A stretch of 57,277 nucleotides of DNA, from positions 1 to 57,277 of the forward strand of contig DATLAK010000012.1 of the NCBI GenBank assembly GCA_035527535.1, written 5' to 3'. Made by a program: the position numbers and the translations under genes. Shown piece after piece: positions 1 through 57,277 of the stretch; position 1 is the first letter of the stretch, and each line of letters starts with the position of its first letter. This DNA comes from Armatimonadota bacterium. GTDB taxonomy: Bacteria > Armatimonadota > Hebobacteria > GCA-020354555 > CP070648. The notes below the pieces were generated by a model. It saw only the letters and a program-made list of their open reading frames with translations, did no database searches and had not been told where the DNA came from.

Positions 1-11
1 GATAGTCCCGG

Positions 12-254
12 CTACGCCCACTCGATCTCCTGATCGGGCGCGAAGCGCGTGACCTGCCTCCACAACGTCGTCCCCGCGCGATAATGCCCCCGCTGGTACA
101 GGGGCCAGTTCCGCCCCGGCGGGTCAATGTGCACGACCTCGATGCCGCGCCGCACCAGCGTGTACGGGTGCTTCTCGATGATGACCGTGTCCGTGCGCTC
201 CCCGATGGGGAACGTCAGCCGCGCCTCAGCCGCGGATAGCAGTCCTCGGCAGGG
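12..254 (-). pseudogene. C-terminal-like protein remnant, no start codon
   Basis: On the minus strand an open frame of about 80 codons ends at a TAG whose complement lies at 12-14. It has well-ordered protein-like composition (for example IIEKHPYTLVRRG and HIDPPGRNWPLYQ). An in-frame stop at about 255-257 precedes it and no ATG or GTG lies near its beginning, so it looks like the C-terminal end of a larger gene cut off by a frameshift or rearrangement. I do not recognise the family. It could instead be a chance open frame in GC-rich DNA, but the Trp, Tyr and His content argues against that. Confidence 0.35.
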
Positions 255-312
255 CTACTGCCCGCCACATCTTGGCAGGATTACCTGTCGCCCTCCTCGA
301 AGCCACACTCTG

Positions 313-3200
<2,888 letters not shown>

Positions 3201-3277
3201 GCAGGAATTCGGGCGGGGCGCGTAGAACCGCGTCGCCACCATACAGGTGAGGCCCTAGAGGAGAAAGGATTACGGGC

Positions 3278-4066
3278 ATGGCACCCAAGGTTGACAAGGA
3301 GTTTCTGAAGAACTACCCGACCGAGAAGCCTTTTCTGGAGATCTGCAAGGAGTTTCTGGACAAGCTGGAGGAAACTCAGGGAGAGAACTTCCGAAAGGCG
3401 GGGGAAGTCATCGGTAAGCGTCTCATGCAGGGCCGGGTCATATTCGCCGTGGGAACCGGTGGTCACACCTACATGCCGGTGATGGACATGGTCCACCGAG
3501 CCGGCGCGCTGGTGGCGGTGGACGGCATCCTGGACCTGTCCACCTCTCCTTTTGCCGGCGGCACCCGCAGCATTCGCCTGGAGAGGCTGGCCGGATACTA
3601 TACCGAGCTGATTGACCTCTACCAGATCGGCAAGGACGATGTGGTTATCGTCTTCAACAACATCGGCGTCAACAACGCCTCCATCGAGGCCTGCGTCGCC
3701 TCGAGGGAGCGGGGGGCGTTTGTCATCGCAGTGAGCAGCGTCGCCTGGCACGAGGCCATTCCGCTCGACCATGTCACCCGTCATGCCAGCAAGCAGCACA
3801 TGAGTGAGGTGTGCGATCTCTACCTTGATGACTACAATCCAGTAGGCGACTCGGTGCAGCTTGTGCCCGGCCTGGGGACGCCTATCTCCCCGATTTCCAC
3901 CATTACCTATGGGTACCTGGTGCGCCGTATCGAGGAGGAGGCCATCCGCTATATCCTCAGCCAGGGAGTGGAGCCCGAGGTGTTCTGGAGCGGCAACCTG
4001 AAAGACGGCATGGCGAAAAACCGCCAGTATGAGCGCGCGTATTTCCGCCGCCTGAAGATATTCTGA
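3278..4066 (+). CDS. SIS-domain (sugar isomerase fold) protein
   Basis: A 262-residue protein with a single SIS-type alpha/beta fold. A helical N-terminus leads into VIFAVGTGGHTYMPVMDMV, the phosphosugar-binding Gly-rich turn, then DVVIVFNNIGVNNASIEAC, matching the Ser/Thr-rich SIS loop though here Asn-rich, then AFVIAVSS. This fold binds phosphosugars in isomerases and regulators; the substrate cannot be told. A strong Shine-Dalgarno (gaggagaaagg, about 3257-3267) precedes the ATG. The next gene, also SIS-like, starts within 60 bases on the same strand, so the two probably form one operon and may be partner subunits. Confidence 0.75.
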   Translation: MAPKVDKEFLKNYPTEKPFLEICKEFLDKLEETQGENFRKAGEVIGKRLMQGRVIFAVGTGGHTYMPVMDMVHRAGALVAVDGILDLSTSPFAGGTRSIRLERLAGYYTELIDLYQIGKDDVVIVFNNIGVNNASIEACVASRERGAFVIAVSSVAWHEAIPLDHVTRHASKQHMSEVCDLYLDDYNPVGDSVQLVPGLGTPISPISTITYGYLVRRIEEEAIRYILSQGVEPEVFWSGNLKDGMAKNRQYERAYFRRLKIF

Positions 4067-4124
4067 GGAACCCCGTAACCGCCGGACGATGCCGTGAACG
4101 ACTAAACGAAGGGATGTCTTGGAG

Positions 4125-5360
4125 ATGCGTACGAAGAGGCCGACGATGTCGCCGTCGCAGCGATACCTCAAACTGGTGAGCAGGCATATCGCGGGCATCC
4201 GCAGGGATTTGCCGCACCTGATCGCGATGGGCGAGAAGATGGCGGGCTACCTGCTGGAGGGGGGGAATATCTGCGCGCCGGCGGTGAACCGGTTTTGGCC
4301 GCCGGAGTTCCAAGGGCGTGCCGGCGGCCTCATGTGCATCAAGGGCAGCGTGGACAACGGCAAGGATGTGGCCTATTTCGCGCTGACTGATCCGCGCAAG
4401 TCCGACCCGGCGAAGAACGAAGAGTTGCACAAGCTGATCAAGGCCAAGGCGCATCTGTTCGTCATCGGGCGGCGGGAGGACCTCGGTGCCCTGGCCGATC
4501 ATCCCCGGATCGAGATGTGCACCGGCGGGGCCGACCCCGAGGAAGGGCTTTACCAATACGACGGATTCGCGCCGCTCGCCCATGTGCGGGCCTTCGAGCA
4601 CCTCGTTCGGGGCTGGATTGCCACCGGCGAGATGATCGCGGCGTGCATCCGGGCGGAGAAGATGCCGATCATGTATATGAGCGTCTGGCTGGAGGGGGCT
4701 AACCCGCGCAATGCCAGTTTCGCTTATGACGAGCAGAGCAATTACGGCGAGCCGGGGGAATACGGGTGGAGTCATCCGTTGAAGTTCTTCCATCGGGACC
4801 GCTTTATCCCGCCGTTAGCGCCGGGGTATGTGGCGCAGGAATTCCTCGCGGGAGCGGAGCTCTTTGTCAACGCCCTGGACCGACAAAGCGCGATTCTCAA
4901 CCAGGCCGGCGAGTGGATGGCGAATGCCTTTTCGGCCCGAAGGCGGATTTGGGCCGTGGCCACCGGTCACAGCCATCCGCAGATACTGGAGCTGCCCGCA
5001 AAGCATAGCTACCCCATCGAATGGGGTGCGCCTATCAGCAGCATCGCCCGGGCGATTCCAGCCGATCTGAAAAAGGGCGATGTCGCCCTGCACCTTGGCT
5101 ATGCTCCGGTTCATCTGAAGAACCTGGAGAACCTGCTGAAACGCGGGGTGAATTACATTCATACCACCCCCTACGGCAAGCGAGCCGGGATGCCCGAGAG
5201 GAAGAACTTTCTCTGGTTTGACCTCCCCTGGCGTCCGACGGATGCCTGGGTGGACGTACCAGGCTACAGCGTGCGGCTGCTGCCTTCCAGCAGTACGGCC
5301 CATAACATCGCGTACAACGCCATTCTGTGCGAGATGGCCGAACAGCTCGCCTGGAAATAG
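4125..5360 (+). CDS. Probable tandem SIS-fold protein, partner of the upstream SIS gene
   Basis: About 411 residues; the start is either ATG 4125 or TTG 4119 (aaggga at about 4108 fits the TTG spacing better). The protein seems to have two related halves. The first begins with a helix and LLEGGNICAPAVNRFW. The second begins with FVNALDRQSAIL and contains RRIWAVATGHSHPQILELPA, LKKGDVALHLGYAP and a late PSSSTAHNIAYNAILCEM. The last pattern resembles the SIS-family C-terminal helix where a phosphosugar sits. The assignment rests on fold-like patterns, not a clear family match. Its pairing with the preceding SIS gene supports a joint sugar-phosphate function. It is followed by an independent promoter and gene. 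Confidence 0.5.
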   Translation: MRTKRPTMSPSQRYLKLVSRHIAGIRRDLPHLIAMGEKMAGYLLEGGNICAPAVNRFWPPEFQGRAGGLMCIKGSVDNGKDVAYFALTDPRKSDPAKNEELHKLIKAKAHLFVIGRREDLGALADHPRIEMCTGGADPEEGLYQYDGFAPLAHVRAFEHLVRGWIATGEMIAACIRAEKMPIMYMSVWLEGANPRNASFAYDEQSNYGEPGEYGWSHPLKFFHRDRFIPPLAPGYVAQEFLAGAELFVNALDRQSAILNQAGEWMANAFSARRRIWAVATGHSHPQILELPAKHSYPIEWGAPISSIARAIPADLKKGDVALHLGYAPVHLKNLENLLKRGVNYIHTTPYGKRAGMPERKNFLWFDLPWRPTDAWVDVPGYSVRLLPSSSTAHNIAYNAILCEMAEQLAWK

Positions 5361-5470
5361 GCGAAAGGGGGAGCATAGGCCCGGGGGAGGGCAGGCCCGA
5401 TCGCGCGGGTTTGTCCGGCGGGCGATAACGCGGCTCAGCCGAGGCGCGGCTTTCGCCAATCCCCCGGTCG

Positions 5471-5499
5471 TTGACACCGGCCCCTGCGCTTGGTAATAT
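5471..5499 (+). promoter_or_regulatory. Sigma70-type promoter, leaderless
   Basis: TTGACA at 5471-5476 and TAATAT at 5494-5499 are separated by 17 bases. The ATG of the next gene lies at 5506, only 6 bases after the -10 box, so transcription would start at or within a base or two of the A of the ATG. There is no room for a ribosome binding site, implying a leaderless mRNA. Confidence 0.75.
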
Positions 5500-5505
5500 C
5501 CGCCC

Positions 5506-6354
5506 ATGCCGGCACGCCAATCCTTCGCCGCTTTCGGGCAGGAACTGTATCCCGAGGACGCAGCGCGCGCCCTGTGCCTGGCGCTGGAGATGGAGACGCG
5601 CGCCGAGCTGCACGCGCGCATCGCGGCGGGCCTGCCCCAGGCGTCGGCGAAGACCCGCGGCCGCATCGCCGACAAGCTCATCCAGCGCCTGATCGCCGTC
5701 GAGCGCGGCAAGGTCATCGTCTCACCGTTCGTGCGTCTGGCCGCCGGCCTGCGCGATCCCCAGGCGCGCACCGAACTCATCTACTACCGCACCGCTCGCA
5801 CCGACACCATCATCGCCGCCATCGCTGCCGAGATCTTCTACCCCCATTTCGTCCACGGGCGGCCGCCGCGCGGCTTCTCCCCGGTCCACTTCCGCGCCGC
5901 CAACACCGGCGCGCTTTTCGACTACGACCGCGTCATCACGCGCCCGTTCATCTCGACCTACGCACGGCGGGCGTGGGACTTCCACAGCGAGCCGACCCTT
6001 ACCCGCGCCCTGCGCGTGCTGCGGGAGGCGGGGCTGATCGAGGTGCTGCCGGGGGCGCCGGGGGCGCGGCGTCCCTCCTTCACCGTCGCCCCTCATACCC
6101 TGCGCCTGCCGACGTTCGCGTTCTGCCTCTACGAGGAGTTCGCCGCGCGGCGCTCGCCGGCGCTGGCCCTCGACCAGATCCAGAACGCCGACTTCGCGCG
6201 CACCTTCATCCTGCGCCCGGTGGAGGTGACCGCGCTGACCGAGGAGGCGCGCCGGCGTAAGCTGGTAGCGCGCAGCGGCGGCGCGGCCCCGCGCTACGCG
6301 CCGGCGATGGACAGGGACGCCCTGGTGGACGCGCTGCTGGCCGCGCGGCGGTGA
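5506..6354 (+). CDS. Unknown protein with winged-helix-like C-terminal half, leaderless transcript
   Basis: A 282-residue soluble protein with no signal peptide or membrane segment. The N-terminal 100 residues are helical and rich in Ala/Arg (TRGRIADKLIQRLI). Around residue 160 there is a helix-turn-helix-like stretch (SEPTLTRALRVLREAGLIEVLP) followed by strand-forming RRPSFTVAP, as in winged helices. A late segment, PVEVTALTEEARRRKLV, is again helical. The layout recalls small helical/winged-helix accessory proteins such as BrxA (DUF1819), but the similarity is too weak to name it, and no BREX partners lie nearby. It starts just after a promoter without a Shine-Dalgarno. Function unknown. 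Confidence 0.7.
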   Translation: MPARQSFAAFGQELYPEDAARALCLALEMETRAELHARIAAGLPQASAKTRGRIADKLIQRLIAVERGKVIVSPFVRLAAGLRDPQARTELIYYRTARTDTIIAAIAAEIFYPHFVHGRPPRGFSPVHFRAANTGALFDYDRVITRPFISTYARRAWDFHSEPTLTRALRVLREAGLIEVLPGAPGARRPSFTVAPHTLRLPTFAFCLYEEFAARRSPALALDQIQNADFARTFILRPVEVTALTEEARRRKLVARSGGAAPRYAPAMDRDALVDALLAARR

Positions 6355-6391
6355 CTACGGACACTTGACATGCTGCGGATAGGACGAGGCA

Positions 6392-6874
6392 GTGAGCGGC
6401 CCAAGTTCTTGGCGCTGGCAACGCATAGCTGATGGCATGGAAGCAGCCTTGGTGTCTGCCGTTATGGCTGGGGGGATGACCGTGCCGCTGGTGCGCTGGC
6501 TGGTGTGGTCGTATACCGACTCCGAACCCCTGGGCCTGCTATGGATTCTGGCAGTGCCCATAGTGTCTGCGGTCGTCGCTGCGTTTGTAGGTTTCGTGTT
6601 GGGATCCACGCGGTCCGTTGCTAGGCCGACGATGCGAAGGGCATTGCTGCTGGCGGTAATGGGGTTCGCAGTGGCTGTGGCCGCGACCGCGGTCCTCGGC
6701 CCTGGCGGCATGTTCGGGGTTCTCGCATGGGGGATCGGCTGCGCTTTCGGCGTCGATTATTCCCTCGCGATACGCAGTCCCCGCGCGGTCAAGGTTACCC
6801 GCTTGGTAACGGTTGGCATGGCGATGGCGGGGGCAGCGATCGGCATCATATGGTTCGTCAGGACCTCGTGGTAG
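6392..6874 (+). CDS. Small integral membrane protein, unknown
   Basis: A 160-residue protein with four likely membrane segments: about 16-35, 48-70 (LLWILAVPIVSAVVAAFVGF), 85-112 (LLLAVMGFAVAVAATAVLG) and 138-157. Charged residues sit in short loops. The GTG at 6392 has an upstream purine stretch (aggacgagg) that can serve as ribosome binding site; an alternative ATG at 6437 would shorten it by 15 residues. Base composition is slightly lower in GC than its neighbours. It is isolated between an unknown soluble gene and a short HTH frame. I do not recognise a family. Confidence 0.6.
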   Translation: MSGPSSWRWQRIADGMEAALVSAVMAGGMTVPLVRWLVWSYTDSEPLGLLWILAVPIVSAVVAAFVGFVLGSTRSVARPTMRRALLLAVMGFAVAVAATAVLGPGGMFGVLAWGIGCAFGVDYSLAIRSPRAVKVTRLVTVGMAMAGAAIGIIWFVRTSW

Positions 6875-7011
6875 TCGGGCCCTTGCGCCGCCGGGGGCAG
6901 AGCACGACTGCTGGGCGCGTTATCGAAGCGAATCCCGCCAAGACAAGCATCCGCGCGCATTAACTCGGCTTCAACCGGATCCAGAACGCGCATTCTACCC
7001 TCACGCTCGTC

Positions 7012-7215
7012 GTGCGGCTGGTGAACGTCAGCGCCCTGGTTGAGCGGGCGTTGGAGCACGGAGGCCTGACAATCCACGATTTTGAGTCACTGTGTCCAGG
7101 GATCAGTCGCAGAAGCCTTCAGCGTGACCTACGGGTGATGGTAGAGAGCGGGCTGCTCGTCGCAGAAGGGGCCACGAATCGGTTCTTCTACCGCCTGGGG
7201 AGGAAGGTCTCGTGA
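7012..7215 (+). CDS. Short winged-HTH protein or C-terminal HTH remnant
   Basis: A 67-codon frame starting at GTG 7012. It reads as one DeoR/Fic-tail-like winged helix: LTIHDFESLCPGISRRSLQRDLRVMVESG followed by FFYRLG as the wing strand. The reading frame stays open upstream to a TAA at 6961 and its residues (LGFNRIQNAHSTL) also look protein-like. It may therefore be the tail of a decayed larger regulator or Fic-type protein, not a complete gene. No good Shine-Dalgarno precedes the GTG. Confidence 0.45.
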   Translation: MRLVNVSALVERALEHGGLTIHDFESLCPGISRRSLQRDLRVMVESGLLVAEGATNRFFYRLGRKVS

Positions 7216-7361
7216 ACTTGCGACAGTCTTGCGACACAACTTGCGACGGGCTCGCGACGTGGCCGACGACACGCTGTCACTGAGATGCAAATGGTGTCGA
7301 ATCGCGACAGGACGGCGGCGGCTCGCGGACGAACACCAGTCTCCAGGAGGGATGACATCCC

Positions 7362-7616
7362 ATGACCCCCGATTTCAAGCTGAAGCGCACCGCCATCAGC
7401 CTCGAGGCCGACGACATCATGCGCCTGGCCGGCATCGTCACCGACCAGGACAAAGACGAGGCCCTGAGCTTCGTGCGCGAGGTCATCGCCTCCAAGCTGG
7501 AGTGCGCCCAGGCGGCGGGACACCACACCGCCTTCGAGGGCGACACCGGCCATTCCCCCGCGCATTACACGCAGAAGGGCGAAGGTATGCACGCCCCCCA
7601 CGAGCACGGGGAATGA
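7362..7616 (+). CDS. Small acidic, His-rich-tailed protein, unknown
   Basis: An 84-residue protein preceded by a consensus ribosome binding site (aggaggg, about 7344) at good spacing, which makes it a believable gene. Residues 1-50 form a helix-rich acidic unit (ISLEADDIMRLAGIV and DEALSFVREVIASKLE). The last 30 residues are rich in His, Gly and acidic residues (GHHTAFEGDTGHSPAHY, HAPHEHGE) and could bind metal. I know no named family for it. It converges with the URO-D gene on the other strand. Confidence 0.6.
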   Translation: MTPDFKLKRTAISLEADDIMRLAGIVTDQDKDEALSFVREVIASKLECAQAAGHHTAFEGDTGHSPAHYTQKGEGMHAPHEHGE

Positions 7617-7679
7617 CTGAATTGCGCCCGCCCCCATGGGTGGCATCAGGATTGCATCCTGTGGCGTTCGCAGGTTGAG

Positions 7680-7731
7680 AACCCTGCGGCTTTGCTCAGG
7701 GCGGGCTCTACGCCGCCCACCGTCAGGGGTT
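7680..7731. repeat. Nested inverted repeat between convergent genes, terminator-like
   Basis: Outer arms AACCCTG (7680-7686) and CAGGGGTT (7724-7731) enclose an inner hairpin GGGCGG...CCGCCC at about 7700-7718. It sits exactly between the ends of two converging genes and overlaps the stop of the minus-strand one, as expected of a shared bidirectional terminator, though no T-tract is present. Confidence 0.45.
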
Positions 7732-8740
7732 AGCTTTGGCGCGGGCTGAAATCCAGGAACGCCTGGAACATCGCCGCGACGTTCTCGGGGCGCACATCGG
7801 GGCCCACCTCGCCGTGGCCGATGAGGCCGCCGGCAGGCGAGGCGAACAGCTCGCATACCCGCCGCACGTACTCCCGCACCTCGGCGGGCGTGCCGAAGGG
7901 CAGCACGTGCTGGCGGTCAATATCGCTGCGGATGCACACCCGGCCGCGGCACTTGTCCGCCAGCTCCTCCAGCGGCATGCACGAGAACTGCGGGTTGAGC
8001 ACATCCACCCCGATCTCGACGAAATCGTCAATCACCTCCATCGTGTACCCGTCGGTGTGAAAGTGGAAGTGTTTCCCCGCGCTGTGCACCAGGTCCGCGA
8101 TCTGCTTGTAGGCGGGCTTGAATAGCCGGCGCCACTCGTCGGGGTGGATCATCAGCCGGTCCTGCGTCCCCCAGTCGTCCATGTACCCCACGCCGTCGCA
8201 CTCGCAGCTCTCGAGCTGGCAGGTCAGGCGCTTCAGCGTATGGTCGAGAACCAGGTCGCGCAGCGTCTCTACCTCCGGCCGGCGCTCGGCGATGTCTATG
8301 AGCAGCCGGCCGTAGCCGCGCAGGAAATGCATGCGCTCGAACAGCCGCCCCCAGCCGCTCATGATTAGGTAATGATCCGGATCGCGGAGCTCCTGGCGCT
8401 CGGGCCATTCACCGGCATCAGGGTCGGGTGCGCGGTAGTCCGCCAGCGCGCTCCAGTCGGCGAGGGGGTGACGCTTGACCTGGCCCTCGGTGCCCAGGCC
8501 CGTGTTGACCCACGTGCAGCCCCATTCATCCGTCTCCTCGCCGCGCTGGTAATGGGAGTTGTTGTCGGTGCCCGCGTACTCGCCGGTCTGGCCCGCGAAA
8601 TCGCCGGGGTAATGGCGAAGGACCTCCCGCAGGCGCTCGCCGTAGTTATCAATCGCGCCGGGCAAGACCCCATGCGAAAGCGGAATGCGGTCCGGCCCCC
8701 GCAGCTCGATCGCTCTCACCACCCGTTCTCTGCTCGTCAC
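7730..8740 (-). CDS. Uroporphyrinogen decarboxylase-family (URO-D/MtaA-like) protein
   Basis: A 336-residue TIM-barrel protein of the URO-D superfamily, which includes haem-pathway HemE, cobamide methyltransferases (MtaA, CmuA) and many uncharacterised paralogues. It starts TSRERVVRAIELRGPDRIPL, the standard family opening. Later segments GYMDDWGTQ, HSAGKHFHFHTDG, VDVLNPQFSC and IRSDIDRQHVLPFGTPAEV follow the family order. True HemE has a conserved N-terminal FMRQAGR-type motif that is absent here, so a methyl-transfer or unknown role is more likely than haem synthesis. I chose the GTG at 8740 over the upstream start at 8821 because an aggaaaggg precedes it and homology begins there. Confidence 0.85.
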   Translation of the reverse strand: MTSRERVVRAIELRGPDRIPLSHGVLPGAIDNYGERLREVLRHYPGDFAGQTGEYAGTDNNSHYQRGEETDEWGCTWVNTGLGTEGQVKRHPLADWSALADYRAPDPDAGEWPERQELRDPDHYLIMSGWGRLFERMHFLRGYGRLLIDIAERRPEVETLRDLVLDHTLKRLTCQLESCECDGVGYMDDWGTQDRLMIHPDEWRRLFKPAYKQIADLVHSAGKHFHFHTDGYTMEVIDDFVEIGVDVLNPQFSCMPLEELADKCRGRVCIRSDIDRQHVLPFGTPAEVREYVRRVCELFASPAGGLIGHGEVGPDVRPENVAAMFQAFLDFSPRQS

Positions 8741-9002
8741 CGTTGGGCCCTTTCCTGTGCCCGCGCACCCGCGACGGCCGTACTTCTTCGCGCGGCGGCC
8801 GATACCTGTCAGGCGCGCCAATGCCGCTCAAGCTCGCCCCCGTCCGCGCCGAAGCTTATTATTGACGGACGTGCCCCGGCCGTGCGTCCGCCATTCCGCA
8901 TTGGCGACGGGGGCGGCCGCGCCACATTGTCATGCACCATCATTCGGGATGCCCGATCACCAATGACCGCAGTGGGGAGACCGTCAACGGCGGCAGGGCG
9001 GC

Positions 9003-9300
9003 GCTGCGTCAGCTTCGGCTGCGCTGCTGGTGGTGGCGTTGCTCGTATGCGTTGCGGTGTACTACTACGCCGAAATCGAAGGATGGCCCCTGCTCGACGC
9101 GCCGTTCATGGTGGCGATTACCACCAGTACCGTCGGCTGCGGCGAGGTCCATCCCCTGACTCCGAGCGCTCGCGCCCTCAACGGCGACCTCTTCATCGTC
9201 GCCCGCTGCGACAGCATGGAGGCCGAGGGCAAGCTGCTGCGCGCGGGCGCCGCCAGCCTCGTCGCCACCGCCAATCGGTCCCCCCGACGCTGCAGGACTG
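9003..9300 (+). pseudogene. Decayed K+ channel (TM - filter - TrkA-type) with internal deletion
   Basis: One frame reads a hydrophobic helix (LLVVALLVCVAVYYYAEIEG), then WPLLDAPFMVAITTSTVGCGEVHPLTP, matching the pore helix and filter of two-TM ligand-gated K+ channels (usually TVGYGE; here Tyr is Cys). It passes directly into SARALNGDLFIVAR and EAEGKLLRAGA, which belong near the end of the RCK/TrkA-N domain. The second TM helix and most of the nucleotide-binding fold are missing, by my estimate about 130 residues. After LLRAGA the sequence loses the family pattern. There is no convincing start codon in frame. This is a pseudogene. Confidence 0.8.
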
Positions 9301-9433
9301 GCACCCGGCCGCGATCAATGATATGTTTAGGGGCGGAATCAGCGACGCGGCGGCGAAATGAGCCGCACCGGGAGCGGCGCGTGCGGGCGGCGCACACGGT
9401 CGTCAGGCGGCGGGCGGGGTCGCAGCACACAAG

Positions 9434-10522
9434 ATGAGGATCCTGGATCGCTATATTCTGCGCGAGCTGGCGGCGCCGTTTCTGTTCGGCGTCGCGGCGT
9501 TCGCCACCGTGTTCGTCGCCGGCAACCTGCTGTTCAAATTTGCTCGCCTGGTGGCGGAGCAGGGGATGGCGCTGGGAGATGCGCTGCTGGTGTTCGTGTA
9601 CTGGCTGCCGGGGTACCTGGTGCTGACGTTTCCGATGGCGGCGCTGCTGGCGGCGCTGCTGGCGTTCGGGCGGCTGAGCGGCGAGGGGGAGACGACGGCC
9701 ATGCGCGCGGGCGGGGTCAGCTTCACGCGGGTGATGGCGCCGGTGATCGCCGCCGGGCTTGCCATCAGCCTCTTCACCGTCGCCTTCAACGAGACGCTGG
9801 TGCCCGCCAGCGCGCGCGCGGCCGAGGAGCTGCTGGCGCGCGCCGCCAAAGGGGCCCGCGGAACGCAGGAGCACGTCGTCGTCCCATCATTCGAGCAGGG
9901 CCGCATCAGCAGCTTGGTCTATGCCGACGAGTTCAACCGCGCGCGCGGCGAGCTGCGCGGCGTGACCTACATCCAGTACCTGCGCGGGAAGCCCAAAGGC
10001 GTCATCCAGGCCGCGCGCGCCGTGTACCGCGCGGGCAATAGGTGGGAGTTCTACGATGGGTTCTCGCAAGCACTTGACCCCTATCGCAGGGTCACCCTGA
10101 CCTTCCGCGAGGATCACCCGGCGCGTTTCGATCTCGGCCACGATCCCACTGATATCGCCCTGCGCCAGCGCCAGCCGGAGGAGATGACGTGGCGCGAGCT
10201 GGGTGACTACCTGGCGTCTCTCAAGCAAGGCGGCGCCGCCGCGCCGGAGCTGCGCGTGCAGTGGCACCACAAGCTGTCGGTGCCCTTCGCCAGCCTCATC
10301 TTCGTCTTCATCGGCGCCCCCCTGGGGCTGCGTTCACAGAGGACCGGCTCCACCCTCGGCCTGGGGCTGAGCATTCTCATCATTTTCGCCTACTACGTGG
10401 TGTGGAACTACCTCGCCATCCTCGCCGGCAAAGGAGCGCTCCCACCCCTGTGGGCGGCGTGGACGCCCAACCTCGTCGGCCTTGCCGTCGGCGTCGCCCT
10501 GGTCCGCCGGGCGGCGAGGTGA
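9434..10522 (+). CDS. LptF/LptG-family LPS export permease
   Basis: A 362-residue inner-membrane permease of the YjgP/YjgQ family, which with LptB moves LPS from the inner membrane to the LptC-LptA bridge. It begins MRILDRYILRELAAPF, the family hallmark. Three TM helices follow (about 15-37, 55-85, 100-120), then a periplasmic jellyroll-like domain (about 130-270, with YIQYLRG and VTLTFREDHPARF), then three C-terminal TM helices (about 275-360, including WHHKLSVPFASLIFVFIG). LptF and LptG cannot be told apart here. The other Lpt genes of this window lie about 25 kb away; no lptB is seen. Confidence 0.93.
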   Translation: MRILDRYILRELAAPFLFGVAAFATVFVAGNLLFKFARLVAEQGMALGDALLVFVYWLPGYLVLTFPMAALLAALLAFGRLSGEGETTAMRAGGVSFTRVMAPVIAAGLAISLFTVAFNETLVPASARAAEELLARAAKGARGTQEHVVVPSFEQGRISSLVYADEFNRARGELRGVTYIQYLRGKPKGVIQAARAVYRAGNRWEFYDGFSQALDPYRRVTLTFREDHPARFDLGHDPTDIALRQRQPEEMTWRELGDYLASLKQGGAAAPELRVQWHHKLSVPFASLIFVFIGAPLGLRSQRTGSTLGLGLSILIIFAYYVVWNYLAILAGKGALPPLWAAWTPNLVGLAVGVALVRRAAR

Positions 10523-10570
10523 GGGCATCCGGAGGCGGCGCCAACTGCGGAAACAGGGCGAAGACGCGTC

Positions 10571-10680
10571 GCTAACGCCGATCAGGGTCACGACCGCGCT
10601 CTTGTCCACATGCAGCGACACCCCCGACAGCGCCCAGCTCGCGCCGCAGCGGACGGCGAGGCCCCCTGTTCGCAGCAGGC
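10571..10680 (-). pseudogene. LivF-like ABC ATPase N-terminal fossil
   Basis: Reading the minus strand from about 10680, one frame gives LLRTGGLAVRCGASWAL then SGVSLHVDKSAVVTLIG. This matches the start of branched-chain amino-acid ABC ATPases (LLxVxGLxVxYGxxxAL, GVSLxVxxGxxVTLIG) up to the Walker A lysine loop. At that point it breaks: the expected ANGAGK is replaced by VSDAS. No further ABC sequence follows, and the 5' end overlaps the stop of the methyltransferase gene. About 36 codons survive. Confidence 0.6.
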
Positions 10681-10685
10681 GGCGG

Positions 10686-11621
10686 TCAGTCGCGAGCTGG
10701 CGACAATCGTGCAGCGGCGCGGGCGATGCCGACGATTATGGAGAGGTCCACGGTCAGCCTTGTCAAGCCCGCCCGTTCCAAGGCTTCGATTCTCTGCCGC
10801 TTGGCCTTCCAGAACAAGGATGTCATTCTGATGATATCACGAATGCAGTCCCTGGGCAGCTCTCGGCCGTAGCTGAGCCGTCGCTGTGCAGCGACGTCGA
10901 AGTCGCCTGAGAGCTCGGCCACGGCCTCATCCGCGCCGCAGGGATGTTCCCGCGGGCGCTCGTACAACGCGTGGCGCAACTCCGCCAAGTGATGCCGCAT
11001 CGGCACGACCTTCAGCAGCACGCCGCCGTCCCCAAGCACGCGCCGGAACTCGGCAGGATTCGACGGCGCCAATATGTTGGTGACAACCTGAAACGCGCCC
11101 GTCACGAACGGCAACTGTGTGGCGAGGTTGGCTACGCAACACAGCATGTCGCCCTCGTGCCGACAGGACATGCTTATCGCGTGCCTGGAGATATCCAGGC
11201 CAATCGCCAGCGGGCGCATATCTCCATCTGCACGCAGGTGCGACATCACTGCCGACAGGACATGGCCTTCGCCACAGCCGACATCCAGCAGCATGCACGT
11301 GCGCGGCGGTCGCGGACTCGCGGTCCTATTCCTTATTAGTTCCGCGATCGCTTGAGATAACGGGTCGAAGAGGCCAAGCTGCATGACCGCCATCCTCGAC
11401 CGCAGCATCTCCGCGTTGTACCCCGGCGTTGAGGATCTCCTTTGATTCGGCAACAGCAGGTTGATGTAGCCCTTGGCAGAGACATCGAAACAATGGTGGT
11501 TCGCACAAGTCAGGCTCCGTTCGCTCGCTGCGCCAACGCGCATGGGGCTGTGACACACCGGGCAGGCGAACACCGGCCCAAGTTGCCGACACAGACCGAT
11601 CGCCCTATCGATTTGCTTCAC
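10686..11621 (-). CDS. RlmA-type 23S rRNA guanine-N1 methyltransferase-like protein
   Basis: A 311-residue SAM-dependent methyltransferase of the RlmA family, whose members methylate G745/G748 of 23S rRNA and can affect macrolide response. The N-terminus has the family zinc finger, CPVC then CANHHC about 20 residues later, followed by GYINLLLPNQRRS. The SAM site is LLDVGCGEGH, with GLDISRHAI as the acidic-loop strand. The Cys-Asp/Pro loop segment FQVVTNILAPSN matches the family's IFAP-type motif. I chose the GTG at 11621 because ggagga lies just upstream; an open frame continues to 11789 without homology. RlmA proteins are usually about 270 residues. Confidence 0.85.
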   Translation of the reverse strand: MKQIDRAIGLCRQLGPVFACPVCHSPMRVGAASERSLTCANHHCFDVSAKGYINLLLPNQRRSSTPGYNAEMLRSRMAVMQLGLFDPLSQAIAELIRNRTASPRPPRTCMLLDVGCGEGHVLSAVMSHLRADGDMRPLAIGLDISRHAISMSCRHEGDMLCCVANLATQLPFVTGAFQVVTNILAPSNPAEFRRVLGDGGVLLKVVPMRHHLAELRHALYERPREHPCGADEAVAELSGDFDVAAQRRLSYGRELPRDCIRDIIRMTSLFWKAKRQRIEALERAGLTRLTVDLSIIVGIARAAARLSPARD

Positions 11622-11795
11622 GGGCTCCTCCGTCGGACGGTCGCGGTAGCGAGTGCTCCGTGAACATTGTTCTGATGTGTTACGGAAGTAACCGCCGATG
11701 AACGCCGAAACACGCCGACAGGATGGTTTGCCGTTTCCGGAGCTCAGTTCGATCATGGATGCGGTTTCGTGCATCAAATAAACATTCACGGCGCG

Positions 11796-12239
11796 CTAGT
11801 CCGCGCCAACCATGCGTGCGATGCCTCGCAGCGTCTCCTCGGCGTTGCGCAGCACCAGCCTTCTCAGCAGCCCCTTGATCAGCGGGCCGATGAGCGGCAC
11901 CTCGAGCTCGAAATCCAGCTTGATGTAGGCGCGCGTCCCCTGCGAATGCTCCTCGAAGCCCCACACTCCCTCGTACTTGTCCCAGTCCCCCTCGGTGGCG
12001 CGGAAGGCGGCGACGCGCGTGTCGTCGTTCCAATCATCCTGCTCAATCCATTTGATGGTGCGGTTGAACTCCTTGACCGGCGCCACCCAGCGGCTGATCA
12101 CGCGGGAGCCGCTGCGCTCGATGACCTCGACCTCCTGCACGTTGGACATGAACTCGGGGAAGCGCTCGATCTGCTTGGCCGCAGCGTACACGCGCTCCGG
12201 CGGCGCGGGGATGAAGGCCTCGGTCTCAATCACGGGCAT
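11796..12239 (-). CDS. SRPBCC-fold (coenzyme Q-binding/RatA-like) protein
   Basis: A 147-residue START-like helix-grip protein. It opens VIETEAFIPAPPERVYAAAKQIERFPEFM, the classic SRPBCC first strand and helix with the FPEFM motif of the RatA/COQ10/cyclase group. WDKYEGVWGFEEHSQGTRAYIKLDFELEVP supplies the antiparallel strands, and a long C-terminal helix (LIKGLLRRLVLRNAEETLRG) closes the cavity. Such proteins bind lipophilic ligands or act as cyclases; the ligand is unknown here. It starts with ATG at 12239, with gaga-like purines upstream, and its own promoter is not clear. Confidence 0.85.
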   Translation of the reverse strand: MPVIETEAFIPAPPERVYAAAKQIERFPEFMSNVQEVEVIERSGSRVISRWVAPVKEFNRTIKWIEQDDWNDDTRVAAFRATEGDWDKYEGVWGFEEHSQGTRAYIKLDFELEVPLIGPLIKGLLRRLVLRNAEETLRGIARMVGAD

Positions 12240-12725
12240 CGTCGCGTCTCCTACCGGTCAGATGCACGGTACTTTCCGCGCCACCAGCTTGCGTCCTTCA
12301 TGTGAAGCCTAAGAACGCCCCCCTGCGTGCTGAGCAAGACAAGACTACCAAACCCTCGACCGTGGTCACCGATGCTTCCCTTGTTCGCGCGGCGCGGCCG
12401 GGATTGGGCCTGGATCGGGACCTGATCCTCCCTCACCTCGCACACGTCTCAGGGCAAGCGGGGACATTTTCCCTGTGCAGTTGCATGGAGACATAATCGC
12501 TATGCTACCAGAATAGCCTGCCGTGGACTTGACACCTCGCCGCGCACGTGGTAGTCTTCGGGCATAGCCTTCGCGCATGACCTGTCGGATGAACCGGACA
12601 ATGTCGGTTCGTGCGCATCGTGAAGGGGCAATTGAGAGTCGGCCCCATCGGCAGCCAGCAGGGCGCGCCGGCGACACGGCCTCCTCTGGCATGAGAGATA
12701 CCTAGACATCTTCACCCGCTTCGAG
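12240..12725. other. Divergent intergenic region, no gene, helicase leader
   Basis: About 490 bases between the SRPBCC gene and the helicase. Short open frames here have no protein-like features. The right half contains a promoter-like pair at 12529-12557, so roughly 130-190 bases would be transcribed as helicase leader. A long leader is usual for cold-induced helicase mRNAs, but I cannot fold it by eye. Confidence 0.4.
12529..12557 (+). promoter_or_regulatory. Candidate promoter of the helicase-RRM unit
   Basis: TTGACA at 12529-12534 is a perfect -35 box; 17 bases later comes TAGTCT (12552-12557), a poor but acceptable -10. Its orientation and position fit the DEAD-box helicase downstream. 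Confidence 0.45.
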
Positions 12726-12758
12726 CTGTCCCCTCGAGTCCTGAAAGCAGTTCACCGG

Positions 12759-13907
12759 TTGGGCTTTGAGACCCCGACCCCCATCCAGTATGAGGCCATA
12801 CCCCCGGCCTTGTCCGGTCGAGACGTCATCGCCACCGCGGAGACGGGAAGCGGCAAGACGGCGGCCTTCTTGCTGCCCATCATCGAACGGCTGCGGCAAC
12901 GCCAAGACAGGAGCACGCGAGCACTCATTCTCGCTCCCACGCGCGAGATCGCCGCGCAGACGGCCGGGCAAGCGGTGGCGCTGACGCACGGCACCCCATT
13001 GCGCACCGTCGCGGTGTACGGCGGCGTCGGGATGGAGCCCCAGAGCCGCGCGTTGCGCTCCGGCTATGAGATCGTCGTCGCCACCCCGGGCCGGCTGCTC
13101 GATCACCACCGCCGCGGTACTGCGCGCCTGGCGTCGCTGGAGGTGCTGGTCGTGGACGAAGCCGACCGCATGATGGATATGGGCTTCCTGCCCGACCTGC
13201 GTCGCATCCTGGCGGTGTTGCCCCGCGAGCGCCAGTCAATGCTGTTCTCCGCTACCATGCCGATTGACGTGTTGGAGCTTGCCTACGAGGAGATCCTGCG
13301 CGATCCGGTCCACGTGGAAGTGGGCTCTCAGTCGGTGCCGCCCGCAAGCATATCGCAGTCGGTTTACCTGGTTGCGTCCGAGCGCAAGACCGACTTGCTG
13401 CTCGATCTGCTGCGACAGGAAGCGATGCGCAGTGTGCTGGTCTTCGCCCGCACGCGACGGCGCGCCGAGCGGCTGGCCAAGCAGCTTCAGCGCTCCAATA
13501 TGAACGCGACCTGCATTCACGGCGACCGCAGCCAGAGCGACCGGGAGAAGGCGCTCAATGGCTTCCGGCGGCGCTCGGTGCGCGTGCTGGTGGCGACCGA
13601 CATCGCCGCCCGCGGTTTGGATGTGGAGGGCGTGACGCATGTCGTCAACTATGACATGCCGGCGGCGCCCTTGGACTATCTGCACCGCATTGGCCGCACG
13701 GCCCGCGCCGGCTGTGACGGCGACGCGCTCAGCCTGGCCGGGTGGGAGGACACCCTCGTCTTGGCCGACATCGAGCGCACGTTGGGTCGCACCCTCCCGC
13801 GGGTATCGGTGCCCGGACTGACCCAACCCGAACCGCAGCGCGCCGCCTCCGTCCCGGCCCGGCCGCGGGCCGGCACCGCGTGGCGCTCCAGGGTGGCGCG
13901 ACGGTGA
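12759..13907 (+). CDS. DEAD-box RNA helicase (RhlE-like)
   Basis: An ATP-dependent RNA helicase. In order it has the Q motif (GFETPTPIQ), motif I AETGSGKT, Ia PTREIAAQ, Ib TPGRLLDH, II DEAD (VVDEADRMMDMGF, the RhlE/RhlB-type spacing), III SAT, IV LVFARTRRRAE, V TDIAARGLDV and VI HRIGRTARAG. The C-terminal extension is short and Pro/Arg-rich. The first canonical start in frame is TTG 12759, yet protein-like sequence typical of the family (TRFELSPRVLKAVHRL) continues upstream to about 12702 with no ATG, GTG or TTG. Either a rarer start such as CTG 12726 is used or the 5' end is frameshifted. It is followed by RRM and zinc-ribbon genes. Confidence 0.92.
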   Translation: MGFETPTPIQYEAIPPALSGRDVIATAETGSGKTAAFLLPIIERLRQRQDRSTRALILAPTREIAAQTAGQAVALTHGTPLRTVAVYGGVGMEPQSRALRSGYEIVVATPGRLLDHHRRGTARLASLEVLVVDEADRMMDMGFLPDLRRILAVLPRERQSMLFSATMPIDVLELAYEEILRDPVHVEVGSQSVPPASISQSVYLVASERKTDLLLDLLRQEAMRSVLVFARTRRRAERLAKQLQRSNMNATCIHGDRSQSDREKALNGFRRRSVRVLVATDIAARGLDVEGVTHVVNYDMPAAPLDYLHRIGRTARAGCDGDALSLAGWEDTLVLADIERTLGRTLPRVSVPGLTQPEPQRAASVPARPRAGTAWRSRVARR

Positions 13908-14041
13908 TAGAAACCGGCGACTAATGGTGACCCCCGGCGTTCTCTCCATAACCCGCGGCCTGGCACGCGGGGGAGAGTCGCCTCAAGAGTTCGCCGCTGA
14001 GTGAATCGCACGGAGCCAGGCCGTATCGCAAGGAGGCCATC

Positions 14042-14356
14042 ATGGCCAGCAAGAGTCTGTATGTCGGAAACCTGAGCTACTCCACTACGGAGAGCAAGCT
14101 CCGCGAGCTGTTTGCGGAGTACGAGCCGAGCGAGGTCCGGCTGATCGGCGACAAGGGGTTTGGCTTTGTCGACGTCCCGGAGGAGAAGGCCGCCGACGCC
14201 ATCGCCGCCCTCAACGGTCGCGAGGTGGATGGGCGCGCGCTGACGGTGAACGAGGCACGCCCGCGCACCGAGCGCAGTGGCGGCGGCGGAGGCGGCGGGG
14301 GCCGCAGCGGGGGCTTCGGCGGCGGCGGCGGTGGCGGACGCGGACGCGGTTGGTGA
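14042..14356 (+). CDS. Glycine-rich RRM RNA-binding protein
   Basis: A 104-residue protein with one RNA recognition motif: RNP2 is LYVGNL (residues 5-10) and RNP1 is KGFGFVDV (about 38-45), both with the aromatic residues that stack on RNA. After residue 80 a low-complexity tail of Gly with a few Arg, Ser and Phe follows (RSGGFGGGGGGG type), as in cyanobacterial cold-induced Rbp proteins and eukaryotic glycine-rich proteins. A strong aaggagg precedes the ATG. Position after a DEAD-box helicase suggests a shared role in RNA remodelling at low temperature. Confidence 0.92.
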   Translation: MASKSLYVGNLSYSTTESKLRELFAEYEPSEVRLIGDKGFGFVDVPEEKAADAIAALNGREVDGRALTVNEARPRTERSGGGGGGGGRSGGFGGGGGGGRGRGW

Positions 14357-14550
14357 CGATTCCCGATCCGGAGCTCATCTGCGAGGCCTGCGAGCAGCCG
14401 TTCAGCTACTCCGAGGCTGAGCGGGCTCGAGATGAGCGATCGGGGTATCCGCCGCCGCGGGTTTGCCCGAACTGTCTGCGGCAGCGGCGCATGGCAAAGG
14501 CTGCCGAGCGCGCCTCGAAGCGTCCTCGGCGGCGGTACTTCCGCCGCTAG
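14353..14550 (+). CDS. Small zinc-ribbon protein, cationic tail
   Basis: A 65-residue protein whose GTG start (14353) overlaps the TGA of the RRM gene, so the two are translationally coupled; TTG 14350 is an alternative. It has one zinc ribbon, CEAC near residue 12 and CPNC near residue 41, followed by a strongly basic tail (KRPRRRYFRR). The probable-zinc-ribbon family with a CxxC, FS/FT and CxxC pattern fits. The basic tail suggests nucleic-acid or ribosome binding, in keeping with its two RNA-related neighbours. Function not known. Confidence 0.75.
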   Translation: MTIPDPELICEACEQPFSYSEAERARDERSGYPPPRVCPNCLRQRRMAKAAERASKRPRRRYFRR

Positions 14551-15290
14551 GCGGGTTGCGTTAGCGCCGTCGCCAGCGTGCGCGACCCAGGCAGTCTGGA
14601 GAGCGCTTGAGGGCTGGGGTAGGGCTCGCGGGTAACCTCGAGGATGTCGCCGGGGACGGTGCGTCCAGTGGACTGCGAGCCCTGCTCAGGCATGCCATCG
14701 TCGTCACGGCATGGGCGGCGGGCGCCAGCTTTTCGGAGCGAAGTGCGCATATCCTCATGGCTTACGTCGCGGCCAGAAGCATGCCGGGACCGGGCAGTTC
14801 GACGGGTCTGGCAGGCCTTCCCGGCGAGGCTTGGATCCGTCTGCGGTGCAGCACCTCTCACCTCGTCGGCCTGCTCCCTCGCGACGTCCGCCGAGAACCG
14901 GTTCCCTGCGCTCGAGATGGCACATCAGGATTGAAGCGCCCCTCGACTCGACGAGCTTGAGGGTGGTGCGCGCGCGGAGCCCACGCCGGCCCCATCACAC
15001 CCCCATGGCAGGGAAGCAGCCCCCACGCGAGGAAGAATCCGTTGGTGAGGCTAGTGGCGGCCGGAGGGCGGCGGCGCCGGCAGCCGGGGGAGGCCGGTCC
15101 GTATCCACAGGCTGGAGCCGCCACAGCGCCGTGATTCACTCCTCGCTGTGCCCCACCGAGAGCAGGCGCTCTGCGGCGGCGGTTGGTGCCAACGGCGCGG
15201 GCGAGAGCCGCGTGCGTCGGGCCCGACGTCGTGGGGCCGGGGACGCCTGCGCTCAGCACAGAAGTCGCGCGGACAAGCGGAGACCGAGCG
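14551..15290. other. 740-base stretch without a supported gene
   Basis: Several overlapping open frames exist on both strands (for example around 14607-14960 and 14547-14861), but all are Arg/Pro/Ser-rich GC artefacts with no start signal or family pattern. I see no tRNA, strong hairpin with T-tract, or insertion-sequence ends. It may be decayed coding sequence or a long leader for the kinase gene. Confidence 0.4.
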
Positions 15291-16964
15291 ATGAGACCAC
15301 CGAGGGGATTGCCGGGACTGGGAGACTGGCTGAGCCTCTTGGAGCGGCCCGGCGCCGCGTTGCGGACCGCCTTCGGGCGGACCTATGGGCAAGACGCGGC
15401 GCTGCTGGAGCGGCGCCGTCACGCCTACCGCGCGCTTCTGCAGGCGTTTGCCGCGGCCTATGACTCCCGTGACGCGATCATCGTGGCGCGGGCGCCCGCG
15501 CGCCTCAACCTGATGGGGGTGCATGTCGAGCACCGCCGCGGGGAGGTCAATTACGTCACCCATTGTCGAGAGGTCTTGATCGCGGCTCAGCCCCGGCCGG
15601 ATGATCGCGTGGTTCTGCGCAGCGTCGAGCCCGCTTGTTTCCCGGACCACAGCTTTGGCATCGGCGAGGAGCTGGCGCAAGGCGCCCGCGATAACTGGAT
15701 GGCGTTCATCGAGAGCCCCGGGGTGAGCCAGGCAGTCGCCCGCATGCGCGGCCACTGGGGCAACTACATCAAATCCGCGGTGCTGCGGCTCCAGCACCGC
15801 TTCCCCGAGCGCAAGCTGTGCGGCATGAACCTCATGGTCAGCGGCGACATTCCCATCTCCGCCGGGCTCAGCTCCTCGTCGGCGCTGGTGGTCGCCGCCG
15901 CGGTGGCGGCGGTACGGCTGAACGACCTTGACGTGGCCCCCGCCGAACTGGTCGAGCTCTGCGGGCAGGGTGAGTGGTATGTGGGCACGCGGGGAGGCGC
16001 GGGCGACCACGCGGCCATGATCTGCGGGCGCAGGAACCGGATCGCCCACATGCGGTTCTTCCCCTTTGAGCTGCTGGAATGCGTCCCCCTGCCCGACGGC
16101 TGCCAGGTGGTGATCTGCAACTCCCTCAAGGCGGCGGAGAAGTCAGGCGCCGTGCTCGATGAGTACAACCAGACCATCGCCGCGTACCAGGTGGTGCTGA
16201 TGCTGATCAAGCAGGTGCTGATCGCGGAGCTGGGAGTGGACGCGGCGGCGGTCGAGCACCAGCTCAACCATCTCGGCGACATCAACCTCAACCGGCGGGA
16301 TTTCCCGGACGAGCTTGTCTATCGCGTCCTGCGCCGGATTCCCCCGGCCATCACCCGCGAGCAGCTGCGGGCGCGGCTGTCCGCACAGCGCGCAGCGCTC
16401 GAGCAGATCTTCCTCACCCACAACGCGCCGGCCGGCGGCTACCGGGCGCGGGCGGTCGCCATGTTCGGCCTGGCTGAGATCGCGCGCGGCGCGAACGCCA
16501 TGGGCTTCCTGAAACGGGGAGACCTGGCGGGCTTCGGCGAACTCATGTACATCTCGCACGCCGGCGACCGGCTGGTGACGTTCGCCCCTGACGGCAGCCG
16601 GCACCCGTGGGACAACGAGAGCACCCGCGTCACCGATGACTACCTGCAGCGACTGCTTGACGACCGCGCCGGGGGCGACCCGGAAAAGGCCTACCGGGCG
16701 AACCTGATGTTTCAGCCCGGGGGATTCCGGTGCAGCTGCGAGGAGCTGGACCAGATCGTGGACCTCGCGCAGCGGGTGCCCGGGGTCCTGGGCGCCGGGC
16801 TCACCGGGGCGGGGTTCGGCGGGTGCGTGCTGGTGCTGGCGCGGGAGCAGGCGGTGGAGGCCCTGGTCGAGGCGCTGGGCGAAGAGTATTACGAGCCGCG
16901 CGGTCTGCCATTGGCCGCCGAGACTTGCGTCAGTGTGGCGGGGGCGGGCGTCGTCAGCCTCTAG
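15291..16964 (+). CDS. Long GHMP-family (galactokinase-like) kinase with altered sugar signature
   Basis: A 557-residue GHMP kinase, against about 380 for GalK. Motif 1 is at residues 68-83 (APARLNLMGVHVEHRR). Galactokinases have GEHxDY here; this protein has GVHVEH, replacing the Asp that in GalK contacts the sugar. Motif 2, the ATP loop, is GLSSSSALVVA near residue 192, and motif 3 is GAGFGGCVLVLA near 505. An N-terminal 65-residue helical extension and an insert at about 290-400 account for the extra length. The ATG at 15291 has ggag upstream. It lies 45 bases before the giant ATP-grasp gene and probably shares its transcript, so a sugar 1-phosphate or related substrate for that pathway is likely; galactose is doubtful. 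Confidence 0.85.
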   Translation: MRPPRGLPGLGDWLSLLERPGAALRTAFGRTYGQDAALLERRRHAYRALLQAFAAAYDSRDAIIVARAPARLNLMGVHVEHRRGEVNYVTHCREVLIAAQPRPDDRVVLRSVEPACFPDHSFGIGEELAQGARDNWMAFIESPGVSQAVARMRGHWGNYIKSAVLRLQHRFPERKLCGMNLMVSGDIPISAGLSSSSALVVAAAVAAVRLNDLDVAPAELVELCGQGEWYVGTRGGAGDHAAMICGRRNRIAHMRFFPFELLECVPLPDGCQVVICNSLKAAEKSGAVLDEYNQTIAAYQVVLMLIKQVLIAELGVDAAAVEHQLNHLGDINLNRRDFPDELVYRVLRRIPPAITREQLRARLSAQRAALEQIFLTHNAPAGGYRARAVAMFGLAEIARGANAMGFLKRGDLAGFGELMYISHAGDRLVTFAPDGSRHPWDNESTRVTDDYLQRLLDDRAGGDPEKAYRANLMFQPGGFRCSCEELDQIVDLAQRVPGVLGAGLTGAGFGGCVLVLAREQAVEALVEALGEEYYEPRGLPLAAETCVSVAGAGVVSL

Positions 16965-17009
16965 TCGCAGGCGGCGGCGAGATATCTCTCGAGGAAGGAC
17001 CTGCAGTCA

Positions 17010-20000
17010 GTGAACGACAAGGCAAGGAGAAACCGCCAACACACGCCGGCCGATGACCGCCCGCTGCCCTTCCCGGTGTCCCGGGTGGCGCGGGTCATCC
17101 CGGGCAAGGAGGTCGCCGTCGCCCGGCGCGGCGAGGGCGCGCCTGTAGCTTCGGCGCGGATCGAGTTCGACGCGGACGGGCTGGCGGCGCGGCTGACGAG
17201 CCTGAGGACTCGCGGGCGACCATCCGCCAACCAGGTGGAGGCCGCCCGCCGCACGGCGGAGACGGTGGAACAGGCGCTGGCGGTGCTGGCGCGCTGCGCC
17301 GCTCGCAATGCGCGGTGGATCGGCGACCTCGGCGCGCAGGTTCGTTCGCGCTATGGCGCGGTGGAGGTGGAGTTCCTGGCCGATCACGATGTGGTGGCGG
17401 ATGCGATCGCCGGTGGGCGCCGGCCGACGCTGCGCCTGAGCATCGAGCCGGCGGCGGAGGCCGCGGACGCCGGTCGCGCCGGGCTCCCCATTCTCTACGC
17501 CCTCGGACTGCTGCACCAGTGCGGCCACCTGTGCGGATGGGACCGACGTACATGCCTGCAGCGGTGCCTTGATCTCTACCAGACGCTGCGGGCGGCGGAG
17601 GCCCGCTCGCTGGCGGAGGCGCTCTCGCATCCCCACCTGGACGCGGGCAAGATCTTCCTGCGGTTCCTGCGCGAGGCCGCCGGCAAGCCGGGTACGGAGC
17701 GGGACCGTTGGATCGCCTGGCTGCTCGGGCGGGCGTTTATCGAACTCCCCTACAGCAGCGAGGCGGTGCGGCAGGCGATCGCCCAGAGCGCGGATCTGGC
17801 CGATCTCCGCCTAGGCATCTACAACGCCATCCATGACACCTACGTCGAGTCCCTGGATAGCGCCCATGCGCAGCGGGTCGCCGATCGGTGCCTGGAGGAC
17901 GGGGTGCGCCTGGTCGGGGGGCGGTTCAGCCGCGCGTTCTACATTGACGCCATGCTCATGGCGAGCGCCAAGACCCTGGCAGCCAGGCACCTGCGCGCGG
18001 GCTTGAACGAGCTGGCGAAGGCGTGGAAGCGATCTCGCCTGCGGTTTGCGGACCCGGAGCTGAGAGAGCGCGGCCTGAATTTCCAGTCCATCGGCGGCGA
18101 GGTGCAGCGCCTCCTCAACCTGCCGGCCGCCGATCGCGTCTCGGTCGCGCAAGTGCAGGGAGCGGTGGGGAAGCTCAAGCAGGCCCTGAGGTCGTTCGAG
18201 ACCTCCCTCCTATCGCAAATGGACGCCCTGGAGAGCGACCGCGGGCAAACCTCCCCCGCGCCCGCGCTGGCCGGCGATCGCGCGGAGGCGCGCCGGCAGG
18301 TGGACGCCATCTTCGGCGCGATCGCGATCGTGGAGGCGGCGCTGGCCGGGGCCCCCAAGAGCGATCCCGCGTTCATGGTCTTTTTCCAGCGCCTGTTTCC
18401 GCTGGACGCCGTCAACATGGGGCTGCTGAATGAGCTCCTCGATCCCTTCTTCGGCGAGGACGAGGAGATCCACGCCCTGATCCGCTCCGCCGGCCCCCAC
18501 ATGTACGTCACCTCCAACCTGAGCGCGTGGCTACGCCGATGTGACGATTGGGTGGAAGCGCTGCCCGCCTACGCCAGCTACGAGATCGTCCCCACCGACG
18601 GCGGGTACGCGGTGGTCGCCGGCGTGCAGCGCTCGATCATGGAGGACATGTACCGCCGCCACGGCGAGGATTGGGCGCTCAACATTGACGCGGTCATGGC
18701 CAGCGAGCACATCTGCCTGGCGCGCGAGATCCTGATCGAGGCGACGGGCCTCGCCGCGGAGGCCGACCGGCGCTCCCGCCGCCACCACATCAGCCGAGAG
18801 GAGGCCGAGCGGCAGATCATCAGGCGCCGGGGATGGATGGCGCAGGTGGCGATCCTGGCCGCGCTGATCGAGGCGACCTACCTCGACCTGTGCCCGCAGG
18901 TGGCGCAGCGCGCGCATGGCGAGCGCACGGGAGGCATGGAGGCCCTGCGGACCGTGCTGAGCGAGGCGCCATCGCCTCGCAACCTGATCGCCCGCGCCCG
19001 GGAGCAGGCGGCCGCGACCGGAGTCGCCTTGGCCGAGGCTGGCCGGCACTTGGTCGGCGAGTGCGGGCTGGACGAGCGCGTCGAGGCCCTGCGGCCAGCC
19101 GCCGCCCAGCGCCGACGCCATCTGCCTTGCGTTCATGTGCTGACCACGCTCGGCCCCGGGGAAACCGAGCTGCACGTGCGCAACTGGCTCGAGGAGTCCA
19201 TGGCCCTCTTCAACGTGTCCCGGGGGCACCGCCTGGAGGGCGAAGTCGAGCAGCGCATCGCCGACTACCGGAGCCGGCTGGCGGCGGTGGGGCGCAGGAT
19301 CATCGGCGAGCTGGCGCTCGAAGGCGAACTGCACCGCATCATGCTGGAGGAAGGGCTGCGCCCCGAGGAGGAAGCCGACCACGAAGAAGGCATCCTCAAG
19401 CTCATCGCCTCGTATCCCGAGGTCGCCACCGAGGTGGCCACCCTCGCCCTGCTCATCGAGCACGCGGAGCAGGGCGGTCAGCGGCCGCGGGCTCCCCGCG
19501 ACGCTCAGGAACCGCAAGCGGTGCTGCAGCACCTGGCGGCCCATCCGGAGCTGGAGCAGGAAGCGGTGCGCCAGGTGATCGCGGACAACGACCTGGGGGC
19601 GGCGGTGCGGGCGCGGGTCGAGCAGCAGGGAATGGACGAGGCGCAAGCGGCGCGGGAGACAGTGGCCGCCAACGCGGACTGGGTGGCGGAGAAGGAGCGC
19701 TGGCGGCGATCACGGGCGCGGCGCGACGTGATCGAGTCGCTGGGGCTGGCGCCAAGCGTGCGGCCCTACCTGCGCAGCCGCCTGGATCGGATGCTGGCCA
19801 CCCTTCAGGCCCGCCGGGAGCTCATCGCCGAGCGCGGCCTGAGCGCGGAGCTGACCCAGCCGCGCTTCCGCTACGAAGCGACCGGCCCCTACAAGCGCTA
19901 TCATTTGCTCTATACCCCGAGCCGGGTGGACCTGGGGGCCGAAGAGGTCAGTTCGGTGCGCAATGTTCCCAAGTGGGTGGGGGGCGCGGATCGCGCCGGC

Positions 20001-23000
20001 GCCCGCGCGGGAAGGGAGCTCTACGCCCTCTACAACGTTGCCGGCCCGACGGCGGTGGAATCGCCGCGGCTCGCCGAATTCCTCAAGGTCGGGGAAAACT
20101 TCTTCTCTCGCGGCGGCGTCTTCTATCTCTCGCTGGCGGCGGGCGCCAACCTCGACGCGTTGGGCATCGGCGACTTCGAGTTCTTCCGCGACCAGTGGAA
20201 CCTGCGCGGCGACCGCATGGTGCTGCCCGCCGGCGAGACCTACGGCGGCTTCTGTGTGCCCAAGGAGTTCTCGCTGCTGTACGCGATCATCCTGGCGGCG
20301 GTCAACCCGCGCACCTCGACAGCGATGCTGGATCAGTTCGGGGTGCCCGCGGAACTCCACGCGCCCGTGATCGAGGATCTGCGGCGCCTGCTGCGGGCGC
20401 AAGTGGACTGCCGCGACGTACTCGCCTGGGAGGCGCGGGCGGAGAAATTCCTGGCGGAGAGATATGACTCGTACTTCGCGTTGCTGGGCCGGCCGGGCTA
20501 CGTCGCCCGGCTGCCTCAGCTCGCGCGGACGCTGGAGATGGCGGGGGGGCTGTCGGCGCAGCGCGAGCGGGAGCGCCAGCTCGCCTTCCAGCTCGCCGAG
20601 TGGGTGAACAAGAAAGCCCTGGGGCTGGAGGAGATCAACCGCATCGGCCCCTTCCGCAAGGTCCACCTGATCTACCGGCTGCTGCACGAGGCGCGAGAGA
20701 AGAATCCCCGCATCGCGCCCGACGACCAGATCATCGGGGTGATGAGCGCCTCCTATAAGGAGGGCGAGCGCAAGCGCGGGCGTGAGATCCCCATCACCGA
20801 TGTCCGCTTCAGCGCCGGCGCGCGCAAGCTCGAGATCTACGCGGGCACCGCCGAGCACCATCTGCTCAAGTCGCTGGACCCGGAAGGGCGCGAGCTGGTG
20901 CGCGAGATGTTCGCCGATTGGGTCGCTCCCGCCGACCTGCGCATGGTGGGCACCTGCACCGGCTCCGACCTCCTGAATCATGTGCCCGAGTCCGGCCTGG
21001 AGGCGATCAAGGATGAGGTCAACGACCGGCTGCTGGCCGCGGGGCTGGAGCAGGGCGTGATTGATGCCTGCTGCGCCGTGTACGGGGGCGACCTCGAGCG
21101 GTGGGCGGGGATCGCGGAGTTGCCGGAGGCCGAACGCCGCGCGCTGATCGGGGACATCGGTCCGCGAATCCACCTGCTGGTTCTCGATCGGCGCGGCCCC
21201 TACCGCCGCTATGAAGAGGCCGTGCAGGGGGTTGACTTTGTGGACCTGGGGATCCCGGACCCGGAGCTGCTGGACCTGGTGGACGATCTGCCCAAGCTCC
21301 TGGCGCTGATGCGCCGCGGGCGACCGCACAGCGCGCTGGCGCTGGCGGACGGCACCTCCGGCGCGCGCCGCCGCAGCTTCTCCGTCCGCTACGCCTGCAC
21401 CAAGGCCAAGGTCAAGGAGCTCTTTGCCCTCGACGACGGAGCGACGTATGGGGCGCTTGGCCTCGGGCGCGAGACGATCGCAGGATGGCGCGAGGAGATG
21501 GTGCGGGAGCGGGATCAGGCGCGCGAGCTGTGGGACGCCGTGAGCGCGGGGCGCGCGGACCTGGCGGCCTTCGTTTACGCGCGGATCGGCGCCAGGATCA
21601 TCCGCGAGGGCGGCGCCGAGGAAGCCGCCGAGGAGGAGATCGCCGCCCGCAAGTTCAAGGTTCCCGCCGCTCTCTATCGTTACCGCTCCGAGGCCCTGGG
21701 CCGCATCGCGCAGGGCCTGCCCCTGCAGAGCTTGGACTACGGAACCTGGCTCATCCTCGGCGGAGCGCACCTGGTCAACGGCCGCATGAGCGCGGAAGAG
21801 ATCCAGCGGCACCGGACTCAGTTCGAGGCGGCGATGGAGCGCATCGCCGGCTGCTCCCGCCGCGGGGGCGGCTATGGTCGGGCCCAGGTGGATGACCTGG
21901 TGGCGCTGCTGCTGCGGCCAGCGTACGTGCCCGCGCCCGAGAGCGAGTACCGCGAGATGGATACGGGCATCTCGGGATCGCTCAAGGCGACGGAGGACAA
22001 GGTCGCCCGCCTGGAAAAGCGCGAGGCCCGTCGGCGGCAGGCGCTGCGCGCCGGAGCCCTCAGCGCGCGCCGGCAGGCTTATGCGGCGACCGCGGGAGCG
22101 GTCGCCGAGGTCGTTCGCGGACGCGACTACGGCTCCGCCTGCGAACGGGCCAAGGCCGCCCTCGGCGATCCTGCGGGATCGCTTTCGCAGGAGGCCGTGG
22201 GCGAGTTCATCGCCTGGGCGCGGGGGGCATTGACCATCCTGCTCGATCGCCTCCTGCGCAACCAGAGCGACCTGCGGTCGTCCCTGGGGGAGCAGGTCAG
22301 CACGCTCCTCGACGGAGGCGAAGTGGACGCCGACCTCTACCGCACCGTGGCGGCGCGGATCGCGGCGGCGGCCGAGCTGGCGGCCGGGGACGCGGACGAG
22401 CTCGAGCGCATCGCCACGGCGCTGGAGCTGCTCGACATCGCCCTGGTCGTCGAGCGCACGCAGGCGGTGGACGATCCGGTGATGCTGACCATCGAGTTGG
22501 CGCGGTTCTTCGATATCACGCTCAACAACCATGTCTTCGATTGCCTGCCCTATCACTATCACCCGGAGCGAGGCGCCGGTTTCCAGGGGCTGAATCGGCA
22601 GGCGAAGTTCGAGCTGGCGGCGCGGCGGCACCGGTGGCTCTACACCTACATCCGGCAGCTCCTGGCCACCCGCAGCGAGCTGGCCGAGCTGGGATCGGCG
22701 TACCACGACGCCTGGCTCGGTGACGCCGATCGCGGCGTCGTCCCGCTGGGGGTGCGGGGCGAGGATGAGACCCAACGCTTCTGGTTCGGCTACGCGCGGC
22801 TGCGGGACGCGGCGGTGCTGAGGCATGAAGGGTTCCCCCCGCCGGAGATCTTCGAGCACCTCGACCCGGCCGCGATCGCGCACCAGCGACGGGCCAACGT
22901 GGCGATCATCTATCCCCATGGCAATACGACGGTGCCGGTGGCGTTGGAGCAGGGCGCCAAGCTGTCGCGCCGCGCCGGCATCAACCTCGTCCTGTGCGCC

Positions 23001-24659
23001 TTCCCCGACCTGGTGGACGATGATCGCTACCGCCGCCGGGTGCTGCACCTGCACGACGGCTTCATGTATGTCTCCCGGGACGACTACCGCGCGGCCCTGG
23101 CGGCGTCGGGCGTGGCCCCGCAGGAGGTGGAGCGGCGCTGCCGGTCGGTGGGCGAGGACGGCGTCCTGGTGCTGGCCGGTTTTCGGGAGCCGGTGGTCGC
23201 CCACGGAATCTTCTTCCACTTCACTCATCCGCTGCGCCCCTTCATCGGCGAGGCCCAGGCTCCGCTCATCCAGCCGCTGGTGTGGGAGGCCGCGACCCAT
23301 CTCAAGTGCCGCCTGCCGGAGATGCTGCGCGCGAGCGGGGTTGGCGCCCCCGGGCAGGTGAACTGGTATCGCGCGACCTGCGCGCGACAGTCGCCGGCGG
23401 CCGCGAAGGCCGCCATCGAGCGCGACCTGGCGGCCATGGCCGCCCGCTACGCCACCCTCATCGTCAAGCCGGAGAAAGAGTCCGGCGGGCGCAAGGCGAA
23501 GATCCTGCCGGTCGCTCGCGATGGGCGCCCGATCCGGGAGAACATCGCCGACCTGCGCGACCTGGTTTACGACATCTGCAAGACCGATAACGCGGTCATC
23601 CAGCAGGTGCTGCCGTCCCACGTCCGCCAGCTCTACGCGCCGTCCTTCCTGACCGACATGGTCGCGCGCTTCGCCCGCATCGGCGTACCGGTGCTGCTGG
23701 AGGGCGGACGGCCGACCCCGCTGTTCTCGTACTTCCGGCAGATCGTGGTGCTGGGCAAGGACGGCTTCGAGACTTCGCACCATATCACGGTCGTGAGCAC
23801 GCTGGGGATCGCCAACGTGGGGCAGGGCGGCTTGCTCTACGAGTACCGCGACGAAATGATTGACCCCCAGTACCGCGCGGACCTGCGCCGCGAGCTGACC
23901 GAGGCCACCCGTGCTTCGGTCGCCTCCGAGCAGGCCTACCTGCGCGAGCACTGGCGCGAGATTCTGCAGGAGTACCTGGCGGTGCACCCCGAGTTCGCCG
24001 ATGACGTCAAGCTGGAGGCGAGGGAAGACCTGACCGGGTTCCCGGACACCGGCATCGCATACGAGATGGGTGACTACATGCCGGTAATGCTGGTGGATGA
24101 CAACCACCACCTGGTGCGGCTCTACGACCGCGAGCGGGGCGTGCTGCTGCCCCTGTTCGACCGCGAGGGGCGGCCCACCGCCGTCCCGGTGTGCGACGAG
24201 GGGGGAACGCCCGTGCCCCGGCTCGATGCGAGCGGCAAGCCCCTGCCCCTGCCGATGTTTGACGAGCGGGGGCGAAGAATCCCCCGCTGCGACGAGCGCG
24301 GGCGCCCGATCAGCGCCCTGGTCGTCTTCAAGATCGAATCCAACCCGGGAGCGGGGCTGTGGCGGCCGCACGATGATCAGCTTCCGGCGGAGCGCAAGGG
24401 CGAAGGCGTCTATACCATCTTCAGGTGCCTGGGCGAACGGGCGGCGATCTACCGGGAGGAGCTGGGCAAGCTGGCCGCCTCCGCGGAAACGAAGCCGCCG
24501 CGGCGCAGGCGAACCGGTCCCGCCCCGCGCTATCTGAGCGGCCGCCCCTCCGGCGGAGATGCCCTGGAGCGGGCGATCAAGCGCGCGAGCGAGGAGCTGG
24601 GGCGAGGCCCCGCGCGTCGCGGGCCGGGCAGGTGTCCATCCTCGCCGCCAGGCGAGTGA
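17010..24659 (+). CDS. Giant 2549-residue protein with C-terminal ATP-grasp domain
   Basis: One uninterrupted frame of 2549 residues, starting GTG 17010 (gaggaagga upstream). There is no signal peptide or membrane helix. Near the N-terminus a Cys/His cluster (C171, H173, C175, C182, C186) could bind metal. Residues about 300-950 are largely helical. The middle region has three related motifs, GPYKRY (959), GPFRKV (1213) and GPYRRY (1396), and a conserved-looking GETYGGFCVPKEF with Cys1082. From about 1960 an ATP-grasp module follows: IVKPEKESGGRKAKI (Lys2153), VIQQVLP, YFRQIVVLG, ANVGQGG, and KIESNPG with metal-binding-type Glu2443/Asn2445. Between these is a D-x-x-G-x-P repeat insert. ATP-grasp enzymes join a carboxylate to an amine or thiol by an acyl phosphate. 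I do not recognise the rest. Neighbours are a GHMP kinase and another ATP-grasp enzyme. Confidence 0.85.
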   Translation: MNDKARRNRQHTPADDRPLPFPVSRVARVIPGKEVAVARRGEGAPVASARIEFDADGLAARLTSLRTRGRPSANQVEAARRTAETVEQALAVLARCAARNARWIGDLGAQVRSRYGAVEVEFLADHDVVADAIAGGRRPTLRLSIEPAAEAADAGRAGLPILYALGLLHQCGHLCGWDRRTCLQRCLDLYQTLRAAEARSLAEALSHPHLDAGKIFLRFLREAAGKPGTERDRWIAWLLGRAFIELPYSSEAVRQAIAQSADLADLRLGIYNAIHDTYVESLDSAHAQRVADRCLEDGVRLVGGRFSRAFYIDAMLMASAKTLAARHLRAGLNELAKAWKRSRLRFADPELRERGLNFQSIGGEVQRLLNLPAADRVSVAQVQGAVGKLKQALRSFETSLLSQMDALESDRGQTSPAPALAGDRAEARRQVDAIFGAIAIVEAALAGAPKSDPAFMVFFQRLFPLDAVNMGLLNELLDPFFGEDEEIHALIRSAGPHMYVTSNLSAWLRRCDDWVEALPAYASYEIVPTDGGYAVVAGVQRSIMEDMYRRHGEDWALNIDAVMASEHICLAREILIEATGLAAEADRRSRRHHISREEAERQIIRRRGWMAQVAILAALIEATYLDLCPQVAQRAHGERTGGMEALRTVLSEAPSPRNLIARAREQAAATGVALAEAGRHLVGECGLDERVEALRPAAAQRRRHLPCVHVLTTLGPGETELHVRNWLEESMALFNVSRGHRLEGEVEQRIADYRSRLAAVGRRIIGELALEGELHRIMLEEGLRPEEEADHEEGILKLIASYPEVATEVATLALLIEHAEQGGQRPRAPRDAQEPQAVLQHLAAHPELEQEAVRQVIADNDLGAAVRARVEQQGMDEAQAARETVAANADWVAEKERWRRSRARRDVIESLGLAPSVRPYLRSRLDRMLATLQARRELIAERGLSAELTQPRFRYEATGPYKRYHLLYTPSRVDLGAEEVSSVRNVPKWVGGADRAGARAGRELYALYNVAGPTAVESPRLAEFLKVGENFFSRGGVFYLSLAAGANLDALGIGDFEFFRDQWNLRGDRMVLPAGETYGGFCVPKEFSLLYAIILAAVNPRTSTAMLDQFGVPAELHAPVIEDLRRLLRAQVDCRDVLAWEARAEKFLAERYDSYFALLGRPGYVARLPQLARTLEMAGGLSAQRERERQLAFQLAEWVNKKALGLEEINRIGPFRKVHLIYRLLHEAREKNPRIAPDDQIIGVMSASYKEGERKRGREIPITDVRFSAGARKLEIYAGTAEHHLLKSLDPEGRELVREMFADWVAPADLRMVGTCTGSDLLNHVPESGLEAIKDEVNDRLLAAGLEQGVIDACCAVYGGDLERWAGIAELPEAERRALIGDIGPRIHLLVLDRRGPYRRYEEAVQGVDFVDLGIPDPELLDLVDDLPKLLALMRRGRPHSALALADGTSGARRRSFSVRYACTKAKVKELFALDDGATYGALGLGRETIAGWREEMVRERDQARELWDAVSAGRADLAAFVYARIGARIIREGGAEEAAEEEIAARKFKVPAALYRYRSEALGRIAQGLPLQSLDYGTWLILGGAHLVNGRMSAEEIQRHRTQFEAAMERIAGCSRRGGGYGRAQVDDLVALLLRPAYVPAPESEYREMDTGISGSLKATEDKVARLEKREARRRQALRAGALSARRQAYAATAGAVAEVVRGRDYGSACERAKAALGDPAGSLSQEAVGEFIAWARGALTILLDRLLRNQSDLRSSLGEQVSTLLDGGEVDADLYRTVAARIAAAAELAAGDADELERIATALELLDIALVVERTQAVDDPVMLTIELARFFDITLNNHVFDCLPYHYHPERGAGFQGLNRQAKFELAARRHRWLYTYIRQLLATRSELAELGSAYHDAWLGDADRGVVPLGVRGEDETQRFWFGYARLRDAAVLRHEGFPPPEIFEHLDPAAIAHQRRANVAIIYPHGNTTVPVALEQGAKLSRRAGINLVLCAFPDLVDDDRYRRRVLHLHDGFMYVSRDDYRAALAASGVAPQEVERRCRSVGEDGVLVLAGFREPVVAHGIFFHFTHPLRPFIGEAQAPLIQPLVWEAATHLKCRLPEMLRASGVGAPGQVNWYRATCARQSPAAAKAAIERDLAAMAARYATLIVKPEKESGGRKAKILPVARDGRPIRENIADLRDLVYDICKTDNAVIQQVLPSHVRQLYAPSFLTDMVARFARIGVPVLLEGGRPTPLFSYFRQIVVLGKDGFETSHHITVVSTLGIANVGQGGLLYEYRDEMIDPQYRADLRRELTEATRASVASEQAYLREHWREILQEYLAVHPEFADDVKLEAREDLTGFPDTGIAYEMGDYMPVMLVDDNHHLVRLYDRERGVLLPLFDREGRPTAVPVCDEGGTPVPRLDASGKPLPLPMFDERGRRIPRCDERGRPISALVVFKIESNPGAGLWRPHDDQLPAERKGEGVYTIFRCLGERAAIYREELGKLAASAETKPPRRRRTGPAPRYLSGRPSGGDALERAIKRASEELGRGPARRGPGRCPSSPPGE
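24118..24312 (+). repeat. Degenerate D-x-x-G-x-P peptide repeat coding region
   Basis: Inside the giant gene, residues about 2370-2434 contain at least five degenerate repeats of 10-14 residues: LYDRERGVLLP, LFDREGRPTAVP, CDEGGTPVPR, LDASGKPLPLP, FDERGRRIPR and CDERGRPIS. Each is an acidic turn followed by Gly and Pro and a hydrophobic strand, suggesting a small stack of beta-hairpins inserted in the ATP-grasp domain. Confidence 0.6.
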
Positions 24660-24726
24660 GGGCGCGGGCGCTTGGGCTCCGGGTTGTGCTTGAGCGGCGG
24701 TAATTAAGTCGACTGTCCCCGGAATT

Positions 24727-26277
24727 ATGAGCGGCAAAGGCTTCGGCGCGGACGAGATGAGCGTGGTGCTTGCGCACTTCCTCGAGCAGGAGCTGCGGGC
24801 CCGGCCGCGGGAGATCGGGGAGCTGATGCGGCGAGCCCCCCCGCGCGCCCACGAGCAGCTCGCCCGGCTCCTGGTTTCGCGCTCGGGGGAGCTCAGCGCT
24901 CGCATCCCCGCGGCGAGCGGGACCAGCCTGCGCCTCCTCTTCGCCGACGCGGGCTACCTGGCCCGGGTCGCCGAGATGGCGTGGCAGCGACTGCGGGCCG
25001 GCGCCGATGCCCCGGCCTTGCGCATCGCCCCCCAACCCCTGGACGCCTCGGCGGTCTCCACCCTGCTCGCCGGCCGCACCAACCTCGCGCTGATCTTCGC
25101 CGCCGAGGCGGTTTGCCTCCAGGACACGCTCGAGACTCTCCACGCTGACGAGCGCCGCTGGCGCGAACGAGAGGAGATGACGGCCGAGAGCCGCGCCCCC
25201 GGCATCAATCTCCTTGCCGTCCACGCCGAGTGGCTCATGCCCGGCGGAGCGACCCGCCGCGCCCTGGTGGTGGACCATGGCGGAATGGCCAACGAGGTCA
25301 TGTTCGATTCGCCGGTGCCCATCCACGCGGCGGAAGTCCTGCACTTGCCCACCGATGGCGAACAGGAGCTTCACCGCGAGCTCTCCCGGTATTGCGCCGA
25401 GAACCATATCCTTGAAATCAACCCCTACCCCGCGGCCGAGCGCGCGGACGACAAGTTCCGGGCGCACACGCTGTGGCGCCAACGCGGCGTAACCACGCCG
25501 CAGTCGTGGCTCTTCGCGCGATCACTATCGCCCGGGGAAGTCGCCGCATCGCTGCGGGGCGTCCTGGCGCAGATGGGGGCCCGCGGGCGCCGGCAGGCCC
25601 TCTACCTGCAGCCGAACCGCGGCACCGAGGGGCAGGGGGTCGCCCGCGTCGAGGCTGCCGCGCCCGACCTCGAGCGGCTGGGCAGTGCGCATCCCGCGGT
25701 CGCCGCCATCGGTCGCCTGGGCGCGGTAGATGATGCGCTCGTGCGCGAAGAGCGGGGCGACACTCGATTTCGCCACCCGGGGGACGGGGGGCTGCGCCGC
25801 ATCGCCTTTCGGGTCAACGTGGGGTGGGACGGGAAGCGCTTCGTCGCGGAGTCGGGATTCGCCCAGGTGGCCGCCGACGAGACGGCCGACGCGGCCTCGC
25901 GCGGGCGCGGAGGAAGCATCGTCCCGGTGGCGGACGCCATGGCCTCGCTGTGGCGGCGCGGCGCGCGGGGTTGGAGGCTCGCGGCGCCCGCGGGGAGTGC
26001 CCTTCAACCAATGAAATGCGCCGCCGTCGCCGCCGCCGAAGCGCTCAACGCCGACTTGTGCGAGACCGCATTCCTGAAGCACCTGGGCATTGACATCGTC
26101 CTCGAGTCGCGGGGCGGGCGCTTGGCGCCGGTGGTGCTTGAAGCCAATGCGCGCCCGGCGGGATTGGCCCACGCCGCGGTTCTGGAAAGCCTCCCCGCAA
26201 CCCCTGCGACATTCACCATCGGCACCGCCGTGTTCGGTTTCCTGAGCCGCATCCGAGGGCTCTGGCACCATGCCTGA
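24727..26277 (+). CDS. ATP-grasp ligase-like protein
   Basis: A 516-residue protein with an N-terminal helical region (1-120), a pre-ATP-grasp alpha/beta domain (about 160-240) and an ATP-grasp domain (about 245-490). Supporting motifs in order: NPYPAAERADDKFRAH before the fold, YLQPNRGTEGQGV near 294 (the flexible ATP loop; Gln-Pro-Asn where many have Lys-Pro), RRIAFRVNVGWDGKRF, and VVLEANARPAGL near 472 with the Glu-x-Asn metal pair. The substrate is unknown. It is 67 bases after the giant gene on the same strand with only a weak ribosome binding site. Two ATP-grasp enzymes in a row suggest successive ligations. Confidence 0.8.
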   Translation: MSGKGFGADEMSVVLAHFLEQELRARPREIGELMRRAPPRAHEQLARLLVSRSGELSARIPAASGTSLRLLFADAGYLARVAEMAWQRLRAGADAPALRIAPQPLDASAVSTLLAGRTNLALIFAAEAVCLQDTLETLHADERRWREREEMTAESRAPGINLLAVHAEWLMPGGATRRALVVDHGGMANEVMFDSPVPIHAAEVLHLPTDGEQELHRELSRYCAENHILEINPYPAAERADDKFRAHTLWRQRGVTTPQSWLFARSLSPGEVAASLRGVLAQMGARGRRQALYLQPNRGTEGQGVARVEAAAPDLERLGSAHPAVAAIGRLGAVDDALVREERGDTRFRHPGDGGLRRIAFRVNVGWDGKRFVAESGFAQVAADETADAASRGRGGSIVPVADAMASLWRRGARGWRLAAPAGSALQPMKCAAVAAAEALNADLCETAFLKHLGIDIVLESRGGRLAPVVLEANARPAGLAHAAVLESLPATPATFTIGTAVFGFLSRIRGLWHHA

Positions 26278-26448
26278 CCAACCGATCCCTTGCTCAGAGG
26301 CGCGATCCGCGGCGATGTCGGTCAGGTGGCACAAGGGGGATGATCGGCCTCGGCGAAGCCCGCTGCCGGCGCAAGCGGGGGGGGACCGGGCCTGGCGGGT
26401 GCCGGGGCGTCCATCACCGCCGCCCGGCGCCGCGGAGAGTTGAGCGAC

Positions 26449-27213
26449 ATGTTGAGCGACATCCGAAGCGGGTCGGCGAGCGCGTACGCGTGGTGGTTGA
26501 TGCTGGTGGCGCTGATCGCCCTGCCGGTGGGCGGCTGCAAGCAACTGGTGGAGATAGATGAGCCGCACGAGATTGAGATCGGCCGCGACGCAGCGCGAAA
26601 ACTGGAGGCCCAGTACGGCGTGTGGGATAACGCGGCGCAGACCTCCCGGGTGCGGCAGCTCGGGACCTCCATCGCGCGCAATACGCCGCGCCCAGGCCTG
26701 CCGTGGTCCTTCAAGCTCCTGAACGACCGGCAGATCAACGCCATGGCCCTGCCCGGAGGCTTCGTCTATGTGACGCGGGGGCTGATCGAGTCCGGCGCCG
26801 ACGACCCGAAGCTGGCGGGGGTGCTGGGCCACGAGATCGCGCACGTGACCCAAAGGCACGCGGTCAAGATCATGGAGAAGGCGTTGACCGGCGGGGTGAT
26901 CGTGGCCATCGTGACCAAGGACAGCAGCGCCGACACGCAGCTCGCCGCCGACATCGCGCTCGATCTCATCGTCCGCCAGGGGTACCGGGAGGAGGAGTAC
27001 GACGCGGACCGGGTGGGGACCAGGTGGGCCTATGCCAGCCACCACCCGCCGCGAGGCCTGCTCGACTTCCTGAAGGACATCAGGGACCGGGAGGGCAGGG
27101 ACCCGTCGCAATTGGAGACCTGGATCAGCACTCATCCGCCAACCTCCAAGCGGATTACGCGCTTGGAGGAGTTCATCCCCACGCTCACCACGAACCCAGC
27201 CGGGCGTCCTTGA
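26449..27213 (+). CDS. M48-family metalloprotease lipoprotein
   Basis: A 254-residue zinc protease with an N-terminal hydrophobic segment ending in a lipobox-like LPVGGC (Cys30), so it should be lipid-anchored, probably to the periplasmic side of a membrane. The M48 core has HEIAHVTQRH (His128, Glu129, His132) and EEEYDADRVG, whose Glu near residue 182 is the usual third ligand. The C-terminal STHPPTSKRI motif is typical of the BepA/LoiP group, which checks outer-membrane protein and LPS assembly. The ATG at 26449 has ggagag at good spacing; a TTG at 26440 is less likely. It is not operonic with the ATP-grasp gene (171-base gap). Confidence 0.9.
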   Translation: MLSDIRSGSASAYAWWLMLVALIALPVGGCKQLVEIDEPHEIEIGRDAARKLEAQYGVWDNAAQTSRVRQLGTSIARNTPRPGLPWSFKLLNDRQINAMALPGGFVYVTRGLIESGADDPKLAGVLGHEIAHVTQRHAVKIMEKALTGGVIVAIVTKDSSADTQLAADIALDLIVRQGYREEEYDADRVGTRWAYASHHPPRGLLDFLKDIRDREGRDPSQLETWISTHPPTSKRITRLEEFIPTLTTNPAGRP

Positions 27214-27239
27214 CACCCCCGGAAACGCTCTGCTAGAAT
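27210..27239 (+). promoter_or_regulatory. Sigma70-type promoter of the citramalate synthase gene
   Basis: TTGACA at 27210-27215, an 18-base spacer, then TAGAAT at 27234-27239. The -35 box overlaps the stop codon of the M48 gene. Transcription would begin near 27246, giving a leader of about 105 bases with a strong hairpin. Confidence 0.75.
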
Positions 27240-27259
27240 CGGCGCAGACGCGAGGCGGG

Positions 27260-27285
27260 GTCCGCCGTCCGTTCGGGCGGCGGAC
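27260..27285 (+). repeat. Hairpin in the citramalate synthase leader
   Basis: GTCCGCCGTCC (27260-27270) and GGGCGGCGGAC (27275-27285) pair over 11 positions with one G-T, closing a GTTC loop. It lies about 15 bases into the predicted transcript. No T-tract follows, so it could stabilise the 5' end or act in regulation instead of terminating. Confidence 0.55.
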
Positions 27286-27350
27286 TGGCCCTGGGGGGTG
27301 TGAATGCCGAACACGCCCACCCCACGCGATCGCGGCACAGAGGTCCCCTT

Positions 27351-28961
<1,611 letters not shown>

Positions 28962-29114
28962 GGGCGCCACGAGTGCGGCCCCGACCGGCGGGTGGGCGCC
29001 TGCAGCGCGCGAGGGGTCCAAGCTTCGCGCATCGCGCCCCGCGGTTGTGCCGCGGCGGGGATATGTGCTAGACTTAGGCGCCCGCGGCGCTCAGAGTGGA
29101 AATGAGATCGGGAC

Positions 29115-29142
29115 GTAACGTTTTGCGCCATCATCTGTCTAA
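29115..29142 (+). promoter_or_regulatory. ECF-type promoter candidate upstream of the sigma gene
   Basis: GTAAC (29115-29119) and GTCTAA (29137-29142) are 17 bases apart. This resembles the GGAAC / CGTCTA pattern of ECF promoters and lies about 35 bases before the ECF sigma start, as expected of autoregulation. A weaker sigma70-like pair (TTGTGC 29045-29050, TAGACT 29069-29074) lies upstream. Confidence 0.4.
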
Positions 29143-29150
29143 GATGATGG
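29128..29150. repeat. Perfect 9-bp inverted repeat overlapping the putative -10 box
   Basis: CCATCATCT (29128-29136) and AGATGATGG (29142-29150) are exact reverse complements around a 5-base centre GTCTA. Position over the putative -10 element of the envelope operon suggests an operator, or a hairpin at the 5' end of the transcript. Confidence 0.65.
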
Positions 29151-29177
29151 GCCGTCGTATGTGCGGGCGACCCGGCA

Positions 29178-29792
29178 ATGGGAGTCGCGGTGGTTGGAGA
29201 TAAGTCCAGGACGCCGGGCGGCGATGCGCCTGAGCGTCCGGGGATGGACGGCTTCGACCAGTTGTTCGCGCGCCATCAGCGAGACGTCTTCAACCTCATC
29301 TACCGCCTGGTGGGCGACTATGAGGACGCGGCCGATCTCACGTCCGAGACCTTTGTGCAGGCGCTGCGATCGTTCGATCGCTTTCGGGGGGAGGCCCAGC
29401 CCTACACCTGGCTCTACCGCATTGCCGTCAACCGGTGCAAGAACTACTACCGTCGGCGCGGGGTGCGCCGGCGCGTGGATGGCCCGTCACTGGACGAGCA
29501 GGCGGAGTCCGCGCCGGGAGGGGCTTCGCCTCCGCGCGAGATCGAGGACTGGAGCCGCGCGCCGCAGCGCCACGTGGAGCAGCGTGAGTTGCAGCAGGAG
29601 GTCGAGCGCGCTATCGCCGCGCTCAATCCCGACGCGCGCGTGGTGGTGATCCTGCGCGACCTGCGCGGGCTGAGCTATCAGGAGATCGCCGAGGTGGTGG
29701 GGGTTTCCGCGGAAGTCGTGAAAGCACGCCTGTTCCGGGCGCGCGCGGCGCTGCGCAAGCAGCTGGCGCCCTATCTGTCGCCGGAATCGTGA
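29178..29792 (+). CDS. ECF-family RNA polymerase sigma factor
   Basis: A 204-residue group IV sigma factor. Region 2 runs about 28-95 (FARHQRDVFNLIYRLVGDYEDAADLTSETF and YTWLYRIAVNRCKNYYRRR), and region 4 about 145-200 with the HTH YQEIAEVVGVSAEVVKARLFRARAAL. The linker is Pro/Ser/Arg-rich. No anti-sigma gene follows; instead BamA starts 23 bases on, so this sigma probably controls envelope biogenesis directly, comparable in purpose to RpoE. The ATG at 29178 is used; GTG 29190 is possible. Its promoter region has an ECF-like motif with a perfect palindrome. Confidence 0.9.
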   Translation: MGVAVVGDKSRTPGGDAPERPGMDGFDQLFARHQRDVFNLIYRLVGDYEDAADLTSETFVQALRSFDRFRGEAQPYTWLYRIAVNRCKNYYRRRGVRRRVDGPSLDEQAESAPGGASPPREIEDWSRAPQRHVEQRELQQEVERAIAALNPDARVVVILRDLRGLSYQEIAEVVGVSAEVVKARLFRARAALRKQLAPYLSPES

Positions 29793-29815
29793 GCCGATTG
29801 GAGGGAGACTTGAGC

Positions 29816-31627
29816 ATGGGCAAAGCCTTGGCCGTCTGTTGCCTGGCGACAGTGATGTGCGTCGCCGCGTGGGCGCAGGAGCCTCCTGCGCCTGCCGCCG
29901 CCCCGGACGCGGCGGCGACCGCCGTGCAGCCCGGGAGCGAGGGCGAGGCCGCGCCGCCGGCGGCGGCCGAAACGCCCGCCGCCGCGGAACCCGCGGCCGA
30001 AGAGCCGGGGCCGCCGATCGTCGCCATCGAGGTGCGCGGCACCGAGCACATCGCGGCCGACACCATTACCGCCGCCCTCAGCGCTCACATCGGCGATCCC
30101 TACAGCGACACGGTCGCGGCCGCGCAAGAAAAGGCGGTGCGGCAGCTAGGATGGTTCTACGACGTTTCGGTCACCAGCGAAGAAGCCGCGCAAGGCGTGC
30201 GCCTGGTGGTGAATGTCGTCGAGAACCCGGTTTACCAGGGCATCGTCATCGAGGGCAACACCGTCTTCAGCCAGCAGGAGCTTCTGGCGGTGATGCAGAC
30301 CAAGCCGGGCGAAGTGGGCAACAACCGCGTGATCATCAGTGACATGGCGGTGATCGCCGACAAGTACCACGCCGCCGGCTACATCTTCGCGCAGATCGTG
30401 GACGTGGCCACCGACACCGCGACCGGCAACCTGGTGGTGACCCTGGTCGAGGGCAAAGTCGAGGAGGTGCGGGTCACCGGCAACCACAAGACCAAGACCT
30501 ACGTCATCACGCGTGAGATGCGCACCAAACCTGGCGACATCCTCAACAACGGGCGCCTGCGGCGCGACCTCGACCGCCTCATCAACCTTGACATCTTCCA
30601 GGACGTCTCGGCGCAGCCGTCGGTCGGCAGCGCGCCGGGGCTGGTGGTGGCGACGGTCAACGTGGTGGAGAAGAAGACCGGGCTGGCGGCGGCGGGAGTG
30701 GGCTACAGTTCGGTGCAGAAGCTCGTCGGGTTCGTGGACCTGGCGGAGTCCAACCTCGGCGGCACCGCGCAGCAGGTGACGCTACGCACCGAGTTCGGCG
30801 GGCGCGACAGCTACGAGCTCGGCTATTTCAATCCGTGGACGGCTGCGCCCGCGACGAGCCTGCGCGTAGGGCTCTACCGTAAGATCATCCTGCGCGAGGC
30901 ATTCAGCGAGAACCAGAGCTTCCTCTACGACGAGAAGCGCAGCGGCGGCAACGTCACCTGGAGCCGGCCGCTCGGCGACAGCGAAACCACGCGCATCTTC
31001 GCGACTCTGCGCGCCGATTCGGTGTCGGTGCGCCAGGCCCAGGACGCGGGATTGCCCGACATCATCGCGCTGCAGCGGGGCGAGGACGTGCGCAGCGTGG
31101 CGCTGGCCTTGCGCAACGACACGCGCAACATCGTCGCCAACCCCACCCGGGGCGGGCTCAACAGCCTCTCCGCGGAGTTCGCGGGATGGTTGGGCGGCAC
31201 CAGCTTCAACAAGTTCGGGGCCGACGTCCGCCGCTACTTCCGCGCCGGGGGCAAGCGCATCTTCGCCGCACGGGTGCTGCTCGGCCTGACCTCGGGCAAC
31301 CCGCCCTTCCTGGAGCAGTATCTGCTGGGGGGCGGCGAGACCCTGCGCGGCTACCGCAATGACCGCTTCCCCGGCACGCGTATGGCGTTGCTCAACACCG
31401 AGCTGCGCATGCCGATCCAAGAAAGCATCGCCGGCGTGCTGTTCGCGGACGTCGGCGACGCCTGGGGCGGCGCCTTCGCCCGCGACCTCGGCGACGCCGA
31501 CTTCAAGGCGCACTTCGGCTATGGCGTCGGCGTGCGCCTGATCACCCCCATCGGCCCTATCCGCATAGACTACGGCATCGGCACCGAGGGCCAGGAGACG
31601 CATTTCAGCATCGGCCATGCATTCTAG
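29816..31627 (+). CDS. bamA: Outer membrane protein assembly factor BamA
   Basis: A 603-residue Omp85 protein that folds and inserts beta-barrels in the outer membrane. It has a signal peptide (GKALAVCCLATVMCVAAWA, cleavage near 21), an Ala/Pro/Glu-rich linker to about residue 62, then three POTRA domains (IVAIEVRGTEHI; YQGIVIEGNTVF; VEEVRVTGNHKT) and a 16-strand-type barrel from about 300. The barrel contains GGGETLRGYRNDRF, the conserved L6 loop (VRGF/Y motif), and ends in an aromatic residue (SIGHAF), the usual outer-membrane signal. E. coli BamA has five POTRAs and about 810 residues. The ATG at 29816 follows ggaggga; an in-frame GTG at 29789 is less likely. Confidence 0.94.
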   Translation: MGKALAVCCLATVMCVAAWAQEPPAPAAAPDAAATAVQPGSEGEAAPPAAAETPAAAEPAAEEPGPPIVAIEVRGTEHIAADTITAALSAHIGDPYSDTVAAAQEKAVRQLGWFYDVSVTSEEAAQGVRLVVNVVENPVYQGIVIEGNTVFSQQELLAVMQTKPGEVGNNRVIISDMAVIADKYHAAGYIFAQIVDVATDTATGNLVVTLVEGKVEEVRVTGNHKTKTYVITREMRTKPGDILNNGRLRRDLDRLINLDIFQDVSAQPSVGSAPGLVVATVNVVEKKTGLAAAGVGYSSVQKLVGFVDLAESNLGGTAQQVTLRTEFGGRDSYELGYFNPWTAAPATSLRVGLYRKIILREAFSENQSFLYDEKRSGGNVTWSRPLGDSETTRIFATLRADSVSVRQAQDAGLPDIIALQRGEDVRSVALALRNDTRNIVANPTRGGLNSLSAEFAGWLGGTSFNKFGADVRRYFRAGGKRIFAARVLLGLTSGNPPFLEQYLLGGGETLRGYRNDRFPGTRMALLNTELRMPIQESIAGVLFADVGDAWGGAFARDLGDADFKAHFGYGVGVRLITPIGPIRIDYGIGTEGQETHFSIGHAF

Positions 31628-31702
31628 TCAGGGCCGGCGGGACGTGATCGGCGCTTCCCTTACCGCGGAGCGCCGAGTTCGGACTACGAAAGGAGACGTG
31701 AA

Positions 31703-32350
31703 TTGATCAAGCAAGCGGCGGCGGTCCTGATCGCCTGCGCTATGGTCGCGTCGCCGGCCGCCCCGGCGGCGCTGGCGCAGGAACGCGCGCCCCGTCTGGG
31801 CGTGGTTGACATGAGCAAGGTGTTTGACGGGTACAAGCAGTTCCAGGAATCGGAGAAGACCTACCAGGAGTTCATGCGCGCGCGCCAGGCCGAATTCGTC
31901 GAGCGCGCGAGCCTGCGCCTGCTGGGCGAGGACGAGCTCAAGGAATACCAGAACTTGAAGGCGGTGATCGCCCCCAGCGACGAGCAGAAGCAGCGCATGG
32001 AGCAACTCAAGGAGACGGCGCGGACGCGCGACATGGAGCTCAAGGGCCTGCAGGTCGTGTCCAACCCGACCGAGGAGAACAAGCGGCGCATGACCGAGCT
32101 CCAGGAGCTGGCGCGCAAGAGCGACGACGAACTCTCACAGCTCCAGAAGCGCATGGAGGAAGAAATCAGCCAGCGCAACAAGGAGCTCTCAGACAACCTC
32201 AATCACCAGATCGAGACGGCCCTGGCGGCGGTGGCGAAGGACAAGCAGATTGACGTGGTGCTGACCAAGGAGGTCGTGCTCTACGGCGGTCGCGACCTGA
32301 CTCCGGACCTGCTGACCAAGCTCAACGCGACGGCGGCTCCGAGCCAGTAG
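31703..32350 (+). CDS. OmpH/Skp-family periplasmic chaperone
   Basis: A 215-residue Skp-like chaperone that holds unfolded outer-membrane proteins. The start is TTG 31703 with aaaggag upstream. A signal peptide ends at LAQERA (about 27). Mature sequence starts LGVVDMSKVFDGYKQFQESEK, the family N-terminal strand and helix. The tentacle-like coiled coil runs from about 50 to 175, and the last segment KDKQIDVVLTKEVVLYGGRDLTPDLL is the family's C-terminal strand. It follows bamA, the standard order in diderms. Confidence 0.9.
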   Translation: MIKQAAAVLIACAMVASPAAPAALAQERAPRLGVVDMSKVFDGYKQFQESEKTYQEFMRARQAEFVERASLRLLGEDELKEYQNLKAVIAPSDEQKQRMEQLKETARTRDMELKGLQVVSNPTEENKRRMTELQELARKSDDELSQLQKRMEEEISQRNKELSDNLNHQIETALAAVAKDKQIDVVLTKEVVLYGGRDLTPDLLTKLNATAAPSQ

Positions 32351-32390
32351 AGCGCGACCGCCCCACGGGCGCGTCCAGCGGGTAGGCGGC

Positions 32391-33527
32391 GTGAGGTCAT
32401 CCTGCGGCATCGTCAGATGGTGGGGGGGAGTGGCGCTGGTCGGCGTCGTGGTCGCCGCCGGTGCCGGCTGCGCATCCCCGCCGGCGCGGCCCCCGCGCGT
32501 CGGCTACGCGCGATTGGAGGCCCTGGTCCCCCTCCATCCGGGTTACGTGTCGATCGCGGAGCTGGAGCGATGGGCGCGAAGCGCCCGCACCGCGGCGCGA
32601 GAGGCCGGGCCTGCCCTGTCAACGCCCGCAGCTCTGAGCTTCCCGCCGCCCCGGGGCGGCGAGCTCGACCGGCCGCAGGCGCAGGCAGTGATCGGGCGCC
32701 TGGAGCAACTGCACGAGCAGGAACTGGCGCGCCTCGCGCAGCAACTGGAGCAGCGCGACCAAGCACAGCTCGCGCGCCGGGCGCGGGAGGCTGCGCGCGA
32801 GGCTGATGCGCTCGATGCGCAGCGGCGCATCGAGCTGCGGCGGGAGTTCGAGGATGGACGCCGACAGGTGCTGCTCGCATCGCGGGCCCAGGGGTTCGAC
32901 CTGAGCGTGCGCGTCGCCGAGTTGCAGCGCGCGCTGGCGCAGGCCGGTCCGGGAACGGTACGCGCGGCGACCCAGGAGCAACTGCAGGCGGCCGAGACGC
33001 AGTTGAGCCAGGCATCGCGGAACCAGGCCGAGCGCATCGCCGTGCTGCAGCGGCGCTATGACGAGCAACTGGCGTCCCTGCGGCAGGCGGCGAACGCGCA
33101 GGTGGCGCGGGAGGTGGAGACGCTTCGCCAGTCGCTGGTGCGGCAGCGCGCGGAGGAGCTGGCCGCCGAGCGCGCTCGGGCCGCGGCCGGCCGGCGCCGG
33201 TTGACGGTGGAGGCGGCGCTGCCGGGTACGCAGGTCGCGGCGGTGGCGCCGGGGGCGCTGGGCGATGATCTCGGGCGCGCCGCCGACTTGCTGCACAGCG
33301 AGTCGCGGCGCTGGTCGCAGGATGAAATGCGCGATGCCGGGGAACTCGCTCGACGCCGGCAGGAACTGCTGGACTTCGTGAGGCAAGATACGCGCATGAC
33401 GGCCGAGGCGCTGGCACGCGCCCGCAACTGGCGCATCGAGTGGGCGCCCCCCGGCGCCGGCCGCCGGGCGACGAGGGATGTGACCGCGCGCGCCGAAGAG
33501 TGGCTGCGCGCGTATTGGGGCGCATGA
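32391..33527 (+). CDS. Coiled-coil lipoprotein, unknown
   Basis: A 378-residue envelope lipoprotein. GTG 32391 begins a signal sequence (VALVGVVVAAGAGC) whose Cys near residue 27 forms a lipobox. Residues 95-260 are almost entirely long Arg/Glu/Gln/Ala helix, a strong coiled coil with OmpH-like heptads, and a second helix covers 290-375. HPGYVSIAELERW before the coil is the nearest to a conserved motif. It sits between ompH and lpxD, so it probably works in periplasmic chaperoning or envelope spacing. It may be an extended Skp relative. Not recognised as a named family. Confidence 0.75.
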   Translation: MRSSCGIVRWWGGVALVGVVVAAGAGCASPPARPPRVGYARLEALVPLHPGYVSIAELERWARSARTAAREAGPALSTPAALSFPPPRGGELDRPQAQAVIGRLEQLHEQELARLAQQLEQRDQAQLARRAREAAREADALDAQRRIELRREFEDGRRQVLLASRAQGFDLSVRVAELQRALAQAGPGTVRAATQEQLQAAETQLSQASRNQAERIAVLQRRYDEQLASLRQAANAQVAREVETLRQSLVRQRAEELAAERARAAAGRRRLTVEAALPGTQVAAVAPGALGDDLGRAADLLHSESRRWSQDEMRDAGELARRRQELLDFVRQDTRMTAEALARARNWRIEWAPPGAGRRATRDVTARAEEWLRAYWGA

Positions 33528-33537
33528 GGAGATGCCC

Positions 33538-34596
33538 GTGCCCGCACTGACTCTGGAGCAGCTGGCGCAGAAGCTGGGGGGCGAGGCGGTGGGCCCCGGC
33601 GAGCTGGTGATAGCGGGCGTGTCGAGCTACGAGAGCGCGGGCGGTTCCGACCTGGCCTTCGTGGACAGCCCGCGCCTGCTGCCGCTGGCCGAGCGCAGCC
33701 GTGCGGCTGCGCTCATCGTCCCGCGCGAGATCGTCTCCGCCGCCAAGCCCATCATCCGCGCTGACAACCCGCGCCTGGCGTTCGCCCAGGCGCTGGATCT
33801 GTTCTCCCCCCGGCGGCGGCCGCTCCCAGGGGTGCACCCGACGACGGTGATGGGCGCCGACGTTGAGATGGCGGAGGGAGTCTACGTCGGTCCCTACGTC
33901 GTGCTTGGCAGCGGCGTTCGGCTGGGACGCGGGGTTGAGCTGCACGCCCTGACCTTCATCGGCGACAACGTTGAGGTAGGCGCGGACACGGTGCTCTACC
34001 CCCGGGTTAGCGTCTATCACGACGTGCGCATCGGGGCGCGCTGCATCATCCACTCCGGCTGTGTCATCGGCGGCGACGGTTTCGGCTTCGTGCAGGGCGC
34101 CTGCGGGGAGCGCGTCAAGATGCCGCAGGTGGGAACGGTGCTCATCGAGGACGAAGTCGAGATCGGGGCCAATTGCGCTATTGACCGGGCCACCACCGAT
34201 GCGACTACTATCGGCCGCGGCACCAAGATAGACAACCTGGTGCAGATCGGCCACAACGTCAATATCGGGCGCAACTGCATCATCGTCGCCCAGGTCGGCC
34301 TCTCCGGCAGCGTCCAGGTCGGGGACGGGGCGGTGCTCGCGGGCCAGGCTGGCGTGGCCGACCACGTCACCATCGGCGCCGGCGCGAAGCTGTGCGCGCA
34401 GACGGGCGCCACCGGCGACGTGCCGGCGGACACGGTGGTGTCCGGCTTTCCCGCGCGGCCGCACAAGGAGCGGCTCAAGATCGAGGCGAGCCTGCGCAAG
34501 CTGCCCGACGCGCTGGCGGAGCTGCGCGCTTTGCGCCGACGGGTGCAGGAACTGGAGGAGCGCCTGCAACGAGGCGACGCGCCCGACAGCGGCTGA
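33538..34596 (+). CDS. lpxD: UDP-3-O-acylglucosamine N-acyltransferase
   Basis: LpxD adds the second hydroxy-acyl chain, at the amine, in lipid A synthesis. The 352-residue protein starts LTLEQLAQKLGGE with the uridine-binding N-domain (ending near 95, PLPGVHPTTVMGADV). Left-handed beta-helix hexads then cover about 100-300, with the catalytic histidine in VQIGHNVNIGRN and the family motif GDGFGF. A C-terminal helix follows. The GTG at 33538 is chosen because gaggag is six bases upstream; the ATG at 33532 touches that site. It shows the organism makes lipid A-type LPS, though no other lpx gene is in the window. Confidence 0.95.
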   Translation: MPALTLEQLAQKLGGEAVGPGELVIAGVSSYESAGGSDLAFVDSPRLLPLAERSRAAALIVPREIVSAAKPIIRADNPRLAFAQALDLFSPRRRPLPGVHPTTVMGADVEMAEGVYVGPYVVLGSGVRLGRGVELHALTFIGDNVEVGADTVLYPRVSVYHDVRIGARCIIHSGCVIGGDGFGFVQGACGERVKMPQVGTVLIEDEVEIGANCAIDRATTDATTIGRGTKIDNLVQIGHNVNIGRNCIIVAQVGLSGSVQVGDGAVLAGQAGVADHVTIGAGAKLCAQTGATGDVPADTVVSGFPARPHKERLKIEASLRKLPDALAELRALRRRVQELEERLQRGDAPDSG

Positions 34597-34645
34597 TCCA
34601 CCGTCCGCTTCCTGCGCGAGCGGCCAGCGGCCCCGGCGAACAACC

Positions 34646-35359
34646 ATGCGCCTTACATTCTGGGCAGCGGTCACCGCCCTGGCCGTGGCCGCGGTGGGCG
34701 GCATGTGGCTGACCTCGCGTCGCATCTCCCCACGCGAGCTGGCGCCCCTCGTCGCCCCCGACCTCCAGGTCAAGTTCGAGCACGTCACCGTGCGCGGCCG
34801 CGCGGGAGACGACCGCTGGTGGGAGCTGGAGGCGGAGAGCGTGGAGCTCACCAAAGACCAGCGTCTGACCCGGCTCGATGGTCTGCGCCACGCGAGCCTC
34901 TACTACCGGAAGCAGCGGCAGCTCACGGCGCGCGCGGCGTGGGCCCGGCTGCAGTCCCCGGCGGGTGACCTCGAGTTGGGCGGCGGCGTCGAGGTGGCCT
35001 CGCCCGCCGGGCTGGTGCTGCGCGCGGAGCTGCTGCGCTGGCAGGCGCGACCGGAGCGCCTCGATTCCGCCGGGCCGGTAACGATCACCATGGGCGACAC
35101 GACGGTCACGGCGCCGCGGGCCTCCTACTCGGCGCGCACCCAGCAGATAGTATGCGACGGCGGCGTGCAGATCGCGCAGGGTCGCGACCGCCTGCGCGCA
35201 GATCGCCTCACCGCGGACCTGGTCGCGGAGACGTTGGAGCTCGCGGGCGGGGTGCGCATGCGAGCGCGAGTTGAAGAGGGTCGGGAGCTGGCGGAGGGCG
35301 CGGGGCTGCTGGGGGCGATGCCGAAGCTGCTGGAGAAGGCGCCAAGGGAGGGACGCTAG
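34646..35359 (+). CDS. lptC: LPS export periplasmic anchor LptC
   Basis: A 237-residue single-pass protein: TM helix at about 4-24 (FWAAVTALAVAAVGGMWL), then an OstA-type beta-jellyroll repeating strands (VKFEHVTVRGRAGDDRWWELEAESVEL, LTARAAWARL, DLELGGGVEV, TITMGDTTVTAPRASYSARTQQIVCDGG). Family members take LPS from LptBFG and pass it to LptA. It is longer than E. coli LptC (191) and carries extra OstA strands. The stop overlaps the next GTG by one base, so it is coupled to lptA. Confidence 0.88.
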   Translation: MRLTFWAAVTALAVAAVGGMWLTSRRISPRELAPLVAPDLQVKFEHVTVRGRAGDDRWWELEAESVELTKDQRLTRLDGLRHASLYYRKQRQLTARAAWARLQSPAGDLELGGGVEVASPAGLVLRAELLRWQARPERLDSAGPVTITMGDTTVTAPRASYSARTQQIVCDGGVQIAQGRDRLRADRLTADLVAETLELAGGVRMRARVEEGRELAEGAGLLGAMPKLLEKAPREGR

Positions 35360-36270
35360 TGCGCGCGTGGTCATGGGCGGCGGCCGGGGTGCTGTTGGCG
35401 GTGATCGCCGCCAGTTGCCTCGATCGCGGGCCATCACACCGGGCCGATGCTCGACCGCAGGCGGCGGCCGCCACGACCACCGCCGAGCCTGCCCCCGGGG
35501 GCGGGACGGCCGCGGCTGCGCCCAAGCCGGAGCCCGCGAACAACACCACCCACGAGGTAGTGCTGGAGCATGCCGACCGCGTGCGCTACGACCACCCTAC
35601 CAAGCAGTACGAACTGACGGGGGCGGTGGTCGTGCGCCACGAGGACGGCGTGCTGCGGGCGCAGACCATGCGCCTCAACCGCGAGACGAAAAAGGGCGAC
35701 GCCAGCGGCGACCTGTCCTTCACCAATGGCCGGACCGTGGTGACCGCGCAGCGGCTGGAGATAGACTTCGATGCGCGCGAGGTCGTGTTCAAGGGCGAGG
35801 TGCGCCTGGTGACGCAGAAGCGGCCCGAGCCTAAGTCGGGGGCGGAAAAGCCGGCGGCGGCGCCCGCGGCGAAGGCCCCCGACGAACAGGAGCAGCCCTT
35901 CCGCGAGTACTGGAGCGACCACACCGAGATCAGGTGCCCGGAGCTGGTTTACAATTACCGCGACGACCGGGCGCTGGCGCGCGGAGGGGTTGCCGCGCGG
36001 CAGAAGGACCGCACCGGCCGCGCGGACGAAGCGGTGTACACCGACCAGGATGAGCTGCTGGTGCTGACCGGCAAGGTCGAAATGAAGGACGAGCGCGGCC
36101 AGACCTTCCGCGCCGACAAGATCACCGTGTCGGTGAAAGAAGACTGGCTGGAGGCGGAGGGCGGAGTGGCCAGCCGCCTGCTGGTGGAGCAGGAGAAAAG
36201 CCCGCCGCCGGCCGCTGAGCCCGCCCCCCCCACGCAGGAGCAGCCGGCGGAGACTACGTACGGTCCGTAG
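35359..36270 (+). CDS. lptA: LptA/OstA-family LPS transport protein, lipobox form
   Basis: A 303-residue protein starting GTG 35359, overlapping the lptC stop. The signal region ends AVIAASC, a lipobox, so unlike soluble E. coli LptA it may be lipid-anchored. A Pro/Ala/Thr linker (about 25-65) leads into OstA strands: HADRVRYDHPTKQYELTGAVVV, LRAQTMRLNR, TAQRLEIDFDAREVVFKGEV. After a second Pro/Ala/Lys insert, a further OstA block follows (IRCPELVYNYRDDRALARGG, FRADKITVSVKEDWLEAEGG). A Pro-rich tail ends it. It bridges LPS across the periplasm. No LptB gene follows. Confidence 0.85.
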   Translation: MRAWSWAAAGVLLAVIAASCLDRGPSHRADARPQAAAATTTAEPAPGGGTAAAAPKPEPANNTTHEVVLEHADRVRYDHPTKQYELTGAVVVRHEDGVLRAQTMRLNRETKKGDASGDLSFTNGRTVVTAQRLEIDFDAREVVFKGEVRLVTQKRPEPKSGAEKPAAAPAAKAPDEQEQPFREYWSDHTEIRCPELVYNYRDDRALARGGVAARQKDRTGRADEAVYTDQDELLVLTGKVEMKDERGQTFRADKITVSVKEDWLEAEGGVASRLLVEQEKSPPPAAEPAPPTQEQPAETTYGP

Positions 36271-36425
36271 CCTCCGTCGCCCCCAGCCGACCTCCCCATG
36301 CGGGCTCTGCGGCCTGCCCGGCACACATGATCGGGGCAGGACTGACCACGATTACGGCGAACAACTGCGGTGGACGCCTGCCCGCGGCCGTCGCTCGTGG
36401 GCGCAGGCCGGCTGAGGGCCGAGCC

Positions 36426-37784
36426 GTGAAGACCGACGTGCGCATCGTGGAGATCGAGCCCCGCGTCGAGCAGGAGGCGTTCCGCACGCCGCTGGTGTCC
36501 GGTGCCGGGATCGTGCGCACACACACCCGCTTGACCGTGCGCGCGCGGGTGGAGAACGGCCTCGGGCATACCGCTGACGGATACGGCTGCACGCTGCTCG
36601 GCTACATGTGGGCCTACCCCAGTGACACCCTCGCCCCCGAAGAGCGCGACGCGGCGATGCGCGACGTGGCAACCGCGTTCTGCCGGAAGGCGGCGGCCTG
36701 CCGGGTGCAGGCTCATCCCATCGAGCTGTTCCTGGAGTTGAAGCCGGAGCTGCCGGTGATCGCGGCGGAGGTGAGTCGGCGCCACTCGGCGCCTTGCCAC
36801 ATGCCGACGCTGGCGACGCTGGTGTGCTCCTCGGCGGTGGACGCGGCGGTGCACGACGCCTTTGGCCGCGTCAACGATATCTGCGCCTACGACGGCTGCG
36901 GGCGCGAGTTCATGGCGCGCGACCTGGGCGCCTATCTGGGTCCGTCCTTTGATGGGTGCTATCCTGCGGACTACCTGCGCCGCGAGTACGTGCCCGAGCT
37001 GCCGGTCTTTCACCTGGTGGGGGCCGCCGACAAGCTCACTCACGCCGACCTGGGAGCGGAGGATCCCCGGGACGGCCTGCCCAACTGCCTGCAGGATTGG
37101 ATCGAGCGCGACGGCGTCTTCTGCTTCAAGGTCGAGCTGCGCGGGCGCGACCTGGACTGGGACCTCGAGCGCCTGCAGCAGGTCGCGGCGACCGCGTCGC
37201 GCGGCGCCAGCGACTACAGCCTCAGCGCCGACGCCAACGAGATGTGCGAGGGTCCGGGCTACTGCGTCGAGCTGCTGCAACGACTGCAGGTGGATTGCCC
37301 TGACGCCTTCGCGCGCTTGCTCTATCTCGAGCAGCCCACGGAGCGCGACCTCACCGCCCGCCACTTCGACATGCACGAGCTGGCGGCGATCAAGCCGGTG
37401 ATCGTGGACGAAAGCGTCACCGGCCCGGAGGAGTTGGAGCTGGCGCACCGGCTGGGGTGGTCGGGGGTCACGCTCAAGACCTGCAAGGGGCATTCGGCCT
37501 GCCTGCTCTACATCGCCCAGGCGGCGCAGGCGCGGATGCTCTACACGGTGCAGGACCTCGCCAATCCGGGGCTGGCGCTGGTGCACTCGGCGGGGCTGGC
37601 GGCGCGCAGCTTCCCGCTGCGGGGGGTGGAATACAGCGCGCGGCAGCTCGTCCCGTGGGCGGCGCCGGCGGTGCAGCGCGCGCACCAGGCGCTCTTTCGC
37701 GTGCGCGGCGGCCGCATCCAGACCGAAAGCCTATCCCCGGTCGGGCTGGGCTACGCCGATGCCGCGCTCGGTGCGCCCGCATGA
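36426..37784 (+). CDS. Enolase-superfamily (mandelate racemase-like) enzyme
   Basis: A 452-residue enolase-superfamily member. Capping domain about 1-150; barrel motifs in order: CFKVELRGRD (catalytic Lys region), SADANE (metal Asp), LYLEQPT (metal Glu), VIVDESV (metal Asp/Glu) and GVTLKTCKGHSA (Lys). These enzymes abstract the proton alpha to a carboxylate, in sugar-acid dehydration or racemisation. The substrate is unknown. I chose GTG 36426 with gaggg upstream; the open frame to 36327 adds Arg/Ala-rich sequence without homology. It converges on no LPS function, so it is probably a separate unit within the run. Confidence 0.8.
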   Translation: MKTDVRIVEIEPRVEQEAFRTPLVSGAGIVRTHTRLTVRARVENGLGHTADGYGCTLLGYMWAYPSDTLAPEERDAAMRDVATAFCRKAAACRVQAHPIELFLELKPELPVIAAEVSRRHSAPCHMPTLATLVCSSAVDAAVHDAFGRVNDICAYDGCGREFMARDLGAYLGPSFDGCYPADYLRREYVPELPVFHLVGAADKLTHADLGAEDPRDGLPNCLQDWIERDGVFCFKVELRGRDLDWDLERLQQVAATASRGASDYSLSADANEMCEGPGYCVELLQRLQVDCPDAFARLLYLEQPTERDLTARHFDMHELAAIKPVIVDESVTGPEELELAHRLGWSGVTLKTCKGHSACLLYIAQAAQARMLYTVQDLANPGLALVHSAGLAARSFPLRGVEYSARQLVPWAAPAVQRAHQALFRVRGGRIQTESLSPVGLGYADAALGAPA

Positions 37785-37824
37785 TACGGTCAACCGCCGC
37801 CGGGTGAGAGGGGAGCACAGGCCG

Positions 37825-38958
37825 ATGCACGGCTCCATCCGTTTGGGCACCATCGCCGGGATCTCCATTGACCTGCACTTCACGTGGTTCATCATCTTCG
37901 CCGTGGTGGCGCTGGTGATTACCGCGGGTCTACCCGGGATCGCGCCCGGCATCCCGCCGGGCCTGCAGTGGGGGCTGGGGATCGGCGTTGCGCTCGTGTT
38001 CTTCGCCTCGCTGGTATTGCACGAACTCGCGCATTCGCTGGTTGCGAAGCGCCTGGGGATCGGCATCTCCGGCATCACCCTCTTCATCTTCGGCGGGGTC
38101 TCGCGCATGACGTCGGAGCCGAAGTCCGCCGGCGACGAGCTGAAGATGGCGATCGTCGGCCCCGCCACCAGCGCCCTGCTCGGCGTGGTCTTCCTCGCCC
38201 TGTGGGTGGCGGCCGTCGCCGCCGGCGCCGCGCCCGCGGTTCGGTTCGGCCTGCATTGGCTGGGCCTGATGAACCTCTTCCTCGCCGGATTCAACCTGCT
38301 GCCGGGGTTCCCCCTCGACGGCGGGCGGGTGCTGCGCGCGATTATCTGGTCCGCGACCGGCGACCTCCGCCATGCGACCTACATCGCATCCACGGCGGGG
38401 CAAGGCGTGGCCTATTCGCTCATGGCGGCGGGCATCCTGGCGTTGTTCGGGCGCATTCCACGCATTCCAGCGGCCAACGGCTGGCTGCTGCTCGTGGTCG
38501 GCTGGTTCCTGCTGGACGCGGCGCGCTCCAGCTATCAGCAGCAGGTGCTGCGGAGCGCGCTGTCGGGGGTGCGGGTGCGCGACATGATGACGCCCGAGGT
38601 GGTGACCGTGCCCCCGGATGTCAGCCTGCAGCAAGCGGTGGATGAGTATTTCCTGCGCCTCAACCACGCGGCGTTCCCGGTGACCGAGGGGCCTCACCTG
38701 GCGGGCATGTTGTCGCTGGCGCACGTGCGTCAGGTTCCACGTGAGCAGTGGGGGCACACGCGCGTCGCCGACGTCGTGGAGCGGCTCGATCAGTCGCATT
38801 TCGTGCGCCCCGGCGACGACGCGTGGGAGGCGCTGGCGGCCATGGCCGGCGCCGATCGCGGGCGGCTGCTGGTGGTGGAGGGGACGGAGCTGGTCGGCAT
38901 CATCAGCCGCACCAACATCATGCGCTTCCTGCGCACCAAGATCGAGCTTGGGGTGTAA
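37825..38958 (+). CDS. Site-2 protease family (M50) membrane protease with CBS domains
   Basis: A 377-residue intramembrane zinc protease. The TM core has VLHELAHSLVAKRLG (HExxH) and NLLPGFPLDGGR (LDG motif supplying the third ligand), plus RMTSEPKSAGDEL, the S2P group III substrate strand. Six TM segments span about 15-235. The cytoplasmic tail (about 250-377) has a CBS pair (VRDMMTPEVVTVPPDVSL; GRLLVVEGTELVGIISRTNI), which binds adenosyl ligands and gates activity. Such proteases often release anti-sigma factors or other membrane-held regulators; the ECF sigma gene is 9 kb upstream. The ATG at 37825 follows ggggag. Confidence 0.9.
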   Translation: MHGSIRLGTIAGISIDLHFTWFIIFAVVALVITAGLPGIAPGIPPGLQWGLGIGVALVFFASLVLHELAHSLVAKRLGIGISGITLFIFGGVSRMTSEPKSAGDELKMAIVGPATSALLGVVFLALWVAAVAAGAAPAVRFGLHWLGLMNLFLAGFNLLPGFPLDGGRVLRAIIWSATGDLRHATYIASTAGQGVAYSLMAAGILALFGRIPRIPAANGWLLLVVGWFLLDAARSSYQQQVLRSALSGVRVRDMMTPEVVTVPPDVSLQQAVDEYFLRLNHAAFPVTEGPHLAGMLSLAHVRQVPREQWGHTRVADVVERLDQSHFVRPGDDAWEALAAMAGADRGRLLVVEGTELVGIISRTNIMRFLRTKIELGV

Positions 38959-39067
38959 CGCCGCCCTCGGCGCCGCGCGCAACACCAGCACCGATTCGCA
39001 GAAGTCCCCCGAGCGCCGCCGCGGCGCGGCCACGGACACCGGATGTTCGGCAGAGCCCCGCAGGCCC

Positions 39068-39841
39068 TCATGGGCGCGCCTCCTCGGGCTTGTGCGCTTT
39101 CCAGATGATGGTCGCGGGGACGATGCGCTGGCGCTGCGGGGCGTAGTGGCCACCCCAGTCCTGGCCGCTGCCGGACTCCACCGGCTCCGGCTCGATGATG
39201 TCCACCACCTCCAGCCCGGCGGCGCGCAGCCGCCGGAACCAGTCGCCGACGGTATGGCGGTACTCGCGCACCCGCGCGCCCAGCGGCTCGTCGCCGCGCT
39301 CCCACTCCCACTCGTCGGGGGCGCGGTCGTGGTAGCTGCTGGTGACCGTCATCTCGTCCTCGGCCAGGCACAGCCAGAACGGATGGCAGCAACTGAATAC
39401 CAGCAGCCCGCCCGGCCGCAGCACCCGCGCGACCTCCGCCAGGCAGCGCCCGATGCGGCGCACATAGTTCAGTGCGTAGGCCGAGAAGACCACGTCCTGA
39501 CTGCCCTCCGGGATAGCCGGCAGGTCCTCGATGTTGCCGCGCAGGAATGTCGCCGCGACGCCCTCGCGCCGCGCCAACTCGCGGGCGAACTCGATCTGCG
39601 CGTCGGAGATGTCAATCCCGGTCGCGACCGCCCCGCGCTTGGCGAAGGCGATGGCGCACTGGCCGCCGCCGCAGCCGATCTCCAGCACCCGCCGACCGCG
39701 CACCTCGCCGACCAGCTTGAGCTGATCTTCGTTCGGGCAGTGCGGGCCGTAGTGCGCGAAATCGGTGGGGATCTCGTAGTCCGCCTGATAGCCCGGCGAG
39801 ATGCGGTTCCACGCCTGGCGCATATTGACGCGGTCAGTCAT
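39068..39841 (-). CDS. SAM-dependent methyltransferase (class I)
   Basis: A 257-residue class I methyltransferase. It starts TDRVNMRQAWNRISPGYQ, and has the SAM loop VLEIGCGGGQCAIAFAKRG (about 52-66), the acidic GIDISDAQIEFAR, DVVFSAYALNYV and LRPGGLLVFSCCHPFW. The long C-terminus (about 165-257) includes WDWGG-like segments and may bind substrate. This type methylates small molecules; tocopherol, quinone or natural-product methyltransferases are possible. It probably shares a transcript with the permease gene 30 bases upstream. Confidence 0.85.
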   Translation of the reverse strand: MTDRVNMRQAWNRISPGYQADYEIPTDFAHYGPHCPNEDQLKLVGEVRGRRVLEIGCGGGQCAIAFAKRGAVATGIDISDAQIEFARELARREGVAATFLRGNIEDLPAIPEGSQDVVFSAYALNYVRRIGRCLAEVARVLRPGGLLVFSCCHPFWLCLAEDEMTVTSSYHDRAPDEWEWERGDEPLGARVREYRHTVGDWFRRLRAAGLEVVDIIEPEPVESGSGQDWGGHYAPQRQRIVPATIIWKAHKPEEARP

Positions 39842-39873
39842 CGGTCATCTTTTCACCGGGCGGCAGCGACCGC

Positions 39874-40371
39874 CTACTCGAACAGGAAGTGCGCCAGCAG
39901 CCCGGCCAGGGGCGGGAAGATAAGGGTGCTGGCGATGCGTTTGAGGGTGATCTCGGGGCCGATGAGGGCGACCTCCATCGGCAGCCGCGCCACCGCCCAC
40001 AGCGACCACGCGGTGACGAACGCGACGACGGTGCCGATGCCCGCCCCGGCCTTGTAGATAGCGGCGACGATGGGGAAGCTGACATAGGGCCCGCCCGGGG
40101 TGATGGCCCCGAACAGGCAGCCGAACCAGATGCCCCGTAGGCCCGCTTTGGCTCCCAGCCAGCGCCCGATGAGCTCCCGCGGCACCCATGCCTGCGCCAG
40201 CCCCGCGATCGCAAACGACAGCGCCAGCAGCGGCAGAATGCCGACGAACCCGCGCACCCCGCCTATCGCGGCCGGCCGCAGCACGGTCGGGCTGCGCCAG
40301 GCGGCTACCCCGTAGAGCGCTCCAGCGATGACCGCCATGACGGCGGTCGCCATCAGGATATCCCGGCTCAT
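39874..40371 (-). CDS. Half-size permease (ArsP/DUF318-like)
   Basis: A 165-residue protein with four or five membrane segments. The ATG at 40371 follows gggggag. FVGILPLLALSFAIAGLAQA, WLGAKAGLRGIWFGCLFGAITPGGPYVSFPIV and a late TLIFPPLAGLLAHFLF match the permease family PF03773 (ArsP), whose normal members have about 300-350 residues and two such halves with a TPGGPY-like loop. Only one half is present here, so it may work as a dimer. Substrate unknown; it could export organic metalloid or other metabolites. Note that a spurious frame continues upstream to 42390 through another gene. Confidence 0.75.
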   Translation of the reverse strand: MSRDILMATAVMAVIAGALYGVAAWRSPTVLRPAAIGGVRGFVGILPLLALSFAIAGLAQAWVPRELIGRWLGAKAGLRGIWFGCLFGAITPGGPYVSFPIVAAIYKAGAGIGTVVAFVTAWSLWAVARLPMEVALIGPEITLKRIASTLIFPPLAGLLAHFLFE

Positions 40372-40671
40372 GGTGACTCCCCCGCGGTAGTGATCGAGTA
40401 CGGCACGACCGTGCTCCGTCTTCCGTGCCCGGCAGCGACACTCCTGCGCGGGGAGCATGGTGCGGCAAGTGAACTCGAGTGGCCGAGAGGAAACGAGCGT
40501 GGCTGCCAGAAGAACGTTACAAATGCGGACCTCGGTGGGCGGGAAAAGCGCTTGATTGCATGGCACTTCACCCCGGACCTGCCTATTCCTGCCGAGCGCC
40601 GACCGTATCGCCCGCCGCTTGCTGCAGTGGGGCCATGCCCCCGTGCCCGCAGCAGACGCAGGAGGAACCCG
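40372..40671. other. Divergent intergenic region
   Basis: 300 bases between the divergently read permease and glycosidase genes. I see the consensus ggagga ribosome site of the downstream gene (40661-40666) and a GCAC-GACC-GTGC inverted repeat near 40410, but no convincing promoter boxes. Confidence 0.4.
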
Positions 40672-42204
40672 ATGCCCAGCCCGCTTCACGGCCTGCGCCC
40701 GCCTTATGTGCTGCCATCCAACATCGTTTACTTCCACGATTGGCGATATGTTGCCCCCGGCGCCTTCGCCTGGCATGGCCCCAATGGTGAGGGGGTCCCC
40801 ATCTGGGGAACGGACCCCGTGCCTCCCATGCACCTCGAATACCAGGACCTGCCGCTGGGCGTTCACCTGGCGGCTCAGCCCGCTCGGAAGACGGAGCCGG
40901 TGCTGACCGCCGAGTCCGCGAGCGAGCTGTTCCTCTTCGGCGGCACCTGCATCCACGATGAGGGGCGCTACCGCCTCTGGTATGAGTGCTGGCCCGGAGA
41001 AGACATCGGCACCGATCGCATGGGCACGTTCAACCTGCTGCGGTACGCCGAATCGGACGATGGGGTGGACTGGAAGATGCCATCGCTCGGTGTGGTCGAG
41101 TATCGCGGCAGCCGCGGCAATAACGTTGTCTACGGCGCCCCCCTGACCCCCGATACCGGCTACCACGGCGGCAGTGTGTTCCGCGACCCTTCCGCTCCGG
41201 TTGGTGAGCGCTACAAGGCCTTCCACCTCGGTCGCGTCTCGCATGAGATCGTCGAGCGCTTCCGCACGCAGCGCCCGGACGCGGTTGACCCGTTCCACCT
41301 CCATGCGCCAAGAGTGCCGGCGCTGTTCGGTGGCGTGTCGCCCGACGGTCTGCGCTGGACGCCGCTGCCGGACCCCCTCGTGGTGCAGACCAGCGACACG
41401 CACAATGTCTGCACGTTCGACGAGGCGACCGGCAAGTACGTCGCCTATGTCCGCTCGTGGTTCTTCAACCGGCGCACTATCGGCCGCATGGAGACGGACG
41501 ACTTCCGGCGATTCCCCTTGCCCGAGGAGCTGTTCTGGCCCAACGCCGCCGTCGCGCCATATGACACGTGGTACGCCAACGCGAAGACCATGATGCCCGG
41601 CACGACCGACTATCACGTCATGTTTCCGCTGCGCTGGAGCCTGCCCGACGACAGCTTCGAGTTCCACCTGGCGACCAGCCCGGACGGCATAGTGTGGAAC
41701 TTCGTGCCCGGCGGGGCGGTGTGCCGGCCCGGCCCGCCGCGGGCATGGGACGCGGGCGTCGTGGCGCCCGGTCTGGGGCTGGTTCCATTGCCTGGCGACC
41801 GCATGGGAATACTGTTCGCCGGCACCCCGGTGCCCCACAAGCACCCCCGCCGGCCTCCCATGGGCGCGCTGGCCTGGGCATGGTGGCCAACCGGGCGACT
41901 GGTGGCACTGGAGGCACCGCTGGAGGGTTCCTTCGCGCTGTTCCCGCTGCGCTTTCGCGGCAGGACCGTGCGCCTGAACTTCAGCACCAAGACCGCCGGC
42001 TACGCCCTGGTCGAGGCGGTCGGCGCGGACGGCCACGTGCTGGCGGGGCGCGGCTTCGCCGAATGCGACCCTCTCAGCGGCGACGAGCTCGATAACATGG
42101 TGACGTGGAGGGGCGAAGCGGACCTCGGGCACGAGGAGGGTGCCGCCGTCAGACTGCGTTTCCGCCTGCGCGCGGCCCGGCTCTTCAGCGTCGCCTTCGC
42201 CTAG
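40672..42204 (+). CDS. Five-bladed propeller glycoside hydrolase-like protein
   Basis: A 510-residue cytosolic protein (no signal peptide) resembling GH32/GH43/GH130-type beta-propellers. Blade-like repeats include FGGTCIHDEGRYRLWYECW, YAESDDGVDWKMPS, FRDPSAPVGERYKAF, VSPDGLRWTPLPD, FDEATGKYVAYVRSW, and LATSPDGIVWNFVPGGAV. The SxDGxxW motif occurs in this superfamily of sialidase/fructosidase-like propellers. The last 100 residues are a jelly-roll-like beta-sandwich, typical of an added carbohydrate-binding domain. The GGAGGA ribosome site is five bases before ATG 40672. Substrate unknown; the catalytic acids are not identifiable by eye. Confidence 0.65.
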   Translation: MPSPLHGLRPPYVLPSNIVYFHDWRYVAPGAFAWHGPNGEGVPIWGTDPVPPMHLEYQDLPLGVHLAAQPARKTEPVLTAESASELFLFGGTCIHDEGRYRLWYECWPGEDIGTDRMGTFNLLRYAESDDGVDWKMPSLGVVEYRGSRGNNVVYGAPLTPDTGYHGGSVFRDPSAPVGERYKAFHLGRVSHEIVERFRTQRPDAVDPFHLHAPRVPALFGGVSPDGLRWTPLPDPLVVQTSDTHNVCTFDEATGKYVAYVRSWFFNRRTIGRMETDDFRRFPLPEELFWPNAAVAPYDTWYANAKTMMPGTTDYHVMFPLRWSLPDDSFEFHLATSPDGIVWNFVPGGAVCRPGPPRAWDAGVVAPGLGLVPLPGDRMGILFAGTPVPHKHPRRPPMGALAWAWWPTGRLVALEAPLEGSFALFPLRFRGRTVRLNFSTKTAGYALVEAVGADGHVLAGRGFAECDPLSGDELDNMVTWRGEADLGHEEGAAVRLRFRLRAARLFSVAFA

Positions 42205-42487
42205 CGTGCGAGCCTCGTGCGCCTCCGGCGGGGCGAGGCGTCCACGCCGCTGCCGATCGATCCGCACCGGCGGATTGCGCGTCTGCTCTCGTCCCGGCGC
42301 CCCCCGGTGGAAGGGCGAGGCTCGCAACTCTCCGGCAGGACTTCGGCGAGCAGCGTCTGATCTTGTTCGGCGTACGGCAGAGCCGTGCAAGCAAACCCGT
42401 CACTGCGCAGGACTGCCGATCGCTGGCGTCACCAGCAGATGCCACGCGGCGGGGCCGGCGGACCCGCCTCGCTGGGCCGCACAAGTT

Positions 42488-42511
42488 GTCACGGCACCAA
42501 TCACAGCAACC
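42488..42511. repeat. Diverged direct repeat, copy 1
   Basis: This 24-base unit matches the copy at 42727-42750 in 20 of 24 positions; both contain ACGGCAC and TCAC followed by GCAACC. Confidence 0.45.
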
Positions 42512-42726
42512 TGATAGACCGAGCTGCGGGCGAGATGCGACAGTGTGCGTATTGCGCCGCCAACCCAGGACGCGGGGGGACGAGACGCCAGCCCCCCACA
42601 GGGGCGCGGAAAATCTTCTTGCAGGAGATTTGTGGGGCGGCGTCTAACTCTCCGCAACGTACGGTAGAACGTACGTCAACCGCGTCACCTTGGAGGGCTG
42701 CTAACCGCCGGCGTCCCGGGCAGATC

Positions 42727-42750
42727 GTTACGGCACTAGTCACGGCAACC
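42727..42750. repeat. Diverged direct repeat, copy 2
   Basis: Second copy of the 24-base unit, 239 bases after the first, in the same orientation. Confidence 0.45.
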
Positions 42751-43053
42751 CGTCTGCCGGGCCCGCTGTCAGCCTGTTCGGACCCCACAGTCGCCCTTCC
42801 CTCTCTCCATACTCGCCACAAAGAGGCCGTCTTTTTCTGTTGCGCCACCCCCTGTCGTTGTGGAATATGTAACCGAACCAGGAGGGCGCACGACAGACGG
42901 CGACGGCGGCGCATGGAGGCCCCGGGCGCTCCTGAGTGGCCAGGGAGGTGATCGGGTAACATCTTATTGGATAGCTGCTAAGAAAAGCAGCGCGACGGGC
43001 GGACTCCGAGGTGGAGCCAGGGGCCCCCGACCGTGGGATGAGCAGAGGAACAG

Positions 43054-44244
43054 ATGAAGGTTTGCGGCATATCGAGCTGGCCACCGCGGGCGTGCGGCAT
43101 CGCCACCTACTTCACCGAGCAGAGCGATGCCATCCGCCGCCTGGGGCACTCGTTCGAGATGGTCTGCCACACCGACAGCGCGGGCGGCGGCGCTCGCGCA
43201 CAGGTCCACCCCATCATTGACGTCCGCGATCCGCAGTGGCCTGCCAAGACCGCCGCCTATATCGCCGAGCGCACCGGCTGCGACGTCGTTCACCTGCAAC
43301 ACGAGTTCGGCCTCTACCAGGCCAGCGTCCACGAGAACGGCGAGCGCATCGTCGAGCTGGTGCGCGGGCTGCGCGAGCGCGGCCTGCCGGTGGTGGCGAC
43401 CTACCACACGCTGATCGGACGCATGCGCGATGAGCACAAGGAGCATTACGCCGAGCTGATCCCGCTGACCAGCGTCTCGGTCGCCCACGCCCAATACCAG
43501 GTCGAGGGCCTCAAAGACAACATCGGCTACGTGCCCGACAACGTGCGCTACGTCGAGCACGGCGCGCAAGAGCTGCCGCCGGAGCGCGTCGCCGAGCTGC
43601 GGCGTCTGGGGCGCGAGCAGCTCGGCTTCGACGATCGCCCGGTGGTCATGCTCAACGGCTTCTTCGCCGACAACAAGGGCCATGAATACCTGGTCGCCCG
43701 CTGGGACGATATCTATCCGCAGCTGACCGATCAGCGCACCCTGCTGGCGGCGGTCGGCGGCATCCGCGTGCCCCAGCAGCAGGCCTACTACGACGATCTG
43801 GCGGCGATGGTGGCGCGCGCCCGGTCGCCGCAGAACGTGCGCCTCATCAGCAAGGTGTTCACCCCCGACCAGTTCCTGGCGAGCCTGGCGGCGGCGGATC
43901 TGCTGGTGGCGCCGTACAAGGACGCGAGCCAGTCGGGGGTGCTGGCGCACGCGGCGTCGGTGCACACCCCCTGCCTGGCGCGCGACCTGGAGGGACTGGG
44001 CGCCTTCTGCCGCGATGCCAACCAGGAGCTGATCCCCTTCACCGGCGACGTGGAGGCGGACATGGAGGTCATGGCCGAGCGCGTGGTCGCCGTCATGAAC
44101 GACCTGGCGCGGCGCGAGCGCATGCGGCGCGACCTCGCCGTCTATGTCCACAACGTCATCTCGTGGGAGCGAGTGGCGGAGCGCTACGACGCCATCTACC
44201 GGGAGGCGCTGGCGCGCCCGCAGGGCGCGGGACCAAAGACATGA
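43054..44244 (+). CDS. Glycosyltransferase family 4 (GT-B) protein
   Basis: A 396-residue GT-B glycosyltransferase. It starts KVCGISSWPPRACGIATYFTE, the acceptor-domain Gly loop. VVHLQHEFGLYQ and VVATYHTLIG follow the mannosyl/glucosyl transferase pattern of family 4. The donor domain has VVMLNGFFADNKGHEYLV, VRLISKVFTPDQFLASLAAADLLVAPY and a late ASQSGVLAHAAS segment with the E/D-type donor loop altered. It overlaps galT by the sequence ATGA, so the pair is translationally coupled and probably uses UDP-hexoses. Ribosome site gaggaa precedes the ATG. Confidence 0.88.
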   Translation: MKVCGISSWPPRACGIATYFTEQSDAIRRLGHSFEMVCHTDSAGGGARAQVHPIIDVRDPQWPAKTAAYIAERTGCDVVHLQHEFGLYQASVHENGERIVELVRGLRERGLPVVATYHTLIGRMRDEHKEHYAELIPLTSVSVAHAQYQVEGLKDNIGYVPDNVRYVEHGAQELPPERVAELRRLGREQLGFDDRPVVMLNGFFADNKGHEYLVARWDDIYPQLTDQRTLLAAVGGIRVPQQQAYYDDLAAMVARARSPQNVRLISKVFTPDQFLASLAAADLLVAPYKDASQSGVLAHAASVHTPCLARDLEGLGAFCRDANQELIPFTGDVEADMEVMAERVVAVMNDLARRERMRRDLAVYVHNVISWERVAERYDAIYREALARPQGAGPKT

Positions 44245-45281
44245 GCGAGCTGCGTTACAACCCGGTGAGCGATGACTGGGTGGTGGTGGCGACGGCGCGG
44301 GCGCAGCGGCCCGACGGGTTCGCCCACCGCGCTCGCCGCCAGCCGACGGAGTGCCCCTTCTGCGCCGGTCGGGAGCACTTGACCCCGCCCACGGTCTATT
44401 ACGCCGGCGAAAACGGCGAGCGGGACTGGCGGGTGCGGGTGTTCGAGAACAAGTACCCGGCGTTCGCGCAGGATGGCAAGCCGGGCGTGCGCTGCGATGA
44501 GATCTACCGCGTGCTGCGGGGCAGCGGGCGCCACGAGGTGCTGGTACTGTCGCCGGATCACGACGCGCACGCGGGGGTGCTGCCGACGGCGCACATGCAG
44601 CGGGTGGCGCATGCCTATGTGGATCGCTACCGCGCCCTGAGCGAGCTCGACCATCTGCGCTACATCACCATCATCACCAACCAAGGCGAGGGCTCGGGGG
44701 CGACCCTCGAACATCCCCATTCCCAGCTCTTCGCCCTGCCCATAGTGCCGCGGGCGGTGCGCCGTGAGTGCACCAACGCCTTGCGACGCCACCGGCGTGC
44801 GGGCGAGTGCGTCACCTGCCGGGTGCTGCGCCACGAGGGCGACAGCGGCCGCCGCATGGTCTTCCGCAACCGCCACTTCGCGTGCTACATCCCCTATGCT
44901 TCCGCTTTTCCCTTCGAGCTGTCGGTGACGCCCGTGCGCCATATGGCCGGCTTCACCGACATGAGCGACGAGGAGGTGGACGCCTTCGGCGGGGCCATGC
45001 GCGAGGCCAGCCACCGCGTCTACGAGAAGCTCAACGATCCCCCCTACAACGCTTTCCTGCATTCGGCGCCGGTGCGCGAGCGGCAGCGCTTGGGGGAGGC
45101 TTTCCACTGGGACTGGCACATCCGGCCAGTCCTGACCACCCTGGGCGGTTTCGAGCACGCGACCGGCCTCATCATCAACGCCACCCGCCCCGAGGACTGC
45201 GCGCAGTTCCTGCGCGACGGCGCGGCCCCGGGCTCGACCTCCTGTGACTGCGCGCCCGCGGCCGCCGAGGGCCACCTCTGA
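44241..45281 (+). CDS. galT: Galactose-1-phosphate uridylyltransferase
   Basis: A 346-residue GalT of the HIT superfamily, exchanging UMP between UDP-glucose and galactose-1-phosphate in the Leloir pathway. It starts ELRYNPVSDDWVVVATARAQRP; zinc Cys residues are in CPFCAG. The active-site HPHSQLFALP contains the nucleophilic histidine of the HPHxQ motif, and later FHWDWHIRP and GFEHATGL follow the family order. It overlaps the glycosyltransferase stop by four bases. The long GHMP kinase at 15.3 kb might be its GalK partner, but that enzyme has an unusual signature. Confidence 0.92.
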   Translation: MSELRYNPVSDDWVVVATARAQRPDGFAHRARRQPTECPFCAGREHLTPPTVYYAGENGERDWRVRVFENKYPAFAQDGKPGVRCDEIYRVLRGSGRHEVLVLSPDHDAHAGVLPTAHMQRVAHAYVDRYRALSELDHLRYITIITNQGEGSGATLEHPHSQLFALPIVPRAVRRECTNALRRHRRAGECVTCRVLRHEGDSGRRMVFRNRHFACYIPYASAFPFELSVTPVRHMAGFTDMSDEEVDAFGGAMREASHRVYEKLNDPPYNAFLHSAPVRERQRLGEAFHWDWHIRPVLTTLGGFEHATGLIINATRPEDCAQFLRDGAAPGSTSCDCAPAAAEGHL

Positions 45282-45384
45282 CGCCGCGCGGCCACCTTGC
45301 CGCTGCTCCCTTTGGGCGCAGGAGCGCAGAGGTTACGCCCGCCCGCCGCCGAATTGTCAGGGTGGCGAGGGGGACGCCTGCGTC

Positions 45385-46872
45385 ATGCCTGACTTCATTA
45401 CCTCCCTCAGCGTCAAATGGAAAGTCATCCTGCCGGTGGCCGTCATCCTGGTGGCGGCGTTCGCGGTCAGTGCGTACGTGCTGACCGACCTCGCGGCTCG
45501 CGACCTGGCGGCGAGCGCGGCGACGACCGCCGAGACGATGGAGGCGGCGGTGGACAGCAGCCTGCGTTACAGCATGGCGCATCGCCAGCACGCGATGGTG
45601 CGATCGCTGGTGGCGCGGTTGGCTCTGAGCGAGGGCGTGGACACGGTGCGCATCCTCGACGCCGAGGGCAAGACGTGGGCGCCGCCGACGGGCGACAGCG
45701 GGCGCGCCTCGCCGCAGGCGGCGCGCCACATCCGCGCGGCCGCGCGGCGGCCGCAGGGGAGAGAACGCTATCGCGACGCCGCCGGGACCCACCACCTGCT
45801 GTGGGCGGTGCGCTCCGAGCCGCGGTGCGCCGCCTGCCACGGCAAGCGCGAGGTGCTGGGCGGGATCGAGATCGCGGTGTCGGCGGCGGCGGCGCGGCGG
45901 CGCACCGAGCACGCGCTGCGGAGAATGCTGGGAGCGCAGGTCGCCGCCTTCGTGCTGGTGGTGCTGGCGATCGCCCTCGTCGTCCACGCGGCGGTCCACT
46001 ATCCCATCGCGCGGCTGATCCGCACCATGGGCCGCGTCGAGCGCGGTGACCTCTCGGCGCGGGCGCGGGTGCGCGCCCACGACGAGATCGGGCGCCTGCG
46101 CGAGCGCTTCAACCACATGGTGCAGCAAATCGCCGCCCAGAACCTTGAGCTCGCGCGCGCCCAGCAGCAGCTCGCGCAGAGCGAGAGGCTGGCCTCCATC
46201 GGCCTACTGGCAGCGGGGGTGGCGCACGAGATCAACAATCCCCTGGCCACCATCTCGATGGCTGCGGAAAGCTTGCACGAGTCCGCCGCCGACGAACGCG
46301 AGCGCAATCTGGCGCGCGCGGTCTCCGACCAGGCGGGTCGCATCTCCGAGATCGTGGGGCAACTGCTGAGTTTCGACTACTCGCGCCCACCCGCCCTCGC
46401 AGCCGCCGATGTGCGCGACGTGATGGAGGAGGCGCTGGCGTCGGTGCCCATGGGCGAGGTGCGCATCTCGCGCTACTACGAACCGCACGTGCCGCGGGTG
46501 CGCATGGAGCGCGATCGCCTGCGCGAGGCCTTCGCCAACATCGTGCGCAATGCGCTCGACGCCATGGGCGGAAGGGGCGAGCTAGCAGTCACGGTGGGTC
46601 ACTGCGGCGGCGAGGTCGAGGTCTCCATCACTGACACCGGGCCGGGTATTCCGCCGGATCATCGGGGACGCGTCTTCGACCCCTTCTTCACCACCAAGGA
46701 GGTAGGCGAAGGCACCGGCCTCGGCCTCGCCATCGCCTACCAGGTGGTAAGGATGCACCAAGGGGAGATCTACGTGCGGAGTCCGGCAGCGGCGCCGGGT
46801 GCGGACGCCGGCGCGCGCTTCGTCATTCGGCTGCCGGCCGCCGGCAGGAGCGAGGATGAAACCAGGGCTTGA
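45385..46872 (+). CDS. Sensor histidine kinase with periplasmic CxxCH (c-haem) motif
   Basis: A 495-residue membrane histidine kinase. TM1 is at about 12-34 and TM2 at about 180-203. The periplasmic part has RCAACHGK with Cys148, Cys151 and His152, a c-type haem attachment motif, and GGIEIAV before TM2, as in DUF3365-like redox/gas sensor domains. HAMP follows (about 205-255), HisKA has AHEINNPLAT with His281, and HATPase_c has NIVRNALDAM, DTGPGIPP and GTGLGLAI. It overlaps its response regulator by 17 bases. The start is ATG 45385; an open frame upstream to 45244 has no homology. The likely signal is redox state or a haem ligand. Confidence 0.9.
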   Translation: MPDFITSLSVKWKVILPVAVILVAAFAVSAYVLTDLAARDLAASAATTAETMEAAVDSSLRYSMAHRQHAMVRSLVARLALSEGVDTVRILDAEGKTWAPPTGDSGRASPQAARHIRAAARRPQGRERYRDAAGTHHLLWAVRSEPRCAACHGKREVLGGIEIAVSAAAARRRTEHALRRMLGAQVAAFVLVVLAIALVVHAAVHYPIARLIRTMGRVERGDLSARARVRAHDEIGRLRERFNHMVQQIAAQNLELARAQQQLAQSERLASIGLLAAGVAHEINNPLATISMAAESLHESAADERERNLARAVSDQAGRISEIVGQLLSFDYSRPPALAAADVRDVMEEALASVPMGEVRISRYYEPHVPRVRMERDRLREAFANIVRNALDAMGGRGELAVTVGHCGGEVEVSITDTGPGIPPDHRGRVFDPFFTTKEVGEGTGLGLAIAYQVVRMHQGEIYVRSPAAAPGADAGARFVIRLPAAGRSEDETRA

Positions 46873-47239
46873 CATCCTGGTGGTGGACGACGACAAGGCA
46901 CTGCTGGAGGTGCTGCGCTCGGTGCTGGAGGGAGAGGGGCATCGCGTGGAGATCGTGCCCTCCGCCTACGAGGCTCTGCCGCGCCTGGAGCAGGCGCGCT
47001 ACGATCTGGTGTTCGTGGACCTCAAGATGCGCCGCATGGACGGCATGGAATTGCTGGAGCACGAGTGCCTGCAGCGGCGGGGGACGCGCATGGTTATCAT
47101 GACCGCCTACCCGACGGTGGAGACCGCGGTGCACGCGCTGCGCCAGGGGGCGTTTGACTACCTGGTGAAACCGTTCAAGCTCGCCGAGCTGCGCGCGCTC
47201 GTGGAGCGGGCGGGCGCCGCCGCGCAGGAGGCCGGCTGA
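46856..47239 (+). CDS. Single-domain response regulator
   Basis: A 127-residue CheY-like receiver. Acidic pocket DDDK (about 10-13), phospho-acceptor Asp55 in VFVDLKM, Thr in MTAYP, and Lys in LVKPF are all present. There is no output domain, so it must act by protein-protein contact, or via its coupled downstream gene. It overlaps the kinase by 17 bases and the next gene by one (TGATG), so three genes are coupled. Confidence 0.92.
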   Translation: MKPGLDILVVDDDKALLEVLRSVLEGEGHRVEIVPSAYEALPRLEQARYDLVFVDLKMRRMDGMELLEHECLQRRGTRMVIMTAYPTVETAVHALRQGAFDYLVKPFKLAELRALVERAGAAAQEAG

Positions 47240-47862
47240 TGCCGCAGCGCAAGTGGTCGCGGGAGTTGATCATCACGCGCATTCGCGCGCTGCGGGCGCA
47301 GGGCTCGGACCTCACCCCCGGCATGGTTAGCGCGCGCGACGGGCCGCTGGTGAGCGCGGCGGAACGCTACTTCGGGAGCTGGCCAGCGGCGGTGGCGGCG
47401 GCCGGGGTTGACTACGCACAGGTGCGCGCCAGCGGCCGGCAGCGCCGCCGCTGGCGCATCAGCAAGTGGTCGTGTGAGAAGATCGTGGCGGAGATCTCAC
47501 GGCTGCACCGGGCAGGAGAGGGCCTGAGCTGGGCGGTCGCCGAGCGCAAGTATCCGCAGTTGTGCGCCGCGGCGGCGAAGAAGTGCTACTTCGGGAGTTG
47601 GCGCGCCGCGCTGGAGGCGGCCGGCCTCGACTACGACGAGATCAAGGCACGGGCGCGCGAGGCGCGACGCTGGCGCGCGCGCTGGCACCGGGAACTCACT
47701 GGCGTCGAAGAGCCAGGCGCGTCTGCGCCGGCCGCCCCGCGGCGCGCGGGCCGGCGCCGGGAAACGGCCGCGCCCACCGCGCCTGCCGGGTGGGAGCGCC
47801 AGTTGCTGCGGGAGAAAGCCGCCGAAGAGACGGAAAAGCACGCGCAGCGGTCGGAAAAGTAG
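47239..47862 (+). CDS. Protein with two homing-endonuclease-associated (HNH) repeats
   Basis: A 207-residue basic protein. Two tandem units of about 55 residues, each ending YFGSWPAAVAAAGVDY / YFGSWRAALEAAGLDY and beginning KWSxELI or KWSCEKIV, match the homing-endonuclease-associated repeat, a helical DNA-binding module. No HNH catalytic residues are present. The tail is Arg/Pro/Ala/Glu-rich and disordered. Coupled to a response regulator lacking an output domain, it is a candidate DNA-binding effector of that two-component system. That link is inference. Confidence 0.75.
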   Translation: MPQRKWSRELIITRIRALRAQGSDLTPGMVSARDGPLVSAAERYFGSWPAAVAAAGVDYAQVRASGRQRRRWRISKWSCEKIVAEISRLHRAGEGLSWAVAERKYPQLCAAAAKKCYFGSWRAALEAAGLDYDEIKARAREARRWRARWHRELTGVEEPGASAPAAPRRAGRRRETAAPTAPAGWERQLLREKAAEETEKHAQRSEK

Positions 47863-47877
47863 GCCGCAGGCTGAATG

Positions 47878-48957
47878 CTAGTATTCATCCGTCTCCGCCA
47901 CCGTGCGCCGCAGGCTGCCGATCATCCACCCGATGTTGAGCCCCGCCCAGACGAAATTACCGCCGAAAATCAGGAATGCGAGGCGCACTTCGGGGTAGAT
48001 GAAGGAAAAGGCGGCGGTGAGCACGGCGGTGACGCCCAGCGCGAGCACGATCGAGGCCGAGGCGTGCTCGTCGAGGGAGGCGGTAATCGCATAGAACGGG
48101 AGCGCCACCCAGAAGCATACCAGGCCCGGCAGCAGCACGAACACCGCGACCGGGGCCGTCTGGACGCCGTATGCCGCAACCGAGTATGAGATCATCTCAT
48201 CGTCGTAGGGGGCCAGCAGGTCGGTGGCGGCTAGGGCAAGCCCGGCCAGGACGCCGTCCAGAGCGGCGATGGCGAGCATCTGCCCGGGGATGCCGAAGAA
48301 CAGCGCCGGCCCCCGTCCGGCGCGCAGCACCAGCACCGACAGCTCGATGAAGACGGCGACGGCGCCCAGCATGATCCACACCTGCAGCGACCGATGCCAG
48401 TGGCCCGGTACATCGTCCGTTGCGCGCGCGACGCGACGGCCCTCGCGCAGGGCGGTGGCCTCCTCCAGCAGTTGCCAGTAGCGGCGATTGTCAGGATCGA
48501 ACTGGATGGCGTAGTTGTACATCGAGATGGATTCGCCGTACTTGCCCTGCAGGCGCAGGATGTCGCCGAGCAGGCCATAGCCCCGAGCGCTGTGCGGGTT
48601 CTCCTCCAGCGCCTCCTTGGCCAGCCGGGCCGCCGCCTTGAACTGGCGCCGCGCGACGCCGGCCTCGGCGGCGAGCAGGATCTGGTCCGCGCGCGAGAGG
48701 CGGGAGTAGAGATCAGGCATCTCCAGGGGCGCGCCGCGGCTGGCGCGCACCACCCGGGTGTATTCCGCCCGCCGCGGCGAATCCAGCACCAGATAGGCCC
48801 GCACCAGGCGCAGAAAGGCGTCATCCTCCAGCAGGGCCTGGGGCTCGAGATCGGGCTGGTATCTCCGCACCAGTTGGCGATAGCGGGTGCGCACTTGGCT
48901 CGGCGGCGCGTCATAGGGCAGCCCGAGCACATCGTATGCCGACTGCGTTCCGCGCAT
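47878..48957 (-). CDS. J-domain/TPR membrane protein with degenerate HPD motif
   Basis: A 359-residue protein. Residues 7-66 are a J domain (AYDVLGLPYDAPPSQVRTRYR, then RRYQPDLEP) in which the Hsp70-stimulating HPD is QPD (Gln34-Pro35-Asp36). A TPR unit follows (about 100-165: ARLAKEALEENPHSARGYGLLG, YNYAIQFDPDNRRYW). The C-terminal half has five or six TM helices (about 195-350). Start ATG 48957 with ggggagg upstream; the frame continues to 49011 without homology. It may be a DnaK-independent scaffold, or recruit DnaK weakly. It ends close to the HNH-repeat gene on the other strand. Confidence 0.78.
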   Translation of the reverse strand: MRGTQSAYDVLGLPYDAPPSQVRTRYRQLVRRYQPDLEPQALLEDDAFLRLVRAYLVLDSPRRAEYTRVVRASRGAPLEMPDLYSRLSRADQILLAAEAGVARRQFKAAARLAKEALEENPHSARGYGLLGDILRLQGKYGESISMYNYAIQFDPDNRRYWQLLEEATALREGRRVARATDDVPGHWHRSLQVWIMLGAVAVFIELSVLVLRAGRGPALFFGIPGQMLAIAALDGVLAGLALAATDLLAPYDDEMISYSVAAYGVQTAPVAVFVLLPGLVCFWVALPFYAITASLDEHASASIVLALGVTAVLTAAFSFIYPEVRLAFLIFGGNFVWAGLNIGWMIGSLRRTVAETDEY

Positions 48958-49047
48958 GGACGCTGTGCCTCCCCGGCACCCTATTGTAGCAATGCTGCTG
49001 CGCCAAAGCAAGCAGTCACGCTCGCGAAGAGGGTACGCAAAGAGGGC

Positions 49048-49077
49048 TTGACACAGACGGGCACGATGGGCTAGAGT
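49048..49077 (+). promoter_or_regulatory. Promoter of the tRNA genes
   Basis: TTGACA at 49048-49053, an 18-base spacer and TAGAGT at 49072-49077, 28 bases before the mature tRNA-Gly. Confidence 0.7.
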
Positions 49078-49105
49078 CTTACGTAGTCTGTAGAGGGCAC
49101 GCGGA

Positions 49106-49181
49106 GCGGAAATAGCTCAGTTGGTAGAGCATCAGCTTCCCAAGCTGAGGGTCGCGGGTTCGAATCCCGTTTTCCGCTCCA
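49106..49181 (+). tRNA. tRNA-Gly (CCC)
   Basis: A 76-base cloverleaf with encoded CCA. The acceptor GCGGAAA pairs with TTTCCGC. The anticodon stem TCAGC/GCTGA encloses loop TTCCCAA, giving anticodon CCC. The T loop TTCGAAT is canonical, followed by a T discriminator and CCA. Confidence 0.96.
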
Positions 49182-49186
49182 TAAAC

Positions 49187-49219
49187 GTCTGTCGGCCCTG
49201 GCCGGGCGATCCGACAGAC
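49187..49219. repeat. Perfect 9-bp inverted repeat between the tRNAs
   Basis: GTCTGTCGG (49187-49195) and CCGACAGAC (49211-49219) are exact complements around 15 bases. It could be a terminator stem (no T-tract) or a processing signal of the two-tRNA transcript. Confidence 0.65.
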
Positions 49220-49243
49220 CACTGGTTCGCGGGGCGGTGCCGT

Positions 49244-49318
49244 GGCGGCGTAGCCAAGTGGTAAGGCAGGAGTCTGCAAAACTCTTATACACCGGTTCAA
49301 TTCCGGTCGCCGCCTCCA
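49244..49318 (+). tRNA. tRNA-Cys (GCA)
   Basis: A 75-base cloverleaf with encoded CCA. The acceptor GGCGGCG pairs with CGCCGCC. The anticodon stem GGAGT/ACTCT (one G-T) encloses CTGCAAA, anticodon GCA. The T arm CCGG TTCAATT CCGG is canonical. A decayed recombinase on the other strand begins right after its 3' end. Confidence 0.96.
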
Positions 49319-50195
49319 CACGTTGTACAGTATTAGCCGGCAGTTTCACCCTCACTTCGAGCTCGCGCTGGTCAGGATAGAGCGTCACTCCGTCCAGGAA
49401 CCGACGCGCCAGCTCCCGCTTCTCTTCGTTCGTTGCCTCGGACATCAGGGCAACAACATCGGCCAGAGAGCGCCGGAGTTCTGCCTCGTCCACTCGCGGC
49501 GGCGCGGCCGGCCCCACCGTGCTGCCACCCGTCGCGAGCGCTGCTTCTCGCTCTCGCCCAAGCTCGTCCAGCCTATGATTCGCCCAGGCGACATCTTTGA
49601 GCCCGCCCTCCAGCGCAGCCCGCACGTTAGCTATCTTCTCGTCAATCTGCTGGAGCCGTTTCCGCGCCGCGGATGCGGCCTTCCCGCCGCGCTCTTCCCA
49701 TTCCTTTCGCAGGCCGTCATTCAGCTTGGCCAGCACACGCTTGCCCCGGGCGCTGGCCACCATATCCGCGAGTTCCTTGACGCTCTCCCACGTGGCTGTT
49801 TCGACCACTTGCTTCTCGACGAACATGCTGGACCCGCAGCCCAGCCCCCGGCGATACTTGGCAGCGCCGCAGACATAGCCGTCGCGGCCACGATCCGTGT
49901 GCCCCGTCATGCTTGCGCCGCACCTGGCGCATCCGAACAATCCGCCCGACAGAACGAACCGGCTGCCCTGCGACTTGACACGTGACATCCCCGCCGAGCG
50001 ACTGCCATGAGCCGCCAATGCCTGCTTCCGGGCGCTGAGAGCAGCGTTGGCCTCGTCCTCGCTGATGACCGGCAGATGCACGTTCGGGACAATCTCCCAC
50101 TCGCTGGGCTGATTCCACTTCTGCCGCCGCTCGTGCGGATGATGGAGGTGTTCGAGGCGCAGTCGGCGTAGGCATACTGCACCAGTCCGCAGCAA
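49319..50195 (-). pseudogene. Large serine recombinase remnant (recombinase and zinc-ribbon part)
   Basis: About 292 codons of a large serine integrase read from 50195 toward the tRNA-Cys. WNQPSEWEIVPNVHLPVIS is the typical end of the recombinase domain, then LSGGLFGCARCGASMTGH and YVCGAAKYRRGLGC form the zinc ribbon. A coiled coil (AARKRLQQIDEKIANVRAALEGG) and a final LEVRVKLP strand complete the family order. The N-terminal catalytic domain with the serine is missing. The frame has no stop of its own and runs on through both tRNAs in antisense (to 49071). It looks like the scar of an element inserted at the tRNA-Cys 3' end. Confidence 0.8.
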
Positions 50196-50216
50196 GCACC
50201 GGCGAACCGCCTTTCC

Positions 50217-51902
50217 CTACTGAGGAGGGCGGTTCGTCGGCATTTCTCCTACCTGCTGGCGACCAATATAGTCGAGTTCGCCGTGGTAGATCATCGTCCG
50301 GTAGTGCTGGGCGCGTTCCCTGGCCTTCAGCACCAACGGCACCGACACTGCAAGGCAACCCAGCGCGACCACTGCGGTGAGTGGAACCGCCACTGCCGCC
50401 AGCGTGCCGACGTAGTGTCGCCCAAACCCCGGCACGCCGTTGCGCATCCCGGCCCGGCGCCGGAGCCGCCATGTTACCACCAGCGTGCTCACCACCAGCA
50501 GCCCCAACGCCATGACCGGCGCCGGCCTGAGCCAGTCCAACTCGTAATCGTCATTTGAGAGACCCGGCAGCGGCCTACCGGGGCGCCACCCAGCATGTGC
50601 CGCCGCGATGGCGAGCGGTCCTACAAGGCACGCAACTATCAGTAACGCCCACTTCCATCGCGCCCAGATAATCGGCCGCGGCCGCCTTCGCAGAACTACC
50701 AGCGCAAGGGACGCGAGCCCGCACACCGCCGCCAGGATCATCGCGGCGGCGAGGGCGAAAAGCGCCTGGCGAAATCCCAACATTAGCCTCAACAGGATCG
50801 TTACTTCGGCGGCGTCGCGGCCTACAACGCGACTCAAGAGATCTTGGCGGGCAGGATACGCACGACCGAACGATACGATGCGCTCGGCTAGCTCGGCGCG
50901 GCCATGCGCGCGCAGATACCGAACGGTCTTATCTAGCCTCGCTTTTCTCAAAGCCAGATTCCACGGTTGGGTTCTCTCGCCGCTTTCGCGGGGTTTCGGC
51001 TTGGGCAGTCCCTTGGTCGCGGCCGCGCTCTCTGCAGGTGTAAGCGGCTCGCTGGAACCGATCGCCCAGACAGCGCGTCCATCAAAAACCTCAATACTGG
51101 TGTACCCCTCGGCCATCATCAGCTCGCCCAGGTGCATCACCGACTCGCGCAGGAAGATCGCGCGCTTGGCATCCCCTCCTCTTTCCGCGAGCACAGCCAT
51201 CCCCGTCACTACCCTCGCCAGATCGCGCAGGGATTTGCGGGGCACGAACGTACACACACGCGCGAACATCGCCGCCTCAAGCGGAGGCATCCTGCGCGCG
51301 TTAGCCTTGTAACGGGCGATGCAGGTCTCGCGCTCGCCGATGCTCCAGTGGTTCTTGCGCATGGCCGAACGGAGCAGCCCCAGGGCATCATCGTCGCGGT
51401 GCTCGGCCAGCGCGAGATAGGCGAGCAGATAGTCCGGGGCGGCGTTCGTCGGGTCGAGGGCGCGTGCCTCTTGCAGCACGGTTCGCGCGGTGGTTGCGGC
51501 CTCTTGCCGCTGGCGGCGAGTAAACTGAGTGCCCGCGTAATAGGTACGCTGTCCGGACGCTGCCAACTCCCGTGGCTGATCCAGGGGCACGGCTGAGACC
51601 ATCCCGTAACCGAGCAGTAGGTAGGCCGCCGCCCAGTCCGGCTTAAGCTTGAACAGCGGTCGGTAGGCCTTGACATCCGGCAGCTTGGGGCCGTAGTAGG
51701 GCGTCCAAGCCGCGGCGAGTGCCAGCAGCGCGTCGGGGTCCCATGGCCGCTCCCTTGCCTGCTGCCCGACGTTCGCGTGGAAATCGACGTTCTTGATCGC
51801 CGACCGCACCCGGTCGCGCTCGGCTGGCACCGCTGCCAGCACCACCAGCGCCGCCGCGATCACGACCAGTGAAACCGAGGTGATGGATATGTGCCTGTTC
51901 AT
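50217..51902 (-). CDS. TPR-like multi-pass membrane protein, unknown
   Basis: A 561-residue protein. The N-terminus has one TM helix (SITSVSLVVIAAALVVLAAV), followed by about 300 residues of helical repeat-like sequence with TPR features (AWTPYYGPKLPD, DWAAAYLLLGYG, ARALDPTNAAPDYLLAYLAL, EHRDDDALGLLRSAM). The C-terminal 180 residues contain about four TM segments (LFALAAAMILAAVCGLASLAL, WALLIVACLVGPLAIAAAHAG and others). ATG 51902 has a ggggggtg upstream; ATG 51914 also exists. GC and codon use are slightly more mixed than in the neighbouring housekeeping genes. I do not recognise the family. It sits between two recombinase genes, so it may be element cargo. Confidence 0.65.
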   Translation of the reverse strand: MNRHISITSVSLVVIAAALVVLAAVPAERDRVRSAIKNVDFHANVGQQARERPWDPDALLALAAAWTPYYGPKLPDVKAYRPLFKLKPDWAAAYLLLGYGMVSAVPLDQPRELAASGQRTYYAGTQFTRRQRQEAATTARTVLQEARALDPTNAAPDYLLAYLALAEHRDDDALGLLRSAMRKNHWSIGERETCIARYKANARRMPPLEAAMFARVCTFVPRKSLRDLARVVTGMAVLAERGGDAKRAIFLRESVMHLGELMMAEGYTSIEVFDGRAVWAIGSSEPLTPAESAAATKGLPKPKPRESGERTQPWNLALRKARLDKTVRYLRAHGRAELAERIVSFGRAYPARQDLLSRVVGRDAAEVTILLRLMLGFRQALFALAAAMILAAVCGLASLALVVLRRRPRPIIWARWKWALLIVACLVGPLAIAAAHAGWRPGRPLPGLSNDDYELDWLRPAPVMALGLLVVSTLVVTWRLRRRAGMRNGVPGFGRHYVGTLAAVAVPLTAVVALGCLAVSVPLVLKARERAQHYRTMIYHGELDYIGRQQVGEMPTNRPPQ

Positions 51903-52043
51903 GGCACCCCCCATTAGCCCGGGATTCCCATGGCGACCCGCCTCTTGTGCTTCTGGGTGAGAATTTCCATCGCTCCGGCCTGGCTTCCTGCTGCCAGCCG
52001 GGTGGCAGCCTGGCCGTGTGCCCTAATCTGAGGCGAGGATGAA

Positions 52044-52976
52044 TCAGTGCCTGAACCCATTCCCCGGCAGGTCGGCCACCTGCTGGCGCAGGTCGTCGGC
52101 ATCCATATGCGTGTAGCGCTGGGTGGTGGTCACGCTGGAGTGGCCCAGTAGCTCCTGCACAGCGCGCAGGTTGGGCCGCGCGCGCAGGGCGTGGGTGGCG
52201 AAGGTGTGACGCAGCAGGTGCGGTCCCGAGCGGTCGGTGATGCCGACGCGCCGCAGGTAGCGATTGACCAGTAGGGCCACTCCCCGCACCGAGAAGCGCT
52301 CCCCGCTGCGGTTGAGGAACAGAGCCGGGTTATCGTCTTCGCGGCAGGCGAGGTAATCCTCCAGCGTATGGCGGGCATGGGCGTTGACGGGCACCCAGCG
52401 CATCCGCATACCCTTGCCCACCAGTTGCACCTGGCCCCAGCCGTCGGCGGGAAGCTGGACGTCGCTGCGGTCGAGCGCGCACAGCTCGCCGACTCGCAGT
52501 CCGGTGTTGTAGAGGAAGCTCAGCAGCGCCAGGTCGCGCACCCCGGTCGGAGTGTCAGTCCGCGGCTCGGCCAGCAGGGAATCCACCTCTTCCACGGTCA
52601 GATGCTTGGGCGCCAGGCTCGGCCCCACGCGGATGGAGCGCAAGCTCATGGCGGGGCTGGAATCGAGCACTCGATTATCCACCAGGAAGTTGAAGAAAGA
52701 CCGCGTGGCGGCGATGGCGTGGTTGATGCTGGAGGGCGCGCGCCCGGCCTGCTGCTGGGCGCGGAAATGCTCACGCAAATCCGCAGGGTGCACCTGGTCA
52801 AGGCGAGTCGGCAGCGCCACCAGCAACGGCTCCAGATCCCGGCGATACGAGCGCACCGAATGCGGTGACCGCCCCTCCAGCGCCAGCGCATCCAGGAACT
52901 CGCCCAGCAGCGAGCGAGTCGGCCGCTTGCCCCCTCCCTTCCCCGTACCTATCTTCCCCGATCCTCCCTTGGTCAT
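52044..52976 (-). CDS. XerC/XerD-type tyrosine recombinase
   Basis: A 310-residue site-specific tyrosine recombinase. The N-terminal SAM-like core-binding domain (about 25-115: FLDALALEGRSPHSVRSYRRDL) precedes the catalytic domain with Arg in NTGLRVGEL, Lys in VGKGMRMR, HLLRHTFATH, LGHSSVTTTQRYTH (His, then Tyr nucleophile). The length suits Xer proteins that resolve chromosome dimers at dif. An element integrase is the alternative, given the neighbouring recombinase remnant. A Gly/Lys-rich N-terminal 20 residues precede homology. Confidence 0.9.
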   Translation of the reverse strand: MTKGGSGKIGTGKGGGKRPTRSLLGEFLDALALEGRSPHSVRSYRRDLEPLLVALPTRLDQVHPADLREHFRAQQQAGRAPSSINHAIAATRSFFNFLVDNRVLDSSPAMSLRSIRVGPSLAPKHLTVEEVDSLLAEPRTDTPTGVRDLALLSFLYNTGLRVGELCALDRSDVQLPADGWGQVQLVGKGMRMRWVPVNAHARHTLEDYLACREDDNPALFLNRSGERFSVRGVALLVNRYLRRVGITDRSGPHLLRHTFATHALRARPNLRAVQELLGHSSVTTTQRYTHMDADDLRQQVADLPGNGFRH

Positions 52977-53418
52977 CCTACCCTCCTATCACGCGTGGCG
53001 TGCATCCGATAAGTGTATAGGGCGGATGTTCAGCCAACCTGTCAAGGCCAAGGGCAGGCGATAATGTGGGGGGCCACGAGTGGCGCGAGCGTTGGCGGGT
53101 GACATCCACCGCTGCCCGGCGGCGGCGGGCAACCGCCCTTATCCTCTCGGCTCCGGCAATGAACCAGTTGCCTGGCTCCTACAACTGACCCTATGGAGAG
53201 TCCGACCGTATCGAGTCCACCAGGTGGTTGAGAGACCCCGGCTCAGGAATCTCTGCGCTGGGTTCAGAAAAGCCGGCCCGGCAGCCGGGGGCGCCTGGCC
53301 CCGGATTTCCCGAGGGAGCCGACGCGGTACCAGGCAGGAGGTGAGCGGCAGCGGGGCCAAGAATAGAGTATATGTGGTGTTTGCCGGTAGCATATAGACT
53401 GGCGGAAGGAAGGGCTCT
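52977..53418. other. Divergent intergenic region without a supported gene
   Basis: About 440 bases between the Xer gene and the FG-GAP gene. It holds several imperfect GC hairpins (near 53130 and 53280) and an A/T-rich stretch around 53365-53400 (TATATG, CATATAGAC) that may include the promoter of the downstream gene, without a clear -35 box. No riboswitch that I recognise. Confidence 0.4.
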
Positions 53419-56364
53419 ATGTTCAGGTTCACCGTGGTGGGTATCGTGTTGGCGCTGACTGTGGGGGCGAGCACCGGGTGGGGAGCGGCCCCGCCCGAGA
53501 AGTGGCGATTCACGGGGGGCAGCGGGCTGATCACCCTGGCTGACATAGACGGCGACGGCCAACCCGAGATCCTCTTTGCCACCGAGGCCAGCGGCTCGAT
53601 CTTTTGTGTGGACGGCCAGGGCAAGCTGCGCTTCCAACACCGGGAGCAGCAGAGGATCCGCTATATCTGCTACGTGTCGGCGGCGGACCTCGACGGTGAC
53701 GGGCGCGTGGAGGTGATCGCAGTCGGGCGCGAGCGGCGCGCGATCTGCCTGACCTCGGAGGGCAAGCTGAGGTGGCGGCGGTGGCTGCCGACGGCGGGGG
53801 TGTACCACGGGGGTGCGGTGATAGCCGATGTGACCGGGGAGGGGCGGTCGGAGATGTTCTTCGGGGTTGATGGCGGCCACCTGTACTGCCTGGATGCCGA
53901 TGGGAACGTGGTGTGGCTGTTCCTCGCCGTGGGGGACTATGGCGATCCGCCGGTGGTAGGCGATGTGAACGGCGACGGCCAGCCCGAGATCCTGGTGGGC
54001 TCCCCCGACAAGCACCTCTATTGCATTGACCGCCGCGGGAACCAGGTGTGGGCCAGCGAGGCGAATGGAGAATGCGGCTCGGGGCCGGTGCTGGCGGACC
54101 TCGAGGGAGACGGCCGGGTGGAGGTGCTCTACGGCTCCAATGACGGCACGCTGCACTGCGTGTCGGGCGCCGATGGGGCGCCGGTGTGGGAGTTCAAGGT
54201 GGGCACGGTCATCCGCACCTCCATTTCCGTGGCCGACCTCAATGGCGACGATGAGCTGGAGGTGCTGGTGGGGTGCATGGACGCGCTGCGGTGCCTGAGC
54301 TCCTCGGGCAAGCTGCTGTGGCAGTTCACGCCCAAGGGCGGCCAGCTGGGCGCGTACGACTGCACGCCGGTGGTGGGGGATGTCAACGGCGACGGCAAGC
54401 CGGAGGTAGTCGTCGGCGGCAACGGGCACCTTTACTGCGTGGATGCCGCCGGGCACGAGCTGTGGGAGCTGGGCGGCGGCATCGGCTCCACGCCCGCCCT
54501 GGGGGATGTGGACGGCGACGGTAAGCTGGAGATCGTGTGCGGCGGCGAAGACGGGGTCGTGTGCCTTGCCACCGGCGCGCCCTACCGTCCGCAGTCCATT
54601 CTGTGGGGTCAGACGCGCTTAAACGCCAACATCAACGCGTCTCTGCTCAAGCCGGGGCCGACGCCGCAGCAGCGGATCGTCACCACCTACAAGGAGACGC
54701 GCGCCCCGCGCTTCCACGTTTCCATCATCGCGCAGCGCGAATACCCGTCTTACGCCGCCATAGGCGACATGGAGGTCTACCTGGACAGCCTGGCCCCGGA
54801 ATCGCTGGACGAGAAGACCCTGGTGGTGCAAGTCGAGGGCGCCGAGCGGCCCATATTCTCCTCCCGGTGTGAGGTGGGGGGGCGCCACACCATAGTCGAG
54901 CACGTGCCCTTGGGGACCCTGCTCAAAGACGAGCCGGGATGCCGGATGCAGGCGCGCATCGAGGACGCCCAGGGCAAGATGCTGGCGCAGGCGCAGCTGG
55001 AGCTGGAGCGGGTGACGCCCGAGCCGCTGCTCAAGGAAGCGGGGACCCTGGACAAGGAGCTGGACCAGATGGCGGCCCAGCTCGGCGACCCCCCGCTCAA
55101 CTCGCCGGCCGAGTTCACGCGGCGCCTGGTCGCGGTCGGCAAGTACTACGTGGAGTGGGCGCGCGACGACGTCAAGGCAACGCGCCTGGGCGATGCGCGG
55201 GCGCGCCTCCTCGGCCTCCGGCTTGGCCTGTCCGATCTCGCCAAGCGCGTACAAGCCGCCACGGAGCCCGCTGCTCGCCAGGCGCAGGATTACCCCGGCT
55301 ACCGCAAGGGCCACATCGGCTTCGACGCGGGGACGGCGCTGCTGATAGACGGCAAGCCGACCTTTCCGGTGGGCATCTACAACGCGGGGCCCTCCCCCCA
55401 GGAGGTCGCCGACGTTGCGCAGATGGGCTTCGACGTGACCTTCACCGGTGGGGGGCCTGACTTCTGGCGCGCGTGCGCGGACCACGGGGTGTATGCGGTC
55501 GTGGGCATGGCTATGGAGGCGCTGGCGGATTTCCAGGTGGTCCTGGCGTCAATGCCCACGATCGAGACGATCTCGCGCGAGAAGGCGCTGCTGGCGTGGT
55601 ATGTGGCGGACGAGCCTTCGCACCGCGAGGTGCCGGTGGAGACCATGAGGCGTATCTGCCAGGCGGTGCGCATGCTCGACCCCTATCACCCGACGCTGAT
55701 CTGTGACGGCAGTCCCGCCGGCGGCTCGCGCTACACCGCCGTGGCCGACATCGCGCTGCCCGCGTTCTACCCCTTCTGGCACCTCGGGGAAGACGCGCGC
55801 GAGGTGGCGGACCGCATGGACGAGGCGGTCCAGGAAAACCAGGGGCGCATCCCAACCTGGTTCGTGGTGCAGGCGTTCACCGGGCGTTCGATGCCCTTCG
55901 CTACTCCCGCCGAAGAGCGAGCGATGGCCTTCCTGGTCATCATCCACGGCGGGCGGGGGGTGCACTATTTCCGCTACCAGGATCCCAAGGGGCCGGGGGC
56001 CGGCGGGGACACCTACATCGCGTCCCACGACGACCCGGCGCTGTGGGCGGGCATCCAGCGCGATCTCAAGGACATGAAGGCGCTGGAGCCGTACCTGGTC
56101 GCCGCGTATCGGCGCACGGAGGTGCTGCGCGAGGGCGAGCGGCGCCTCGACTTCTGTGTCATCAAGCGTGACGGGGAGCTCCTGGTCATCGCCTGCAATC
56201 CTACCTACAGCGCCGCGCGGTGGAAGCTGGCGCCGCGCGAGCTGGCCAAGGCCTCGGGCACCGCCCAGGTGGTGTTGGAGAAGCGCGCGGTTGCGCTGAA
56301 GGAAGGCGTCATCGAGGACGAGTTCCAGCCGCAGCAGGTGCACGTCTACCTCTGCAAGCCGTAG
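53419..56364 (+). CDS. Secreted FG-GAP/VCBS propeller fused to glycosidase-like TIM barrel
   Basis: A 981-residue exported protein. Signal peptide at 1-24. Residues about 25-395 form a propeller with eight calcium-type repeats of the form DxDGDGxxEI/V (DIDGDGQPEIL, DLDGDGRVEVI, DVTGEGRSEMF, DVNGDGQPEIL, DLEGDGRVEVL, DLNGDDELEVL, DVNGDGKPEVV, DVDGDGKLEIV). A beta-sandwich and coiled region (430-620) follows. From about 635 (ALLIDGKPTFPVGIY) a glycoside-hydrolase-like TIM barrel has WYVADEPS, with Glu near 729 as candidate acid/base, ALPAFYPF, WFVVQAF and GGRGVHYF. The last 80 residues are a small beta domain. Gaagggaagg-like purines precede the ATG. Likely polysaccharide attachment or degradation outside the cell. 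Confidence 0.82.
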   Translation: MFRFTVVGIVLALTVGASTGWGAAPPEKWRFTGGSGLITLADIDGDGQPEILFATEASGSIFCVDGQGKLRFQHREQQRIRYICYVSAADLDGDGRVEVIAVGRERRAICLTSEGKLRWRRWLPTAGVYHGGAVIADVTGEGRSEMFFGVDGGHLYCLDADGNVVWLFLAVGDYGDPPVVGDVNGDGQPEILVGSPDKHLYCIDRRGNQVWASEANGECGSGPVLADLEGDGRVEVLYGSNDGTLHCVSGADGAPVWEFKVGTVIRTSISVADLNGDDELEVLVGCMDALRCLSSSGKLLWQFTPKGGQLGAYDCTPVVGDVNGDGKPEVVVGGNGHLYCVDAAGHELWELGGGIGSTPALGDVDGDGKLEIVCGGEDGVVCLATGAPYRPQSILWGQTRLNANINASLLKPGPTPQQRIVTTYKETRAPRFHVSIIAQREYPSYAAIGDMEVYLDSLAPESLDEKTLVVQVEGAERPIFSSRCEVGGRHTIVEHVPLGTLLKDEPGCRMQARIEDAQGKMLAQAQLELERVTPEPLLKEAGTLDKELDQMAAQLGDPPLNSPAEFTRRLVAVGKYYVEWARDDVKATRLGDARARLLGLRLGLSDLAKRVQAATEPAARQAQDYPGYRKGHIGFDAGTALLIDGKPTFPVGIYNAGPSPQEVADVAQMGFDVTFTGGGPDFWRACADHGVYAVVGMAMEALADFQVVLASMPTIETISREKALLAWYVADEPSHREVPVETMRRICQAVRMLDPYHPTLICDGSPAGGSRYTAVADIALPAFYPFWHLGEDAREVADRMDEAVQENQGRIPTWFVVQAFTGRSMPFATPAEERAMAFLVIIHGGRGVHYFRYQDPKGPGAGGDTYIASHDDPALWAGIQRDLKDMKALEPYLVAAYRRTEVLREGERRLDFCVIKRDGELLVIACNPTYSAARWKLAPRELAKASGTAQVVLEKRAVALKEGVIEDEFQPQQVHVYLCKP

Positions 56365-56927
56365 GGCGCGGCCTGCGGCCGGTTCGCCATTACCGTGGCG
56401 GTTGAATGACATCCTCTGCATTTCGGTGAGAGGCGATGGGCGCGCCAACCTCGTGCAGGGATGTTCAGCGCTGATGGACGCAAACAGGACGGATGTGCTT
56501 CAGGACGCCTACGACCAGATCATGCAGAGAGGCGAACAACGTCGCTCCGTCGAGTTGCCGACTCTCGTTCTACAGCGTCCTGGTCGCGGCTATCGGTGGT
56601 GTTCTCCTGGGGAATGGCGAACCGCGGTGAGGTTGCCAGAGGTCGCTTGCCGGATAGCAGTCGCATTTGTGGTACCACTGGTTGTCCACCGACGAGGCAC
56701 ACACGCGCCGACAGCGCCGCGAACGGCCGGAGGGCGAGGCATAGCCGCAGGCCGCGGCCGAAAGTGGCTACGTCGCTCCGCGACCGCCATGGCGGCCCGA
56801 GGGGCCTAGCCACGCCACACAGGGGCACCCCCTTCGCCGAGGCTATGGGGGGCAGGCGTGGCGCGCCGCCTGCCCCATCACAGGGTCGGATTGGATCTCG
56901 AGCACAAATCACCTTGGGGGAACGACG
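56365..56927. other. Non-coding or decayed stretch
   Basis: About 560 bases. Open frames at 56402-56809 and 56461-56940 run across it but have Arg/Ser/Pro-rich composition and no family pattern. I see no IS ends, tRNA or terminator with a T-tract. Confidence 0.35.
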
Positions 56928-57167
56928 ATGGTGCGAATGACGCGGATTGCCGTCATTACCCTCGTCGCGTGCGCGCTGGGACTGGCGATGGTGCTTATCT
57001 GCGGGGGAAGTGCATTGGCCGCGCCCGACCCCGCGATCCAGCGCTTCGTATCCCAAGGAAAGACTCGATGCCGCGCTGAATCTGAGATGAGTTTCTCGAC
57101 AACACGGGCTGTTCAAGCCAACCAGAGCCCGGCCGGCCTGCCTCGAGGTGGTCTCGCGGGCGCGTGA
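56928..57167 (+). CDS. Small secreted protein, probably truncated
   Basis: A 79-residue frame starting ATG 56928 with gggg about eight bases upstream. The first 34 residues form a strong signal peptide (RIAVITLVACALGLAMVLIC, cleavage near SALAAP). The following DPAIQRFVSQGK looks natural, but after about residue 50 the sequence (STTRAVQANQSPAGLPRG) turns low-complexity and stops. That suggests a frameshifted longer secreted protein. Family unknown. Confidence 0.4.
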   Translation: MVRMTRIAVITLVACALGLAMVLICGGSALAAPDPAIQRFVSQGKTRCRAESEMSFSTTRAVQANQSPAGLPRGGLAGA

Positions 57168-57195
57168 CCGATACACCCGGTCGCAGGGCGGTGCG

Positions 57196-57277
57196 TCAGT
57201 CTTCGAGGTACGGCTGGACCTGGATGAAGTTGAACATCAACTCATGGCCTGGGGGGCCGCCCGGGTCGGATTCGCCC
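57196..57277 (-). CDS. C-terminus of a gene leaving the window
   Basis: Minus-strand reading from the window edge gives GGPPGHELMFNFIQVQPYLED followed by TGA (complement at 57196-57198). The ordered aromatic composition makes it a credible C-terminal 26 residues. The rest lies beyond the window, so the product cannot be named. Confidence 0.4.
   Translation of the reverse strand, partial: GESDPGGPPGHELMFNFIQVQPYLED

Follow-up and report, generated by a model that had tools for sequence, protein, structure and literature searches.

The giant protein of a three-gene locus in an Armatimonadota genome combines, in one chain, the sugar-side part of a nucleotide-sugar dehydrogenase and a probable C-terminal ATP-grasp module. 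Its gene lies between those of a GHMP-superfamily sugar kinase and a second, small ATP-grasp ligase. The sugar-side catalytic residues of the dehydrogenase core are preserved throughout the homologues, whereas the NAD-binding half appears to be absent or unrecognisable. We tentatively favour a reading of the trio as a sugar-nucleotide conjugation module, in which a C6-modified sugar would be activated, the carboxylate of an NDP-uronate would be ligated, and the dehydrogenase cysteine would be reused without NAD.

The trio locus, its distribution and its neighbours

The window, the whole stretch of DNA analysed here, is one complete contig (C12) of 57,277 nucleotides from a genome of 3.24 Mb in 192 contigs. 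The three same-strand open reading frames described in an earlier note were found in place, with gaps of 45 bases between the kinase and the giant and 67 bases between the giant and the small ATP-grasp gene (Table 1). Their third-position GC is 0.86–0.89. Because different families of the phylum also have full-length homologues, at 54–61% identity for the kinase, 54–57% over about 2400–2500 residues for the giant and 34–43% for the small ATP-grasp protein, we regard the frames as genes rather than chance open reading frames. We attribute a large antisense frame at 19710–24905 (− strand, 1731 aa) to the high GC content.

Table 1. Positions of the trio genes and of motifs and domains within them (window coordinates)
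Feature	Position	Strand	Remarks
GHMP-superfamily sugar kinase	15291-16964	+	557 aa from ATG; 593 aa from upstream TTG
Kinase sugar-pocket motif ARLNLMGVHVEHRRGEVN	15498-15551	+	From alignment; Glu of galactokinase GEHTDY replaced
Giant, type A subfamily	17010-24659	+	GTG start, 2549 aa; homologues in Armatimonadota, Omnitrophota, Elusimicrobia and Bathyarchaeota MAGs
Giant motif HVLTT..G.TE..V..WLEE, residues 705-738	19122-19223	+	Tentative remnant of the Ser117-Thr118 region, last part of the NAD domain
Nucleotide-sugar dehydrogenase core, residues 962-1285	19893-20864	+	hhalign E 1.3e-13; PF00984; PDB 3g79
KVGEN, residues 1026-1030	20085-20099	+	Lys204 and Asn208; K in 19/19, N in 18/18
Catalytic loop GGFCVPKE, residues 1079-1086	20244-20267	+	Gly257, Gly258, Cys260, Asp264
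Probable C-terminal ATP-grasp module, residues about 1946-2485	22845-24464	+	K2099, K2153, ESGGR, R2243, D2355, E2443-x-N2445
Small ATP-grasp ligase	24727-26277	+	516 aa; LEANARPAGL close to its end

Genomes that carry the giant number six of 291 in the window's phylum, one of 341 in the phylum to which the Elusimicrobia MAG belongs, and 10 of 14 examined in that of the Omnitrophota MAG Ch114. The giant also occurs, split between two frames, in a Bathyarchaeota MAG, on a contig with some genes that appear to be archaeal. A plasmid search returned no match to it. Two subfamilies can be told apart among the homologues, type A (42–58% identity within) and type B (37–70% within), with 28–32% identity between them, and three Omnitrophota genomes carry one giant of each type. 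No family in Pfam, NCBIfam or PADLOC covers the giant, and a search of the open-access literature found no paper on the giant, on an NDP-sugar dehydrogenase combined with ATP-grasp, or on uronate amidation by ATP-grasp enzymes.

Linkage of the kinase, the giant and the small ligase was found in six genomes of type A, which comprise Armatimonadota, the Elusimicrobia MAG and the Bathyarchaeota MAG. The order kinase, giant, small ATP-grasp is found in the window and in genomes G249, G250 and G251. The Bathyarchaeota locus runs giant, ATP-grasp, GNAT, kinase, and the Elusimicrobia MAG has the terminal part of a giant contiguous with the ATP-grasp gene and the kinase. G002 has the giant and the ATP-grasp gene only, as do the type A loci of G301 and G302, where no kinase lies nearby. 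The kinase is likewise unlinked at type B loci, a point that we counted against the preferred reading.

Besides the window's own genome, all nine giant-bearing genomes tested contain a small ATP-grasp homologue, one of them truncated at a contig end. Across the phylum's 291 genomes, the small ligase is present in 6/6 giant-bearing genomes versus 0/285 giant-free ones. The profile search of these genomes matched it only in giant-bearing ones, and missed the sixth of them, G004, where the gene is cut off by the end of its contig. For this co-occurrence, p is about 1e-12 by simple counting, a value that serves only as a guide because the genomes are related. Whether the giant occurs without its partners had been put forward as a test of the trio: the association holds in all nine genomes for the small ligase and in the six type A loci for the kinase, but not for the kinase at type B loci or in G301 and G302. 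The idea that the genes form a system withstood both checks set beforehand, on partner co-occurrence and on the residues and model of the C-terminal ATP-grasp module.

Neighbouring genes bear on the type of sugar metabolism. Beside the Bathyarchaeota trio lie nagB and a gene resembling L-fuculokinase, of which a 54% identical version is found near the G250 trio, and nagA lies near the Elusimicrobia giant. The presence of such salvage genes, instead of glycan-export genes, at some type A loci was counted against the preferred reading. They favour a role in sugar salvage or catabolism, in which external unusual amino or uronic sugars would be phosphorylated and the ATP-grasp steps would ready them for metabolism. 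However, ATP-grasp ligations are as a rule biosynthetic, no glycosidase or transporter common to the loci was seen, and the type B giants of G296 and G297 have as neighbours a HAD gene and a PfkB gene with a score like that of heptose kinases, next to which an ABC-2 exporter permease is encoded. We consider salvage improbable. The PfkB and permease context of type B was counted for the conjugation module, as was the second GHMP kinase gene that adjoins the small ATP-grasp gene in two Omnitrophota genomes and whose product presumably resembles plant glucuronokinase. In G250, two small HEPN/MNT genes precede the ATP-grasp gene. An anti-phage role, hinted at by HEPN/MNT genes in two loci, was rejected, as none were seen beside the other trio loci and the PADLOC anti-phage models gave no match at E 0.001.

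The dehydrogenase core of the giant

About 1900 residues of the giant had been thought to match no family, but a nucleotide-sugar dehydrogenase core lies within them. In hhalign comparisons with five dehydrogenases of related genomes, residues about 960–1285 matched at E 1.3e-13, and more weakly beyond, against 0.43 for the reversed-profile control. The matched region spans the end of the NAD domain, the central dimerisation helix, the catalytic loop and the start of the NDP-binding domain, and contains an insertion of ~100 residues. No Pfam family was found with the window's giant alone, and the core becomes visible only through homologues and profiles. TIGR03026 gave 2e-6 with the window's giant alone and 2e-12 with the Omnitrophota copy, in which PF00984 exceeds its cutoff; PF00984 was detected in eight of 17 giants at E up to 0.1 (best 1e-8). 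The NDP-GalNAcA dehydrogenase structure PDB 3g79 was matched at 0.0039 from a single giant sequence and at 2.4e-7 from the profile. An AlphaFold model of residues 400–1500 was of fair quality (pLDDT 69.6), weak over the core itself. The best ten structures in a PDB fold search with this model were all nucleotide-sugar dehydrogenases, with CalS8 at the top (probability 1.0, E 0.02), and none of the matches was significant at 0.001.

NDP-sugar dehydrogenases have 18 invariant residues, surveyed with their roles in PMC4794789, and Gly7, Gly9, Gly12 and Thr83 bind NAD (PMC4794789). In this numbering, every giant homologue retains P140, E201, K204, N208, N219, G257, G258, C260, N287 and K320. The residues E1023, K1026, N1030, N1047, N1210 and K1250 of the giant, equivalent to Glu201, Lys204, Asn208, Asn219, Asn287 and Lys320, are invariant, Pro140 is kept as Pro970, and G1079, G1080 and C1082 are kept in 18/18 sequences. 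The position of Asp264 is occupied by Asp in nine sequences and by Glu in nine, with Glu in type A, including the window's copy, and Asp in type B. Like the UDP-glucose, UDP-ManNAc and NDP-GalNAcA dehydrogenases (PF00984, TIGR03026; PDB 3g79, and 4xr9 for CalS8), the giant has the central helix, the GGxCxPK[DE] loop and the PxRV..G motif, and its equivalents of Lys204, Asn208, Cys260, Asn287 and Lys320 follow in the same order.

On the cofactor side, in contrast, the giants have no conserved counterpart of the GxGxxG motif (G7, G9, G12) or of T83, and Glu141 is replaced by Ser971 in all 17 homologues covering the position. The NAD half therefore seems to be absent or unrecognisable. In agreement, hhalign matched no NAD domain within residues 1–960, and residues 540–960, upstream of the core in the 400–1500 model, are largely helical; for residues 1–400, the conclusion is based on sequence. 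The giant further differs from the dehydrogenases in its long insertions and in the embedding of the core in a protein of ~2500 residues with an ATP-grasp domain. Within the HVLTT motif, T712 and T713 are invariant in 19/19 sequences, and the hhalign match to the Ser117-Thr118 region is weak (E 0.04–0.1, three overlapping segments). The retention of the sugar-side residues together with the absence of the NAD motif and domain was counted for the preferred reading; that NAD could bind an unrecognised domain was counted against it.

The giant might still be a redox enzyme that oxidises the C6 of an NDP-sugar to the carboxylate, with NAD bound by a non-canonical domain of the helical N-terminal half or by a partner protein, before ATP-grasp ligation. 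The sugar-side Cys, Lys, Asn and Asp/Glu are all kept, as full dehydrogenase chemistry predicts, and the invariant TT motif resembles Ser117-Thr118. However, the missing GxGxxG, the unmatched and helical N-terminal region and the uniform exchange of Glu141 for Ser make this fairly unlikely. Alternatively, the core could be a catalytically silent scaffold for NDP-sugar binding or oligomerisation in a giant that acts chiefly as an ATP-grasp ligase for peptides or proteins, as the lost NAD half and the large helical regions flanking the core would allow. That the catalytic Cys, Lys and Asn never vary between subfamilies of only 28–32% identity argues for retained chemistry, and we consider a silent core unlikely.

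The ATP-grasp proteins and the GHMP kinase

The ATP-grasp signature consists of two Lys, an Arg, an Asp and an ExN motif (PMC4431377). At the C-terminus of the giant, K2099, K2153, R2243, D2355 and E2443xN2445 are invariant in 16–17 sequences, and hhalign aligned the region with the small ATP-grasp protein at E 0.0087 (controls 0.48–0.8). The AlphaFold model of the C-terminus is of moderate confidence (pLDDT 71), with the second half of the domain poor. ATP-grasp ligases headed the Foldseek results from both libraries, with weak E values of 0.23 (PDB) and 0.016 (viral). We regard an ATP-grasp module at the C-terminus as probable: the claim that the giant ends in such a domain stands on its signature residues, while support from the fold is weak, and this reliance on motifs and weak matches was counted against the preferred reading.

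The small protein has K243, D456 and E472-x-N474, and most members share R362; at the position of the second Lys, the window's protein has Gln and one homologue has Lys. Its nearest families, all below threshold, are amide-forming: RimK, N-acetylglutaminylglutamine synthetase, D-cycloserine synthetase and Ddl. These motifs and matches agree with its previous assignment to the ATP-grasp enzymes. Both ATP-grasp proteins share the linker Lys, Asp, ExN and Arg with amide-forming ligases such as RimK, D-Ala-D-Ala ligase, N-acetylglutaminylglutamine synthetase and D-cycloserine synthetase, but both fall under every curated family cutoff, and type A giants add a long repeat-like insertion between the Asp and the ExN. 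The invariant ATP-grasp residues, the amide-bond families nearest the small ligase and the co-occurrence of ligase and giant were all counted for the conjugation module.

The galactokinase fold proposed for the kinase was confirmed by Pfam matches to GHMP_kinases_N (6e-18), GHMP_kinases_C (1e-15) and GalKase_gal_bdg (8e-8). Its closest solved relative is human N-acetylgalactosamine kinase (PDB 2a2c, 1.6e-30). As in galactokinase and N-acetylgalactosamine kinase, the GHMP N and C domains, the catalytic Asp and the P-loop are present, the latter as PISAGLSSSS, which fits the GHMP pattern PxxxGLSSSS. However, the kinase differs from galactokinase in an altered GxH motif of the sugar pocket and in its score against the galactokinase equivalog TIGR00131 (152 bits, below the cutoff of 226.65). 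In the alignment, the Glu of GEHTDY gives way to V in G291 and five linked-trio kinases, and to R in G292 and the fused sister kinases. This Glu probably contacts the C6 hydroxyl of galactose, and its loss would suit a C6-altered substrate.

In several related genomes, the kinase is fused behind a nucleotidyltransferase, and these fused proteins form the sister group in the tree (support 83/84), which was counted for the preferred reading. A comparable arrangement is known from zebrafish glucuronokinase, a bifunctional sugar-1-kinase/pyrophosphorylase (PMC3938481). The trio kinase is unfused, and the zebrafish enzyme is a GHMP kinase of the glucuronokinase type.

Proposed function and significance

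Around the domains, linkage, co-occurrence and residue conservation observed above, we infer the substrate, amine donor, cysteine role, step order and product destination of the conjugation module as follows. The GHMP kinase would phosphorylate the anomeric carbon of a C6-altered hexose, a uronic acid or related amino sugar. A nucleotidyltransferase with its gene at another site would convert the sugar phosphate to an NDP-sugar. The dehydrogenase-derived core of the giant would bind this NDP-sugar and hold its C6 carboxylate, either joined to Cys1082 as a thioester or made ready for that bond. Since the core has no NAD half and has lost Glu141, we propose that it would not oxidise the sugar. 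The C-terminal ATP-grasp module may then convert the carboxylate to an acyl phosphate and pass it to an amine, yielding an NDP-uronamide or an aminoacyl-uronate, on which the small ATP-grasp enzyme may perform a second ligation. The product would most likely enter a surface glycan.

The earlier note had proposed two ligations of the GHMP product, perhaps leading to a peptide conjugate or a storage polymer, a scheme in which nucleotide-sugar chemistry plays no part. A kinase and two ATP-grasp enzymes do belong to one set, and phosphorylation of a sugar followed by ligation fits the evidence from the dehydrogenase core, but the storage polymer found no support. Since that version passes over the best-supported domain of the giant, we consider it highly improbable.

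A bolder and rather doubtful proposal is that the giant represents a new enzyme class, in which a dehydrogenase half without NAD would use its catalytic Cys as an acyl carrier. The carboxylate at C6 of an NDP-uronate would be charged by the ATP-grasp domain of the same chain and then handed, as an acyl group, via the Cys to an amine, so that an oxidoreductase would have become an acyltransferase-ligase.

The giant belongs to a family so far without a name, for which this analysis supplies a hypothesis of function. If true, it would reveal a new route to amidated or aminoacylated sugar acids for glycans, built on one very large enzyme and spread over several deep, mostly uncultured bacterial and archaeal lineages. 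The family would also offer a natural evolution experiment, in which the well-understood active site of a dehydrogenase is intact while its cofactor-binding half is gone.

Type A and type B giants

Genomes G302 (loci L085 and L086), G300 (L076) and G301 (L090) each encode one giant of type A and one of type B, and in G302 and G301 the small ATP-grasp gene comes after the type A giant. In the ATP-grasp domain of type A giants, including that of the window, short DxxGxxxP-like repeats are inserted between the Asp and ExN motifs; the insertion at this position is shorter in type B giants. Beside type B giants, a GSU2086 family gene has one PfkB and one HAD gene as neighbours.

Features of the window and of the compared loci
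Feature	Location	Strand	Remark
DxxGxxxP-like repeat insertion	window 24110-24320		window's giant, residues about 2367-2436
GSU2086 family protein	L088:3527-4495	-	NF052581, 391 bits
Second GHMP kinase	L057:8079-9089	+	Omnitrophota genome; adjoins small ATP-grasp gene
Second GHMP kinase	L059:3637-4641	-	Omnitrophota genome; adjoins small ATP-grasp gene
L-fuculokinase-like FGGY kinase	L037:1097-2617	-	bacterial MAG; near trio
L-fuculokinase-like FGGY kinase	L025:1-1469	-	archaeal MAG; near trio
HEPN + MNT-type nucleotidyltransferase pair	L037:17891-19081 (G250)		between giant and ATP-grasp
HEPN + MNT-type nucleotidyltransferase pair	L056:4793-5780 (G293)		downstream of trio kinase
Omp85/BamA (PF01103), OmpH-like and LpxD genes	window 29789-36270
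Glycosyltransferase (GT4/GT1 domains), then galT-like uridylyltransferase	window 43054-45281	+	domain matches

Kinases related to or near the trio

Sister kinases of the trio kinase, common across the phylum, were seen at loci L018, L019, L020, L021, L022, L023 and L024; several of these carry a fused N-terminal nucleotidyltransferase, giving proteins of about 800-900 residues in total. The second GHMP kinases of the two Omnitrophota genomes share 77% identity and presumably resemble glucuronokinase. The FGGY kinases of the bacterial and archaeal MAGs are 54% identical.

Other genes of the window

At 49071-53000, tRNA-Gly and tRNA-Cys genes adjoin ORFs in which inspection by eye suggests a tyrosine integrase and the zinc ribbon of a serine recombinase; this region is possibly a mobile element. 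The organism probably has an outer membrane, because the window encodes Omp85/BamA, OmpH-like and LpxD proteins. The galT-like uridylyltransferase matches PF01087 (1.5e-17) and scores 107.8 bits against galT_1, barely over the cutoff of 102.1; it is a candidate maker of the NDP-sugar in this genome.

Follow-up and report, generated by a model that had tools for sequence, protein, structure and literature searches.

A giant bacterial protein that looks like an enlarged nucleotide-sugar dehydrogenase joined to an ATP-grasp ligase

Introduction

What could a bacterial protein of more than 2,500 residues be doing when family databases hold no entry for it? The question is raised by a locus of an Armatimonadota bacterium (contig DATLAK010000012.1, assembly GCA_035527535.1), from which a stretch of 57,277 nucleotides, here called the window, was analysed. 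Its giant protein had zero matches in Pfam, a full-length family model for it exists in neither Pfam nor NCBIfam, and a description of it was not found in the open-licence PMC literature. The protein and its two neighbours are as follows.

15183..16964, + strand: P0002, GHMP sugar kinase (galactokinase-like), 593 aa as listed, ending 46 bases before the GTG of the giant
17010..24659, + strand: giant protein P0001, 2549 aa, GTG start, aligned in the 55-row family alignment A4
24727..26277, + strand: P0003, second ATP-grasp protein (RimK-like), 516 aa (TIGR00768 4e-5; PF14397 3e-4, below cut-off)

P0001 looks like a single sugar-nucleotide dehydrogenase with large inserted helices, joined to an ATP-using ligase. 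It represents what is a widespread protein family, as yet unnamed in family databases, and a new arrangement of known parts.

Results

The family of giant proteins

The family comprised 69 loci in one scan, spread across many phyla of bacteria and also present in Bathyarchaeota MAGs and in three named strains of methanotrophs; this size is a lower bound because loci L028 to L096 were retrieved by two short patterns. For the neighbourhood counts, five duplicates (L028, L031, L045, L061 and L095) were subtracted from 74 locus rows to give the 69; the 55-row alignment further omits 14 copies that were partial, broken or near-duplicates (L035, L047, L049, L057, L063, L071, L080, L083, L084, L087, L091, L093, L094 and L096). 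The proteins are about 2200 to 2700 residues long, and relatives of the giant were not found in viral contigs, in plasmids (queried with the L056 copy) or in phages. The top 19-residue hydropathy of P0001 was 1.67 and that of its N terminus 0.70, consistent with an earlier note on this DNA that had seen neither a membrane nor a signal segment. The same note had proposed a multi-catalytic cytosolic enzyme, and P0001 does look like one, from its dehydrogenase-like core and its ATP-grasp ligase. The order of segments is the core (residues ~298-1488), a helical spacer (~1489-1956) and the ATP-grasp domain (~1957-2480).

A predicted dehydrogenase fold in the core

17901..21473, + strand: NDP-sugar-dehydrogenase-like core, residues ~298-1488 (hhalign, PDB profile and model; its C-terminal end placed solely from motifs and predicted strands)

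When compared by hhalign with dehydrogenases of the same phylum, the core was matched in its second half (98.6%, E 5e-16), and a PDB profile search returned 4r16 (7.7e-10) and 3g79 (1.4e-9). An AlphaFold model (pLDDT 88.2, pTM 0.87) was paired by VIA with 3g79 (Z 21.8, 271 residues, 3.7 A) and with residues 1-216 of 1mfz (Z 19.9, 2.2 A over 212 residues), and the best Foldseek E value for this model was only 2.4e-3, with low TM. TIGR03026 matched P0001 at 2e-6 in the Cys/Lys/Asn region, at 26.9 bits versus a curated cut-off of 189.8. The giant of Methylovulum miyakonense reached 1.9e-15 with this model, and P0004 (46.4 bits) and the three methanotroph giants (55.2-56.6 bits) likewise fell below the cut-off; PF00984 was above its cut-off in the three methanotroph giants. 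Profile comparison, the PDB profile search and the AlphaFold model thus suggest one whole NDP-sugar dehydrogenase over residues ~298-1488.

In an unbiased dot-plot, where the reversed-profile control peaked at z 4.6, five windows scored higher and one more, 961-981, was borderline at z 4.5; all six fall within 961-1252, and neither the N-terminal part nor residues 1400-1488 are supported by the dot-plot alone. The N-terminal Rossmann domain was seen only in the predicted structure, with no signal in the sequence dot-plot. A missing NAD domain (the hhalign alignment starts at position 126-127 of ordinary enzymes) was considered and dropped: structural comparison puts the domain at 300-1032. The elements of the core are listed below.

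17907..17939, + strand: RLVGGRFSRAF, first Rossmann strand and loop, residues 300-310 (model strand 300-305, helix 308-318; conservation)
19128..19199, + strand: HVLTTLGPGETELHVRNWLEES, putative equivalent of ST..PGTT (human Thr131), residues 707-730 (LTT in 55/55; model strand 707-710)
19884..19937, + strand: GPYKRYHLLYTPSRVDLG, SPERVDPG element, residues 959-976 (hhalign; Ser971 replaces the catalytic Glu)
20085..20099, + strand: KVGEN, catalytic Lys and Asn (human Lys220 and Asn224), residues 1026-1030 (55/55)
20232..20270, + strand: GETYGGFCVPKEF, catalytic Cys1082 loop (human Cys276), residues 1075-1087 (Cys in 55/55)
20637..20663, + strand: NRIGPFRKV, N..MP element with which the C-terminal nucleotide domain opens, residues 1210-1218 (INERMP-like stretch of 4r16 in the PDB profile; hhalign; dot-plot z 5.2)
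20754..20825, + strand: YKEG..DVRFSAGAR, YKP..D.R.S element, residues 1249-1272 (PDB profile and hhalign)
21195..21473, + strand: GPYRRY, ADGTSG and YGALGLG, closing part of the C-terminal nucleotide domain, residues 1396-1488 (by inference)

The last of these was compared with DGRN and Y.GIG, which we take to be the corresponding dehydrogenase motifs; strands are predicted at 1410-1412, 1444-1447 and 1479-1482, and the dot-plot window 1400-1420 is collinear (z 4.4), inside control noise. At the other end, VIA pairs the RLVGGRFSRAF stretch with the start of ordinary dehydrogenases. GRxSRA, found in most of 52 rows, would stand in place of the usual GxGxxG, a putative residue equivalence. The HVLTTLGPGETELHVRNWLEES region was aligned with ST..PGTT by a weak secondary hhalign alignment (0.2%), taken as a lead only.

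The giant shares with UDP-ManNAc and other NDP-sugar dehydrogenases (4r16, 3g79; TIGR03026; PF00984) the central domain, the Lys-Cys spacing and a predicted fold of Z about 21, and its catalytic Cys, Lys, Asn and Arg and its N..MP and YK..D.R elements follow the order seen in those enzymes. Unlike them, it has Ser for the catalytic Glu, lacks GxGxxG, carries a fused ATP-grasp domain and scores far under the TIGR03026 cut-off. Its core of ~1190 residues, as opposed to ~430, owes its length to insertions, of which ~700 residues, mostly helical, lie between core elements. The giant is in this respect a striking example of a classic two-Rossmann enzyme with insertions bigger than itself.

Catalytic residues kept and replaced

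Residue roles and numbering of the human enzyme, including Lys220, Asn224 and Arg260, follow part of PMC3184952. The loop GETYGGFCVPKEF, in which the earlier note had recognised the look of an active site around Cys1082, is the catalytic-Cys motif of NDP-sugar dehydrogenases of the UDP-glucose/UDP-ManNAc type; with a homologous central domain and a GGxCxPKD loop, P0001 groups with the NDP-sugar dehydrogenase family. Conservation across the homologues agrees, with Cys at this position in all 55 rows, a count that is biased because one of the two scan patterns yielding most loci included that Cys. The other, independent pattern occurs in 38 rows, all 38 of which have the Cys; the two patterns coincide in 37. 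At the position of human Asp280 in the same loop, 33 of the 55 rows have Asp and 22 have Glu. K1026, N1030 and R1066 (human Lys220, Asn224 and Arg260) and Y1249, K1250, D1264 and R1266 were invariant (55/55), and the Lys-Cys spacing was 55-56 in all rows, equal to that of ordinary enzymes.

The catalytic Glu of the SPE[RF] motif (human Glu161) is absent: Ser971 occupies its place in 55/55 rows, versus Glu in 27/27 ordinary enzymes of the phylum. The chemistry of the core is therefore probably altered, as judged from the alignment, and with a loop other than GxGxxG as well, use of NAD and two-fold oxidation are uncertain. The invariant Glu-to-Ser change raises a concrete question of how a sugar-nucleotide dehydrogenase gets re-tuned. 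A core that has ceased to oxidise, and serves as a scaffold or sensor binding an NDP-sugar or a covalent sugar adduct while only the ATP-grasp heads are catalytic, would account for the Ser in every row, the lost GxGxxG and the very large insertions. We consider it unlikely, since Cys1082, Lys1026, Asn1030, Arg1066 and YK..D.R are invariant in 55/55 rows, including those with no more than 23-30% identity to the window, and the dehydrogenase-like core is among the best conserved stretches of the giant across these rows.

GP motifs and the Cys/His cluster

The earlier note had further taken GPYKRY, GPFRKV and GPYRRY for marks of repeated modules. The hexapeptides do lie at residues 959, 1213 and 1396 as claimed, and the pattern GP[YF][KR][KR][YV], picked post hoc, occurs three times in P0001 versus an average of 0.001 over 2000 shuffles of its residues; three copies were present in 3 of 55 homologues (counting the window) and zero copies in 35. 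When 161-residue windows around each motif were cut from the 55-row family alignment and compared profile to profile, the probabilities were 0.1-0.3%, like those of the controls (27 of 28 pairs at 0.0-3.3%; the 28th reached 61.9% via its own 11-residue window overlap). Tandem repeats were rejected on this comparison. The three motifs would be three different elements of one dehydrogenase, two by alignment and GPYRRY by inference.

17520..17567, + strand: C171/H173/C175/C182/C186 cluster (at least four Cys/His at the five positions in 1/55 rows, the window itself)

These five residues, put forward before as a possible metal site, are present in P0001, and at least four Cys/His were kept only by the window's own row; the metal site is therefore unsupported. 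Thus the motif positions and the Cys1082 loop stood, and the repeats and the metal site did not. Tandem modules with a metal site, suggested by the likeness of the three hexapeptides and by the Cys/His cluster, are almost certainly the wrong description, as the motif windows stay at control level, two of the motifs align with separate elements of the dehydrogenase and the third probably falls in another, and the cluster is confined to one row of 55.

The predicted ATP-grasp domain and its partner

22878..24449, + strand: ATP-grasp ligase domain, residues ~1957-2480 (model pLDDT 87.7; VIA; Foldseek)

A PDB profile search with residues 1340-2500 of P0001 gave nothing useful. The model of residues ~1957-2480, which are predicted to fold as an ATP-grasp ligase, was matched by VIA to DcsG (6jil; Z 15.7, 3.5 A, 280/298 residues), and Foldseek gave 1.6e-4. 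The Asp...Glu-x-Asn pattern (D2355, E2443 and N2445) was found in 50/50 rows with letters, and we assume for these residues the metal-ligand roles of Ddl. The domain thus resembles the ligases DcsG, Ddl, RimK and LysX (6jil, 1iow, 5zct, 3vpd) in its near whole-length predicted fold and in Asp and Glu-x-Asn; it differs from them in lacking a useful Pfam or PDB-profile match and in sitting at the end of a dehydrogenase-like giant.

It is also remote kin of the partner ATP-grasp protein (88%, E 3e-6), versus 0.05-0.7% for four other parts of the giant. P0003 has a relative in L012 (3e-22), and among the 50 loci with room the partner gene was directly downstream in 39, elsewhere in 2 and not found in 9. 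Giant and partner ATP-grasp distances correlate over 36 loci (r 0.84 versus a permuted maximum of 0.22), which may be due partly to shared descent.

Sugar kinases and GalU

P0002 matched GHMP_kinases_N (7e-18), GHMP_kinases_C (1.5e-15) and GalKase_gal_bdg (1e-7) in Pfam, and its cluster adjoins the giant in L025, L026, L027 and others. A GHMP kinase was present in 28/69 loci and was not found in the other 41, many of which are incomplete. The neighbour kinases share GHMP domains with galactokinase and the bifunctional fucokinase/fucose-1-phosphate guanylyltransferase; unlike these, they score under the equivalog cut-offs. P0002 reads ARLNLMGVHVEH at the position of the galactokinase signature, which we take to be GRVNLIGEHTDY. 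The kinases vary from galactokinase-like to fucokinase-like, that of L085 matching PRK13412 at 1.5e-38. GalU, above its cut-off, was found in four methanotroph loci (one cluster).

The differing kinases would also suit a dehydrogenase-like pocket recruited to oxidise some other, non-nucleotide alcohol. This we hold to be very unlikely: the N..MP and YK..D.R motifs of the C-terminal nucleotide domain are retained, and GalU stands in the methanotroph operons.

Proposed function

On sequence comparisons and models, we find it reasonably likely that the giant is a two-headed cytosolic nucleotide-sugar enzyme, with a dehydrogenase core and an ATP-grasp ligase, assisted by kinase and ATP-grasp partners. 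Its first 1490 residues would contain a complete NDP-sugar dehydrogenase fold, enlarged by mostly helical insertions between the elements: an NAD-type Rossmann domain, a central helix bearing the Lys/Asn and Cys sites, and a C-terminal nucleotide domain. The helical spacer would lead on to the C-terminal ATP-grasp ligase. In the order of steps that we propose, a GHMP sugar-1-kinase (plus GalU in some methanotrophs) would work with the giant, the core would bind the NDP-sugar and, with NAD+, form a Cys-linked C6 intermediate, and the ATP-grasp head and the second ATP-grasp protein would couple the resulting carboxylate to an amine. The product would be an NDP-linked uronamide or uronyl-amino-acid. 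The make-up of the giant suggests a nucleotide-sugar pathway that has so far gone unrecognised.

A bolder version, to which we give little credence, is that with Ser971 in place of Glu the dehydrogenase head goes no further than the thiohemiacetal or thioester on Cys1082, and that an amine delivered by the ATP-grasp heads, not water, takes the uronyl group in an acyl-transferring (amide-forming) assembly line, which would have arisen through the insertion of hundreds of residues between elements of the ancestral dehydrogenase fold. If true, it would amount to a novel type of nucleotide-sugar enzyme in many bacterial phyla and perhaps some archaea. How a sugar-nucleotide dehydrogenase gets re-tuned can be addressed by experiment, since few genes make up the operon (kinase, sometimes GalU, giant and ATP-grasp) and named strains carry it.

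Fused copies in Omnitrophota

In two Omnitrophota ORFs, L090 (5344 codons) and L092 (5707 codons), the giant core, ATP-grasp and kinase are fused. The giant ORFs of Omnitrophota described in PMC10066038 exceed 20 kb and have few annotated domains; membrane helices and adhesin-like domains are frequent in them. L090 and L092 resemble them in great length and in phylum; unlike them, they measure 16-17 kb and have enzyme domains.

Catalytic cysteine, with repeats and metal site rejected

The protein under study is encoded by a single open reading frame:
17010-24659 (+), giant protein, 2549 codons

The earlier note had drawn attention to three motifs (GPYKRY at residue 959, GPFRKV at 1213 and GPYRRY at 1396), a loop around Cys1082 that might be an active site, and a C171/H173/C175/C182/C186 cluster, in a stretch of the protein that had no assignment; all the letters were found at these positions. 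Its reading proved half right, in that a catalytic cysteine and a multi-head enzyme stood while repeated modules and a metal site did not. Using profiles built from a 55-row alignment of giant homologues, the three motif windows were mutually dissimilar, with profile-profile probabilities of 0.1-0.3%. Since these values lie within the range of the control pairs (27 of 28 at 0.0-3.3%; the 28th, at 61.9%, overlaps by design), tandem repeats were ruled out. The hexapeptide is present three times in 3 of the 55 rows, the window counted, and is missing from 35. As for the metal site, at least four positions of the cluster are kept in one row of 55, that of the window alone.

The Cys1082 loop is a true active site of the NDP-sugar dehydrogenase type. 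NCBIfam gave a sole match on the window giant, to NDP-sugar dehydrogenases (residues 959-1092, 2e-6), which was stronger in relatives (2.3e-12 in P0004 and 1.9e-15 in the Methylovulum miyakonense giant), and three giants from methanotrophs scored above the threshold of the Pfam central-domain model PF00984. A profile of residues 200-1345 retrieved the dehydrogenases 4r16 (7.7e-10) and 3g79 (1.4e-9) from the PDB, the 4r16 alignment showing a second, weak stretch spanning N..MP and YK..D.R, and hhalign against dehydrogenases from the window's own genome and phylum yielded 98.6% (E 5e-16). These matches place GPYKRY just ahead of a SPERVDPG-like element and identify GPFRKV as the N..MP element. 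GPYRRY would fall within the presumed end of the C-terminal nucleotide domain, as judged by what we take to be the end motifs of that domain; three strands are predicted in this region, and its match to dehydrogenases is collinear and weak (z 4.4, within the control range).

Active-site residues

C1082, K1026, N1030, R1066, D1068, K1085, K1250, D1264 and R1266 are each present in 55/55 rows, a count partly biased for Cys1082 by the scan pattern; the cysteine is also found in all 38 rows carrying an independent scan pattern. As described in PMC3184952, the site of human UDP-glucose dehydrogenase comprises Cys276, Lys220, Asn224, Asp280 and Arg260, Thr131 moves with the cofactor, and an E161Q mutant was crystallised with a thiohemiacetal intermediate. 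At the position of Asp280, 33 of the 55 giants have Asp and 22 have Glu. The equivalent of human Glu161 is Ser971 in all 55, and Glu in 27/27 ordinary enzymes compared (26 by pattern, one by inspection). Furthermore, most of 52 rows show GRxSRA rather than GxGxxG in the loop behind the first strand. In view of Ser971 and this loop, NAD is a putative cofactor of the giant, and its reaction may differ from that of ordinary enzymes. Membership in TIGR03026 was rejected because the catalytic Glu is absent and the family score fails; the giant is a distant relative of NDP-sugar dehydrogenases with unusual architecture.

Predicted folds

The NAD domain is not visible from sequence alone. It is present once residues 200-1345 are modelled with AlphaFold (54 sequences, pLDDT 88.2, pTM 0.87), and the structural (VIA) alignment of this model begins near the first residues of NDP-sugar dehydrogenases. 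VIA matched this core to 3g79 (Z 21.8, 3.7 A, 271 residues) and to residues 1-216 of GDP-mannose dehydrogenase 1mfz (Z 19.9, 2.2 A, 212 residues; model 101-833, i.e., giant residues 300-1032), other oxidoreductases following at Z about 14; the best Foldseek match was 4r16 (E 2.4e-3, low TM-scores). Anchor spacing is 55-56 residues between 1026 and 1082, the same as in ordinary enzymes, whereas it reaches a median of 258 versus about 31 between 713 and 971, and about 168 versus about 64 between 1082 and 1250. The core appears, on the predicted model, to be a dehydrogenase inflated by insertions, whose extra length these spacings locate.

A second model, of residues 1340-2500 (53 sequences, pLDDT 87.7, pTM 0.78), revealed at about 1961-2479 a predicted resemblance to ATP-grasp ligases across almost their full length, with DcsG as the best VIA match (280/298 residues, Z 15.7), followed by Ddl, RimK and LysX; Foldseek returned 6jil (1.6e-4). 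Asp2355, Glu2443 and Asn2445 are present in 50/50 rows with letters. This domain is remotely related to the partner ATP-grasp protein encoded next door (88%, E 3e-6), against 0.05-0.7% for four other parts of the giant.

Gene neighbourhood and fusions

Two neighbours flank the giant gene in the window:
15183-16964 (+), P0002, GHMP sugar kinase
24727-26277 (+), P0003, second ATP-grasp protein, immediately downstream

Fifty loci leave 1 kb or more for the partner gene: 39 have it next to the giant on the same strand, 2 have it elsewhere, and in 9 it was not found. Two further loci encode it fused to the giant. Giant and partner distances are correlated (r 0.84 over 36 loci; top of 500 permutations, 0.22). 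GHMP kinases occur in 28/69 loci, fusions counted and two on the opposite strand, many remaining loci ending early; one kinase group resembles bifunctional fucokinase (1.5e-38). A neighbour cluster shared by four methanotroph loci is a nucleotidyltransferase that scores above the cut-off for GalU. The sugar-binding signature of P0002, ARLNLMGVHVEH, differs from what we take to be that of galactokinase, so its sugar may be other than plain galactose.

Two Omnitrophota MAGs encode giant core, partner ATP-grasp and GHMP kinase in one frame:
L090:4090-20124 (+), 5344 codons, additionally with an aldose 1-epimerase (6e-34)
L092:959-18082 (+), 5707 codons, the GHMP match under the Pfam cut-off yet 6e-13 with the neighbour profile

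Both start with a hydrophobic, signal-like stretch, which the window giant lacks, and both show by eye a phosphosugar-isomerase-like stretch without a Pfam match.

The reading that accounts for most of these data is a four-step scheme. A sugar kinase would produce a sugar-1-phosphate, which a nucleotidyltransferase would activate; the first head of the giant would then act on C6 of the NDP-sugar via Cys1082, and the two ATP-grasp heads would make amide bonds with the resulting acid. The folds, residues and gene linkage behind it were observed or predicted. We infer the use of NAD, the substrate and product, and how Ser971 contributes.

Histidine kinase, response regulator and HDOD genes, identified by Pfam, recur 5' of the giant in Latescibacterota/Gemmatimonadota loci (L059, L066, L070, L085, L086 and others; neighbour clusters 2, 3 and 6), suggesting regulated expression. 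Pfam gave zero matches for two other recurring neighbour families:
L089:10396-12543 (+), cluster 21
L087:5211-7007 (-), cluster 12

Distribution and descent

The giant is present in 6/291 genomes of the phylum, the window's own counted, and absent from the same-family genome G001 among 61 relatives examined; the Methylovulum miyakonense family has it in 5/151 genomes. A scan of 84,980 species genomes found 69 loci, labelled as 16 Omnitrophota, 15 Methylococcaceae-group methanotrophs, 11 Latescibacterota, 6 Gemmatimonadota, 5 Armatimonadota (including Zipacnadia), 4 Bathyarchaeota and 12 others. Searches of viral contigs, plasmids and phages yielded no relatives. The tree divides into two supported halves, one of 22 rows and one of 33, that mix phyla; this suggests transfer between lineages, MAG labels being possibly wrong in places. 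The Bathyarchaeota copies (L029, L035, L042 and L047, all MAGs) reflect either transfer or mis-binned contigs; L029 and L042 form one supported clade amid bacterial rows.

In L035, L057 and L091 the giant is broken into two frames by a frameshift of the genome or of the assembly. A long frame, most likely the shadow of a GC-rich gene, also runs antisense to the giant gene in the window:
19710-24905 (-), open frame of 1731 codons
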